Translations under genes and position numbers: made by a program | Assembly (NCBI GenBank): GCA_951640195.1 | Contig: OX621164.1 | Span: forward strand, 2,337,098-2,401,097 | Source: Porpolomopsis calyptriformis | Lineage: Eukaryota > Basidiomycota > Agaricomycetes > Agaricales > Hygrophoraceae | Reading direction: 5' to 3' | Length of the DNA stretch: 64,000 bases | The notes under the pieces: generated by a model | Databases searched by the model: none | Told to the model about the DNA's origin: nothing | Seen by the model: only the letters and a program-made list of their open reading frames with translations | In this document: in pieces, positions 1 to 64,000 of the stretch | How positions within the stretch are numbered: the first letter of the stretch is position 1 | Layout of the letters: every line of letters begins with the position of its first letter

Positions 1-92
1 TCACCACCCAGACATCAACATCGATTAGGCTTGCTCTCTCCCCTTGTATTCCCATCAAGCCCCCCCAATATCCAACTGCCACTGTTCCACCA

Positions 93-1508
93 ATGGTTTT
101 GACTTGTTCATCATCCACTATCCCTCACCCTGCTATCCCCCCCTCCCAGGAAGGCTCTCTCCCTCCTGTCCCAGCTCCCTTCCACAACGAGACAGTTGAC
201 CCTGCCTAAGAAGAAGAAGAACAAGAACAAGAACAAGCGGGTCCCTCTCACTCAAAAGGGAAAGGTCGAGCTGAGGACAATGATGAGGACGAAGAAGAAG
301 ATCCACATGTAGCCTTTGAAACTATGAAGCAGGATTATCAGCAATTGCTATAGGTCTAACAAGACCAAGTGCAAGCGAGTCATAGAATCAAACAACAACT
401 TCAAGTATTGATGACCAACCTCATAGGCCCCCAACCCCCTGCCCCTCTTAGGCTATTCCCCCAACCTTTCCAAGCACCCCCAGTATTCCCCCAACCTGTT
501 CTTGCCCCTGCCCCTGTCCCTGCCCCTGCCCCTGCCCCCACCAAGATCAAGATGAACCCTCCTGATGAATTCTCTGGTGATCCCACCAAGCTCCGCAACT
601 TCCTGCGTCAAGTGAAGCTGAACCATTTGGGATGACCAGGAATCTCAGAGGCTGACAAGATTATCTATGCCTTGTCTTATATGATCAGAGGAAATGCAGA
701 ACCATGGGCTGAGCGTCAAGTAGATGCTTACACAATGTTGAACTGGGTTGGTGCCAATTGGGCTATCTTTGAACAAGCCCTTGCCCAAGACTTTGGAGAC
801 TTGGACCCCAAGTCAACTGCTCAACTGAAGATCAAGGATGTCAAGCAGTTCAACAAGAGCGCAGAGGAGTACAATATTAATTTCAATCAATGGGCCCATG
901 ATACTGGATATGGACAAGAAGCTTTGATGACTTTATATAAAGATGGACTCAACCCCTCCCTTTTGCGACAGATCTACCTTTCAGATTGTCAACCCACCAC
1001 CCTCTTTGAATGGCAGTCTCATGCTGCTGAACTTGACAGATGACATTGAGAATTTCTGGCTAGAACGTCTTCTAAGCCCCAGACTCGCAACACTCGCATC
1101 ACTAACACCCCCTACCGACAAGGACCACCTGCTGGTCCCTCCACCTATTCCAACCCTGCTGCCCCCAGAATCAAACAAGAAGAGAAGCCTGCTTCACTAG
1201 GAGGAATTCCCAAAGGAGCATGTTTCAACTGTGGACGATTTAGCCACTTTGCCAGTTCTTGTCCCAATGCTCCTAGGATGAGTACTTCTGGTTCTGGAAG
1301 CTGCTCCTTCACCCCAGCAGCTAGAGGTCATGGAGGAAAGAAACCTGGTCAAGGAAGAAACGTTCAAGTTCTGGAGACCTCAGCCTCGATTGAGGAGGTC
1401 AACTCCAATGAAGATTCTTGTCAAGACTTTGAGAAGTGTGGTATCATCAACTGGGAGCCTAAGAGGAAAGAAGAGCTGAAGAGAGCTTTGGAGAAACAGG
1501 GTTTTTGA
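93..1508 (+). pseudogene. gag: Gag polyprotein of element C, broken by stops
   Basis: An ATG at 93 opens a frame that continues to the stop at 1506-1508, about 471 codons. Early residues are acidic and Gln/Glu-rich (about 215-310). A Pro/Ala-rich repeat lies at about 425-540. A capsid-like region follows (PPDEFSGDP at about 555, a start typical of fungal Gypsy capsids). A CCHC zinc knuckle of pattern C-x2-C-x4-H-x4-C is at 1221-1263. In-frame stops lie near 210, 350, 357, 634, 1044 and 1050; most are one C-to-T or G-to-A change from Gln, Arg or Trp codons. Gag would form the particle and bind RNA through the knuckle. The start is inferred from frame and position; the window begins only 92 bases upstream, so an earlier start is possible. 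Confidence 0.8.
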
Positions 1509-4500
1509 ACAGTCCAGACAATAGCTCGTGCATTGCGGACTCCTTTTCTACGTGTACCACTACCCCTATGCAATCTATTTCTCAAATTCTTGGTGCACTT
1601 GATTCGAGTGAAGAAGCCTTAACCATACCCCTTTGGTTGGAAACCACAGACACTGGTAGACGAATTGCTGCCAGTGCATTGATAGACTCTGGTGGCTCTG
1701 GATGCTTTATAAACTGGAACTTCGTGCAGGAGTGCGATATCCCTTTTTATCGATTGGAAGGACCAATCCCTGTGCAGAATGCAGATGGGACAGACAACCA
1801 AGGAGGTCCCATTGAATATGCTGTAGACCTGTGGATGGAGACGCCAGATTTTCCTAGGGAACGAACCCATTTGGAAGTGACAAATTTAGGAGATATGATA
1901 TAGGTTATCCTCAGCTACCCGTGGCTCAAATGTAATGATCCCCTGGTTGACTGGAAGGCTGGAACACTGACTTCATGTCAGACTGTGGCCCCAACCGAGT
2001 CTTCTCAGGCTGGAGTGATAGTGTCACGAGTAGGCTCTATGTTGAATGGCGACTCCTACGCCAAGATTATCAGATTGGTCTCACTGGGAGACTATGCAAG
2101 ACCCACTACTGTGGAGGAAGATATGAAGAAGTATGTGCCGAAGAAATATTGGAGGCACTGGAAGGTGTTTATGAAAACTACCTTCAATGAACTTCCCCCA
2201 CGACGACTAGAATTTGACTATGCAATTGATCTCGAACCTACCTTTAGACCCAAGATCAGAAAAGTGTACAAACTCACTGAGTACGAACAGGGAAAGCTGA
2301 ATGAATTCCTGGAAGAACAACTTGCAAGTGGACGAATACGATGATCAAACTCCAAACAAGCTGCCTCATTCTTCTTTGCTCCTAAAGGTGAAGAAGTTAA
2401 TGCCCAAGGACAAGATGCTAGACTATGTCCAATCCAAGACTATCGCTATCTGAATGCTCACACAATCCCAGATGCTTACCCCTTACCTCTCATTTCTGAG
2501 ATTATTCAACAGACCAAGTTATCAGAAGCGGAATTGTTCACAGTCATGGATATTCAATGGGGCTTTAACAATATTCGCATCAAAGAAGGAGACGAATGGA
2601 AAGGAGCCTTCAACACTCGACGAGGGCTGTTTGAGCCCACTGTTGTGTTCTTTGGAATGCAAAACTCACCTGCCTCCTTTCAACGAATGATCAACATTCT
2701 CTTCAAAGAGGTTATTGATTCCAAACAGGTCTACATCTATATTGACGATATCTTGATTATGGGAAAGGACCTCACTGAACTTACCTATTGGACAGAACGA
2801 ACTCTAGAGATCATGGAGAAGAATCAATTGTCCTGCAAACCTGTCAAGTGCCAGTTCGAGAAAAAGGAAGTGATTTATCTGGGGATGATGATCTCTAAAG
2901 GCCACATTGCTATTAACCCCAAGAAGGTTGAGGCGATCAGGACCTGGCCTATCCCCCAGAAGAAACGAGACCTCCAATCCTTCCTTAGCACTGCCAACTT
3001 TTGGTGAAGGTTTATCAAGGACTACTCCCTGATTGCTTGTCCTCTTAATGAGCTCCTACGAAAGGATCAAGAATGGATTTGGACCCCTAGGCAACAACGT
3101 GCTTTTGATACCCTCAAGAATGCGCTTACCTCTGCTCCTGTTTTGAGAACTCTGAAACCAGATCTTCCTTACCTTCTGGAGACAGGTGCCTCTGGTGTTG
3201 CCCTGGGTGCAGTCTTGACCCAGAAAGAGAATGACGAAGAAGATTGGCATCCCATTGGTTTCTACTCCAAGACCCTCCTCCCAGCTGAACGAAATTATCC
3301 CACCCATGACCAAGAACTTTTGGCTATCATATCTGCCTTGAATGAATGGAGATACCTCCTACAAGGGACACGACAGCCCATTATGATCAAGACTGACAAC
3401 CAGTCCCTCCAATACTTCATGATCAGCTACCAACTCTCCAGATGCCAGGCTAGATGGTCTGAGTTTTTAGCTCACTTTTGGTTCAGAATCAGCTACCAGC
3501 CTAGGATCAAGAATAAGGCTGATGGACTCTCCAAACGTCCAGATCATTACCCAGAGTCTTATGAGGAGGTGGAGGACAAGGTCCTTCTGCCAAAAGAACT
3601 TTTTGTCAATGCGCTTTTCATCAATGCGATTATCAGTTTATCATCCCCCAACTTTTTATCCAAGCTTTGCTTTCATTCCCCCCTACCCCTTGAGATCATG
3701 GCCAAAATAGAAGATCCCTCTTCTGGATACACCCATGTAGATGGCATTGTGAGTGATGCTGGAGATCATATAGTTGTGCCAAAGGACATATCTTTGCGCA
3801 TGGACATTATTTGATTGACCCATGACACACCCACTGGTGGCCATCCTGGCATTGAGAAGATGAAGGAACTGCTCCTCCATCATTACACATGGGAAGGTGC
3901 CCCACAAGATATCACCAATTACGTGAAGTCCTGCCTTGCTTGTTAACAGACCAAGGTTTATCCACAGAAACCCACTGGACTTCTCCAACCATTACCCCCT
4001 CCTACTAAACCATGGCAACAGATCACTGCTGATCTAATCGTGGAACTCCCTAACTCAAAAGGATTTAATACTATTCTAGTTGTGGTGGACAGATTCACCA
4101 AATGGGCTCACTTCATCCCAACAACTGGAAACCTGTCTGCTAAAGGAACTGCTGCGCTGTTTCAAGAACATGTCTGGAAGCACCATGGATGGCCAGAGAA
4201 GATCATTACTGATCGAGGAACCCAATTCTCATCAAAATTTGCTACGTCATTGAATGAACTCCTAGGAACCACTTCTGGGCTTTCTACTGCCTATCACCCC
4301 CAAACAGATGGACAAACTGAATGAACCAATCAAGAGCTAGAGCAGTATGTACGGCTCTACACTAACTTCATGCAAGACGATTGGAAAGATTGGTTAGCTC
4401 CAGCGGAGTTTGCTTATAACAACCGAGAACATTCCTCCACTCACCAATCCCCCTTCTGGCTTGAATATGGTCGACACCCTCACACCCCCTTATCAGTTCC

Positions 4501-5086
4501 AACCCAAACCTCAAATCCTAATGCCAACGAGTTTTACGTGCAGCTCACTAGAGCTAGAGAGAACGCTGAAGAATCTCTTCAAAAGACTGCTAACTCAATG
4601 AAGCTTTATGCCGATCGAAAACGTCAAAAGGAACCCACGTTTTACGAAGGACAAAGGGTCTGGCTTGATGCCAAGAATTTGAAAACTGGCTGGCCCACGA
4701 AGAAACTGGATGTCCGCTGGCTCGGACCTTTTATAATTCTAAAACAAGTATTGCCTGTGGCTTACCGACTAAAGCTACCACTGTTATGGAGGATCCACCC
4801 TGTGTTTCACGTTTCACTACTCAAAGCTCTAGAGGAGAATCTCGATCTCCATCCCCCCATTGAGGAAGATGATAACCTCCAACCACCTCCAGATGTGATC
4901 GAAAGAGAGCCCAAGTATGAAGTGGAACGTATCTTAAACCATACCCCAGGTAAACGAAATCAGCAATACTTAATCAAGTGGAAAGGCTACCCGATAGAGG
5001 CAGCCACCTGGGAACCACAATGGAACCTCAAGCACGCGAGAGACATCTTGATGAATTATGAAAAGTCTATTCAAGCAGTGATTTAA
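1505..5086 (+). pseudogene. pol: Pol of chromovirus C: protease, RT, RNase H, integrase, chromodomain
   Basis: One frame of 1194 codons runs through with no frameshift. Aspartic protease: IDSGGSG at about 1683. Reverse transcriptase: 2200-3000, with intact catalytic YIDD at about 2740. RNase H: about 3140-3560, starting ETGASG where the family usually has ETDASG, so a catalytic Asp appears changed to Gly. Integrase: HHCC zinc region at about 3830-3960, DDE core with D in ADLIVEL (about 4030), D in TDRGTQF (about 4210) and E in DGQTE (about 4318). The C-terminal chromodomain is at about 4900-5080 (YEVERILNH, YLIKWKGYP, ATWEP). Stops occur at about 1901, 2342, 3005, 3812, 3943 and 4322. The frame starts at a TTG that overlaps the gag stop (TTGA at 1505-1508), perhaps a former ATGA. 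Confidence 0.9.
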
Positions 5087-5200
5087 CTCTCTTTCACGAA
5101 TACTACCAACATCACAATCGTTGAATCTCTTTTTCTCTTTTTCAATCTCCGACAATTATAAGGACTTCCCCTTCCCAACAATCATCAAAAGAAGCATGAA

Positions 5201-5999
5201 ATGCCCCGCGAAGTTCGTTACGCCCACAAGTCAACTGGGAGGCGTCCACCTCGAGGGAACCCCCCTGCTTCTACCTCCAACCTCCCCCCTGATTCCTCTT
5301 CCTCCTCTTCCTCATCCAACAGTGTCTTGGTTACTCAACGGTTCAAGAAGCCAAGACAGCACACTGATACTATCGACAAGCCAGGACGAAACTGAAACTA
5401 CTGAGGGCTCCCCTTTGCCAAGGTCGAGCACCTATCTGGGTGCCCCGAGACCTACATCCCTTTCATTTCTGGAGCACGTCGATGCAAACTCAACTACAAC
5501 TATCACTGGTACACATTCAACGAGGACAGCAACTTTGATGACAAGAAGAATCAACTTGAAGATTGGCTGGAGGCATACTAAGTTGGGTGCCAACTTTTGA
5601 TGGTTATACCGGACCAGGACGAATCCGATGTCACCACCCCCACTATCCCTGAAGACCCTATCTCACACTGCATCCATCGTGTTGCCGAGTAACTCCATAC
5701 TACCAGGAACGGCTACCGCTCGATGATGGATGCCAAGTATGAAAGGATCCTTGACCTGGAGGAGAATGCAGTGATGTGTAGAAGGCTGGCTAAAACTTGG
5801 TTGCGACATGCCCAGGAGTTGGACAACCATTACCACTGGTTTGACCCAGATGGACACCTGCTTCAACCCCCAGTTTATAATAGCACGACCTAGGGACCGC
5901 ATGCTGTTCCCAAATGTTGGGTATTCCTTGCGCCTCCCTTCTGGATGTGTGGTTAGAGAAGGTGATATCTACTGGAGAGTTGAGGAAAAGTATACCTAG
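5201..5999 (+). pseudogene. Third ORF of chromovirus C, downstream of the chromodomain, broken
   Basis: After the pol stop, an ATG at 5201 opens a reading frame that begins MPREVRYAHKSTG, has a run of serines at about 5300, and continues in the same frame through several C-to-T-type stops to about 5875. The frame then shifts by one and goes on to the stop at 5997-5999 (segment LFPNVGYSLRLPSG, then GDIYWRVEEKYT). About 265 codons in all. I recognise no domain. Its place, between integrase and polypurine tract on the sense strand, is shared with third ORFs in families A, D and G. Function is unknown; env-like or accessory Gag-like roles are only guesses. The frameshift is inferred from protein-like composition. 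Confidence 0.6.
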
Positions 6000-6161
6000 T
6001 GGATAGTCTTTGATCCGACATCTGTCCACTCATCCCTCCTCTTCATCGCTCACCCATCTCATCACCCCTCTGCCCACCTCTACCATCCCTTTACACCTCC
6101 CCTTGACACCCTTCCTTCACTTCGAAGAGTCTTCTTAAAATTTGGGACGAATTTCCTTTTT

Positions 6162-6172
6162 GTGGAGGTGAA
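6162..6172 (+). promoter_or_regulatory. Polypurine tract of element C
   Basis: The purine-rich run gtggaggtgaa abuts the first base of the 3' LTR, the place where plus-strand DNA synthesis is primed. The stretch from 6000 to 6161 holds no gene that I can see. Confidence 0.75.
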
Positions 6173-6531
6173 TATCAGAGATATATTTTTTCTTTTTCCT
6201 TTGCTCGTCTATTCCTATTTACATCAGACAGTTTACATCAATAACTGCTTAGCCACCCAAGCTCCGCTTAGTAATAGAAGGTGACCAAGCTATATCTATA
6301 TTTAGTCTACCATCACTCTCCTTATCTACATGACTCATCCATAGTTGTTATGACTCACACGTAGTCAGTATGACTCATACTTAGCTAGTATATAAAGCTA
6401 GCAGTAGATAGACTTAGGATAAGTCTGTTTCTTTCGTTAACACCCCAATCAGTAGTCTTCCAACCCTTTAAAACCCTACACCCAGAGCCTGAAGTAAAAC
6501 CTCGCAGTCAACCCTAGACTGCCATCTAACA
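6173..6531 (+). repeat. 3' LTR of element C (359 bases)
   Basis: It begins tatcagagat and ends ccatctaaca. The same 359-base unit occurs as a solo LTR at 54993-55351, flanked there by an exact 5-base duplication, which fixes both boundaries. A TATA-like stretch (agtatataaag) lies at about 6388. The two copies differ mainly by transitions. Confidence 0.93.
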
Positions 6532-6682
6532 ATATCCTTCCTAGTGAGCTTGACTAGGTGGTGCGCTCAATGTGCGAAGTTGCGAATGAATATTCGAACG
6601 ACGCCGATCGTGCCAAGGAAGGCTCGAACTTCGGAGAAGTCTTTACATGGACCCCAGTTTTGGATCGCTGAGATACGCGATT
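6532..6682 (-). pseudogene. pol: B1 pol fragment between elements C and A
   Basis: The minus strand encodes SAIQNWGPCKDFSEVRAFLG and the following residues up to FIRNFAH. This is the post-catalytic RT/connection segment, matched at about 51700-51830 in B2. It continues the B1 frame from 13901 once element A and one copy of cgatt are removed. Confidence 0.85.
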
Positions 6683-7064
6683 TGTTAAGGCGCAGTGGTC
6701 TTTCGGTCGGCTTAGAGCGGTCAATGGATAGAGCAGAGATCCCAGTCAAACGACTAGGGTGGGGTGTCTATGTTGAGATCGAAACTGGAATACAAACTCT
6801 AACTATGCGTACTTATCTACTCTGAGTTTGAATTCTAGGACTCGACGACAATCCATGGAACGGCTGACTAAGCTGCTGCAGATGGCTGTGCAACTGCGGA
6901 TGGCGTCATTGCCGACCAATGGCGGAAGTTGCTCATGTGTGACAGTCACGGTCACAAGTGACAAGAAGGAAACGAAGGGATAAGGAAGGTGGTGAATGAA
7001 TGAGACAAGATTAGATAGGCTGCGATAAGATAAGATAAACGAAAAGAATGAACGTATCATAACA
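6683..7064 (-). repeat. 3' LTR of element A (382 bases)
   Basis: Bounded by cgatt on the left and by a polypurine tract on the right. Same length as its partner at 13519-13900. Confidence 0.93.
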
Positions 7065-7077
7065 TCACTCTCCCTTC
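7065..7077 (-). promoter_or_regulatory. Polypurine tract of element A
   Basis: On the minus strand the sequence reads gaagggagagtga directly before the LTR. This is the expected plus-strand primer site. Confidence 0.75.
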
Positions 7078-7097
7078 AGAATCGCGTCCGCGCGAGT

Positions 7098-7508
7098 TCA
7101 ACGTAGGCGTTGGAGATGTCTCGAGCAGTCTCGTAGAAGCCAGCGGGGTGCGTAACAGGGGATAGCAGGGAGGTAATGACCGTATCGTCGTTGGATGTCC
7201 AAGGCCGAAAGAGGGAGCGTGAGCTGGTATAAATGAAGCATTTGGCCACGACTATCCAGTCGCACAACGAGAGTGACTGCGTTGGTTGGGCCTTCTTCGT
7301 AGATCCAGACTCGTCGTACATGGGCAGGGAAATGGGGGAAGAGGACAGAGACGTCGAAATCGGAATCCAGAGCACGATCGACTTCGGTGGGCGTGAGTGG
7401 GACAATGACATTGATGTTGTCGGACACCGTCGGTGGTTTGTAGCCTTCGCCGTACGAGTCGGTGATTGGGTCGTAGAGGCGATCGTTGATGCCAAAGAAA
7501 TTGTCCAT
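7098..7508 (-). CDS. Third ORF of chromovirus A (136 residues, uninterrupted)
   Basis: The ATG lies 33 bases past the pol stop (7542) and the frame stays open to 7098, just before the polypurine tract. The product begins MDNFFGINDRLYDP, is acidic to neutral, and has no membrane segment or Cys motif that I can see. I recognise no family. Its frame is free of stops although the neighbouring pol carries several; with only 136 codons that is weak evidence for constraint. It occupies the same slot as the third ORFs of C, D and G. Expression would need a subgenomic or spliced mRNA, or reinitiation after pol. Confidence 0.55.
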   Translation of the reverse strand: MDNFFGINDRLYDPITDSYGEGYKPPTVSDNINVIVPLTPTEVDRALDSDFDVSVLFPHFPAHVRRVWIYEEGPTNAVTLVVRLDSRGQMLHLYQLTLPLSALDIQRRYGHYLPAIPCYAPRWLLRDCSRHLQRLR

Positions 7509-7541
7509 GCGAATGACGCGGATCTGAAGTCTCGGGGCTGG

Positions 7542-10500
7542 TCATTTTGGGTTCAGAGTGTGGAACTCGTCAACCAATTCTTGGGCGTGCACGACATCAG
7601 ATGCGGATTGCCAAGTGTTCTCTTCATTGGTATAGCCTTCCCAATGCACTAGGTATTGGAGCTGCTTTCGGTGAATTCGGGAATCCAAGATTTTCTCGAC
7701 GACGTATTCGGTTTCGTCGTCCAACTGGAGGGGAGGAGGGGGAGGAGGAGCTTTTTGATTCGGATAGGAAGAATGACGGTAAGGGGACAGGTAAGACTCA
7801 TTGAAGACCGGATGCAAGCCCGTCCATTCATGAGGGAGTTCAAGTCGGTAGGCAGAACAACCAATTTTTTCAATGACCTTAAAAGGTCCGAAGCGTTTAT
7901 TGTCGAGCTTCTTCATTGCGCGATTGGTTTTGATGTTCGTGGCGGCGAGCCAGACTTTGTCTCCAGGGGTATACTCATGAGCAGGTCAGGATCGTTTATC
8001 GTGACTGGCCTTCATTCTTTCATTGGCTTGTCCGAGGGCAGACTCAGTCTCTTGATGGACACGTTTCATTCACTCTGCGAACTGGGTAGCGGACTCGTTT
8101 CGGACTTCTCTTCAGGTATCGTTTCCGGACCAGGGATGTTGGCCGTAGTTGACGTAGAAAGGGGTTTGGGTGGTAGCAGCATGGACAGAGTTGTTATACG
8201 AGAACTCAGCCAGTGCTAACCATTCCTTCCAATTATCCTGACGATGATTGATGAAGACTCGTAAATATTGTTCGAGAGTCTGATTCATTCATTCGGATTG
8301 ACCATCAGTTTGAGGGTGGTAAGCGGTGGAAACATTTTGTGTTGTGCCTAGGAGGTGAAAGAGATCAGTCATGTATTTGGATACGAATCGTGGATCGCGA
8401 TCGTGAATAATCCGTCGTGGGACTCCATGATCTCGGATGACGCGGTCCCGAATGATCTTTGCGAAGCCTTCTGAATTGAGTTCGATGTGGGTGGGCTTGA
8501 ACTTGACGGCTTTCGAAAATGTGTTGACGATAGTCAGGATAGCATTGTAACCCTGACACTCGGGGATTGGTCCTACGAGATCGACAGTGATCGTGTCCCA
8601 AGGGTGAATCGGGGGATCAAATGGGTGGAGTGGGGTCTTCGCGGGCAGATGAGATGCCTTGGTGCGTTGACAGGTTTCACAGCCGGAGATGTACTGTTTC
8701 ACATCTCGACGGATAGTGGGCCACCAGTAATCACAACAAAGGACTTCGGTAGTCTTGAAGGGACTGTAATGTCCTGATAAAGGGTTGTCATGATACCGAG
8801 AGATAATTTCGCCACGGAGAGGTTTGTCAATGGAGACATAAATCTGATCGTTGAAGGTGAGAATACCATTGTCTTGGGTCTTCCAACCGTTTTCTTGTTT
8901 TCTTTGAAGGAGCGTGACGGAATCTTCTTTGTTCCGATAGGAACTCTTGATGCGTGAGCGAAAGTGGTCAGGCTCAACATCGAGTTGAACCGGTCGAAGG
9001 TCTATGATAGGGTGAGAAGGAACAGAAAAAAGAGAGTCAGGTAAGAGAATCATATCATCATTGTCGTCCACCCCCCTCACAAATCCTGGTCGTCTCGACA
9101 GGATGTCAGCCTTCGAGTTGGCCTTACCAGCGACATGATGAAGGGTGAAGTGGAAGTCCTGCAACTCCGTGAGCCAGCGGGCTTGGCGCCTGTTGAGCTT
9201 CTGTGGCTTCTTGAAGTACTGGAGGTTGGCGTGATCGGTCCAAACCTCGAAGACTTGTCTAGCAGACAACAAATGCTTGCGAAACTCTTGGAGAGCGGTC
9301 ATTATGGCGAGGAGTTCGCGATCGTAAATTTGATAATTTCGTTCCGCAGGACTGAATGACTTCGAGAGGAATCCGATGGGCTTCCAGATGTTTTCTTGTT
9401 TTTGTGAAAGTATAGCGCCTTCAGAGGCATCAGTCTCGATACGGAGTAAGTCGTGATCATTGGCGATAGAAAGAACAGAAGCGGAAGTAATGATAGTTTT
9501 GAGGACGTCGAAGGCGTCCTGACATTGATCAGTCTATTCGAAAGGAGTGTTACCAGTTAAGATATTAAGGGGGCGGGCAATACCGGCAAAGTGGTGAATG
9601 AAGCGACGGTAGAAATTGCAAAACCCAAGGAAAGACTGAACGTCGCGCTTGCAGGTCAGAGTCGGCCAATTGGTGATACCTTGGACCTTGATCAGGTCCA
9701 TCTTGACTTGGCCTTCTGAGACAACAACTCCGAGATATTCCACTTGCTTTTGGTTGAATTCGCATTTATCGGGCTTGAGGTAAAGTTTATGCTCACGAAG
9801 TAGAGACATGACTTTGTGGACGTGCCGATGATGCATCTCGAGATCCTTGTCAAAGATCAGTATGTCGTCAATATAGATCAATACGTGACCTTGGTGGATC
9901 TGAACATGGAAGATGTCGTTCATCATTGTTTGGAAAGTAGCAGGCGAGTTCGTGAGTCCAAAAAACATGACCAAGGGTTCGAACAAGCCACGGTTAGTCC
10001 TGAACGCGGCTTTATGTTCGTCGCCTTCTTTGATGTGAACGTTGTTGTAGCCCCAACGAATGTCCAATTTAGTGAAGTAACGGGCATTCTGGAGAGCATC
10101 GATGAGTTCAGTGATCAAAGGGAGTGGATAGCGATTCTTGATGGTCAGGTCATTCAGTTTGCGGTAATCCTGGATCGGGCGTAATCGACCGTCTTTCTTC
10201 TTGATGAAGAAGAAGGGGGAAGCGATAGGGGAGATGGAAGGGCGAATTCGTCCGGTTTGGAGGTTCTCTTCGAGGAATTCGTCAAGTTGCAAATGTTCAT
10301 CCACGCTAAGGGGGTAGATCTTGCAATCGAGTTTTTCTTCGGTTCCGGGGAGCAACTCAATCGCGTGGTCCCAAGGGCGGGATGGTGGCAGTTCGTCGAA
10401 GTCTTTCTTGGTGAAGACGTCTTGAAATTCGTGGAGATAATCGGGGACGATGTCCTTCCAATCGCGGTCCTTTCTCTGAGCTTCAGCAGCTTTGATTGCG

Positions 10501-11441
10501 AGTTCTTGCGATTTGGTCATCAACCGAATCTGGATGGCAGGAGCGAGATCGATTATGAGGAGATGATCGTCATCCTCCAGAGTGAGATTGTTGATGTCGG
10601 AGGAATCGACAGAGGGACGACAGTCTGATGGGCATCGATTGAAATCCAGGGTACCAGCCATCCAGTCCGTGGAGGGGTTGTAAGTCCTGAGCCAATCATG
10701 TCTGAGGAAAATCTGTCCTTTGCCGAGGTTGGTTACGCCAAAGCTAATCCTTTCCACGTGGGTTCCGATCCGTAGCTCAAGAGCGACCATATCCGTGATG
10801 GGGCCTTTGGTGTTTGGTTGTCCGTCAGCATTATGCACTGGGATGGGTCGAGCAAGGGGAGTCGTGTGGAGATCGTGGTCTCGGACGTACTTAACATCAA
10901 TACAGGAGCCTTCGCATCCGCTATCGATGAGAGCGGTAGCAGTGTGCTCCGTTCGATCGTCCAGGGTGACGAGGTGGGCTTTGAGTACGAGTTGATTTCC
11001 TTTGGAACCGCGAACGAAAACGTGAGGTTGTTTGAGTTCATTCAGGGCTCGGATGGCGTTCTCCGGGGTGAGAGCAGTGATTTCATCGATGGTGGACTGC
11101 ACCATTTCTTGTGAACGTGCAGGATGCGACCAATGTTGAAGGATGGAGATTGCAGAATTAGCATTGCCCTTAATAGCATTAACGGTGTCTAGAGGTGTTA
11201 AAAGAGAGTTGACGTCGATTGAAACGACAGAAGGAGACAATGGTTCGGGAATGGGGGTTTCGGGGCATTCAATGCATGCATCTGACGGAACAAGTTTCGG
11301 AAGGGGAGAAACAGCGGGGGTATTGGATTCGGGTATAGTAGGTATTGTACATGCCGTTGTTGTAAATAATGGAGAAATGTCTGATACAGTGTTGTGCCAG
11401 AGCAAGCAGCTACCAGTCGAATGAAGGGAACGCATCTTCAT
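7542..11441 (-). pseudogene. pol: Pol of chromovirus A: protease, RT, RNase H, integrase, chromodomain
   Basis: A single frame of 1300 codons. Protease: ALIDSGCEGSCID, about residues 170-180. RT: about residues 355-570, with YIDDILIFDKD intact. RNase H: starts at ETDASEG (about 9435-9455), later DHANLQYF and KANSKADILSRRP. Integrase: HHCC region (HDNPLSGHY, CETCQRTK), then D in VDLVGP, D in HDRDPRF, E in DGQSE at about 8290. The chromodomain near the C-terminus has YVVEKILDSR, YLVHWEGY and ENTWQ. Stops at about 9531 (TAG, Trp expected) and 8286 (TGA, Arg expected), with four more between 8286 and 7917. There is no frameshift. The ATG (11441-11439) overlaps the gag stop in ATGA. Confidence 0.93.
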
Positions 11442-13179
11442 CGACCGTTGACAAAATCTGATTTGTCATCCAGGGTGGGGGCTCCGTTCGCCGAGCTGTA
11501 CTCCTCTTCGGAAAGGAGGTTCTTCAGCTCGTTCAGCTCCGACGTGGTCATGTCGTAGAAGAGGGCGCGGACATTCACAGCAGCCTTCTCCTTGGGACAA
11601 TCTCAACGGAAATGTCCTATCTCCCCACAGTTGAAGCATCGGTGGGCCTGGCGCGTCTTGTCGACATCCATGGGCTTTCCTTGACCGCCATGAATGATCC
11701 CAGTCGGAACACGACGATCTTCAGCAGGTGGGGCTTGGGGACGAGGAAAGGTTTGAGGCACGAATCGTAAGGAAGAGGCAGCCGGACGACGAGCTTGTTC
11801 TTGTTGGCGATAATGCTCGTGAAGCTGTCCGATGGCTACGACCTTTTCGATATAGTTGGCCCAAACCGTGGGGAGGGGAGGGTTGAGGTACATTTGGCGA
11901 ACAATGTCGCGATGGATGTTTTTCTCAAAAATCCGGATCTTTTCTTTATCCTGGCTGAGGCCAGCAAGTTTTGCCTTCATCTCGTACCTGACGAGGTATT
12001 CCACAATGAGTGATGACCCTTGCGTCATGGTTTCAATCTCTTCTCACGCGCGTTGCTCCGAGGCGGTGTCCATGAAAGCTCTGTCAAGACCGAGCTTGAA
12101 GTCTGCCCAATCAGGGAAGGGGGCAGCGTTGCCCTGGGCGTCAGTCTGGTCGAGGAAGTCGTCAACGAACTGTTGGGCCCAGATGGCAGCAGTCCCTTCT
12201 TTCATATAAGAAAGAGTGACGAGGGCGCGTTCAGTCTTGTCGGTGATGCCACGACCGGCAAGGAAGATGATAACTTGTCGATACCAGTCCTTGTAGGTCT
12301 TTGGATCGCCATTGAATGTGCTGGGTTCTGCGAGCTTAATCTTACTAGAGACAGTGGCAGCCATTGGAAGAGGAACAAGGAGGGGACTGTTGGGCGGTGA
12401 AGGAGAAGGAGATGTGTGCGGGGTTGGTTCCAATTCGGGGTCCATGTCAAGGGGGAGAGCTAACGGCTCTCAAGAAGAAGGACTTGGGTTTTTGGAGGAA
12501 AGGGAAGAAGGAGCAGAAGGAGGCGGGTCTGAAGGTTCAAGTTCTGGTTCAAATTCTATGGAAGTGATCCGTTGCTTTCCTTTGGAACTAGGTCGTGGGA
12601 AAGGTGGATCAACCGGTGGAGGTGGGGTTCGTCGAGGTCTGAGACCTAGAAAGGAGAACGAGATGGGAGTCCGCGGTACGAAGGTGGAGGGCCCGGATTC
12701 GAGCGAAGAGATGGAGGGAAGAAGAGGGGGAAGAAACTGCGACGAGAAGGGTGAGTGGATCTCGTGATCTTCAGCGTCTTCGAATTCTTGTTCTTCTTCG
12801 GGTTCCGAGGTGCTGTAAGAGGGCCTTTGCGACGGGCGAGACGTGCTGGCTAATGGTTGAGTATGAGATGGATTTCTCGTACGTCTTGCGTATCATGACG
12901 TCGGAAAACGTAGATGACAGGGACAACAACTTGTTCTGTAAGGCGACGAGGGTGATGAACGTGAAAGCGAACTTGGAGATGGATGACCGGCTCTACTTCA
13001 AGGAGAGTGGATGGGTCGGACGGATCTTCAATCGGGGAAGACGGGGCAGTATCAAAAGATTCCTCGGATGAGGACGACAAAGGAGACAAAGGCGGGGAAG
13101 GGGCGAGGTCGGGTTCGTAGAATTCGTCGACCAACGGGTTGAGCTGTTCTGTGAGAGAATCAAGCTCTGCTGGTGACAA
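11438..13179 (-). pseudogene. gag: Gag of chromovirus A, with stops and one probable frameshift
   Basis: The well-supported part begins at ATG 12445 and ends at TGA 11440-11438. It has a Pro/Ser-rich N-terminus, a capsid core (STFNGDPKTYKDWYRQV at about 12290) and a zinc knuckle CFNCGEIGHFR at about 11610-11640. An in-frame TGA replaces the Arg expected just before the last Cys residue of the knuckle; another TGA is at 12043. Upstream, the same frame gives a long acidic and Pro-rich stretch back to about 12900. A second frame (Ser-, Pro- and Glu-rich, 13179 to about 12900) joins it only with one frameshift. The true start is uncertain; 13179 is a TTG inside an open frame that runs further upstream. 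Confidence 0.75.
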
Positions 13180-13518
13180 GTCTAGTGCGGCAGCGGTGAT
13201 CAGACGTGCATTGCTAATGAGCTCGGACGTCGATGCCTGATGTGGTTCGGGGTTGGTGAGGGCGTAGGGCGGAGGTGGCGATGGAGAGCGCGAGGCCAGG
13301 GTGGTGGTTGAATCAGTTACCGTGCGGGGATGTCAGAGTCACCCGTGGTTCTCTGAACGAGAAAGGTTGGCTTTGCAGGGGGAGCCTGGGTTGGGATTCC
13401 AAGGCAACAACGACGGTCTTTGTCTGGTAACCCAAAACAAGGACGGACGATGTCAGACGAATCTTGACCCGGGACTGTTGGGGAGAAAAGCAGAGGGAAA
13501 GAAGGAGTTTCGATCTTC
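13180..13518 (-). other. Leader region of element A
   Basis: This lies between the 5' LTR and gag. The minus-strand sequence next to the LTR (gaagatcgaaactcc) does not begin with TGG, so no ordinary tRNA primer site is visible. The upstream part of gag may extend into this region. Confidence 0.5.
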
Positions 13519-13900
13519 TGTTAAGGCACAGTGGTCTTTCGGTCAGCTTAGAGCGGTCAACGGATAGAGCAGAGATCCCAGTCAAACGACTAGGGTGGGG
13601 TGTCTATGTTGAGATTGAAACTGGAATACAAACTCTAACTACATGTACTTATCTACTCTGAGTTTGAATTCTAGGACTCGACGACAATCCATGGAACGGC
13701 TGACTAAGCTGCTGCGGATGGCTGCGCAACTGTGGATGGCGTCATTGCCGACCAATGGCAGAAGTTGCTCATGTGTGACAGTCACGGTCACAAGTGACAA
13801 GAAGGAAACGAAGGGATAAGGAAGGTGGTGAATGAATGAGACAAGATTAGATAGGCTGCGATAAGATAAGATAAACGAAAAGAATGAATGTATCGTAACA
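13519..13900 (-). repeat. 5' LTR of element A (382 bases)
   Basis: It starts tgttaaggca and ends cgtaaca, followed by the duplication cgatt at 13901-13905. It differs from the LTR at 6683 at about a dozen positions, all CG against TG or CA. Confidence 0.93.
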
Positions 13901-15238
13901 CGATTCATCCAGTAGTCATCCTAAGTGCATACATCGGTGTCCGAGAACGGTGGTCTCTTCTGCACATAAGAATGATTTATAGCCTGACATGGTTCCGCCG
14001 CAATATTTCATTCGCTGTACTATCCGATTGAGATTCCCGAAGTGTTCCCACACGAATCATTGGATTCCCTCATTCTCTGGAATCGTTTCATAGGATCCGT
14101 CAGGTAATAGGTATCGAGTCACGGGACCCTTCACAGGGATATCATCGATATAGGGGATCGTAAACTCCAGAATCTCTGGTTGGAGAATATAGGTTACATC
14201 ATCGTGAAAAACGGGCACAGAATTCATCCATCTCATGGGTAGGGTAACTAGTTGATGAGCCCCATAGGGTGTTTGGAACGTGGTTAGATCGCGAGATGAA
14301 GGCGCGATCACTCGTTCATCATATCCGATGTAAAGATCAAACATAGCGCTGCAGGATCGACCGCCGAACTGTTCAGCTGAGTGTTTGGGGATTGGCGTGA
14401 CTCCTGAATGTCGAATCGTGACTTGATTGAGTGGTTTGAGACTGTGAACGATTCTAAGTTCTTTCCCTCCTTTCTTTAGAACAGTGAACCATTGCGATCG
14501 ATAGGAGGAGTTGGAAGGTTCGTAGACACCAGCATCGACTTTTCGCTGGATAACTTTGCATACTTCATAGTAGATCCCTGGGGGAATTGGAATATTCTTC
14601 TGCACCCAAGGCGTACGTGGTACAACCAGAAGGTCGACGGGAGGGAAAAAGTCAGATCTGAAGTGTCCTTGTTCGGAGTCGTTCCAGGTGAAGGTGAGAT
14701 CTTGCTTTCTCATAAAATCGTGAAGGAGAGCCCTTTCCTGAGGCCAAAGGAAATCTCTGGGGTGAGCTTTATCAAAAAGCTCCATTCGTTCGATCATATA
14801 TCGTTCGGTCGGAGTAAATGTCGGGGGGTTCGGGTTGAGTGTTGGCATGTCCGCGAGTGGATCGCCAAGGATTTTTCGGATTATTCGGAATTTATTGGGG
14901 AGTTCAGCTACTACGGAGCAAACTTTCTTTGAGACGGGTTTATATTTCTTTTTTGACGCGAGGAAGGTTGCAATTTCCATCAATTGATCAAGTTGGTCGG
15001 AATCGGAAGGTCGATCGCTAGTTGATCAAGATTTAGAGATTAGGTTGGGAAGGTCACAAGCAGATAAATAGGCATGGGAAACTGTTGAAACTTTATTTGT
15101 TGCACATAGAGGCGCACAGGAATTGATAGATAGCATAGACGTAGTGTGGTCGTAATCTAGAATTATCGCAATCTCTCCTTGATCAGGAATCAAATCCTTG
15201 ATGAGCGAAAATCCGAATGGTGCTTCAGCAGTCCTCAT
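13901..15238 (-). pseudogene. pol: B1 pol: RT part, cut by element A
   Basis: An ATG at 15238 begins MRTAEAPFGFSLIKDLIPDQ. After a degenerate stretch, the RT is open from 14983 to 14057. Landmarks are WVQKNIPIPPGIYYEV, a fingers region with GVYEPSNSSYRSQW, LRIVHSLKPLNQ, FDLYIGYDER carrying the first catalytic Asp, TLPMRWMNS, and IPYIDD with both catalytic Asp residues. The gene is split at 13900 by element A and continues at 6682. Several stops lie between 15030 and 14983. The ATG overlaps the gag-pro stop (ATGA at 15238-15235), but B2 has ACGA here, so the overlap may be a decay product. Confidence 0.85.
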
Positions 15239-17307
15239 GGAACCGTTGGAATTGCGATGGTCCTTCCACTATTCGGATCGCAAATAGTGATTGTCTGGTT
15301 TTCATTGGTGAAATTCTTGATGAGACTTTGAGCTAAAATGTCAAACAGTCTTCCGAGCAGGATATCGTAGGCGGGAGCGCGAATGACATGGATCTGAAGG
15401 TAGAGGGTTATGTCACCAATCTGACAGGGGACATTCCTTGCGAGACCTAACGACTGGTCTATTTCGCCGTTGGCCGATTGCATGTTTAGTTGGATAGTCA
15501 GGTCGTAGATTAGTCCTAGGTCGTGACAAACGGCTTCAGACATAGCGATAATCTGAGATCTGGGATCGACAATACATTCGATCATTTCTTTATGATCGAT
15601 CAATATGACGATCGATCGGAGAGCATGAAATTCCTTTGCGATGGTAATGGTGTGAGGGGTTTCATTGGACGAGAGGGTGTTCAGATATAATTCATAGGGG
15701 TTGGGAACGGTGATGGAACAATTGTTGTCATCATTGCAATAGGGAAGAGTGTCATTTGGAATCGCTTCTACTTCAATGGTTTTGACCACAATCGGTTGAC
15801 TCGGAGGCTGAGTCTGTTTAGGGGTTACTGCCTCTCAAACCTTCGATCGGACTTCAGGTGAGAGGGATAGCAACCCTTCGGGGGATAGCGTGACACAAGG
15901 GGTTTTCATTGAATGAGTATAGATGTTGGAAGCAATTTTTGAGTCTTGAATCAGCGCTTGAGTGTGGTACGAGGGGTCTTTGTCTCTTTTCGCCATCGGA
16001 GAGCCAAAGTTTCGGACATGGGGCGGTATGTAGTTAGACTCTTTTGCTTTTGCGAACGGATGTTCTGTCGTAGCTGGTTGAGTCGGGGTGGTCGCAATCG
16101 GAGCGCTCAATGGTTTATCAGTTGCTTTCTCTTTGTCCGGTTCTTGTCATCCAGGCCGAACGATTTCTACTCCATCGAACATCTTCTTACTCCTTAACAT
16201 GAAAATCTCTTTTTCGAGAGCGGCGATCTGTTTGTTGGTGGTCAGTTGGTATGTTTCGGTCACTGGATTGCATTGGATACCCGCTGAAATTCCGTACATC
16301 ATTCCAGTCGGAGTCAGGTTTTGCTTGTACCATTCATCCATTCGTTCTTTCAGGGTTTTTCCCGGCATTTGCTGGGGGACGAACCTGTCGTTCGGGAGTA
16401 CGATCCTTCCTTCGAAGTTCTTCTTGCATCGACCATTTTGAAAATATTTGTGGCAGGTTGGGCAGCTTCCGATGAAGTGATCGGGACTTCCACAGAAGAT
16501 GCAAGTTTTTGGTTTGAATGGGTTGGGAGCGTTGGGTTGTCGTTCCGATGATTGTGGCGATCGAGGGGGCAGGTTTTGTTTCAGGGGACCTCTATTGTCC
16601 AGGGTTTTGACGAGCATAGTCATTAGTTTCTCCATGAAGACACTGAGGTCTTCTTGCTTAGTGGCAGGGGTAGTAGTCGTCATCGAAGTCGTAGCTTCGC
16701 GTGGTAGGAAAGTGTTTGGAGACATTCCATACAGAACGAAATGGGCTGCCTCATTGATATCGTTTACCCTGTAAGGATCATCGGGGAAGTGATCAGGGAA
16801 CTTGATTTCCAGTCATCGGATGATCCTAGACCAGAGTTTGGGTTGGAATCCTTGGACAAAAGCGCGACTTTGTTCTGCTTCAGAGATTCTGTTCTTCGAT
16901 TGCAGGAATTTAGTAATCGCCAGGAACGATCAGAAATACACTCCAAGTTCGTTTGTGTTCATGATCCCTAGTCGAAGCTGTTCTCTGACTATCTTGTCCA
17001 TATCAGCGATGGACCACTTTTGATTGTCTTCCAATCCTGGGTATAGCTTATAGATGGCGGCGATGAATTCGTCGAATGTGTGTCTGGCTTGGAACTCTGT
17101 TTGGTATTCCCAGAGTTCGGAGGTATCGATGTTAACGTATTTGCAGGCGTAAGTCTTTTTAGCATCATCGTCAGTGATGCTACAATTGGCGAAGAGACCT
17201 CTGAGGTCTTGGAAGTACCTTTGAAGTTCATGAGGTTGTTCAGGGTTAAACTTCGGGGCAGTCGAGTGACCATGAGCAGGCATAACTAGAGTTGGTGGAG
17301 TTGTCAT
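15235..17307 (-). pseudogene. gag-pro: B1 Gag-protease, one frame of 691 codons with stops
   Basis: Domains in order: capsid-like N-terminal region (MTTPPTLVMPAHGHS, then PKFNPEQPHELQRYFQDLRG); a CCHC knuckle CIFCGSPDHFIGSCP at about 16465-16510; a linker with PPHVRNFGSPMAKRDKDPSY; and a retropepsin-like region from about 15615 containing CIVDPRSQIIAMSEAV. The protease signature reads D-P-R-S in B1, B2 and B5, where most families have D-T/S-G. In-frame stops are near 16928, 16815, 16145 and 15833, all TGA where Arg is expected. There is no frameshift. The same arrangement is found in B2 and B5. Confidence 0.88.
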
Positions 17308-17575
17308 ATTTGTTGTAGAAATCGAGGATAAAGACCAAAGTGAAGTTGTAGAGGATGGTTCGTTGGGTGAATCGGGATTTTCTATTGAAGTTGAATTTCG
17401 ATTTATTTGGGAGAGGGGAAGTGTTGGTTGGGTTAGATTGATGTTCCAAATGAATCTATCTCATAAGGTTGTGCTTCGAGTGACTCAATTGTGCGTCGGG
17501 AACGGCAGTTCGAAGGACTGAGTCGAAGGAATCTTTTTAAGATTTATTAGTGGGCCCTCGCGGTGGGCTCCAAAA
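17308..17575 (-). other. B1 leader with primer binding site
   Basis: Three bases inside the LTR the minus strand reads tggagcccaccgcgaggg, a TGG-starting stretch expected to pair with a tRNA 3' end. It is conserved in B2 and B5 (58211 onward). No gene is seen. Confidence 0.65.
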
Positions 17576-18183
17576 TGATACGTCTGCTTCATGTATGAGA
17601 ACCAAACACAGAACAAGGTGCAAGGACGACTATAAAGAGTCTCGACACAGTCTATGATCGATGATCGTGGATAGGAAGTCTTCGATCATTCGCGAACATG
17701 ATCAATCGGGGAATCGGAAGAATTAGAGAATTGAAGGAGGAAGTCTTAGAAGATCTAGAGAGGATCTAGACTCAAGAGCGAGAGAGAAGTGAATATCTAA
17801 CTTGTTGGATCACTAGCTACAACATACAGTATATATATCTTCTAGTACAAGGATCCCTTTGAATGTATATGATAAAAGGGGAGCCTCTCTAATGATCTAA
17901 GGGGAAAGTAGTGAATGGGAATGAAAGAATTGAATGAAAAGGGAGAAATAGAAGAGAACTGATGCCTTTGAATAGTGTCTTCCCTTTGATATACAAACTT
18001 TCATTCGCGTTTGGAAAGCTTCGATCGCGTTCGGAGCGTTTGATGATTCTCGAACTCATTTGGGATGTTCGGGAGCTATTGGGAGTGTTCGGAGGGTTCG
18101 AGTTCATGTTCGAAGGACTTGATAGGCATCTAGTATTTGTATAGTTGAATATGCAGTGCTCAGGGGATGGAGGGGTCATATCA
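17576..18183 (-). repeat. 5' LTR of B1 (608 bases)
   Basis: TGATAC...TATCA ends, read on the minus strand. Five other copies of this LTR lie in the window (21125, 39681, 45365, 55749, 57601). It contains a TATA-like run (gtatatatatc) at about 17830 and a 60-codon antisense frame at 17962-18144. Confidence 0.92.
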
Positions 18184-18839
18184 ATGTATACTCATTCATT
18201 CAGGTTTCATGACGAGGAAGGGTTTTCTGTCCTCGTTTGACCCTCAGTGAGGGTGTGCATTAAAGTATCGAGTGTAGGGTCGATTGTTATACTTACATGC
18301 CAACTCCTCTCTTTCCGTGAGTTGGGAGCTGCCATTATCTAAGTTGGCACGATGTCTTTGTTCACTCTGGGGTGAATTTATGGCCATTGCTGGCCATCTT
18401 TGGGTGTCACTGAGGTCATGACATGGCACACCTAAATCAGCAATAGCACTCATCTGCGCCATTCCCAGGTTGTCATCATCAGGCAGTTTGCCTTGCGAGT
18501 TGCACGCCATTGAGGCCTGCGTGATTTGAGTCTTCATGTGGGTCTTTGTCATTGATGGAGGCTGTGTCGTTGACAGGGAAGCTTTTTCAATCAAAAGTTG
18601 ATTTACACAGATATTCCACAATTTCTTGTGGATGTGCAAAAAAGTGTAAGGGTTGGGGATAAGTTATTACACTTTGCTCAATACCAGGATATGCACAGAA
18701 CCAATGTATTAGGGCAATCTGGTATAAGCGGGAGTGGGATATAAACTTATTGTTTACCTAAGTATAACTGGTACTTAAGGTATCTGGTACAAATATGTAC
18801 AAACACAGCACGGTGGCTGTATGTAACATATCTGTTACA
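18184..18839 (-). mobile_element. D2: 5' end of a second D element, truncated by B1
   Basis: A 195-base D LTR (18645-18839) is followed leftward by the D leader and the start of D gag (about 18551 to 18184). This matches 36390-37061 of element D. It stops where the B1 LTR begins. Right of the LTR, family B pol sequence starts (gactt...). D2 therefore sits in B4, and B1 sits in D2. Confidence 0.85.
18645..18839 (-). repeat. 5' LTR of D2 (195 bases)
   Basis: TGTAA...TTACA ends and the same length as both LTRs of element D. It carries more changes than those two, so it is older or has decayed faster. Confidence 0.9.
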
Positions 18840-19248
18840 GACTTAGAGCAACTTCAATCAAGGGTTCTCACTGTTTGCCTATAATCTACTATACAATTTG
18901 AGAAGAGACACAAGAAAAACCATTTGCGACTATGATTTCAAAACTGGTGATCTCATACTCATTCAAAACACAAAAATTGAGAAGTCTCTCAATCAAAAGA
19001 TGCATCCTTGATACCTAGGACCCCTGGTTGCGATATCTTGAAACTTAGGAAAAGCTTATATCATTGCAGAGCTTAATAGATCCATCTTACATCATCTGAT
19101 TGCTGTGTTCAGAGTGATCCCATACTTCACTTGAAAATTGATTGCAATTCCCAAATGATTCCTTGACATATCAACTTCACAACTTAGAGATATAGCATAT
19201 TCGCTAACTAGTGAACTGCTCAATAGCATTGCAATTGAGGACTTGTAA
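18840..19248 (+). pseudogene. pol: B4 pol C-terminal tail
   Basis: A remnant of the pol C-terminus, recognised by alignment to 49593-50000 of B2: the GDLILIRNTKIEKSL-like segment and the final residues before a TAA at 19246-19248. Many stops. There is no chromodomain in this family. Confidence 0.7.
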
Positions 19249-19377
19249 CTGCTGTAACGCATCTCTACACAATTTTTTTTCATTTCAAGCCCTTCTTTCA
19301 TTTTTTCAGAAACAGAAATACAATTTTCTAGAGAAGAAAAGACTAAAGGCTACAAAAATATACAAGAAATGTAAAAT

Positions 19378-20991
19378 CTACAATTGGTCTAAGACCATTT
19401 CCTCTTCCTTCTCTTCCAGACCCCTATACATTTCTTCAAGGACAATGATTTGCACCTTCAAACATGCCTTCTCCTCTGCGATCACTACTAAAACCTCCTG
19501 CAACTTCTCTTCATTGGTGACTGATACCTTCACTTTCCCTTTTCTACCTACAATCAGCTGTGTTATACCCTTCAAACTCTCACCCGCTGTTTCCTCCTCA
19601 AAGGGCAGGGTCTTGTTGATATAAACTACAGGACCTGAAAAAGAATTAGTTAGAAAGAATAAAAAAATGATAGAAAAAGAAAAACTTATGAGAAATGGCC
19701 CTCACCAACTTTCAAATCCCCTTTGACAATTCTCCCATCCTCACTGACTTGTCCGCATCCTTTGGTACCACCTTGGGCTGCAGCTTGTACTTCTTCCCCA
19801 GTTGTGTTTCCCCCTTCCAGTAACATCCATGTTTATCTGTGACACACTTGATGCATGATGGATCAGCAGGGTCAATCTCACAGTCAGCGCTAACTCATTT
19901 ACAAAAATCGCATTGCGAATAAAATAAAAATTATTAGAAAGAAAAATTGAAAAAGAAAGAGACTTACCTTGCCCTTGACTGGGTGTAAGGCCTCCTGTAT
20001 GTTTTTTCTCTTGTAGTACTCCTGTGTCATTATCACTGGAAGGGAGTGACCCTTCTCCACCATCCTCTCCCAATAGGCTACCTTTGACTGCTCAACCAGC
20101 TCTTCCTCAGTCAGCAGTTGTGCTGCTGCCACCAACTCCCCTTCACTGATCAGAGGCTCATGCCCTTCCTCCATTGTCTCCATTATCACCCCTGTCATAT
20201 CTGGCATGTCAGCTGACACCTCTGCCACTTTCATTCCACCTTTGCCTTTAGCCCTCTCTGTCTCCTGATGAAACTCATCCTCCTCAATCTTACTATCCAG
20301 AAACAGCTGGAGGAGCCACTCGTGGGCTTCCTCCATCCACTTCCAGACCTCCACGTCCTGCTCCTCTCATTCCCATTCTTCTTGTGCCTCTTGTTCTTGC
20401 TTCTCTCACACCTCTCATTCTGCCCTCTCAACCTGCTTGTACTCCTCTCATCTCTCCCATTCTTCATGCTCCACTTGCTCTCATTCTTCTTGCTCCTTGT
20501 GCTCAACCCTCTCTTGTTCCTCCTGTGCAGACACCTCCACCCTCTCCCTCACCTGGTGTTCCTCTTCCTCCTTTCACTCTCACTTGACCTTCTCTGCCTC
20601 TGCTTTCTCTTCAACCTCCCAATGCACCACCTCTACTAGTCTTGGCATCAACAGCCCCCCTGCCCACTCCAACTACCCTCATCCTTTGAAGATGGTGAAA
20701 GTCTCACAGGCCTCCTTTTGCCAGGCAACAACCTCATTATCCATTGATGTTTCCTTCGGGGCCTTCATGGCCTGATTGTATGCGATCTAAGAGATAAATT
20801 AGCAAAGAAAAATGATTAAAAGACACAAGACAGACTAGTAACTTGTAGAATTGCACCCCCCAGATCTTGTAATCTTCAGGCTCAGCAACTCCATCCAGAA
20901 GTGACTTCATTTGGTCACAGATCTTCTGCTTTGCAATAGTAATAACGTTCTTTGCAATTTGGATGTCTTGACGCAGTTTTCTTGATATCAT
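19378..20991 (-). pseudogene. Antisense accessory gene of B4 (decayed copy)
   Basis: This is the same multi-exon gene as at 46141-49454 in B2, on the strand opposite to gag-pol. Recognisable exons are AKNVITIAKQKICDQMKSLL (about 20955-20880), a Glu/Arg-rich helix region (about 20700-20340), KSKVAYWERMVEK-like residues (about 20080-20000), a Cys-rich exon (about 19905-19740) and the terminal exon ending EEMVLDQL at 19378. The conserved ATG of other copies is ATT here. Stops and frame breaks are present. The 3' end faces the pol stop across about 130 bases. Function is unknown. Confidence 0.75.
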
Positions 20992-21124
20992 GGTGCATGG
21001 TTTAGAAGACAGTTATGTCTAAAGAGGAATGTGACACACTGGTCACACTTATAAATGTGCCTCAGCAATTACTGGCAAATCATATGATTGACTGAGAACA
21101 GTCAATATCTCAGTGAGGAGGAGA

Positions 21125-21721
21125 TGATATGACCCCTCTGTCTTCTGAGCCCTATATATGAATACTAGATGCCTATCAAGTCCTTCGAACATGAATATGA
21201 ACACTTTGAATACCCTTGATAGCTCCTGAATGTCCCAAATGAGTTTGAGAATCATCGAAGTCTCTGAACACAATCAAAGCTTTCCAAATGCAAATGAAAG
21301 TTTGCATATCAATGGGAAGACACTATACAAAGGCTTCATTTCTCTTCTATTTCTCCCTTTTCATTTTATTTCTTCATTCCCATTCACTACATTCCCCTTA
21401 GATTATTAGAGAGGCCCCCTTTTATTATATACACTCAAAGGGATCCTTGTCTTAGAAGATATATATGCTGTATGTTGTAGCTAGTGATCCAACAAGTTAG
21501 ATATTCATTTCCCTCTTGCTCCCAAGTCCAGACCTTCTCTGAGACTTCTCCTTGACTTTCTCTATCAGTATTCAACTTCTCCAATCCTCAATCAATCAGG
21601 TTCATGAATGATCAAAGACTTCCTTTCTATGATTATCAATCATAGGCTATGTTGAGACTCTTTATAGTCATCCTCACACCTTGTTCTGTGTTCAGTTCTC
21701 ACACACAAAGCAGACATATCA
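21125..21721 (+). repeat. 3' LTR of B4 (597 bases)
   Basis: It begins tgatatgacccc directly after the purine tract agtgaggaggaga and ends catatca. The sequence then continues as B3 pol (atgtattacctgatgg). Confidence 0.88.
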
Positions 21722-23343
21722 ATGTATTACCTGATGGATCCTATGAAATGATTCCAGAGAATAATAGAATTTGATGATTCATGTGGGAACACTTCAGGAA
21801 TCTCAATTGAATAGTCCAGTGAATGAAATATTGTGGCAGAACTATGTCAGGCTTTAAATTGTTCTTGTGCACAGAAGAAACCATTGTTCTTAGACATCAA
21901 TGTACTCACTTAAGATGAATCATGTATATCAGCGATCTGAAACTGGGGTCCCTGTAAAGATCTCTCCAAAGTTCAAGCCTTCCTTGGCACTATTGGCATC
22001 ATTCAAATATTCATTTGCAACTTCACACATCAAGTGCACCACCTAGTCAAGCTTACTAGGAAAGATATACCCTCCGAATTCAGTCCTGATCAGGTTGCTG
22101 CTTAAGAAGACCTAAAACAAGCCCTTCTAGAATCACCCACTCTATAAGTACTCAATTATACTCCCAATGCTCCTGTAATACTTGCTGTCAATAGCTCTTA
22201 TATTGTTGGTTTTCACCTGTGCCAATGTGATCCTGATGATCCAAAGAAAAGGTACTATAATTAATTTGGTTTGATCACATTACACAATTGAGAGAGAAGG
22301 TTCTCTCAACTGAAACTCGAAATCTATAGCCTCTATTAAGCTTTGTGATTGCTTTGACTCTACCTTATTGGCATTCAAAACCTCATTATAGAAGTCAACA
22401 CTCACTATATCAAAGGAATGCTAGCAAACCCAGACATCACACCTCAAGCTAGTATTAACAGATAGATCATAGCAATCCTAATGTTCCATTTTACTTTGGT
22501 ACATGTTGCTGGATTGAGCCATGGTCCTGATGGTCTCTCTTGATACCCCTGACAGCCCAATGACCAAGACAATGAAGAACTGATCAATAAAGACTTTGAT
22601 AATTGGATTGATCGCGTTTATAGATTAATGTACCATATCAATGATTTGCTTGTGCTCCAAACAAATACCCTCCAAATACCCACCTCAGTTTACTTGCAGA
22701 GTAAACATTTCAGTGAGGAGGAGGAGGATCCTATCCATCTACAGACCAATTCTTACAACATCATCCCACAATCAGAAACAGCCCAACAAGATGATTAATA
22801 ACTTATTCTTGTTTGAAAATGGGTCTCAAATCTCGAACAACCAAATAACATGTCTGACAATGACTACACAAGTTTTATATGATACTGTGAAGAGTTCTTT
22901 ATCGACAACAATCAGCTATAGCGAAAGGATAGACAAGGTGCTCACAAATTAGTCATTGATCTGGATTTCCAATTAGTGATCATAATGGAACTTCACAATT
23001 GAACAGGCCACAAGGCTATTTTCACTACTCAATTGATTGTTTCCAAACATTTCTGGTGGCCTCATATGGCCTCTGACATAGTCTGGTTTATTTGGATGTA
23101 TCATACCTATCAAGTCTGTCAAATGATGCAAGCCCTCATCCCTCCAACCATCTCCACACTAGCTCCCCTATTCGCCAAAATCTACATTGACATGATACAT
23201 ATACCTTGATCCAGGTGTTTTTGATATATAGTCTAAGGATGATGCTCCCTCACCCACTATCCCAAATTTTGAATACTTTGATTGGAAACAGCGAAATTGA
23301 TTAGTGAATGGATCTTCAAAGATATAATCTGTTGATGGGGCTT
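21722..23343 (+). pseudogene. pol: B3 pol, RT end to integrase (left part)
   Basis: It corresponds to 52050-50420 of B2: residues after YIDD (VLPDGSYE-like), the connection, an RNase H-like region, the linker with VYLQSKHFSEEEEDPIH-like residues (about 22690-22740) and the start of integrase. Dozens of stops make it non-coding. It ends at 23343, where the D LTR begins. Confidence 0.75.
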
Positions 23344-23538
23344 TGTAAGGAGTGGGGATAAGTTATCACACTTTGCTCAATACCAGGATATGCACAGAAC
23401 CAATGTATTGGGGCAATCTGGTATAAGCGGGAGTGGGATGTAAACTTATTGTTTACCTAAGCGTAACTGGTACTTAAGGTATCTGGTACAAATATGTACA
23501 AACACAGCACGGTGGCTGTATATAACATATCTGTTACA
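23344..23538 (-). repeat. 3' LTR of D (195 bases), with polypurine tract at 23539-23552
   Basis: TGTAA...TTACA. On the minus strand gaagggggagga precedes it directly, the plus-strand primer site. Confidence 0.93.
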
Positions 23539-24130
23539 TCCTCCCCCTTCGGCTTAACTGCCGGGGTAAGTTAAGCCTGATAGCCAGGCAGAATACACAT
23601 AAAACAGTCTATAAACTACATAGAAAGAACTAAGAGAAATAGAAAATAAATGCCGTAGTAAAACAACTGCAGCGACAACTACATTCGTCCGTAGTCCATC
23701 GGGACGTCAGGTATCTCTGACGTACTATCAATACGTTCCTGAAGTGAAGCTGGCTCAGGTTCGGGGATCGGCGAGCTAAGTGAGACTTGCTCGCTATCGC
23801 TGCCTGGCGGCGCAGCGCTGTCTTGTGAGTCACGCCGTGAACGGCGTCGCGACGTGCGGGACGAGTCCCAGCCATGGGGTGGTCCACGCTCGGCGAGCGT
23901 GTATGTGATTTGTCCACGCCGAGTGAACGAGTTAGATGCATCAAACGCGTCTTGGGTGATCAGGCCCACGGATGGTGTCATGAAATTGGCGTTCACTCTC
24001 TTGAAATTCTTCTCTTTTCTTCATTCTTTTCTTTTCCTTGCCTGTTCTCTTTGGAAAGGGGGCTGTCTTTATTGGCAGCGGAAACTATTTGTACAAAGAG
24101 GGGGAGTCCATGTCCGACTAACTATCTAAA

Positions 24131-24966
24131 CTAGTCCGTCTTGGCAATCTCTTGCACCATACTGTCCCTCAAGAACTCTATGAAACTCGAGACTACTTGA
24201 CCATCTAATGCGGCCAACTTATTACCCCAGTAAATTGCCCCATTGGTGTTACCACCGGAGGCCTGCAACTCGGCAGCCTTCCCTTCGACGAAACCCATCG
24301 CTATCTTTCTCGCTTCCTCACCCAACCAATCGTTGGTGGGACTCCACAACAAACTGGGAGGAACTTCTTCCTCCTTGATCTTGACGTTGACGTTAGTCAA
24401 CGACAACGACAAATCTTTGACTAAAAAAGGCAAAGAAATCAGCAACTACGAAGAGACCGAGAGAGTTGAGAGCGTTACCACTAGACAAAACACTCAATGG
24501 ACCAGGCGTCCAAGGACGGAAAGGGGGACTGGCAGCCCAGTCAACTGCCTCCTTCTTGATGGAAGGAAGAGAGTCAGCCCACTTGTCGGACCCCCAATTG
24601 ACCTGCTCCTCCAAAGGGAGCTGGGAAGTAGGGGGAGGGGCGTCATCATCCCAAGCTAAAAAGGGAAAAGGCCTATTATCAATAAACACGGACTAATAAA
24701 GACAAAACAAAATACATACCAAGCGGATCCTCCATTAAGCCACAAACATGCTGGATCGGCCAGCGAACATACGGACACTTTCTGACCTTATGCTTGCCAC
24801 CGCAAGCAAAACAGGAGAAGGAAGACCAGCAGAGGTTGGTGTTGGAAGGGATGCGCTGAAGGTAGTAATGAAACGAATCACAATCGAGGAAGACAGGAGC
24901 GGTGCGGTGCACCACTCCAGACTGCTTGAAGAATCGGACGTAGTGGCCTTGGTGGGAGGGAGTCAT
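24131..24966 (-). CDS. H1 spliced gene, zinc-knuckle-like protein of 237 residues, intact
   Basis: Exons 24966-24720, 24655-24479 and 24420-24131 (247, 177 and 290 bases) join in frame to 238 codons. Both introns (64 and 58 bases) have GT...AG ends, with gtatgt at the first donor. A TATA box (25016-25022) lies 50 bases before the ATG. Cys52, Cys55, His59 and Cys64 form C-x2-C-x3-H-x4-C, one residue shorter than the usual retroviral knuckle. Exon 3 is acidic, then helical, with LLWSPTNDWLGEEARK, and ends VQEIAKTD. A nucleic-acid-binding role is inferred from the Cys/His motif only. Four copies share the gene; H1 and H2 have no stop. I know no family for it. Confidence 0.75.
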
Positions 24967-25474
24967 GATGAATTGACAAAGATTGAACTGAAGCATAGGG
25001 ATACAACCCCACACCTTTTATATGCTCAGACACAAAGGGAAGACCAAAAGGAGGTTCCTCAGTCAAAGAAGAGAAACCCGATACGCCGGACAAGAGATAG
25101 AAACAGCGGCGATCTCATGACTAGAAGAACAATAGGAACCAGTCATGAGACAGCACAGCCTGATACTGCGGAAGGCTATGCCCAATAGAGTTGAGTCATC
25201 AAAACAACACAGCCTTCCGCAGTATGACTAAGAACAATGGCAAACCTTAAACCGGAGGCTGTGAACAATAGAAAATGGGGTGACTGCGGAAGCTGACTCA
25301 TAGTGACTCCTATTTTAGAAATACTATATAAACCCTGAGGGCGAAGCGGATCATCACTTCGTCCTCCTGTGAGATTACTTGTAGTAGCACGAACGCAATC
25401 AGAATCATCAGACTTCTTTTCCACCAGAACAAGAAAAGAGAAACATAAACCCATAACTACTGAGCCAATCGTTC

Positions 25475-25685
25475 ATGCCCATATTCCCTAAACTCTCAGC
25501 AGAGGCACGCAACGGATTTAACTCGCAGAACAACTTCTTTGTAGAAGTAAAACTTAACTCAGAAGGAATCATCACCCTTTACGAGGACGTCCCCGTCAGG
25601 ACTTTCTTCTACATCCTACTAGACTTATTAAGCTCCAAGGCCTGCCTTGTGATTGACGAAAAGACTTGCAACTACAACTGTGACA
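25475..25685 (+). CDS. H1 rightward ORF, open through the element end (70 codons inside)
   Basis: A TATATAAA box at 25325-25332 precedes an ATG at 25475. The frame encodes MPIFPKLSAEARNGFN, then NNFFVEVKLNSEGIITL, and is still open when the element ends 211 bases after the ATG; it then runs into flanking DNA to 25714. The same 211-base distance holds in all four H copies. If H is an LTR, this would be the N-terminus of a Gag whose remainder lay in the lost internal region, as in yeast Ty1 where the Gag start is in the LTR. No domain recognised. Confidence 0.65.
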
Positions 25686-27649
25686 GATGGGGTGACAGAC
25701 TCATCATTAGATGAGATACGAGACTGGGGATGTCGGCAAGGACGTCCATCTGGGAACCATGTGTCATTTCCGTCACAAAGTGATGAAGGAATGCCATTCC
25801 TTACCAGTGTAGTACGTACAGACTCTCTGTATGTCTCAAGGGAGGATAAGTCCAAGACATTACCCTGGAGGGTGTCCTCGAGCCATTGGAAGGCATAGAC
25901 AAAGGCGTCGTCCGCCTGTTCAAATGTAACGCCTTGTCCGGCAAAGAATGGAACGAGGGATTGTTCCGTGACATTGGATGATCCAGAGTACCAGGCTGGT
26001 TCTCTGGTGGGTTCCGCAATGGACATGTTCGATCCCGTCACAAGTGAGCGATAGCGGCTGGGCATTCCAAACAGGAGGGCCGCCACTCTGATGTATTGCG
26101 ACTGTATTTGGTCGGTGTCTGTCGATGATCCGGCGGGAGCACGGGTCTTAGGTGACTTTGGTTTGTGTCGACTAACCAAAAGCATCCCGCGGAGGCTTCA
26201 CAGTGAAATGCTGCCATCTCGTTCTAAGCGCACTCCAGGGTGCGCGGCATGGCGGTTTATGTAGAACCAATGAGCCCACTCTTCCGGGGAACTCGTGGCG
26301 GTTGGCTGAGACGGGTTAATCCGTCCAGGCACAGAAGAAGTCGGCACCTGTACAGGTGCATCGGTGGAGTCACCTGAAGCCCAGGCGGGAACTCTCCAAT
26401 GGATTAACGAGACGCGTTGAGCGTCCGTTCTGCTCTCTCGAGGAGTCGCCTGCGCTGTCGTGACGAATGATCGCACGAGTTCGAGAGCCTCGTTATTGCC
26501 CAATTCTTGGGCTTGAATGAATAGAGCGCGCCATTGGCACGTGTTGACTGGGTATCCACGGTCATCTGCAGATCGAGTTCCACGCGGAGGGGGTAGTCCC
26601 ATTGCTTCATTTCGTCGCACTGCTTCACCGCTAGCGCCAACCTGGACGGTCTGGTCAACGGGTGAGTAGTGGGCCCCAGCAGGGATGCTGGGCCAAGCAG
26701 TAATGGTCGAGCGCTTATTGCGCTGTTTGATCATCTTGCCACTAGGGCCAGATTGATTATTCACTCCCGGATCTGGGAGGTTTGGGAACTCGACATACGA
26801 GGTGGGTTGAAGGCGAGCCTTCAGTTCCTCATTCTCTCAAATGATTTGAGGGAAGCGTCTCTTGATGTATGCGTTATCCTCCTTGTCGAGGTCTCCGAAC
26901 ATCAGGCCACAGCCCGCCAACTTGTCGTCCGAGTACGGATCGAAATGTTCCATATCGGCTCTTCATCGAGCCTCCTCATCTGTTTCTTTTTCCTTGCCCT
27001 TGTCTTGGGCAGAGGGGTTCTTGGTCACAGGGCTGGCCACCCTTGTGTATTCTGACGATTGCGAATGCAATCCCTCGGTACGGGAGTGCTTGCACTTTCC
27101 TAGCGATTCGGCCTTGCTAGTGTCGTTAGACTTGTTCAGCTTGGCTATAAGCTGATTGGCTTTATAAAGCTCATCTTGAGTTTGTTCATAATGAGCGCGA
27201 TAGTAATCACCATCGTCTTGAGCCTTCTCGAGTGAGATGGTTAGGTTTCGGATCTCTGCTATGAGTTCCTCTTGATGTGCCTTGCGGCAGTTATCAAATG
27301 CCTCTTTCAGCGAGGCGTCTTGGTACACGCTGTCTTCAATGACATGTATTACATAGTCTTTGCAGACTTTACACCTCCGGTGACTGGAGTGTATCGCGAC
27401 GTTGATGGTGCTGTTACACACCCATGTTTTCGGGGGTAACTCTGACAAGTTACTTGTGTTTTGTCGAGAGCGGTGCTCTCTCTCCCCTTCAGAAGAGGGC
27501 CCACGCTGTGTCTGGCGTGGGGGTCTGATGACTTCATTGGGACCAGCCATTAGCTGATCCCCGTCGTCTCCCACCGTTTCCAGTGGTCTCGGGTCTACGG
27601 GGCGGGGGCTTGTTCTTACGCTTGTGGGCATGCTATTTTCATTCGACAT

Positions 27650-27894
27650 CGTCGTACGGGGTAGAAATTTTTCTACCGTTGTTTTTTGTTTGTCATGCTT
27701 TTATACAAGTCACGCTTAGACTTGTGGCATCATTTTGGTGCCTCTAATTACCCCAATTGGGGTGAGTCCACCACCGGACTGGGTATGTCTGGTCCATTGA
27801 TTGCCGATTAAGGCAATTATTGGTCGCGCTCGGTTTAGCGCGCCTACGAGGTGTGCTTGTCGGCACGCCTCAAGGCTCTGAGTGCAGTCGGCAT
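27650..27894 (-). other. Spacer between pol and third ORF in D
   Basis: About 245 bases with no gene that I can see. It may hold the leader for the third ORF. Confidence 0.5.
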
Positions 27895-30800
27895 TCAGTG
27901 CCTCTTAACTGGCCGTCTCGGCAGTTGAAGAGGGGTATCTACACCCATTAGGGTTAGATATTTATCTAGAGCACTAAGCTCTTTACACAATGAGATGGGC
28001 TCCCAAGTCATGTCTCCGAGGTTCCAACGAACCTCCAACTTGAGTTTTCGGTCGTCCCACCTATGGCCGACTATTTCGTCAACTAACCATTCGGTTTGAA
28101 GTGGTTCACTGAAGTCGTAAGCATCTACTGACACTCGGTTAGGGAATAACGCATCATCGTTTGGATGGTGTGGATGCAGCAAATTTATGTGAAAGCGCGG
28201 ATGAATCCGTCACTTCGCGAGCTCGTCGGGGAGTTCCAACTCATAGTTGGATTCATTTGGAAAGGCCTGTACTACTTTGTACAGCCCAACGAACCTTGGC
28301 AGTAGTTTCCCTGCTCTACCTTGCAGTAGTTTAAGGTTCTTAGTCGATAGGTACACGAAGTCGTTTACTTTAATTGACGGTTCTTCCCTTCTACGCTGAT
28401 TAGCGTAGTGTCTTTGAAATACGCGATGCGCAATGATCGCGTCGTGAGCAGCTGCCAGATTCTGCAGTGCTTGTTGAGCAAATGCTTGAACACCTGGCAG
28501 TGTCTCAGCAGTATTTTCTACCTGCTTAATCATAGCGGGCATATATGCTCCATTCAGCTTGAACGGGGCGAAGCCTGTAGCTTCACTAATACTCGCGTTA
28601 ATCGCGAATTCGGTCATCGGGATCTTTGCGATCCAGTCTTGTTGATCCGAGCTTACAGTTGCTCGGAGGATTTGACCTATTGAACGATTAGCTCATTCAG
28701 TCACGCCATCCATCTGAGGATGGAAAGATGTAGACATCAATAGTTTAGCTCCTAAGAGCCTGTGAAGTTCGCTCCACCATTTGGAGGTAAATTTCAAGTC
28801 TCTGTCTGAGACTATACTTTCGGGAAGGCCGTGAAGCCTTACTACTTCTTTTAAGTAGATCCATGAAAGCTCTGACGCTTTCGTTTTAGTATTTACCGGA
28901 ATTAGGTGGATCATTGATGTCATTTGACAAATGACTACCCAAAGGTAATTGTACCCATCAATTTCGGGAAACGGACCAATAAAGTCCATTCCTATTGATT
29001 GCCATGGTTTCGTGGGTATGGGTAATGAATGCAACAGTCCTGTCGGGCGCTGCATATCGTCTTTCGACGTTTGACAAGTCTGACATGACTTGCAGAATTG
29101 TTTAATGTGGCTAAATATCTTAGGCCACCAGTACCATCGTCTTATGTAGTCAGCGGTACGTTGTGGACCAAAATGGCCCACGATTGAGTATGCTTGATCA
29201 ATTATCAGGCCGAAGATTGATTCTTGCCCCATCTTTGCAGATGGGATACATAGTACTTCCTCTCCCCCCACATTCTTGGACCAAATCAGGCCTTCACAGA
29301 CAGTGAATACCTTATGGTGATCAGGGTTCTCGAGAACCTTGCTGAATAATGCGTCAGATATGTATCCTCCGTGAATCGCTACTATCAGTGATTCATCACG
29401 CTCTATACGAGCGCGCAAGTTCTCTCCCCGTTTACGGGATTGGAATATTGTTGGATCGTCTGGGGACGATCTCAATTTTTTCATCGGTTCCGTTTCTGGA
29501 ATCGGAACTAGCGCGAGCGCTGCCGCTTGCGCATCTCTATCTTCTTCTCTTTCGAGAAGACGATTACTTCAGCGTCGTTGAATGTCTTTGACGACCTGGA
29601 TAGCCTTCATTTCGATGGCTCCAGTATTAATTTCATTTAGATGATCCCAAGGGAGATTATCCTTTTCTGGGTCTAGACATATATCTACGTCTACGTATTC
29701 GCTCATAGGATGAGCGTCATACCATGTATCACTTTCATAATAACGTGATAATGCATCGGCCACTTTATTCAGTTGCCCTTTGACGTATGTTATGTCAAAG
29801 TCAAATCTTGACAGGTATTCCATCCAACGGGCTTGTCGGCTAGACAGGTGTCTTTGCGTCTTGAAGAACTCAAGAGCTTGATGGTCGGTCACAATGTGAA
29901 CCTGATATCCTATCAATTTGTCCTCCCATTTAAGGAGGGCTTCGAGTATCGCGATCATTTCATGCTCGAACGTTCGGTAATTCCATTGAGCATCCGTGAA
30001 CTTTCGCGACATAAATCCTGCTGGTCTGCAGGTTTGCCAGGTAGGACCTTGTCTGTACATTGCGCCGACGCCATGTATTGAGGCATCGCAGATGACCCAT
30101 ATGGGTTCATCTTTCTTGTGACGTATCGGCACTAGTATAGGTGTCGAGCAGCATATCTGCTTTATCGTTTCAAAGCATTTATCGTGGATTGGTCTCCATG
30201 CAAACGGTTGCCCGTTTGCTGTCATGGCTGCTAACGGCCCTGTATAACTTGAGATATCTGGCAGGAAATGCGCCAGATATTGCACGAGTCCTATAAATTT
30301 CTGGACATTGTTGTAATTGCGCGGCTGTCGCCAATCGCGTATTCTCGCCATTTTGTCAGCGTCTGCGTGTAGCCCTTTGTCGTCTATCTTATGACCTAGA
30401 CAGTCGATCACATCGGCGTACAGTTCGCACTTCTCCTCTTGGAGGTAGAACTTGTATTCTCGTAGTTTACCAAACACGAGACCCAAGTGTTTTTCGTGCT
30501 CTGAGACGGAAGCACTATAGACGAATAGATCGTTGAGATAGGCATGCATGAATATGCCAATAAAGTCTCGAAAGATCATTGTCATTACCCACTGAAACGT
30601 AGCGGGTGCGTTGCAGTCTCCTATCTGCATTGTATGGCTCACGTATGTGCCATATATTGTTGCAAACACGCTTTTATGCATGTCTTCAGGTACTGTCCGT
30701 ACCTGCTCATAAGCATCTGATAGGTCAATTTTTGACCTTATTGTTCTGCTGGCCACATCATATCTGATCTGGTCTTGGTCAGGAAAGGGCGTAACGTCCT

Positions 30801-31938
30801 TCAAAGTATTGTCGTTGCGTTTACGACAATCAATTGGCGTCCGTAGAGTGCTGTTCTTCTTTGGAATGCACAGCATTGGAGCTGCTTGATCGGTTTGCAC
30901 TGATTCCCACCATCCAGCGCGCGTGTACTGTGTGATCTTCGCCATAAGCTGAGGCTTTAGTGAGTCCGGACATCTCGGAAGGTAATAATTGTACTTCTTA
31001 TCTTCGTCGATAAGAGGTATGTAGTGATTGACACCACGTACCGGAGGTAATTCCTTGGGTACTCCGTGCATGATATCTTGGCACGCTTCGATCCATTTGG
31101 CTCAAAGGCGAGGTCTGTCCTCATTTGTTAGGGATGTTTCGGTCCTTTTGTTCAGTTGAACAATTTGAGCTACACTCAGTAGCATCTTTTCATTAGACCC
31201 GGTAGGGGTACTCTCTTTTATTTTCTTTGTGTTCGCGTCTGAACACCTTTTTCTTGAAAACTCCTCAACAAACTCTTTTGGTTTGTCTGTTTCTATGACG
31301 TCCTGTCTGGACGTCTTCCCTGCAGAACCTTTCGGTTCTGCGTCTGCTAGTCATTCAGCAGACCTTTGTTCAGTTCGCCGCAGCGATTGTCTGCACACGA
31401 TTTCATCATTTTCCTCCCCTTCAGTTAGAGCAGGAGCGGCTACCCTGCGGACCATTATTTGGTTTGCGCTAGGCTCTAGCGTAATTTCGAATTCACACAT
31501 GAATCTGATGCCAATTATAGCGTCGAATCTGTCGATATTTACAATATTGAAATAGTATTTCTTAGCGATACTTTCGTATCGCACGGGACAGTAAGTACCG
31601 TAGTTAATCCGCGATCTGCTACCGCAGCATCCTAGTTGGATCGGAACAGGGTCCTTCAACTGATATATCTTCAAATTTGTGACTCTCACAAATTCTGGGC
31701 TAATGGCATCAGAAGTGCTGCCTGTATCGAACATTACAATGGCTACGAGGCCGTTTAATTCCATGCGAGCCACTAAAGGCCTTTGTCATGAAATTGGCAT
31801 CCACTCTCTTAAAATTCCTCTCTTTTCTTCATTCTTTTCTTTTTTTTGCCTGTTCTCTTTGGAAGGGGGGCTGTCTTTATTGGCAGTGGAAACTATTTGT
31901 ACAAAGAGGGGGAGTCCATGTCTGACTAACTATCTAAA

Positions 31939-32774
31939 CTAGTCCGTCTTGGCAATCTCTTGCACCATACTGTCCCTCAAGAACTCTACGAAACTCGAGA
32001 CTACTTGACCATCTAATGCGGCCAACTTATTACCCCAGTAAATTGCCCCATTGGTGTCACCACCAGAGGCCTGCAACTCGGCAGCCTTCCCTTCGATGAA
32101 ACCCATCGCTATCTTTCTCGCTTCCTCACCCAACCAATCGTTGGTGGGACTCCACAACAAACTGGGAGGAACTTCTTCCTCCTCAATCTTGACGTTGACG
32201 TTAGTCAACGACAATGACAAATCTTCAACTAAAAAAGGCAAAGAAATCAGCAACTACAAAGAGACTGAGAGAGTTGAGAGCATTACCACTAGACAAAACA
32301 CTCAATGGACCAGGCGTCCAAGGACGGAAAGGGGGACTGGCAGCCCAGTCAACTGCCTCCTTCTTGATGGAAGGAAGAGAGTCAGCCCACTTGTCGGACC
32401 CCCAATTGACCTGCTCCTCCAAAGGGAGCTGGGAAGTAGGGGGAGGGGCGTCATCATCCCAAGCTAAAAAGGGAAAAGGCCTATTATCAATAAACACGGA
32501 CTAATAAAGACAAAACAAAATACATACCAAGCGGATCCTCTATCAAGCTACAAACATGCTGGATTGGCCAGCAAACATACGGACACTTTCTGACCTTATG
32601 CTTGCCACCGCAAGCAAAACAAGAGAAGGAGGACCAGCAGAGGTCAGCGTCGGAGGGGGTGCGCTGAAGGTAGTAGTGGAAAGAATCGCAATCGAGAAAG
32701 ACAGGAGCAGTGCAGTGCACCACTCCAGACTGCTTGAAGAATCGGACGTAGTGGCCTTGGTGGGAAGGAGTCAT
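31939..32774 (-). CDS. H2 spliced gene, zinc-knuckle-like protein of 237 residues, intact
   Basis: Exons 32774-32528, 32463-32287 and 32228-31939, matching H1 base for base in length and splice sites. The C-x2-C-x3-H-x4-C motif is kept (CFACGGKHKVRKC). Differences from H1 are few and include His-Arg to His-Cys and Val-Arg-Trp to Val-Cys-Trp, both consistent with CpG change. No stop. A TATA box lies about 50 bases upstream. Whether it is expressed cannot be seen. Confidence 0.72.
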
Positions 32775-33280
32775 GATGATTGACAAGGATTGAACTGAAG
32801 TGTAGGGATACAACCCCACACCTTTTATATGCTCAGACACAAAGGGAAGACCAAAAGGAGGTTCCTCAGTCAAAGAAGAGAAACCCGCTATGCCGGGCAA
32901 GAGATAGAAACAACGGCGATCTCATAACCAGAAGAACAATAGAAATCAGTCATGAGATAACACAGCCTCAATCTGCGGAAGGCTATGCCCTATAGAATTG
33001 AGTCATCAGAAGCACACAGCCTTCTGCAGGATGACTAGGAACAATGGCAAACCTTAATCGGAGGCTGTGAACAATAGAAAATGGGGTGACTGCAGAGGCT
33101 GACTCATAATGACTCCTACTTTAGAAATACTATATAAACCCTGAGGGCGAAGCGGATCATCACTTCATCCTCCTGTGAGATTACTTGTAGTAGCACGAAT
33201 GCAATCAGAATCATCAGACTTCTTTTCCATCAGAACAAGAAAAGAGAAACATAAACCCATAACTACTGAGCCAATCGTTC

Positions 33281-33491
33281 ATGCCCATATTCCCTAAACT
33301 CTCAGCAGAGGCACGCAACGGATTCAACTCGCAGAACAACTTCTTTGTAGAAGTAAAACTCAACTCAGAAGGAATTATCACCCTTTACGAGGACGTCCCC
33401 ATCAGAACTTTCTTCTACATCCTACTAGACTTATTAAGCTCCAAGGCCTGCCTTGTGATTGACGAAAAGACTTGCAACTACAGTTGTGACA
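33281..33491 (+). CDS. H2 rightward ORF, open through the element end
   Basis: ATG 211 bases before the element end, as in H1. The product differs from H1 by about two residues (Ile for Val in EDVPIRTFF, Ser for Asn near the end). It runs into D sequence beyond 33491. Confidence 0.62.
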
Positions 33492-34398
33492 GCCTTACTT
33501 TCGTACTCAGTTTCGCTGGGCGGTCCTGCTATCTCCTGGACTTATGAATCCATAGTTTGGGTTGAGTGTCCTCTTTGAACACTTGTTCGTCGTTTATAGA
33601 CGCTATCAATTCACGAGTATGGTTACTCGTTTCTCGGATTGAACGTATCTGTTCATTGACGATGTTATTGTCGTCTTCCTCTTGTGAGTACTCCTCATAC
33701 TCATCATATTCTTGGAGGTGATACTCTTCACCTTGTGATGTATACTGCGATCCTTGTAAAGGATCATCCTCTTCTTCCTCAACTACGATTCTGTAGTTGT
33801 GGTGAGGCTTGTCTGCCTCTTGGTCGTTCTCGTCGATAGCGTCTTCTGCTACCGTTTTGAATGCATCCTCCCCTTCTTGGATTGCTGCTATTCGAGGTTT
33901 CCCAAAATTGGGACATTTTGGATTGGTCGCATAATGGCCAAATTTGCCACATGCGTAGCATTTCACACCAGACGATCCCATCTGGTTCCTATTATGTGCC
34001 GGCGCCTGCGGCGTCGGTTTACTTCCAGAACCACTAGGTCTATTTAGCGGTAGTCTGTAAGGCTGACGGTTGTCAGTCGGTCTATACGGTCGGTATGGAC
34101 CTCTTTTGTTAGCGTACTTATTGTACGCTGGCTTCGAGTACGACGGCGTTTCTTTATTCGTCATCTGATTTGTTGGCGGCCGCATATTCGCAGTTGCTTT
34201 TAGCTGACTGGTTACTCCAGATGTCGCCTTGCGTCGCTCATCGTAGCGATGCTTTATTCGAATGCTCTCTTCGACACGTCAAGCAACTTTGAGGATCGTC
34301 TCAAGTGACGAGGTTTCGGCGGTAACGCCTTTCTGGACAACTGTGTCGGTTATCCTTGCAGGTAGACCCAATAGCAATTGGGTTTTAAACGTATATGA

Positions 34399-34971
34399 TG
34401 ATGCGATGTGGAGCTGTCTGAGCTCTGGGATCTGCCCCAAGAGATGGTGGGAGGCACAATAGAAAGGAGCTATCAAAGAAATCGTGCAAATCGAAGAAAT
34501 AGAAGAAATCAGAAATTCGGAGCACTCTCTAGAGTGCTAGAGGCGGTCGAAGAGGCTCAAACATGAAGGACTAGACGTGGGACGATGGGATCTATCTTCC
34601 TTCTCTATGATACAAACATATCTACAAGTAAATATATCTGTGAAAACAAAGATCCCTTTATATGCTATATAGTAAAGGGATGAGACTTCTGAACGAAGCC
34701 ACCAGTGAAAGGGTCAATGGGAACGATGAGGATCTACACAATGGATGTCTGGCTATCAGATGCATCCTTTGATATGAGCTGCAATCACGAATAGAAGGAT
34801 CGGAGAATTCGAAGAAATTCGCAGAAATCCGAAGTGTTCAGAGATAAATCGCTGGACAGGAAGCCGAATCGCGTAGTCGGGGACATCGTAGTAGTGTAGT
34901 AGACGTCTGGAGGATCACGTAGATATGTGGAACATGTCCTCCGGACCTCAGGGGACCAAGGGGTCGTATCA
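34399..34971 (-). repeat. Solo LTR of family E (573 bases) in D gag
   Basis: Ends TGATGCGA...TCGTATCA. Flanked by atga (34395-34398) and acga (34972-34975), a 4-base duplication with one CpG change. D gag residues continue on both sides (MIHEPDS before, YTFKTQLLLGLPARI after), so this is an insertion. A second copy lies at 43749-44312. Orientation is not certain. Confidence 0.78.
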
Positions 34972-36866
34972 ACGAGTCAGGCTCGTGTATCATACAACCT
35001 ACATACCTCTCAAGGTCGTAGAAGAATCCTGAGACACCACCTTCCGTGGTGTACTTTCTCAAATAGAATTTCGTCGTAGCATCCTGTATGGATGCCTCAT
35101 GAATGAACCGGTCGTACAATCCGGTGATGACCTCTTTAAATGTCCATTGGCGTTTCTGCCTAGACACACTGTCGACATTGTCGTTGAACCATTGTCTTGC
35201 TTTGTCCGCAAGATAAATAGCCATTAAAGCGATATGCTCTGGCTCAGCATTGGGTCCAGCGTAGTTGGACAATTTCAACCATCTCAAGAATGATTGAAGC
35301 CACCCATCGAATTTCTCGATGTCCTCCTCACCGCTATACTCTTTTGGAGTAGGCAGTTTAGGAGATGAGGTTCGGAGACTGGATAGGTTTCCTTTCAGTG
35401 GTTTGCCCACTTGTTCATCAATTAATTTATGATATTTACGATGAATATCTCTGAGGTAATCAGAGCGTCGATCTTTCCCCTCATATCTATGAGGTTTACG
35501 GCTACGACTTCTGTGTCGTTTTGTTGTTTTTGACGTTCTCCTACTACCATGTCCAGTAGCATCGGATGGTCGATTCCTCGACTGGTCACTTCCAGTGTCC
35601 GTCATTTCGCTATGATCGGACTCATCATCAGAAGATGATCCTTGATCTGGGTCGTCTGAATCACCATCATCTGACTGGTGATACTGCCTTCTATCTGATG
35701 GCGGCCTGCAGTCTCGTTTGGACCACTCATTTTGTCCTTCTGCCCATAAATCTATGGTTTCTCCAGAAGTGTCGAAGGCGATGCCTTGATCGTCCAGGCC
35801 GGATCTTCCGGTTTCACGGATGTCGCCATTTCTCAACCTTTGGATGGCCACTCTATCCTTGAGTGTGAAAGTTACCGGTCTCAAGGCCGCTTCGTTTTCT
35901 TGTTCGAACGATCTGTTCCGGTCGTTCCTTTTCTTACTTCCATGTCGATGTTTATCGACTCGATCAGCCGCGGCTCGCCGTCTCTGATAGACGGAACTCG
36001 CCTTGTCTTCTTGTCGAGGACAGCGAAGCTCAGCTTCCGCTTGTTGCAGAAGTTCATCTTCCTCATCCCTATCTGGATGAATGGTTGTATCTGTCTTATT
36101 TTGACGGGTGTTGTCGCTATTCTTACGCACCATAACCTTGTTAAGGTCGTTGGCTAGCCTCATGAATTCATCACGACTAATTCCGCCCATTCTCGTCTGA
36201 ACGAGTGCATTGACCCTATCAACTATGTCGGAGAGCATCTCGCTCGGTGCCTTGTGGTTCTGCGGGTGCTTTTCTTTTCGTCTCTTAGTACATGTCACAG
36301 TTGACATCTGACTGGGTGTGGGCGACAGGTCTCATTGCTCATATTGATCGTCTATTTCATCGCGCTGTAATAGATTTAACATTTGATGAACGTATTCTCA
36401 TTCATTCAGGTTTCGTGACGAGGAAGGGACTCCTGTCCTCGTTTGACCCTCATTGAGGGTGTGTATTAACGTATCAAGCGTTGGGTCGATTGTCATACTT
36501 ACACGCTGACTTATCGTCAGCGACGACTCCTCTCTTTCCGTAAGTTGGGAACTGCCATCATCTAAGTTGGCACGATGTCTTCGTTCACTCTGGGGTGAAT
36601 GTACGGCTGACGCTGGCCATCTTTGAGTGTCGCTGAGGTCGTGACGTGGCATGCCGGAATCAGTGATGGCGCTCGTCTGCGCCGTTCCCAGGTCATCATT
36701 GTCAGGTGGTTTGCCTTGCGAGTTGTGCGCCGTTGAGGCCCGCGTGATTCGAGTCTTCGTGTGGGTCTTCATCATTGACGGAGGCCGTGTCGTCGACAGG
36801 GAAGCTTTTTCAGTCAAAGTTGATTTACACAGATATTCCACAATTTCTTGTGGATGTGCAAAAAAG

Positions 36867-37061
36867 TGTAAGGAGTGGGGATAAGTTATCACACTTTGCT
36901 CAATACCAGGATATGCACAGAACCAATGTATTGGGGCAATCTGGTATAAGCGGGAGTGGGATGTAAACTTATTGTTTACCTAAGCGTAACTGGTACTTAA
37001 GGTATCCGGTACAAATACGTACAAACACAGCACGGTGGCTGTATATAACATATCTGTTACA
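36867..37061 (-). repeat. 5' LTR of D (195 bases)
   Basis: Differs from the 3' LTR at two CpG positions. The minus strand after it reads cttttttgcacatcc, with no TGG start, so the primer site is not obvious. The leader from 36866 to 36776 is in frame with gag. Confidence 0.92.
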
Positions 37062-37874
37062 GGCTTACTTCAAGAAATCATCATGGACAATAGAACAGCC
37101 TTCTTAGGAGCCCTAGACCACCTCGCTAAGTGTTATTGAATAAACCACATTTGCATCAGCAGATATAACTCTCACACAAATGGAATAGTTGAATAATCAC
37201 ACTTTGACATATGATAATCACTATTCAAAGCTGTCAATGGTGATCAGAAACAATGGTCCATCAGAGCTAACTCTGTATTCTGGGCTGAGCACATTACTAC
37301 TCGAAAGCAATTGGGATGCTCACCCTACTTTGCTATCACTGGATTGCAGCTATTGCTTCCTTTAGATATTTCTGAAGCAACATATCTCCTTCTCACTCCA
37401 GATTTGGTTCTCCCAACAACTGATCTAATATCGCAATGCCCAATTACTCTACAAAAACAAGATTATAACTTAGAACAACTACAATTGAAGGTTCTCATTG
37501 CTCACCTATGATCTACCATACACTTTGAAAAGAGACACAAGAAAACCATTCATAACTACAACTTCAAAACTAGTGATCTCATACTCATTCAAAATATGAA
37601 AATCAAGAAGTCTCTCAATCAAAAGATGTGTCCTCAATACCTAGGACCCCTGGTTTTGATATCTTGAAACTTAGGAAAAGCTTATATCATTGCAGAACTT
37701 GCCAGATCTGTCTTACATTGTCCAATCGCTGTGTTCAGAGTAATCCCATACTTTACTCAAAGATCGATCGCAATTCCTAAATGATTCCCCAACATATTGA
37801 CTTCACAACTCAGAGACATGGAGCATTTGCTAACTAGCAAAACACTCAAAAATGTTGTGATCAAGGACTTGTAA
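37062..37874 (+). pseudogene. pol: B3 pol, integrase core to C-terminus (right part)
   Basis: Resumes at ggctt with LQEIIMDN-like residues of the integrase core, then NGIVE followed by a stop, YNSHTN, the open stretch 37311-37511 (MGCSPYFAITGLQLLLPLDI) and a C-terminus ending at TAA 37872-37874. Several stops. The catalytic Glu of NGIVE is present here, whereas B2 has Lys. Confidence 0.75.
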
Positions 37875-38002
37875 CTGCCATAACATATTGATACACAATC
37901 TCTTTTATTTCAAAGTTCTTCTTTCATTTCTCTAGAAACAGAAATATAATTTTTAAAAGGAGAAAAAGACTATGGGTACAAGGAGTATACAAGAAGTGTA
38001 AT

Positions 38003-39513
38003 CTACAATTGGTCTAAGACCATTTCCTCCTCTTTTTCCTCCAAACCCCTGTACATCTTCTTGAGAACAATAATTCACACTTTTATATGCGCTTTCTCCT
38101 CTGCAATCACTGACTAACACCTCTCGCAACTTCTCTTCATCAGTGACCATCACCTTCCCCTTCCCCTTCCTACCTGCAATTGGCTTTGATGAGCCCTTCA
38201 AACTCTTGCCTGCTGCCTCCTCCTTGAAAGGTGGTGTCTTGTCAATATAGACTACTAGACCTATAAAAAGAGAGAATTAGAGAAGAAACAAGAAAAGAAA
38301 AAGTTCTACTTATGAGAAACAGCCCTTGCTGACTTGCAAACTCCCTTTGACGATTCACCTGCTATTGCCAACTTATCTGCTACTACCTTCGGCCACAGTT
38401 TGTACCTTTTCCCCAGCCTTGTTACCTCCTACTAATAGCATCTATGTCTATCCGAGATGCACTTGATACATGATGGGTTGGATGGGTCGAGCTTGCATTC
38501 AGTGCTGACCCATTCACAAAAATCACACTGTGAATAAAATAAAAATTATTTAGAAAGAAAAAATTGAAAAAGAAAGAAATTTACCTTGCCCTCGACCAGG
38601 TGCAAGGCTTCCACTACATTCTTCCTCTTGCAGTACTCCCACATCATCATCACCAGAAGGGACTGACCCTTCTCCACCATCCTCTCCCAATAAGCTGCCT
38701 TTGACTACTTAATGAGCTCTTCCTCAGTCAGTAGTTGCGCTGCTGCCGCCGACTCGCCTTCACCATTTGGGGGCTTGTGCCCTTCCTCCATCATTTCCAT
38801 CATTGCCCCTGTTATATCTGGCATGTCTGCTGACACCTCTGCCACCTTCGTTCTGCCTTTCCCCTCAGCCTTCTCTATCTCTCAATGAAACTCCTCCTCC
38901 TTGATCTTACTATCCAGAAACAGCTGGAGGAGCCACTTGTGGGCTTCCTCCATCCACTTCTGGACCTCTGCATCCTGCTCCTCTCATTCTTGTTCTGCCC
39001 TCTCAACCTGCTCCTGCTCCTCTTGCTTCTCTTGTTTCTTGTACTCCACCCACTCTTATTCTTCTCACACCTCTTGCTCAACCTGTTCTGCCTCCACCCT
39101 CTCCCTCACCTCATGTTCCTCTTCCTCCTTCACTCTCACTCAACCCTCTCTGCCTCCACTTTCTCTTTGACCTCCTGATGTACCATCTCTGCCAACCTTA
39201 GCATTAGCAGCTCCCCTACCCACTCCAACCACTCCCATTCTTCAAAAGTATCAAAGGTCTTGCAGGCCTCCATTTGCCATGCAACAACCTCATCATCCAT
39301 CAATGTTTCTTTCAGGGCCTTTATGACCTGATTATACACAATCTAAGAGATAAATTAGTGAAGAAAAACAATTAGAAAAACAAGACTCACTAGCAACTTG
39401 CAAAATTGTTACCCCAAAATCTTGTAATATTTAGGCTCAGCAACACCATCTGGAAGTGACTACATTTGGTCACTGACTTTCTGTTTTGCAATGGTAATCA
39501 CATTCTTCGTCAT
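38003..39513 (-). pseudogene. Antisense accessory gene of B3 (decayed copy)
   Basis: The ATG at 39513 (ATGACGAAGAATG) starts MTKNVITIAKQK. Next come the second exon (about 39340-39200, MYNQVIKALKETLMDDEVVAWQ), a charged region, and the Cys-rich and terminal exons ending at 38003. Stops and one frameshift near 38100 break it. The TATA box atttataagtgtg (minus strand, about 39600-39615) and the palindrome copy aatcatgtgatt (about 39640) precede it. This is the third copy with the same layout between pol and 3' LTR. Confidence 0.75.
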
Positions 39514-39680
39514 TTTGGATAACTTGTTGCAGTTTTCTCAATGTTGTGGTATGTAATAGTGTCGACAGTTATGTCTAAAGAGGAATGTGACACACTGGTC
39601 ACACTTATAAATGCACCTCAGCAATTGCTAGCAAATCATGTGATTGACTGAGGACAGTCAATATCTCAGTGAGGAGGAGA

Positions 39681-40288
39681 TAATATGACCCCTCCATCCC
39701 CTGAGCCCTGTATATTCAACTATACAACTACTAGATGTCTATCAAGTCCTTCAAACATAAATACAAACCCTTCGAACACCCCCGATAGCTTCTGAATATC
39801 CCAAACAAGTTCAAGAATTAACAAACTCTCTAAACGCGATTGAAGCTTTCCAAATGCGAATGAAAGTTTGCATATCAAAGGGAAGACACTATACAAAGGC
39901 TTCATTTCTCTTCTATTTCTCCCTTTTCATTCAATTTCTTCATTCCCATTCAGTATATTCCCCTTAGATTATTAGAGAGGCTCCCTTTTATTATATACAC
40001 TCAAAGGGATTCTTGTTTTAGAAGATATATATACTATATGTTGTAGCTAGTGATCCAACAAGTTAGATATTCATTTCCCTCTTGCTCTAAAGTCTAAATC
40101 TTCTCTAAGACTTCCTCTTGACTTCCTCTTTCAATTTTCCAACTTCTCCAATCATCGATTGATCACATTCGCGAATGATTGAAGACTTCCTTTTCATAAT
40201 CATCGATCATAGGCTGTGTCAAGACTCTTTATAGTCATCCTTGCACCTTGTTCTGTGTTCAGTTCTCATACATGAAGTAGATCTATCA
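39681..40288 (+). repeat. 3' LTR of B3 (608 bases)
   Basis: Begins taatatgacccc (TGATACG decayed) after the purine tract cagtgaggaggaga (39667-39680) and ends ctatca. The right flank is Helitron sequence. Confidence 0.88.
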
Positions 40289-41968
40289 CTGTCCACCCAA
40301 TCCTGATACTCCTGACTACGACACCCAGCTCTCCAGCCTTGAACTTTGTCTAGCTAGGTCAGAGCAGATTCACACCTGCAAAGTGTGGCAGTGTCTGATA
40401 TTAGGCCATGATGGTGTCTACCAATGCAAGTGCAAAGTACTATTCGAATACTCTCCACAAGACTTCATCATGGAAACAGGAAAATGGGCCCAAAGTGACT
40501 TTATAAGTTTGTTAATGGATGGGTACCTGGTATCCTTGTGAACACCCAATCCAACAATGATAGCAAGCTTTTGACAAATGGAAGTGATACAAAAATATCT
40601 CCTTCTATGTAACATCCTATTCATCCAAGCAGCAAAGCAAAAGCTATAATCTTTCTGTGCTTTTTATTCAAGCCTTTGCATACTATCTTATCTATCTAGA
40701 TACAACCTATTTAGATGGTTTCCATGATAAACAGTGTCTCTTACTCTTTTAGCTAGTCCATGCTATCAATCAGGAGCAAGAGCTAGCAGCTCCTATGGTT
40801 ATTGCTTATCTCATGGGCTGGGGTGATGTTTACCAATCACATACTTACACAGCTATTTACTAGTCTTCCTTTGTTAGTGTATTGTTAAATGCATTTCCAG
40901 ATCTGAAACCTACTTGAAGGTGAGCACTTGTTTTGTGGTTAAGTGCAAGCACCTAATGCATATGTTTAGACCTTTGTCAGATGTTGAAAGTGGAACCTGG
41001 ACTCATAATAACTAGGGAGAGAAAGAGGTTGATAGTGAGGCATCCACATCTAATATAGAGGCTAATGCAGCAGAGGTAGGCCCATGACCTTCACTATCTG
41101 GTCTTTTATTCTGATTAACTCTCTTAAGATGGTAACAGTATCATTACTCTAGATCTTGACTCCACTGGTAGAGTATTTGCAAAATGTCAAGTAATCAATT
41201 ATCAATTTTGCAGTGAAGCATTATCAAAGTACAATATGCTTGACTTCTTTGTTGAAACCTATGAGACAGAGATTGGCAAGCACTACCATGATGAGAATGT
41301 TGATAATGAAGATGATCTGGATACCTCTCACAGACCAGGGCAGCCACAAAATAATTAAAGTTAGTATCTTGACCAGTACCCCAAAGCCAAAATGTTACTC
41401 TGAGTCACCCAGTCTCAAGGTTACCAGAATTTGCCCAATTTTGTGGGGCAGTGGTTTCCAAGATGAGATGATCCAGTGAAATATTCATTTGACTGTGCTG
41501 CAATGCTTGTCCTGTTAAAACCATGGTGTAACCTCCTTTCTGATCTCAAAGAACCATCACAGACTTGGGAGGCTGCATTTGACAAGTTTTCCAATAGAGC
41601 TTCAACCTGGATAAAGTTTATTCTATCTGGGATTCAACATTTTCATGAGTGTAAAACTGCAGTACAAACTAGTCTAGAAAATATCATACATGATGCACCA
41701 AAACAGATGGCAGACATGTTTGATAAACAAATGGACTTAGAACTTGGAGAGGATGCTGAGGAAGTCAATCTTGGTTATAGCGAGGAAGGCCTTGCAGCCT
41801 TGATTGCCTCTCAGAAGTCTTGGCGAGAGAAGGTACACAGTTATCTTGCTATTGAAGTTGCAAAGAAGGTGAAAGTATTTGAGTCAGTTTGGCATAGCTC
41901 CTTCTTGGGTCACATCCTGTTAAGAATGCCATGGGCGATGATTTTCAGAGACTGCTAGCCTGGCAGAA

Positions 41969-42179
41969 TGTCACAACTGTAGTTGCAAGTCTTTTCGTTG
42001 ATCACAAGGCAGGCCTTTGAGCTTAATAGGTCTAGAAGGATATAGAAAAATGTTCTAACAGGAACGTCCTCAAAAAGAGTAATGATTCCTTCAGAGTTAA
42101 GTTGGACTTCTATAAAGAAGTTATTTTGTGGGTTGAATCCGTTTCGTGCCTCTGCTGAGAGTTTAGGGAATATAGGCAT
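41969..42179 (-). CDS. H3 outward ORF, open through the element end
   Basis: ATG at 42179, exactly 211 bases from the left end. The product shows about five substitutions against H1, mostly conservative (Ile for Val, Phe for Tyr, Asn for Asp), and no stop. The same element's other gene has two stops, so retention of this frame is suggestive. Confidence 0.6.
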
Positions 42180-42684
42180 GAACAGTTGGTTCAATAGTTC
42201 CAAGTTATGTTTCTCTTTTCTTGTTCTGATAGAAAAGTAGTCTGATGATTCTGATTGCATTCGTGCTACTACAAGTAATCTCACAGGAGGATGAAGTGAT
42301 GATCCGCTTCGCCCTCAGGGTTTATATAGTATTTCTAAAATAGGAGTCATTATGAGTCAGCCTCTGCAGTCACCCCATTTTCTATTGTTCACAGCCTTCA
42401 ATTAAGGTTTGCCATTGTTCCTAGTCATTCTGCAGAAGGCTGTGTGCTTCTGATGACTCAATTCTATTGGGCATAGCCTTCCGCAGAATGAGGCTGTGTT
42501 GTCTCATAACTGGGTTCTATTGTTCTTCTGGTCATGAGATCGCCGTTGTTTCTATCTCTTGCCTGGTGTATCGGGTTTCTCTTCTTTGACTGAGGAAGCT
42601 CTTTTTGGTCCTCCCTTTGTGTCTGAGCATATAAAAGGTGTGGGGTTGTATCCCTATGCTTCAGTTCAATCCTTGTCAATCATC

Positions 42685-43513
42685 ATGACTCCTTCCCACC
42701 AAGGCCACTACGTCTGATTCTTCAAGCAGTCTGGAGTGGTGCACCGCACTGCTCCTGTCTTCCTTGATTGTGATTCTTTCCACTACTACCTTCAGTGCAC
42801 CCCCTCCGACGCCGACCTCTGCTGGTCCTCCTTCTCTTGTTTTGCTTGCGGTGGCAAGCATAAGGTCAGAAAGTGTCCGTATGTTCGCTAGCCAATCCAG
42901 CATGTTTGTGGCTTGATGGAGGATCTGCTTGGTATGTATCTTGTTTTGTCTTTGTTAGTCTATGTTTATTAATAATAGGCTTTCCTTCTTTTTAGCTTGG
43001 GATGACGACGCCCCTCCCCCTACTTCCCAGCTCCCTTTGGAGGAGCAAGTCGATTGGAGCTCTGATCGTTGGGGGCATCCCCTCCCCTTTGATGATGCTA
43101 AGCCTGAGGACTGGGCTACCAGTCCCCCTTTCCGTCCTTGGACCCCTGGTCCAACAAGTGCTTTGTCTAGTGGTAAGCCCTTAACTCTCTCGCCCTCTTC
43201 ATGTTTATTGACTCCTTATTTCTCAGTAGAAGATTTGTCATCATTGACTAACGTCAACGTCAAGATTGAGGAGGAAGAAGTTCCTCCTAGTTTATTATGG
43301 AGTCCCACTAACGATTGGTTGGGTGAGGAAGCGAGAAAGATAGCAATAGGTTTCATCGAGGGGAAGGCTGCTGAGTTGCAGGCTTCTGGTGGAGATACCA
43401 ATGGGGCAATCTATTGGGGTAATAAATTGGCCACATTAGATGGTCAAGTAGTCTCGAGTTTTGTAGAGTTCTTGAGGGACAGTATGGTGCAGGAGATTGC
43501 TAAGACAGACTAG
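42685..43513 (+). pseudogene. H3 spliced gene, broken in exon 1
   Basis: Exons 42685-42931, 42996-43172 and 43227-43513. Codon 11 is TGA (Arg in H1) and the Trp after CPYVR is TAG. Exon 3 is three bases shorter than in H1. The Cys/His motif remains. Exon 2 has a divergent stretch (GHPLPFDDAKPED where H1 has DSLPSIKKEAVD), the largest difference among copies. An AATAAA lies at about 43577, after the stop. Confidence 0.72.
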
Positions 43514-43748
43514 TTTAAATAGTTAGTCGGACATGGACTCCCCTTTTTGTACAAGTAGTCTCTGCTGCCAATAAAGACAGCCCCCTCCCAAAGAGAACAG
43601 GCATAGAAAAGAAAGGAAAAGAACAAAGAAAAGAGTGGAATTTTAAGAGAGTGAACGCCAATTTCATGACACAGAATCAAATAAAAGATGATGTCTTGCA
43701 GTAGGGGTCAATGTTTTCATTATTGCTAGCTCACAATATTGAATACAG

Positions 43749-44312
43749 TGATGTGATGTGGAGCCATCTGAGCTCTGGAATCTACCCCAAGAGATGATGG
43801 GAGGCAAAATAGAAAGGGAGCTATCAAAGAAATCGTGAAAATCGAAGAAATAGAAGAAATTGGAAAATCAGAGCACTCTCTAGAGTGCTAGAAGCGATCG
43901 AAGAGGCTCAAACATAAAGTACTAGATCTGGGACGATGGAATCTATCTTCCTTCTCTATGATACAAACATATCTACAAGTAAATATATCTGTGAAAACAA
44001 AGATCCCTTTGTATGCTATATAGTAAAGGGATGAGACTTCTGAATAAAGCCACCAGTGAAAGGGTCAATAAAAATAATGAAAATCTACACAATGGATGTC
44101 TGGCTATCAGATGCATCCTTTGATATAAGCTGCGACTGCGAATCGAAGGATCAAAGAATTTAAAGAAATTCAAAGAATTTGCAGATAAATCGATAGACAG
44201 GAAGCCAAATCGCGTAGTCGAGGACATCGTAGCAGTGTAGTAGGTGTCTTGGGGATCACGTTGATATATAAAACATGTCCTCTGGAGCTCAGGGGACCAA
44301 GGGGTTGTATTA
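43749..44312 (-). repeat. Second LTR of family E (564 bases) in the Helitron
   Basis: Aligns over its length with 34399-34971; ends tgatgtga...ttgtatta. Flanks are acag and atgg, which would be a 4-base duplication only if an ancestral acgg lost its CpG on opposite strands. Helitron coding resumes on the right. Confidence 0.72.
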
Positions 44313-44587
44313 ATGGTGTTGGTGGTGGATCTGTTAGTCAATTGACACTAGAGAATGGAGCAGAACCCCAAGTACTGTTTCTGAATGACAATCACCTTCT
44401 ATCCTCAGAGCCTTCATTTGCAGCTGTAGATATAGTTATGCTCAAGGATGATCAATATTGCATGTATAACATTATTCTTAGGCATCTCAAAAATACTATA
44501 GCTCAGCAAGCAGTTCCCCCTCTCCAAATGATTATTTATGGTAAAGGAGGAACTGGAAAGTCAAAAGTTATTCAGACTCTAACAGTG

Positions 44588-44770
44588 TAGAAGGCATGAG
44601 GGATCTCAAGAGAGATTCCTCTCATTCGTCCAAGGGGTATCAGAACATGTAGGAATCGATTCAGTAATTGGATAATAGTGAGAAGGGGCTTCAAGGTTTT
44701 TGAAGGCTTGATATATTGGGCAGGAAGGAAAGATATGTATTGGGGGAAGGTGTCTCTTATGATTAAGTGA
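44588..44770. other. Unassigned sequence between Helitron remnant and A2
   Basis: It starts tgtagaaggcatg and shows no coding similarity that I recognise. It could be part of an LTR, since it begins with TG, but no partner or duplication is visible. Confidence 0.4.
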
Positions 44771-45364
44771 CTATCTACTTGATATATATAAGAGGAGGTG
44801 AATAAAGGGACTTCTTTGTAGGTATGTGTACAAAGGGTAGCTCCTTTGTGAGAGTATGTGAGTGGGATTTAGACAGATAAGTGAAATGGAGATAGGAAAA
44901 GATAGATTAGATAAAGAAACAAAGGAAAGAGACCTTTCCAATAGGTTAAAGGTGTTTCTGATGGAGTTTGTGTTTTTCAGAAGTGTTCTGGTTAGAGGTG
45001 GGTGCTTTGTAATGGGTAATTGGAAAGCTGAGTCTGAGTTAGGAAAAAGATTATCTGGGAGTAAAATAATGTTATCATTATCATTCACCCCCCTCTCAAA
45101 ACCCGGTTGTCTCAACAGGATATCAGCCTTGGAGTTGGCTTTGCTAGTGACATAGTGGAGAGTGAAGTGGAAATCTTGAAGCTCTATAAGCTATCAAGCC
45201 TGATATCTATTCAGCTTCTAAGGCAACTTGAAGTACTAGAGGTTGGCATGATCTATCCAAACCTCAAAAACCTGTTTAGCAGATAGCAGCCATTTTTGAA
45301 ACTCTTGAAGTGCAGTCATGATTGCAAGTCACTTGCAGTCATAAATCTGGTAATTTTGTAGCAT
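44771..45364 (-). pseudogene. pol: A2 pol fragment, RNase H end (left of B2)
   Basis: From about 45055 to 45364 it follows family A pol: RQPGFERGVNDNDNIILLPD and an upstream RNase H part aligned to 9060-9345. It belongs to a diverged, AT-richer A subfamily. The rest down to 44771 is only weakly similar. It continues at 56357 across B2. Confidence 0.72.
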
Positions 45365-45972
45365 TGATATGTCTGCTTCGTGTATGAGAACCGAACACAG
45401 AACAAGGTGCGAGGATGACTATAAAGAGTCTCGACACAGCCTATGATCGATAATCGTGGAAAGGGAGTCTTCGATCGTTCGCGAACGAGATCGATCGGGG
45501 AATCGGAAGGATCGGAAAGTCGGAAGAGGAAGTCTTAGAAGATCTAAAGAGGATCTAGACTCGAGAGCGAGAGAGAAGTGAATATCTAACTTGTTAGATC
45601 ACTAGCTACAACATACAGTATATATATCTTCTAGTACAAGGATCCCTTTGAGTGTATATGATAAAAGGGGAGCCTCTCTAATGATCTAAGGGGAAAGTAG
45701 TGAATGGGAATGAAGGAATTGAATGAAAAGGGAGAAATAGAAGAGAACTGATGCCTTTGAATAGTGTCTTCCCTTTGATATACAAACTTTCATTCGCGTT
45801 CGGAAAGCTTTGATCGCGTTCGGAGTGTTTGATGATTCTTGAAGTTGTTCGGGATGTTCGGAAGCTATCGGGAGCATTCGGAGGGTTCGAGTTCGTGTTT
45901 GAAGGACTTGGTAGGCATCTAGTATTCGTATAGTTGAATATACGGTGCTCAGGGGATGGAGGGGTCGTATCA
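45365..45972 (-). repeat. 3' LTR of B2 (608 bases)
   Basis: On the minus strand it begins tgatacgacccc after the purine tract (plus strand tctcctcctcact, 45973-45985). It is the best-preserved B LTR together with its partner at 55749. Confidence 0.92.
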
Positions 45973-45985
45973 TCTCCTCCTCACT

Positions 45986-46140
45986 GAAATGTTGACTGTC
46001 CTCAGTCAATCACGTGATTTGCCGGTAGTTGCCAAGGTGCATTTATAAGTGTGACAACTGTGTCACATTCATCTTCAGACACGACCATCTACCCAACCGC
46101 GTACCACGTCATCAAGAAAACCACGTCAAGACAATCAGCA
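45986..46140 (+). promoter_or_regulatory. Promoter region of the antisense gene in B2
   Basis: It holds the palindrome aatcacgtgatt at about 46008-46019, an E-box core CACGTG within a 12-base perfect inverted repeat, and a TATA-like atttataagtgtg at about 46040-46052. Both recur at the same place in B3 and B4 (with CATGTG and CATATG cores, as CpG loss would give). The region lies between the 3' LTR polypurine tract and the ATG at 46141. Confidence 0.65.
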
Positions 46141-46880
46141 ATGGCGAAAAACGTAATAACCATCGCGAAAGAGAAGATTTGTGACCAGATGAGGTCGCTT
46201 CCGGATGGGGTTGCCGAACCCGAAGATTACAAAATCTGGGGGCAACAGTTCTGCAAGTTACTGGTGAGTTCTTTGTTTTTCTAATTGTTTTCTTCCACTA
46301 ATCCATCTTTTAGATCGCATATAATCGGGTCGTAAAGGCCCTGAAGCAAACATCGACAGATGATGAGGTCGTCGCGTGGCAAAAGGAGGCCCACGAGACC
46401 TTCGACGCTTTCGAAGAACGAGGGTGGCTGGATTGGGCGGGGGAGTTGTTGATGCCGAGACTGGCAGAGGTGGTGCATTGGGAGGTCGAAGAGAAAGCGG
46501 AGGCGGAGAGGGTAGAGCAAGAGCGAAGGGAGGAAGAAGAATGCGAGGCGAGGGAGAGGGTGGAGGTGTCTGCACGGGAGGAATGAGAGAGGGTCGAGCG
46601 AGAGGAGCGCGAGCGGGTCGAGAGGGCAGAATGGGAGGTGCGCGAGAAGCGGGAGCGAGAGTTACGGGAGGAACGGGAATGGGAGGAATGAGACGCGGAG
46701 GGCCAGAAGCGGGTGGAGGAAGCCTACGAGAGGAATGGGAACAGGAGGAATGAGACGCGGAGGGCCAGAAGCGGGTGGAGGAAGCCTACAAGAGGCTCCT
46801 CCAGTCACTTATGGATGGGAAGATCAACAAGGAGGAGTTCCGTCGAGAGATAGAAAAGGCGGCGGGCGAGAGCGGAACAA

Positions 46881-47091
46881 TGTCACAACTGTAGTTGCAA
46901 GTCTTTTTGTCAATCACAAGGCAGGCCTTGGAGCTTAATAAGTCTAATAGGATGTAGAAGAAAGTCCTGACGGGGATGTCCTCGTACAGGGTGATGATTC
47001 CTTCTGAGTTAAGTTTTACTTCTACAAAGAAGTTGTTTTGCAAGTTAAATCCGTTGCGTGCCTCTGCTGAGAGTTTAGGGAATATAGGCAT
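46881..47091 (-). CDS. H4 outward ORF, open through the element end
   Basis: ATG at 47091 (a second in-frame ATG at 47097), 211 bases from the left end; TATA at 47234-47241 on the minus strand. The product differs from H1 at four or so positions. Open. Confidence 0.6.
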
Positions 47092-47598
47092 GAACAATTG
47101 GCTCAGTAGTTATGGGTTTATGTTTCTCTTTTCTTGTTCTGATGGAAAAGAAGTCTGATGATTCTGATTGCGTTCATGCTACTACAAGTAATCTCACAGG
47201 AGGATGAAGTGATGATCCGCTTCGCCCTCAGGGTTTATATAGTATTTCTAAAATAGGAGTCACTATGAGTCAGCTTCCGCAGTCACCCCATTTTCTATTG
47301 TTCACAGCCTCCGGTTTAAGGTTTGCCATTGTTCTTAGTCATACTGCGGAAGGCTGTGTTGTTTTGATGACTCAACTCTATTGGGCATAGCCTTCCGCAG
47401 TATCAGGCTGTGCTGTCTCATGACTGGTTCCTATTGTTCTTCTAGTTATGAGATCGCCGCTGTTTCTATCTCTTGTCCGGCATATCGGGTTTCTCTTCTT
47501 TAACTGAGGAACCTCCTTTTGGTCTTCCCTTTGTGTCTGAACATATAAAAGGTGTGGGGTTGTATCCCTACGCTTCAGTTCAATCCTTGTCAATCATC

Positions 47599-48432
47599 AT
47601 GACTCCTTCCCACCAAGGCTACTACGTCCGATTCTTCAAGCAGTCTGGAGTGGTGCACCGCACCGCTCCTGTCTTTCTCGATTGTGATTCTTTCCACTAC
47701 TACCTTCAGCGCACCCCCTCCGACGCCGACCTCTGCTGGTCCTCCTTCTCTTGTTTTGCTTGCGGTGGCAAGCATAAGGTCAGAAAGTGTCCGTATGTTC
47801 GCTGGCCAATCCAGCATGTTTGTGGCTTGATGGAGGATCCGCTTGGTATGTATCTTGTTTTGTCTTTGTTAGTCTATGTTTATTGATAATAGGCTTTCCT
47901 TCTTTTTAGCTTGGGATAACGACGCCCCTCCCCCTACTTCCCAGCTCCCTTTGGAGGAGCAGGTTAATTGGGGGTCCGACAAGTGGGCTGACTCTCTTCC
48001 TTCCGTCAAGAAGGAGGCAGTTGACTAGGCTGCCAGTCCCCCTTTCCGTCCTTGGACCCCTGGTCCATTAAGTCCTTTATCTAGTGGTAATGCCCTTAAC
48101 TCTCTCGCTCTCTTCGTAACCGCTGATCCTTTATCTTTTTAGTTGAAGATTTGTCCTTGTCGTCGACCAATGTTAACGTCAAGATTGAGGAAGAGGAAGT
48201 TCCTCCTAGTTTGTTGTGGAGTCCTACCAACGATTGGCTAGGTGAGGAAGTGAGAAAGATGGCGATGGGTTTCATTGAAGGGAAGGCTGCTGAGTTGCAG
48301 GCCTCCGGTGGTGACACTAATGGGGCAATCTACTGGGGCAACAAGTTGGCTGCATTAGATGGTCAAGTAGTCTCGAGTTTTGTAGAGTTCTTGAGGGACA
48401 GTATGGTGCAGGAGATTGCCAAAACAGACTAG
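47599..48432 (+). pseudogene. H4 spliced gene, one stop in exon 2
   Basis: Exons 47599-47845, 47910-48086 and 48143-48432 (247, 177, 290 bases; 238 codons). Introns of 64 and 56 bases with GT...AG. TATA at 47544-47550. The Cys/His motif is kept. A TAG near 48027 replaces the Trp of VDWAASPPF. An AATAAA lies at about 48487. Apart from that stop the protein is close to H1. Confidence 0.75.
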
Positions 48433-49592
48433 TATAAATAGCTAGTCGGACATGGACTCCTCCCTTTGTACAAGTAGTTTCCGCTGCCAATAAAGACAGC
48501 CTCCTTCCCAAAAGAACTGTCATAAGAAAGACAAGAAAAGAACGAAGAAAAGAGAGAAATTTTAAGAGAGTGAACGCCAATTTCATGACAAACGAAGGCA
48601 GCGGAGGTGTCAGCAGATACGCCAGACACGACGGGGGCGTCGACGGAGACGACGGAGGATGGGCACCAGCCCTCGGTTGACGAAGACGAATCGGCGGCAG
48701 CAGCGCAATCGCTGACTGCAGAAGACGAGATTGAGAAGTCGAAGGCGGCGTATTGGGAGAGGATGGCAGAGAAGGGACGGTTGCTCCCTGCGATCACGAC
48801 ATGGGAGTTCCACAAGCGAAAGGCGGTAGAAGAGGCTTTGCGCCCAGTCGAGGGCAAAGTAAGTCTCTTTCTTTCTCTTATTTTTGTTTTTACTAACAGA
48901 CTTCTTTATTTTGCAGTGTGATTTTTGCGAGAAGGTGGGCGCGGAGTGCGAGATCGGCCCCGCGGATCCGTTATGCGTCAAGTGCGTAACGGATAAGCAC
49001 AGCTGCTATTGGAAGGAGGAAACCTGCCTAGGGAAAAAGTTCAAGCCGCGGCCCAAGGCGACAGCGAAGGGCGCGACCAAGTCGGCGACGGCGGAAGAGT
49101 CGAAGAAGGGGGTTTGAAAGTCGGCGAGGGCCGTTTCTTGTAAGTGTTTCTTTTTCTATTGTTTTTCTTTTATTCTTTCTAACTAATTCTTTTTCAGGTC
49201 CAGTTATCTATATCAACGAGACGCTGCCTTTCGAAGAGGAAACAGTGGGCGAAGGCTCAAAGGAAATGACGCAACCGATTGCGGGTCAGAAGGGAAAGGC
49301 GAAGGCGGCGGCTGTCGATAAAGACAAGTTGCGAGAGGTGTTGGCGGCGATCGCGGAGGAGAAAGCGCGCGTAAAGGCGCGAATCGTTGTTCTCGAAGAG
49401 ATATTGAGGGGTTTAGAAGAGAGGGAAGAGGAGATGGTCTTGGACCAGTTATAGATTTTACTTTGTTTTTTGTATAATTTTTGTAGCCTCTAGTCTTCTC
49501 CTTTTAAAATTGTATTTTTTTTTTGATTCTAAAAAAAATGAAAGAAAGACTTAAAATGAAAAAGAAGTGCGTAGCGATGCATTACGGCAGGT

Positions 49593-52500
49593 TTACAAGT
49601 CCTCGATTGCAACGCTATCAAGTGGTTCGCTAGCTAGCAAATGTTCCATCTCTCTAAGTTGTGAAGTCGATATGTCGAGGAATTGTTTGGGAATTGCGAT
49701 CGATCTTCAAGCGAAGTATGGGATGACTCTAAACACAGCGATTGGGTGATGTAAGACGGATCCGTCAAGCTCTGCGATGATATAAGCTTTTCCTAGGTTT
49801 CGAGATATCACGACTAGGGGTCCTAGGTATCGAGGACGCATTTTTCGATTGAGAGACTTCTCGATTTTCGTGTTCCGAATGAGTATGAGATCGCCAGTCT
49901 TGAAGTCGTAGTCGCGAATGGTCTTCTCGTGTTTCTTCTCAAATCAAACGGCGGATCGTAGGCGAGCAGTGAAAACCTTCGATTGAAGTTGCTCTAAGTC
50001 AGTGTCTCGTTTCTGTAGAGCAATCGCGCGTTGTGAAATTAGATCAGTCGTCGAGAGAACCGAATCTGGAGCAGGAAGGAGATATGTCGCTTCGGAAATA
50101 TCTAGAGGAAGCAATGGCTGAGACCCTGTGATGGCGAAGTAGGGTGAGCATCCCAGTCACTTTCGAGTAGTGACGCGCTCAGCCCAGAATATGGAGTAGG
50201 CTCCGATTGACCATTGCGTCTGATTGCCATCGACGGCTTTGAATAGCGATTGTCGTACGTCAAAGTGAGATCGTTTGACTATTCCGTTCGCGCGAGAGTT
50301 ATATCCACTGATGCGAATATGGTTGATCCGATAGCGCTTGGCGAGGTGATCTACAGCTCCTAAGAAGGCCGTTCCATTATCCATGATGATTTCTCGAAGA
50401 GAGCCCCAACGACAGATTATATCCTCAAAGATCCATTCGCTAATCGATTTTGCTCTTTCCGAACGAAGCATTCGAAATTCGGGATAGTGGGTGAGGGAGC
50501 ATCGTCCTTGTACTATATATCGAAAAGGACCAGATTGGGGCATATGCATCGTGTCGATGTAGATTTTGGCGAACAGGGGAGCTGGCGTGGAGACGGTCAG
50601 AGGAACGAGGGCTTGCGTAGTTTGGCGAACTTGACAGATATGACACGTCCGAATGAACCAGACTATGTCGGGGGCCATATGAGGCCACCAGAAGTGTTCG
50701 GAAATGATCGATCGGGTAGCAAAAATAGCCTTGTGACCTGTTCGATCGTGAAGTTCCGTCATGATTGCTAATCGGCGATCCGGATTGATGACTAATTTAT
50801 GAGCTCCTTGTCTATCTTTTCACCATAGTCGGTCGTTGTTGATGAAGCACTCTTCACAGTATCATATAAAACTTGCGTAGTCGCTGTCGGACATGTTGCT
50901 CAGTCGTTCGAGATCTGAGAGCCATTTTCGAATGAGGATAAGTCGTTGATCATCTTGCTGAGCTGCTTCCGATCGTGGAACGATGTTGTATGAATCGGTA
51001 CGTGGATGGATATGGTCCTCCTCCTCCTCACTGAAATGTTTACTCTGTGAGTAAACTGAGGTAGGCATTCGAAGGGATTTCATTCGGGGTGCAGGCGAAT
51101 CGTTGATATGGTGCATTAGTCCATGGACACGATCGATCCAATCATTGAAGTCTTTATCAGTCGGTTCTTCGTCGTCTTGGTCATCGGGCTGTCGGGGGCA
51201 TCGAGAGAGACCGTTGGGACCGTGGTTCGAACCAGTGACGTGTACCAAAGTAAAATGGAACGTGAGGATCGCTACGATCTATCTGTTAATACTAGCTTGC
51301 GGCGTGATGTCTGGGTTTGCCAGCATTCCTTTGATATACTGAGCGTCGACTTCTATAATGAGGTTCTGCATGCCGATGAGGTAGAGTCGGAGCGATCGCA
51401 AAGCTCGATAGAGACCGTAGATTTCGAGTTTTGGTTGAGAGAACCGTCTTTCTCAATTGTTCAATGTGATCAAACCAAATCGATTATAGTACCGTTTCTT
51501 TGGGTTGTCGGGATCGCATTGGCAGAGATGAAAGCCAACAGCGATATATGAGGTGTCAACGGCGAGTATCACAGGGGCGTCAGAAGTATAATCCAGAACT
51601 CGTAGAGCGGGCGATTCTAGAAGGACTTGCTTCAAGTCCTCTTGAGCGGCGAGTTGATCGGGACTGAATTTGAAGGGCATATCCTTCCTAGTGAGCTTGA
51701 CTAGGTGGTGCACTCGATGCACAAAGTTGTGAATGAATATTCGAACGATGCCAATAGTGCCAAGAAAGGCTCGAACTTTGGAGAAGTCTTCACAGGGACC
51801 CCAGTTTCGGATCGCAGATACGTGTGATTCGTCCGGTAGTCGTCCTAAGTGAGTACATCGGTGTCTGAGAATGGTGGTTTCTTCTGCACACAAGAACGAT
51901 TTATAGCCTGACATGGTTCCACTGCAATATTTCATTCGCTGGACTATCCGATTGAGATTCCCAAAGTGTTCCCACATGAATCGTTGAATCCCATCATTTT
52001 TGGGAATCGTTTCATAGGATCCGTCAGGGAGTACGTATTGAGTCGTGGGACCCTTCACAGGGATATCGTCGATATAAGGGATCATAAACTCCGGAATCTC
52101 CAGTTGGAGAATATAGGTGATGTCGTCGTGAAAAACGGGCACGGAATTGGTCCATCCCATGGGTAGGGTAATGAGTCGATGAGCCCCATAGGGTGTTTGG
52201 AATGTGGTTAAATCGCGAGATGAAGGCGCGATCACTCGTTCGTTGTATCTGACGTAAAGATCGAACATAGCGCCGCAGGATTGACCACCAAACTGTTCGG
52301 CCAAGTGTTCGGGGAGGAGTTCGAGGGTTCGTAGACACCAGCGTCGATTTTTCGCTGGATAACTTTGCAGACTTTGTGATAGATACCTGGGGGAATCGGA
52401 ATATTCTTTTGTACCCAAGGCATATGTGGTATTACTGGGAGATCAACGGGAGGGAAAAAGTCGGATCTGAAACGTCCTCATTCGGAGTCATTCCAGGTGA

Positions 52501-53041
52501 AGGCAAGATCTTGTTTTCTCATGAAATCATGAAGGAGGGCCCTTTCCTGAGGCCAAAGGAAATCTTGGGGGTGAGCTTTATCGAAAAGCTCCATTCGTTC
52601 AATCGTATATCGTTCGGTCGGAGTAAATGTTGGGGGGTTCGGGTCAAGTGTTGGCATGTCCGCAAGTGGATCGCCAAGGATTTTCCAAATGATTCAGAAC
52701 TTGTCGGGGAGTTCAGCTACTACGGAGCGAACTTTCTTTGAGACAGGTTTATATTTCTTTTTCGATGCAAGGAAGGTTGCAATTTCCATCGATCAATCGA
52801 GACGGTCAGAAGCGGAAGGTCGATTGCTAGTCGATCGAGATTTAGAGATAAGGTCGGGGAGGTCACAAGCGGATAAATAAGTGTGGGAAACTGTTGAAAC
52901 TTTATTTGTTGCGCATAGAGGCGCACAGGAATTGATAGATAGCATAGATGTAGCGTGGTCATAATCTAGAATTATCGCGATCTCTCCTTGATCAGGAATC
53001 AAATCCTCAATGAGCGAAAATCCGAATGGTGCTTTGGTAGA
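49593..53041 (-). pseudogene. pol: B2 pol: RT, RNase H, integrase
   Basis: RT starts with SLIEDLIPDQGEIAIIL-like residues (about 53010), then WVQKNIPIPPGIYHKV (about 52410). A 115-base deletion at about 52315 removes the segment with HSLKPLNQ and shifts the frame. After it come FDLYVRYNER, IPYIDD (intact) and the connection to 51453. The RNase H/linker lies at 51450-50860. Integrase: HDRTGHKA, CHICQ, YIDTMHM (first Asp), IIMDNGTAF (second Asp), NGIVKRSH with Lys where the catalytic Glu should be (about 50280). The C-terminus ends at TAA 49595-49593 without a chromodomain. Other stops are scattered, mostly TGA for Arg. Confidence 0.85.
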
Positions 53042-55479
53042 CCTCGTGGAACCGTCGGAATCGTGACGGTCCTTCCGCTATTCGGATCGCAAATGGTGAT
53101 CGTCTGGTTTTCGTCGGTGAAATTCTTGACGAGACTTTGAGCTAACACATTGAATGGTCTTCCAAGCAGGATATCGTAGGTGGGAGCGCGAATAACATGG
53201 ATCTGGAGGTACAGGGTTATGTCGCCAATCTGACAGGGGACATTCCTCACCAGACCTAATGACTGGTCTATTTCGCCGTTGGCCGATTGCATGTTAAGTT
53301 GGATGGTCAGGTCATAGATTAGTCCTAGGTTGTGACAAACGGCTTCGGACATAGCGATTATTTGAGATCTGGGATTGACGATGCATTCAATCGTTTCTTT
53401 ATGATTGATCAACATGACGATCGATCAGAGAGCATGTGATTCTTTTGCGACGGTAACGGTGTGAGGAGTCTCGTCAGACAAGAGAGTGTTTAGATATGAT
53501 TCGTAGGGGTCGGGAACAGTGATTGAACAATCGTCGTCATCGCAATAAGGGAGGGCGTCATTCGGAATTGCTTCTACTTCGACGGTTTTGACTGCGATCG
53601 GTCGACTAGGTGGCTGAGTTCGTTTAGGGGTCACTGCCTCTCGAACCTTCAATCAGACTTCAGGTGAGAGGGATAGCAACTCTTCGGGGGAAAGCGTGAT
53701 GCAAGGGGTTTTCATCGAATGAGTATAGACATTGGAAGCGATCTTCGAGTCTTGAATCAGTGCCTGGGTGTGGTACGAGGGGTCTTTGTCTCTCTTTGCC
53801 ATCGGAGAGCCAAAGTTCCGGACATGGGGCGGTATGTAGTTGGACTCTTTCGCTTTCGCGAACGGGTGTTCCGTCGTAGTTGGTTGAGTCGGGGTGGTCG
53901 CGATCGGAGCACTTGACGGTTTGTCGGTCGCTTTCTCTTTGTCCGGTTCCTGTCATCAAGGCTGAACTATCTCTACTCCATCGAACGTTTTCTTGCTCCT
54001 TAACATGAAAATCTCTTTTTCAAGAGCGGTGATCCATTCGTTGGCGGTCAGTTGGTACGTTTTGGTCATTGGATCGCATTGGATACCTGCTGAAATTCCA
54101 TACATTATTCCAGCGGTCGGAGTCAGGTTTTGTTTATACCATTCGTCCATTCGTTCTTTCAGGGTTTTTCCTGGCATTTGCTGGGGGACGAACCTGTCGT
54201 TCGGGAGTACGATCCTTCCTTCGAAGTTCTTCTTGCATCGACTGTTCTGGATGTATTCGCGGCAGGTCGGGCAGCTTCCGATGAAGTGATCGGGACTTCC
54301 ACAGAAGACGCAAGTTTTCGGCTCGAATGGGTTGGGAGCGTTGGGTCGTTGTTCCGATGATTGTGGCGATCGAGGGGGCAGGTTTCGTTTCGGGGGACCT
54401 CTATTGTCCAGGGTTTTGACCAGCGTGGTTATTAGTTTTTCCATGAAGACGCTGAGGTCTTCTTGTTTTGTGGCAGGGGTAGTAGTCGTCATCGAAGTCG
54501 TAGTTTCGCACAGTAGAAAGGTGTTCGGAGACGCTCCATACAGAATGAAATGGGCCGCCTCGTTGATATCGTTTACCCCATAAGGATTGTCAGGGAAGTG
54601 GTCGGGAAACTTGATTTCCAGTCATCGGATGATTCTAGTCCAGAGTTCGGGTTGGAATCCTCGGACGAAGGCGCAACTTTGTTCTGCTTCAGAGATTCTG
54701 TTCTTCGATTGCAAGAATTTGGTAATCGCCAGGAACGATCGGAAATACGCTCCGAGTTCGTTCGTGTTCATGATACCTAGTCGTAGCTGTTCTCCAACTA
54801 TTTTGTCCATATCGGCAATGGACCACTTTTGATCGTCTTCTGATCCTGGGTATAGCTTATAGATGGCGGCAACGAATTCATTGAACGTATGTCCAGTTTG
54901 GAACTCCGTTTGGTATTCCCAGAGTTCGGAGGTATCAATGTCGACGTACTTGCAGGCATAAGTCTTCTTAGCATTGTCATTGGTGATGCTACTATCAGAG
55001 ATATATTTTTTCTTTTTCCTTTGCTCGTCTATTCCCATTTACATCAGACAGTTTACACCAATAACCACTTAGCCACCCAAGCTCTGCTTAGTAATGGAAG
55101 GTGACCAAGCCATATCTATATTTAGTCTACCATCACTCTCCTTATCTACATGACTCATCCATAGTCGTTACGACTCACATGTAGTCAATATGACTCATAC
55201 TTAGCTAGTATATAAAGCTAGCAGTAGATAGACTTAGGATAAGTCTGTTTCTTTCATTAACACCCCAATCAGTAGTCTTCCAACCCTTTAAAACCCTACA
55301 CCCAGAGCCTGAAGTAAAACCTTGCGATCAACCCTAGACTGCCATCTAACAGCTACAATTAGCGAAAAGACCTCTGAGGTCTTGGAAGTATCTTCAAAGC
55401 TCATGAGGTTGTTCGGGATTGAACTTCGGGGTGGTTGAGTAACCGTGAGTGGGCATAACTAGAGTTGGTGGAGTCGTCA
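52999..55479 (-). pseudogene. gag-pro: B2 Gag-protease, interrupted by a C solo LTR
   Basis: ATG at 55479. Capsid part to 55356, interrupted by the LTR, then continued from 54992 (ITNDNAKKTYACKYVDIDTSELWEYQ). Knuckle CVFCGSPDHFIGSCP at about 54310-54270. Linker PPHVRNFGSPMAKRDKDPSY. Protease region CIVNPRSQIIAMSEAV, where the first Asp is Asn, so the protease active site is lost. At the end B2 has CCACGAGG where B1 has CCATGAGG; the frame here runs on to TGA at 52999. Confidence 0.85.
54993..55351 (+). repeat. Solo LTR of family C (359 bases) in B2 gag
   Basis: Exact 5-base duplication gctac at 54988-54992 and 55352-55356. The uninterrupted target is visible in B1 (gatgctacaattggcg near 17185). 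This fixes the ends of the C LTR. Confidence 0.95.
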
Positions 55480-55748
55480 TAGTCATCGTAGAAATTGAGG
55501 ATAAAGACGGAAGTGATATAGTAGAGGATGGTTCGTCGGGCGAATCGGGTTGGTTGATCGAAGTTGAATTTCGATTTATTTGAGAGCTGGGAAGTGTTAG
55601 TTGGGTCGGATTGGTGTTCCAAGTGAATCTATCTCGTAGGGTAGTACTTCGAGTGACTCGATTGTGCGTCAGGAATGGCAGTTCGAAGTACTGAGTCGAA
55701 GGAATCTTTTAAGATTTTAATAGTGGGCCCTCGCAGTGGGCTCCAAAA
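55480..55748 (-). other. B2 leader with primer binding site
   Basis: The minus strand next to the LTR reads ttttggagcccactgcgag, the same TGG-starting primer site as in B1 and B5 with one change. Confidence 0.62.
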
Positions 55749-56356
55749 TGATATGTCTGCTTCATGTATGAGAACCGAACACAGAACAAGGTGCGAGGAC
55801 AACTATAAAGAGTCTCGACACAGCCTATGATCGATAATCATGGAAAGGGAGTCTTCGATCATTCGCGAACGAGATCGATCGGGGAATCGGAAGGATCGGA
55901 AAGTTGGAAGAGGAAGTCTTAGAAGATCTAAAGAGGATCTAGACTCGAGAGCGAGAGAGAAGCGAATATCTAACTTGTTAGATCACTAGCTACAACATAC
56001 AGTATATATATCTTCTAGTACAAGGATCCCTTTGAGTGTATATGATAAAAGGGGAGCCTCTCTAATGATCTAAGGGGAAAGTAGTGAATGGGAATGAAGG
56101 AATTGAATGAAAAGGGAGAAATAGAAGAGAACAGATGCCTTTGAATAGTGTCTTCCCTTTGATATACAAACTTTCATTCGCGTTCGGAAAGCTTCGATTG
56201 CGTTTGGAGTGTTCGATGATTCTCAAAGTTGTTCGGGATGTTCGGAAGCTATCGGGAGTGTTCGGAGGGTTCGAGTTTGTGTTTGAAGGACTTGGTAGGC
56301 ATCTAGTATTTGTATAGTTGAATATATGGTGCTCAGGGGATGGAGGGGTCGTATCA
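55749..56356 (-). repeat. 5' LTR of B2 (608 bases)
   Basis: Same length as its partner at 45365. An antisense 60-codon frame is open at 56135-56317. Confidence 0.92.
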
Positions 56357-56888
56357 GCGTGGGGGTAAAAGCCTTGGAGACATAAGCAATAGGCTTCCAA
56401 ACATTGTCTTGTTTTTGTGATAGTATAGTACCCAAAGCATAGTCTGAGGCATCAGTCTCTACATGGAGTAGATCATTATAATTAGCAATTGACAGAACAG
56501 GGGAAGTGGTAATAATTGTTTTCAGGGTATCAAAGGCATCCTGGCATTCAGTGGTCCAGTTGAAAGAAGTGTTTCCAGTTAACATATTAAGATGATTCCA
56601 GCAAAGTGATGGATAAATTGACAATAGAAATTGCAAAATCCAAGGAAAGCTTGCACATTGCACTTGCATTTGGGGGTTAGCCAGTCAGTAATTCCCTGAA
56701 CCTTGACAGGGTCCATTTTGATGTGGCCTTCAGACATGATGACACCTAAGTATTCCACCTGATGTTGATTGAATTTGCACTTCTCAGGCTTGAGGTAGAG
56801 TTTGTGTTTGCAAAGTGTGGTTATTACTTCATAAATGTGTTGATGGTGCATTTTGAGATCCTTGTTGAAGATGAGGATGTTGTCAATC
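56357..56888 (-). pseudogene. pol: A2 pol fragment, end of RT (right of B2)
   Basis: Encodes DNILIFNKDLKMHHQHIYEV and the following palm/thumb and connection residues through GFCNFYCQFIHHFAG, then an RNase H start. Aligns with 9890-9400 of element A. It begins just after the expected YID of the catalytic motif; similarity stops at about 56888. Confidence 0.8.
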
Positions 56889-57600
56889 ATCAGCAAAAAG
56901 GCCTGCAAGTTATATGTATTTACAAAGCTGAAAACTGGTGACAAGGTTGCCTAGCCAATAAAAGGTAGGCTAGACTTGTATTCTACATAAATTGTTCAGC
57001 TTTTTTAAAAGGTGCAAAAGAAATGTAGACATTGTATGTAATTGTAACAAATGTATGAGGCACAAATCTGGCATCCCTTTTATCAGATTTCAGCCCAGAC
57101 AACTGGCAAAGCCTCAGAAAAGACAACATATGTTCTGCTAGGATTTCTGCATATGTATACACTTTCAGCAGCATACAATGTCATAGAAGCAGTGCAATCG
57201 CATTCATTCCTCACCAGATATGGGGAATCCTTTGGCTGCCCCTTCCAATTATTTAATTCACACAAATTATGGGATCAAACGATAATTTATTTGCAATATG
57301 AAGACACAATGAGCAGTGACAACATGATAAGCAGTGATATCACCAAAAGTGAGTTGATGAGGGACATAAGATGACATAGTCCCAATGAGACTACAACAGG
57401 TAGAGTTAGGCAGAGAAAAATGACAGGGCTGACCTCTGAAAAAGATAAAACAGGGATGGGGATGGCGGTATAGGATGCAGGCTGCCGCGTAGGCCAATTC
57501 TTGTAAGTGCTGCAAAAGCTTTCAGTGAGAAATCACCAAGGCAATTGAGAGTGTACTTACTTTGATTCTATTTCTTCCTTTAGCTCTTTCCCCGAGGTGC
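56889..57600. other. Unassigned 0.7 kb between A2 and B5
   Basis: AT-rich. Short frames occur on both strands (for example 57051-57374 on +), but I recognise no domain and see no repeat shared with the rest of the window. It may be host DNA or an old element. Confidence 0.4.
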
Positions 57601-58207
57601 TGATACGACCCCTCCATCCCCTGAGCACCGTATATTCAACTATACAAATACTAGATGCCTATCAAGTTCTTCGAACACGAACTTGAACCCTCCGAATGCT
57701 CCCGATAGCTCCCAAACATCCTGAATGACTTCGAGATTCATCGAACGCTCCAAACGCAATCGAAGCTTTCCAAACGCAAATGAAAGTTTGTATATCAAAG
57801 GGAAGACACTATTCAAAGGCATCAGTTCTCTGCTATTTCTTCCTTTTCATTCGATTCCTTCATTCCCATTCACTACTTTCCCCTTAGATCATTAGAGAGG
57901 CTCCCCTTTTATCATAACACTCAAAGGGATCCTTGTACTAGAAGATATATATACTGTATGTTGTAGCTAGTGATCCAACAAGTTAGATATTCACTTCTCT
58001 CTCACTCTCAAGTCTAGATCCTCTCTAGATCTTCTAAGACTTCCTCTTTCGACTTTCCAATCCTTCCAATTCCCCAATCAATCTCATTTGCAAATGATCG
58101 AAGACTCCCTTTCCACAATTATTGATCATAGGCTGTGTCGAGACTCTTTATAGTTGTCCTCGCACCTTGTTCTGTGTTCGGTTCTCATACATGAAGCAGA
58201 TGTATCA
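57601..58207 (+). repeat. 5' LTR of B5 (607 bases)
   Basis: TGATACGACC...GTATCA. A 60-codon antisense frame is open at 57822-57640. Confidence 0.92.
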
Positions 58208-58474
58208 TTTTGGAGCCCACCGCGAGGGCCCACTATTAAAATCTTAAAAGATTCCTTCGACTCAGTCCTTTGAACCACCATTCCCAATGCACAATCGAGT
58301 GACTCGAAGCACAACCCTACAAGATAGACTCACTCGAAACATCAATCCGACCCAAACGACACTTCCCAACTCTCCAATAAATCGAAATTCAACTTCGATC
58401 AACAATCCCGATTCCTCCGATGAACCCCCTCTACCTTATCACTTTCCTCATTATCATCAATTTCTACAACAACT
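58208..58474 (+). other. B5 leader and primer binding site
   Basis: tggagcccaccgcgagggcc begins at 58211, three bases inside the LTR. No gene otherwise. Confidence 0.65.
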
Positions 58475-60504
58475 ATGACAACCCCACCAAACCTAGTAAT
58501 GCCCACTCACGGTCACTTGACCGCCCCAAAGTTCAATCCCGAACAACCACATGAACTTCAAAGGTACTTCCAAGACCTCAGAGGTCTCTTCGCTAACTGT
58601 AGCATCACCGACGACGATGCTAAGAAGACTTACGCCTGCAAGTACGTCGACATTGATACCTCCGAACTCTGGGAATACCAAACGGAGTTCCAAGCCAGAC
58701 ACATGTTCGAAGAATTCATCGCCGCCATTTACAAGCTCTACCCAGGATCGGAAGACGATCAAAAGTGGTCCATCGCCAACATGGACAAGATAGTCGGAGA
58801 ACAGCTTCGACTAGGGATCATGAACACGAATGAACTTGGAGCGTATTTCCAATCGTTCCTGGCGATTACTAAATTCCTGTGATCAAAGAACAGAATCTCT
58901 GAAGCAGAACAAAGTCGCACCTTCGTCCGAGGATTCCAACCCGAACTCTGGACTAGAATCGTCTGACGACTGGAAATCAAGTTCCCTGACGATCCTTATG
59001 GGGTAAATGATATCAACGAGGCAGCCCATTTTGTTCTCTATGGAATGTCTCCAAACACTTTCTTACCGCGCGAAACTACAACTTCGATGACAACTACTAC
59101 CCCTGCCACGAAACAAGAAGACCTCAGTGTCTTCATGGAAAAATTAATGACTACACTGGTCAAAACCTTGGACAATAGAGGTCCCCCGAAATGAAACCCA
59201 CCCCCTCGATCGCCACAAACATTGGAAAGATGACCTAACACTCCCGACCCATTCGAGCTGAAGACTTGCGTGTTCTGTGGAAGTCCCGATCACTTCATCG
59301 GAAGCTGCCCGACCTGTCGCGAATATATCCAAAATGGTCGATGCAAGAAGAACTTCAAAGGAAGAATCGTACTCCCGAATGACAGATTCGTCCCCCAGCA
59401 AATGCCGGGAAAAACCCTGAAAGAACGAATGGATGAATGGTATAAGCAAAACCTAACTCCGACTGCTGGAATGATGTACGGAATTTCAGCAGGTATCCAA
59501 CGCAATCTAGCAACCGAGACTTACCAACTATCTGCTGACGAATGGATCGCCGCTCTCGAAAAAGAGATTTTCATGTTAAGAAGCAAGAAGACATTCGATG
59601 GAGTAGAGATAGTTCAGCCTCGACGACAGGAACCCGAAAAAGAGAAAGCGACCAATAAACCATCGAGCGCTCCGATCGCGACCACCCTGACTCAACCTGC
59701 TACGACGGAATATCCATTCGTGAAAGTGAAAGAGTCCAACTACGTACCGCCCCACATCCGAAACTTTGGCTCTCTAATGGTGAAGAGAGACAAAGACCCC
59801 TCTTACCACACTCATGTGCTGATCCAAGACTCGAAAATCGCCTCCGATGTCTATACTCATTTGATGAAAACCCCTTGCGTCACACTTTCCCCCAAAGAGT
59901 TGCTATCCCTCTCACCCGAAGTTCAATTGAAAGTTTGAGAGGTAGTAACCCCTAAACGGACTCAGCCTCCTAGTCGACCGATCGCAGTCAAAACCATTGA
60001 AGTAGAAGCAATTCCGAACAATGCTCTCCCCTATTGCAACGACAACAATTGTTCCATCACCGTTCCCGACCCCTACGAATCGTATCTGAACACCCTCTCA
60101 TCCAATGAAACTCCTCACACTGTTACCGTCACAAAGGAATCGCACGCTCTCTAATTGATCGTCATGTTAATCGATCATAAAGAAATGATCGAATGTATCA
60201 TCGATCCCAGATCTCAGATAATCGCTATGTCCGAAGCTGTTTGTCACGACCTAGGACTAATCTATGACCCAACTATCCAACTAAACATGCAATTGGCCAA
60301 CAGTGAAATAGACCAATCGTTAGGTCTGGTGAGGAATGTCCCCTGTCAGATCGGCGACATAACCCTCTACCTCCAGATTCATGTGATTCGTGCTCCCGCC
60401 TACGATATCCTGCTCGGAAGACCGTTCAATGTTTTAGCTCAAAGCCTCATCAAGAATTTCACCAATGAAAACCAGACAATCACTATTTGCAATCCGAACA
60501 GCGG
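58475..60504 (+). pseudogene. gag-pro: B5 Gag-protease, C-terminally truncated
   Basis: ATG at 58475 (MTTPPNLVMPTHGH). One frame with stops near 58880, 58964, 59191, 59233, 59938 and 60152, mostly TGA for Arg. Capsid-like N-terminus, knuckle CVFCGSPDHFIGSCP (about 59268-59312), then PPHIRNFGS and CIIDPRSQIIAMSEAV with Asp retained. The last residues precede the G LTR. The longest open stretch is 59270-59938 (222 residues). Confidence 0.87.
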
Positions 60505-60905
60505 TGTTATAAACTGGTTGCTGATGAGATGGTTTTACTTCGGAGAGCTCTGTCCCAAGACGATGATGATGTCTCAAGTCCTAGTTGTTGGATTGCTAAC
60601 GAGGAATCAGACTTAAGGTCTGTGTACGACTAACTAGGAGTTTATATACTAACTACGCTACTGCGGATGAGTCAGTATAAACACGAGGAATACATGAGGA
60701 GTACATGCGACGAGTAAAGATAAACATGATAAGAGACTCGGAGCATGTGAAGAGATGAAACATAATGGTCGGAAATGAAGTATGTCCTATCTCGGATAAA
60801 TGAAAAGATATGGAATCGTGGGGAATCCCAAGTGGAGATAAGACCTGTCCGACTAAGCAATGATGACTAACATAGAGAGGAAGTGAAAAATTTACGTCCG
60901 TGACA
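60505..60905 (-). repeat. 3' LTR of G (401 bases)
   Basis: Ends tgttataa...cgtgaca. The minus strand just upstream reads gaaaaacgaggtgta, a fair polypurine tract resembling that of C. The right boundary is inferred from this and from TG...CA; the partner LTR is outside. Confidence 0.7.
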
Positions 60906-60939
60906 TACACCTCGTTTTTCAGGAAATTCGACCCGAATT

Positions 60940-61677
60940 TCAAACCTGGGTGATGTCGGTCGTTTCGTCCTCTGGGCCCTGAGTCTGGATTTCCTCATCA
61001 GTGGGGGCCTCGATGACCACTGGGAGGGAAGCGATGGGGACTATTTCCGAAGCCGCTTCGACGGGGGAAGGGGCTCGGACTGTCTTGATGTCGTCGTCGT
61101 CCGGATATTCTAAGTCGAGGTTGATAGGGTACTCGACTGACGCACCGTAATCGATGATGGTTTCCGTCGTCGCAAGGTCTTGTTGAGCGCGAAGGAAATC
61201 TTCTCGGGAGAGTCGCTCAGCTCGACGACTCTCCTCTACGAGCTTGACGATGATGGCGCGGGTGGTGACGTCGTAGCAGTCGACCCATGTGCGCTTCTTC
61301 TGTCGTTGGAGCTCCCAAACTTTGAGCTCACTTTCGTCCCAGCGGTTCTTCCAATACAGGGCGCTCCTCTCCGATGCTTTGAGCTCGGCTTTCAAGACAT
61401 CGCGTTCTTGTCGAAGTTCTCGGTTCCAGTTACTAACACTATTGCTGTGAACCGTAAGGCGTGAAATGGTGACGGCAGGGTCTTCGGGAGGAGGGGTTTC
61501 CGTAGAGTACTCCTTGAAAAAGTCTTCTGCATGTGCGCGAGCTTGTCGGCGTAGTTGACGAGTGGAAGAAGAAGAGGTGGAAGGACCGGGGGTAGGGGAA
61601 CGGATGGCGGCGGACGAGGGGATTCGTCCAGCGCGTCTGATGGCAACTTGAGGAGAGGGAGATCGAGTGGCGGGCAT
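60940..61677 (-). CDS. Third ORF of chromovirus G (245 residues, uninterrupted)
   Basis: ATG at 61677, stop at 60940, on the sense strand between chromodomain and polypurine tract. N-terminus MPATRSPSPQVAIRRAGRIP is basic and Ser/Pro-rich. The centre (about residues 80-180) is charged and probably helical or coiled coil (RELRQERDVLKAELKASERS, then AERLSREDFLRAQQDL). The C-terminus is acidic and Pro-rich. No known domain recognised. It is intact although the adjacent integrase has a deletion. Compare the helical region of the D third ORF. Role unknown; a second structural protein is one possibility. Confidence 0.65.
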   Translation of the reverse strand: MPATRSPSPQVAIRRAGRIPSSAAIRSPTPGPSTSSSSTRQLRRQARAHAEDFFKEYSTETPPPEDPAVTISRLTVHSNSVSNWNRELRQERDVLKAELKASERSALYWKNRWDESELKVWELQRQKKRTWVDCYDVTTRAIIVKLVEESRRAERLSREDFLRAQQDLATTETIIDYGASVEYPINLDLEYPDDDDIKTVRAPSPVEAASEIVPIASLPVVIEAPTDEEIQTQGPEDETTDITQV

Positions 61678-61847
61678 TATGAATGATGGTTTAGCGACGT
61701 TGGTGTTGGGAATAACAGCAGTGGGTCAGTTCGTCAAAGTGGGGAAGGACTGGATGGAATCGTATCGACGATTCTGAGTTTATAAATGCCTACTCGACCT
61801 AAAAATAGAATCTTTAAAAATGGACAGCTGGAATGATGACAAACGAG
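61678..61847 (-). other. Spacer between G pol and third ORF
   Basis: About 170 bases with no gene; likely leader of the third ORF. Confidence 0.45.
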
Positions 61848-64000
61848 TCAAGTCGCCGTTTGAATTGAGTCTTCGTAAGTCTTCACAATTTCTTTAGCGT
61901 GTCGTAAGACGTTCGATCGTTCTTCCCAAGTGGTTTCTTCGATCGGATAACCTTTCCATTTGACCAAATACTTCCGTCGGCGTTGAACTCCGGAGTGTTG
62001 AAGAATAGATTCAACTTCGTACTCTTCTTCGTTCTCGATCAGATCTGGTGGAGGTCGAGATGTATCAGTAATATCAGGGTGGAGCAACTTATCTTCGACA
62101 TTCGGTCTCAGGAGTGATACGTGAAAAACTGGATGGAGCTTCCATGTTCGGGGAATACTGATAAGGTACGCAAGATCCGATACTTGTTTTAAGATCTTGA
62201 ATGGTCCAGTTCTTCGGTTATCTAGTTTCTTGGCGGGTCGAGTCGTCTTGATGTTCTTGGTTCATTCGTTCGGTCTGACCATCGGTTTCAGGATGATAAG
62301 CAGTAGACAGTCCAGAAATGGTTCCTAGGAGTTTATTGAGAGCTTCAGTGAATTTTGATGCGAATTGAACTCCACGATCAGAAATAATCTTCTTCGGCCA
62401 TCCATGGTGTTTCCAGATGTGATCACGGAAGAGTCGGGCAGCGCCTTCTGATGAGAGATTGGAAGTCGTCGGAATAAAGTGAGCTCGTTTTGTGAAACGA
62501 TCGACGACTACCATCACGGCGTCGTATCCAAGCGAGTCAGGTAGTTGAACAATGAGATCGACGGTTATCTCAGTCCATGGTTCGGTAGCGGGGGGTATAG
62601 GTTGTAGGAGTCCTGTCGGCTTCGAAGGATAATTCTTGTTTTGTTGACAAGCAGGACAGGATCGTACGTAGTTGATAACGTCTTGAGAGATGCCATCCCA
62701 AACAAAGTTTCGGAGCAGCAGCTCCTTCGTCTTCTCAATGCCAGGGTGTCCAGCATGGGGGTAGGCGTGGGACAGTCGTATTATGTCTGTGCGCAAAGAT
62801 ACTTCCTCCGGCACCACAATTCGACCTTCAACATCGCGAACCAACCCATCGACTTGGTCCCAAAACAGTGAGGCATCCTCGATTCTCTGTGAGATCTTTT
62901 TCAGTATTGGTAGCTGTTAGAAATTGTACTGGGAACGTACGCATTCAAATGACAGTCGAGACCACTCGACTAAAACGCCATAGAACTGGACTTACCCAGT
63001 TCGGTTGTTCCCAGTATATATACCAGATTGCACGTGATTGGCTATGGATCTGCTCGACGTTCATGAGAGACGGCCTCAGCGCGCTCGATCTCATGTCTCG
63101 AATTTCAGATTCGTGACAGTAGCTTGAAGCGTAATCTTGCGAAAAAGTCCGGTTCTGAAAGCTTGATGATCGAATTGATCCAATGTTCATCTGCGATTAA
63201 AATCTCATCTTCCACCTCGCCTTTACCCTCGTCGAAATAATCCGGGCGCCTGGATAACCCATCGGCCTTGTTCTTTCTCCCCGGGACGTACTCGATTTTA
63301 TACTCGTATCTCGATAGGATTTCTGACCAACGAGCACGTCATCCAAACAATACGCGAGCTGTACTGAAATACTTGAGGGCGAGACTGTCGGTACGAATCA
63401 GAAGGTCGTGTCGTGAGCCTTCCAAAAGATGTCGCCATGCTTTAAGACAGTCTATTATTGCCAGAAGTTCAGCGTCGTGAGTTGGATATTTCTTTTCAGC
63501 AGGGGTTAAAGATCTTGAATGAAAGCCTACGGGTTTCCATTCGTTTCCATGTAGCTGAGACAGTATTCCTCCTAAGGCAAAACCAGAGGCGTCAGTCTCT
63601 AAGCAGTATGGCAGGTCTTGATCCGGTACTTCGAGGACAGGGGCATTCGTGAGGGAGTGTTTCAACTGATCAAAGGCGTGTTGTCGTTCGGGGGTCCATT
63701 CCCATACAGTATCCTTGCGGAGTAACTGGTTGAGTGGTTGGGCGATCTTCGAGAAGTCCTTGATATATTTTCTCCAGAAATTTGCGCTTCCGAGAAAGGA
63801 TTGGAGTTGTTTAACGGTTCGAGGTTCGGGCCATTCGGCAATGGCTTTGACCTTCTTGGGATTGGTTCTGATATGACCTTTCGTTAAGGTCATCCCTAGA
63901 TAGATCACCTCTTCTTTCTCGAACTGGCACTTGACGGGTTTGCAGGAGAGCTTGTTCTTCTTCATGATATCAAGGGTCTTGAACGTCCAGTAACGCAGTT
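61848..64000 (-). pseudogene. pol: Pol of chromovirus G, RT end to chromodomain, deleted in integrase
   Basis: From the right edge: RT thumb (CKPVKCQFEKEEVIYLGM), connection, RNase H starting ETDASGFALGG (about 63600), TGA at about 63336, the J solo LTR, then integrase with HHCC region, first Asp in VDLIVQLP, second Asp in SDRGVQF, and Glu in DGQTERMNQE (about 62270). There about 340 bases are missing compared with C (4335-4675): the frame jumps to HQDDSTRQETR, which is the KNIKTTRPAKKL region read out of frame. The chromodomain follows in another frame (62087-61848: YEVESILQH, YLVKWKGYP, TTWEE). Confidence 0.87.
62915..63118. repeat. Solo LTR J (204 bases) in G pol
   Basis: TGTTAGAAAT...TTCGTGACA with exact duplication gtagc at 62910-62914 and 63119-63123. 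Removing it with one gtagc restores the G frame (KLQATNTEKDL). It contains tatatatacc. No other J copy is in the window. Confidence 0.85.

What the first reader, a model, noticed from the sequence alone, without database searches (positions are those of the whole stretch)
23976..25685. Family H: four 1.7 kb LTR-like units each carrying a divergent pair of genes
Seen directly: units at 23976-25685, 31784-33491, 41969-43671 and 46881-48590 share TGTCA...TGACA ends and 5-base duplications (gatgg, gcctt and cagaa exact; aacaa/aacga 4 of 5). None has internal direct repeats. Known: TG...CA ends with a 5-base duplication mark LTR retroelements. Inference: these are solo LTRs of an unusually long LTR that is itself a gene carrier. 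This unit is my best candidate for an undescribed system. The alternative, a TIR DNA transposon, is weakened because only about five terminal bases are inverted.
Basis: partly seen in the sequence, partly recalled or inferred. Interest (0 to 1): 0.9.

Follow-up and report, generated by a model that had tools for sequence, protein, structure and literature searches.

The report
LTR retrotransposon with antisense LTR gene
The repeated 1.7-kb units are leftover ends of a fungal jumping gene related to Tf1/Ty3 elements, and each end carries a complete reverse-oriented, intron-containing gene that evolution has preserved, apparently to serve the jumping gene itself.

Summary
In detail: four units with TGTCA...TGACA ends and 5-bp duplications, 3 exact and 1 at 4 of 5. 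They are LTRs. Five complete elements elsewhere in the genome have direct 1.7-kb copies around about 5.35 kb, each with an exact 5-bp duplication, and gag, protease, RT-RNase H, integrase and chromodomain inside. It is a Ty3/Gypsy chromovirus with a Tf1-like self-priming site. The genome holds 257 LTR starts but 16 primer sites, so most copies are solo LTRs.

The gene content is real. U3 holds a complete antisense gene: TATA, ATG, three exons, two introns (GT-AG in 76 of 76 copies), stop, AATAAA. It encodes a 237-aa zinc-knuckle orphan. A sense ORF starts in R-U5 and runs through the primer site. Both show purifying selection between diverged copies (dN/dS 0.13 and 0.08). In five LTR pairs the antisense gene changes as if neutral after insertion. 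Selection therefore seems to act on the replicating element, not the host. The protein's function is inferred. New variant of known kinds (HTLV HBZ, plant Retand antisense ORFs).

The parts
23971..23975 (.). 5-bp target site duplication GATGG (left)
23976..25685 (+). H unit 1: solo LTR, 1710 bp, TGTCA...TGACA; antisense gene intact
25686..25690 (.). 5-bp target site duplication GATGG (right)
24068..24073 (-). AATAAA polyadenylation-type signal of the antisense gene
   Evidence: AATAAA in the LTR stretch after the stop in 68 of 76 copies
24131..24420 (-). antisense gene exon 3 (with stop)
   Evidence: selection
24421..24478 (-). antisense gene intron 2, 58 bp, GT-AG in 76 of 76 copies
24479..24655 (-). 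antisense gene exon 2
24656..24719 (-). antisense gene intron 1, 64 bp, GT-AG in 76 of 76 copies
24720..24966 (-). antisense gene exon 1 with start codon
24775..24813 (-). CCHC zinc knuckle CX2CX3HX4C (residues 52-64), each of the four ligands in at least 97% of 76 copies
25016..25025 (-). TATA box of the antisense gene (GCATATAAAA)
25113..25225 (.). shared promoter region with inverted repeats: TCTCATGACT/AGTCATGAGA (25113, 25141) and ATACTGCGGAAGGCT/AGCCTTCCGCAGTAT (25163, 25211); third ACTGCGGAAG at 25283
25325..25332 (+). TATA box of the element's sense transcript
25355..25365 (+). 11-nt self-primer CACTTCGTCCT, complementary to the primer site 2 nt after the LTR in complete elements
25475..25685 (+). 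sense ORF1, LTR-encoded first 70 codons (167 aa in complete elements L010, L023, L025)
31784..33491 (+). H unit 2: solo LTR, TSD GCCTT, antisense gene intact
41969..43671 (-). H unit 3: solo LTR, TSD CAGAA, antisense gene broken (stop at codon 11)
46881..48590 (-). H unit 4: solo LTR, TSD AACAA/AACGA, antisense gene broken (stop at codon 122); empty site shown

Best explanation
H is the LTR of a Ty3/Gypsy chromovirus of the self-priming Tf1/sushi type in a fungus; most copies are solo LTRs, presumably left by LTR-LTR recombination. The LTR is 1.7 kb because its U3 contains a complete antisense gene with its own TATA box, three exons, two short introns, a stop and AATAAA. It encodes a 237-aa zinc-knuckle protein. 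A roughly 300-bp divergent promoter serves this gene and the element's genomic RNA. The genomic RNA also carries a sense ORF that starts in R-U5 and runs through the primer site. Shown: the anatomy at sequence level, the copy numbers, purifying selection on both genes between diverged copies, and change of the antisense gene after insertion that fits neutrality in five LTR pairs. Inferred: because the introns lie antisense to the genomic RNA, they are not removed during retrotransposition. The protein most likely acts for the element in cis, binding nucleic acid by its zinc knuckle and regulating its own divergent promoter or protecting it from silencing (probability about 0.45 for a positive or autoregulatory role). 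The confidence given is for the anatomy and the element-serving role, not for the exact biochemical function.
For: Five complete elements with exact 5-bp TSDs: L009 CTGTC, L010 CATAC, L023 CTGAT, L024 ATCTA, L025 GTGAT. Domains in ORFs of L009 and L010: protease, RT, RNase H, integrase, SH3_Tf2-1, chromodomain, gag CCHC; integrase inside all five pairs. Primer-site 11-mer complementary to a site 30 nt after the sense TATA. That site is exact in 35 of 76 copies and has a single CpG-type transition in 37 more. Splice sites GT-AG in 76 of 76 for both introns; 40 of 76 gene models fully intact. Distinct indels against the window copy: 0, 2 and 4 in exons 1-3 (247, 177, 290 bp), 7 and 9 in introns of 64 and 58 bp. 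Pairwise differences at codon positions 1/2/3: antisense 6.5/4.4/17.7%, sense 5.0/1.8/14.6%. dN/dS falls from 0.73 (16 pairs) to 0.13 (1358 pairs) for the antisense gene, and from 0.94 (62 pairs) to 0.08 (832 pairs) for the sense ORF, with divergence. Non-CpG changes shared by 5 or more copies: 79 of 114 synonymous, 32% expected, p=4e-16; singletons 41 of 106, p=0.09. This holds in the 38 copies chosen by DNA alone: 37 of 64, p=2e-5. LTR pairs: 37 N, 24 S, 3 stops, against a neutral expectation of 59/39/2.5%.
Against: No transcript data: splicing, the start site and translation are inferred from sequence. No homologue of the antisense protein was found, so its function has no outside support. 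36 of 76 copies have broken gene models, though decay after insertion explains this. In CpG-type columns the shared antisense variants are 43 N, 40 S, 1 stop, with no excess of synonymous change. The single-versus-shared contrast is not significant within the DNA-chosen subset alone (Fisher p=0.23) or for the sense ORF (p=0.13). Singletons lean slightly synonymous (DNA-chosen: 18 of 40, p=0.06; others: 43 of 106, p=0.04), and more so for the sense ORF (11 of 21, p=0.04; 19 of 33, p=0.002). Weak post-insertion constraint is therefore not excluded, and for the sense ORF it was not tested on LTR pairs. The LTR-pair test rests on 64 changes, and its spectrum comes from the same pairs. AlphaFold models were uninformative (mean pLDDT 30 and 45).
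Confidence: 0.86

Rival explanations
1. The antisense protein is a brake on its own element (copy-number control), for example a zinc-knuckle competitor of Gag or a repressor of the divergent promoter, as Ty1 p22 is for Ty1.
For: It has a zinc knuckle, as the element's own Gag has, and it sits at the shared promoter with conserved palindromes. The antisense mRNA would be complementary to U3 at the 3' end of the genomic RNA (inference).
Against: A brake should be easily lost by proliferating lineages, yet constraint shows between the lineages that spread. Similarity to Gag beyond the CCHC motif was not tested directly. The Ty1 comparison is recalled.
Confidence: 0.25
2. The antisense gene is a host-useful gene spread by the element, and solo LTRs keep it working for the fungus.
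For: 40 of 76 sampled copies are intact (half of the sample was chosen largely by protein match), and the genome has over 250 LTR starts. Singletons lean slightly synonymous in both halves of the sample.
Against: Differences between the two LTRs of five elements fit the neutral expectation (37 N, 24 S, 3 stops), and antisense singletons in the whole sample are near neutral. 98 of 142 LTR-pair differences are CpG-type transitions, as expected of methylated silent repeats.
Confidence: 0.07
3. H is a DNA transposon with very short terminal inverted repeats carrying two genes.
For: Five terminal bases are inverted, there is a 5-bp duplication, and most copies stand alone.
Against: Direct pairs flank gag-pol with PBS and PPT. 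No transposase domain was found in the 7 proteins scanned against Pfam.
Confidence: 0.01
4. The reading frames in the LTR are chance or fossil and not translated.
For: No homologues were found, and there is no RNA evidence.
Against: Codon-position bias, exclusion of indels from exons, splice sites in 76 of 76 and the excess of synonymous shared changes all agree.
Confidence: 0.03

Closest known systems
Tf1/sushi-type self-priming chromoviruses (Tf1, Tj1)
   Same: Ty3/Gypsy pol with SH3_Tf2-1 domain and chromodomain. Primer site complementary to the 5' end of the RNA, as described for Tj1 and Tf1 (PMC4600332, passages).
   Different: 1.7-kb LTR with a full antisense gene in U3. A leading ORF1 precedes gag, and gag lies in a different frame from ORF1 and pol. 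I know of no LTR gene in Tf1 or Tj1 (recalled).
Antisense genes of deltaretroviruses (HTLV-1 HBZ, HTLV-2 APH-2)
   Same: Spliced antisense gene driven from the LTR, with the LTR acting as a bidirectional promoter (PMC10186651, passages).
   Different: HBZ starts at a TATA-less promoter in the 3' LTR and encodes a bZIP protein; its body lies outside the LTR (recalled). Here promoter, all exons and polyA signal lie inside U3, the promoter has a TATA box, and no bZIP domain was found.
Antisense additional ORFs of plant Retand/Grande/RIRE2 elements (TRP28 domain)
   Same: Conserved antisense ORF of a Ty3/Gypsy element with a suspected regulatory, nucleic-acid-binding role (PMC11963269, passages).
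   Different: In Retand the ORF lies between pol and the 3' LTR and mostly encodes TRP28, in a non-chromovirus; here it is inside the LTR, has introns and no Pfam match.
MMTV superantigen (sag) in U3, and Ty1 TYA starting inside the LTR (both recalled)
   Same: Protein-coding sequence inside an LTR. Ty1 parallels sense ORF1, and sag parallels a U3-resident gene.
   Different: Both are sense-strand genes without a divergent partner (recalled).

Membership tests
LTR retrotransposon (solo LTR) | Two direct copies flank an internal retroelement region with a short target duplication | tested here: met
   Five complete elements, exact 5-bp TSD in 5 of 5
LTR retrotransposon (solo LTR) | Solo copies keep a matching target duplication | tested here: met
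   Of 66 sampled full LTRs with both flanks, outside the five complete elements: 47 exact, 8 at 4 of 5 (2 of these, L027 and L074, look like chance matches at broken elements), 11 neither. Nested H-in-H insertion duplicates H positions 342-346.
Ty3/Gypsy chromovirus | PR-RT-RH-IN order and integrase C-terminal chromodomain | tested here: met
   RVP_2, RVT_1, RT_RNaseH, rve, SH3_Tf2-1, Chromo, with positions in L009 and L010
Tf1/sushi self-priming group | PBS complementary to the 5' end of the element's own RNA | tested here: met
   11-nt complement 30 nt after the TATA box; 35 of 76 exact and 37 more with one CpG-type transition. The RNA 5' end itself is predicted, not mapped.
Tf1/sushi self-priming group | RNA 5' end cleaved and used as primer | not testable with these tools
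   Needs RNA mapping
TIR DNA transposon | Long inverted repeats and a transposase | tested here: not met
   Only TGTCA/TGACA inverted; interior is gag-pol
HBZ-like antisense gene | bZIP factor whose body lies outside the LTR | tested here: not met
   No Pfam match; gene wholly in U3. HBZ body position is recalled.
Retand TRP28 antisense ORF | ORF between pol and 3' LTR encoding PF04195 | tested here: not met
   Gene inside the LTR; no Pfam match even at E up to 10 in 6 members

The most novel reading that the evidence does not exclude
The U3 antisense gene is an element-encoded regulator that binds the conserved palindromes of its own divergent promoter and keeps an apparently CpG-methylated, chromodomain-bearing element expressible. 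The LTR would be a self-contained regulator-plus-promoter cassette, and every intact solo LTR would scatter a potential trans-regulator through the genome.
Probability: 0.25. Interest if true: 0.8.

Novelty: new variant of a known kind. Interest (0 to 1): 0.62.

Why it matters
LTRs are usually treated as non-coding promoter modules. Here the LTR carries a complete intron-containing gene, with codon-level evidence that it has been kept through repeated rounds of retrotransposition. There are 16 primer sites against 257 LTR starts, so the gene has outlived its element in most places, and annotation pipelines could call it a host gene family. It also gives a natural test of element-level versus host-level selection: constrained between lineages, near neutral after insertion.

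Tried and rejected
Rejected: TIR transposon (pol lies between direct pairs). Host cargo gene (antisense gene fits neutrality in LTR pairs). CpG decay as the cause of the codon bias (it persists after removing CpG-type columns; the neutral figure there assumes transitions 20 times as frequent as transversions). Choice of copies by protein match as the cause (it persists in the 38 copies chosen by DNA only).

Led nowhere: protein homology (251 candidates, none at E up to 0.001; 7991 candidates scored, none at E up to 10). The control search with the integrase piece found 3841 at E up to 0.001 with fungal entries among the 120 listed, so the database does hold fungal proteins. PDB sequence search (11 sequences at E up to 5, best 0.015 to a hydrolase, judged chance; one at E 1.1). 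Pfam. AlphaFold on ORF1 and on exon 3 (mean pLDDT 30.4 and 44.7, so no fold search was run). A first regex for the self-primer was wrong and was corrected. Whether related families in this genome carry a homologous LTR gene could not be tested. In the H-masked window no convincing second copy of the antisense protein was found (best E 2.7).

Dropped rows: of 91 chained H matches, 14 partial copies and 1 with an insertion (L037, 2074 bp) were left out of the 76-copy alignment. One search listed only the best of 336 matches (150 of 567 candidates scored), so distant relatives may be unseen. Copies in the alignment are 76 of at least 257, 38 of them on the DNA list and 38 others, mostly picked from protein matches.

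Full report
OBSERVATION. The 46881-48590 copy sits in another repeat. Its flanks, joined minus one duplication, align across the junction to paralogs at 38718-38974 (77%) and 20086-20378 (71%); no such paralog was found for the other three. On another contig (L014) one H copy is inserted in an older H copy, and bases 342-346 of the older copy are duplicated (GTGAG).

WHAT IT IS. The window lies in a 33.5-Mb genome of 17 contigs. Among the 120 integrase relatives listed, the organisms named are Ceratobasidium, Rhizoctonia, Moniliophthora and Pleurotus, all mushroom-forming fungi, and Parasitella; the best hits (up to 64% identity) are unnamed metagenome proteins. The host is therefore taken to be a fungus, probably a basidiomycete; it was not identified. 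Direct H pairs enclose about 5.35 kb. Five complete elements were read: L009 (C5), L010 (C12), L023 (C10), L024 (C6) and L025 (C8). All have exact 5-bp duplications (CTGTC, CATAC, CTGAT, ATCTA, GTGAT). LTR-LTR identity is 97.9-98.65%. ORFs of L009 and L010 encode a gag with CCHC knuckle, aspartic protease, RT, RNase H, integrase, the Tf2-type SH3 domain and a chromodomain. Integrase matches lie inside all five pairs. The family is distinct: 16 places (17 rows, two adjacent on C13) match its integrase piece at 81% or more, and the next listed family is at 45% (88 of 1048 candidates scored).

PRIMING. In L009 and L010 the LTR is followed by TT and then AGGACGAAGTG, and a purine-rich tract (AGGAGGGGGGTAA or AGGGAGGGGGTAA) precedes the 3' LTR. 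The complement CACTTCGTCCT lies at LTR position 1380, 30 nt after the sense TATA box. It is exact in 35 of 76 copies; 27 and 10 more differ by one CpG-type transition, 1 has another change and 3 were not parsed. This is the self-priming layout described for Tf1 and Tj1 (PMC4600332, passages).

COPY NUMBER. There are 257 LTR starts (142 + 115) at up to 3 mismatches, with none for the reversed control, against 16 primer sites. Even if each of 16 interiors had two LTRs, 225 LTR starts would stand without one. Among 66 sampled full-length LTRs with both flanks, outside the five complete elements, 47 have an exact duplication and 8 match at 4 of 5. Two of those 8 (L027, L074) and four of the other 11 (L012 at 2605, L018, L064, L075) have a flank that reads like the primer site or purine tract, so they belong to broken elements. 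That solo LTRs arise by LTR-LTR recombination is established knowledge, not tested here.

THE ANTISENSE GENE. On the - strand of the LTR: TATA 25025-25016, ATG 24966, exons 24966-24720, 24655-24479 and 24420-24131, introns of 64 and 58 bp, AATAAA at 24073-24068. In 76 aligned copies both introns have GT-AG in 76 of 76, and 68 of 76 keep an AATAAA after the stop. The whole model is intact in 40 of 76, including two of the four window copies; the 41969 copy has a stop at codon 11 and the 46881 copy at codon 122. Distinct indels number 0, 2 and 4 in the exons (714 bp) but 7 and 9 in the introns (122 bp). The protein has a CX2CX3HX4C knuckle with each ligand in at least 97% of copies.

THE SENSE ORF. 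It begins at 25475 in R-U5, and 70 codons lie in the LTR. In complete elements it runs through the primer site to 167 codons (open in L010, L023 and L025; interrupted in L009, L018, L024 and L027; L075 is interrupted and not read to its end). It overlaps gag, which lies in another frame. Its function is unknown. It may be a leader protein or an N-terminal extension of Gag by frameshifting (inference).

SELECTION. Pairwise differences at codon positions 1/2/3 are 6.5/4.4/17.7% (antisense) and 5.0/1.8/14.6% (sense, LTR part). dN/dS falls with divergence from 0.73 to 0.13 and from 0.94 to 0.08. After removal of CpG-type columns, 79 of 114 antisense variants shared by 5 or more copies are synonymous, where 32% is expected (p=4e-16). 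Singletons are 41 of 106 (p=0.09), and the sense ORF has 22 of 29 shared (p=2e-6). In the CpG-type columns themselves the shared antisense variants are 43 N, 40 S and 1 stop, with no synonymous excess. Half of the copies had been picked largely by protein match, which could bias this. In the 38 picked by DNA alone the shared variants are still 37 of 64 synonymous (p=2e-5), but the single-versus-shared contrast is no longer significant (p=0.23). Singletons lean slightly synonymous in both halves (18 of 40, p=0.06; 43 of 106, p=0.04), and more so for the sense ORF (11 of 21, p=0.04; 19 of 33, p=0.002). The cleanest test of life after insertion is the five LTR pairs: in the antisense gene 37 N, 24 S and 3 stops, where the mutation spectrum of the same pairs predicts 59/39/2.5%, that is neutrality, though on only 64 changes. 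98 of 142 LTR-pair differences are CpG-type transitions. The sense ORF was not tested on pairs. So the antisense gene appears to be kept by selection in copies that go on to replicate and to decay in those that do not.

HOW IT LIKELY WORKS. Shown: a divergent promoter with two TATA boxes about 300 bp apart and conserved inverted repeats between them, including a 15-bp pair and a third partial copy. Inferred: the genomic RNA runs rightward from about 25355; the antisense RNA runs leftward inside U3. Because the introns are antisense to the genomic RNA they survive reverse transcription, and each new element receives two copies of the gene. The protein is most likely a nucleic-acid-binding factor acting for the element: a regulator of this promoter, or a protector from silencing or from restriction. 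A brake of the Ty1 p22 sort (recalled) is the main rival. No homologue was found in the databases searched.

NOVELTY. Antisense genes of LTR elements are known (HTLV HBZ and APH-2, PMC10186651 passages; plant Retand, PMC11963269 passages), as are genes in LTRs (MMTV sag, Ty1 TYA; recalled). In ten searches of an open-licence library I saw no LTR retrotransposon with a complete intron-containing antisense gene inside the LTR. I saw the listings, plus passages of five papers; most subscription papers are not held. I rate it a new variant of a known kind.

Noticed in passing
window 6683-13900: Another Ty3/Gypsy element with 382-bp direct LTRs (6683-7064 and 13519-13900, TGTTA...TAACA) flanked by CGATT; its integrase is 35% identical to H's, so long gene-carrying LTRs are not general here.
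   Followed up: partly
window 17576-18183, 21125-21721, 39683-40288, 45365-45972, 55749-56356, 57601-58207: About 608-bp repeat with TGATA...TATCA ends in six copies, nested with other repeats; identity not determined.
   Followed up: no
window 18645-18839, 23344-23538, 36867-37061: 195-bp TGTAA...TTACA units in three copies, 96-99% identical, looking like small solo LTRs.
   Followed up: no
L013:2096-3802 and L079:277-1983: Two H copies on different contigs lack a duplication but share the same pair of mismatched 5-base flanks in mirror orientation, as if a segment carrying the LTR had been duplicated.
   Followed up: no
G000, five LTR pairs: 98 of 142 differences between LTR pairs are CpG-type transitions, suggesting CpG methylation of this repeat in the host.
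   Followed up: partly
L010:1497-2000 and gag start: ORF1 and gag overlap in different frames, and gag and pol change frame again; how gag is translated (frameshift or re-initiation) is unexplained.
   Followed up: partly
window 25163-25292: Three copies of ACTGCGGAAG (one inverted) in the divergent promoter, in a well conserved stretch; candidate binding site.
   Followed up: no
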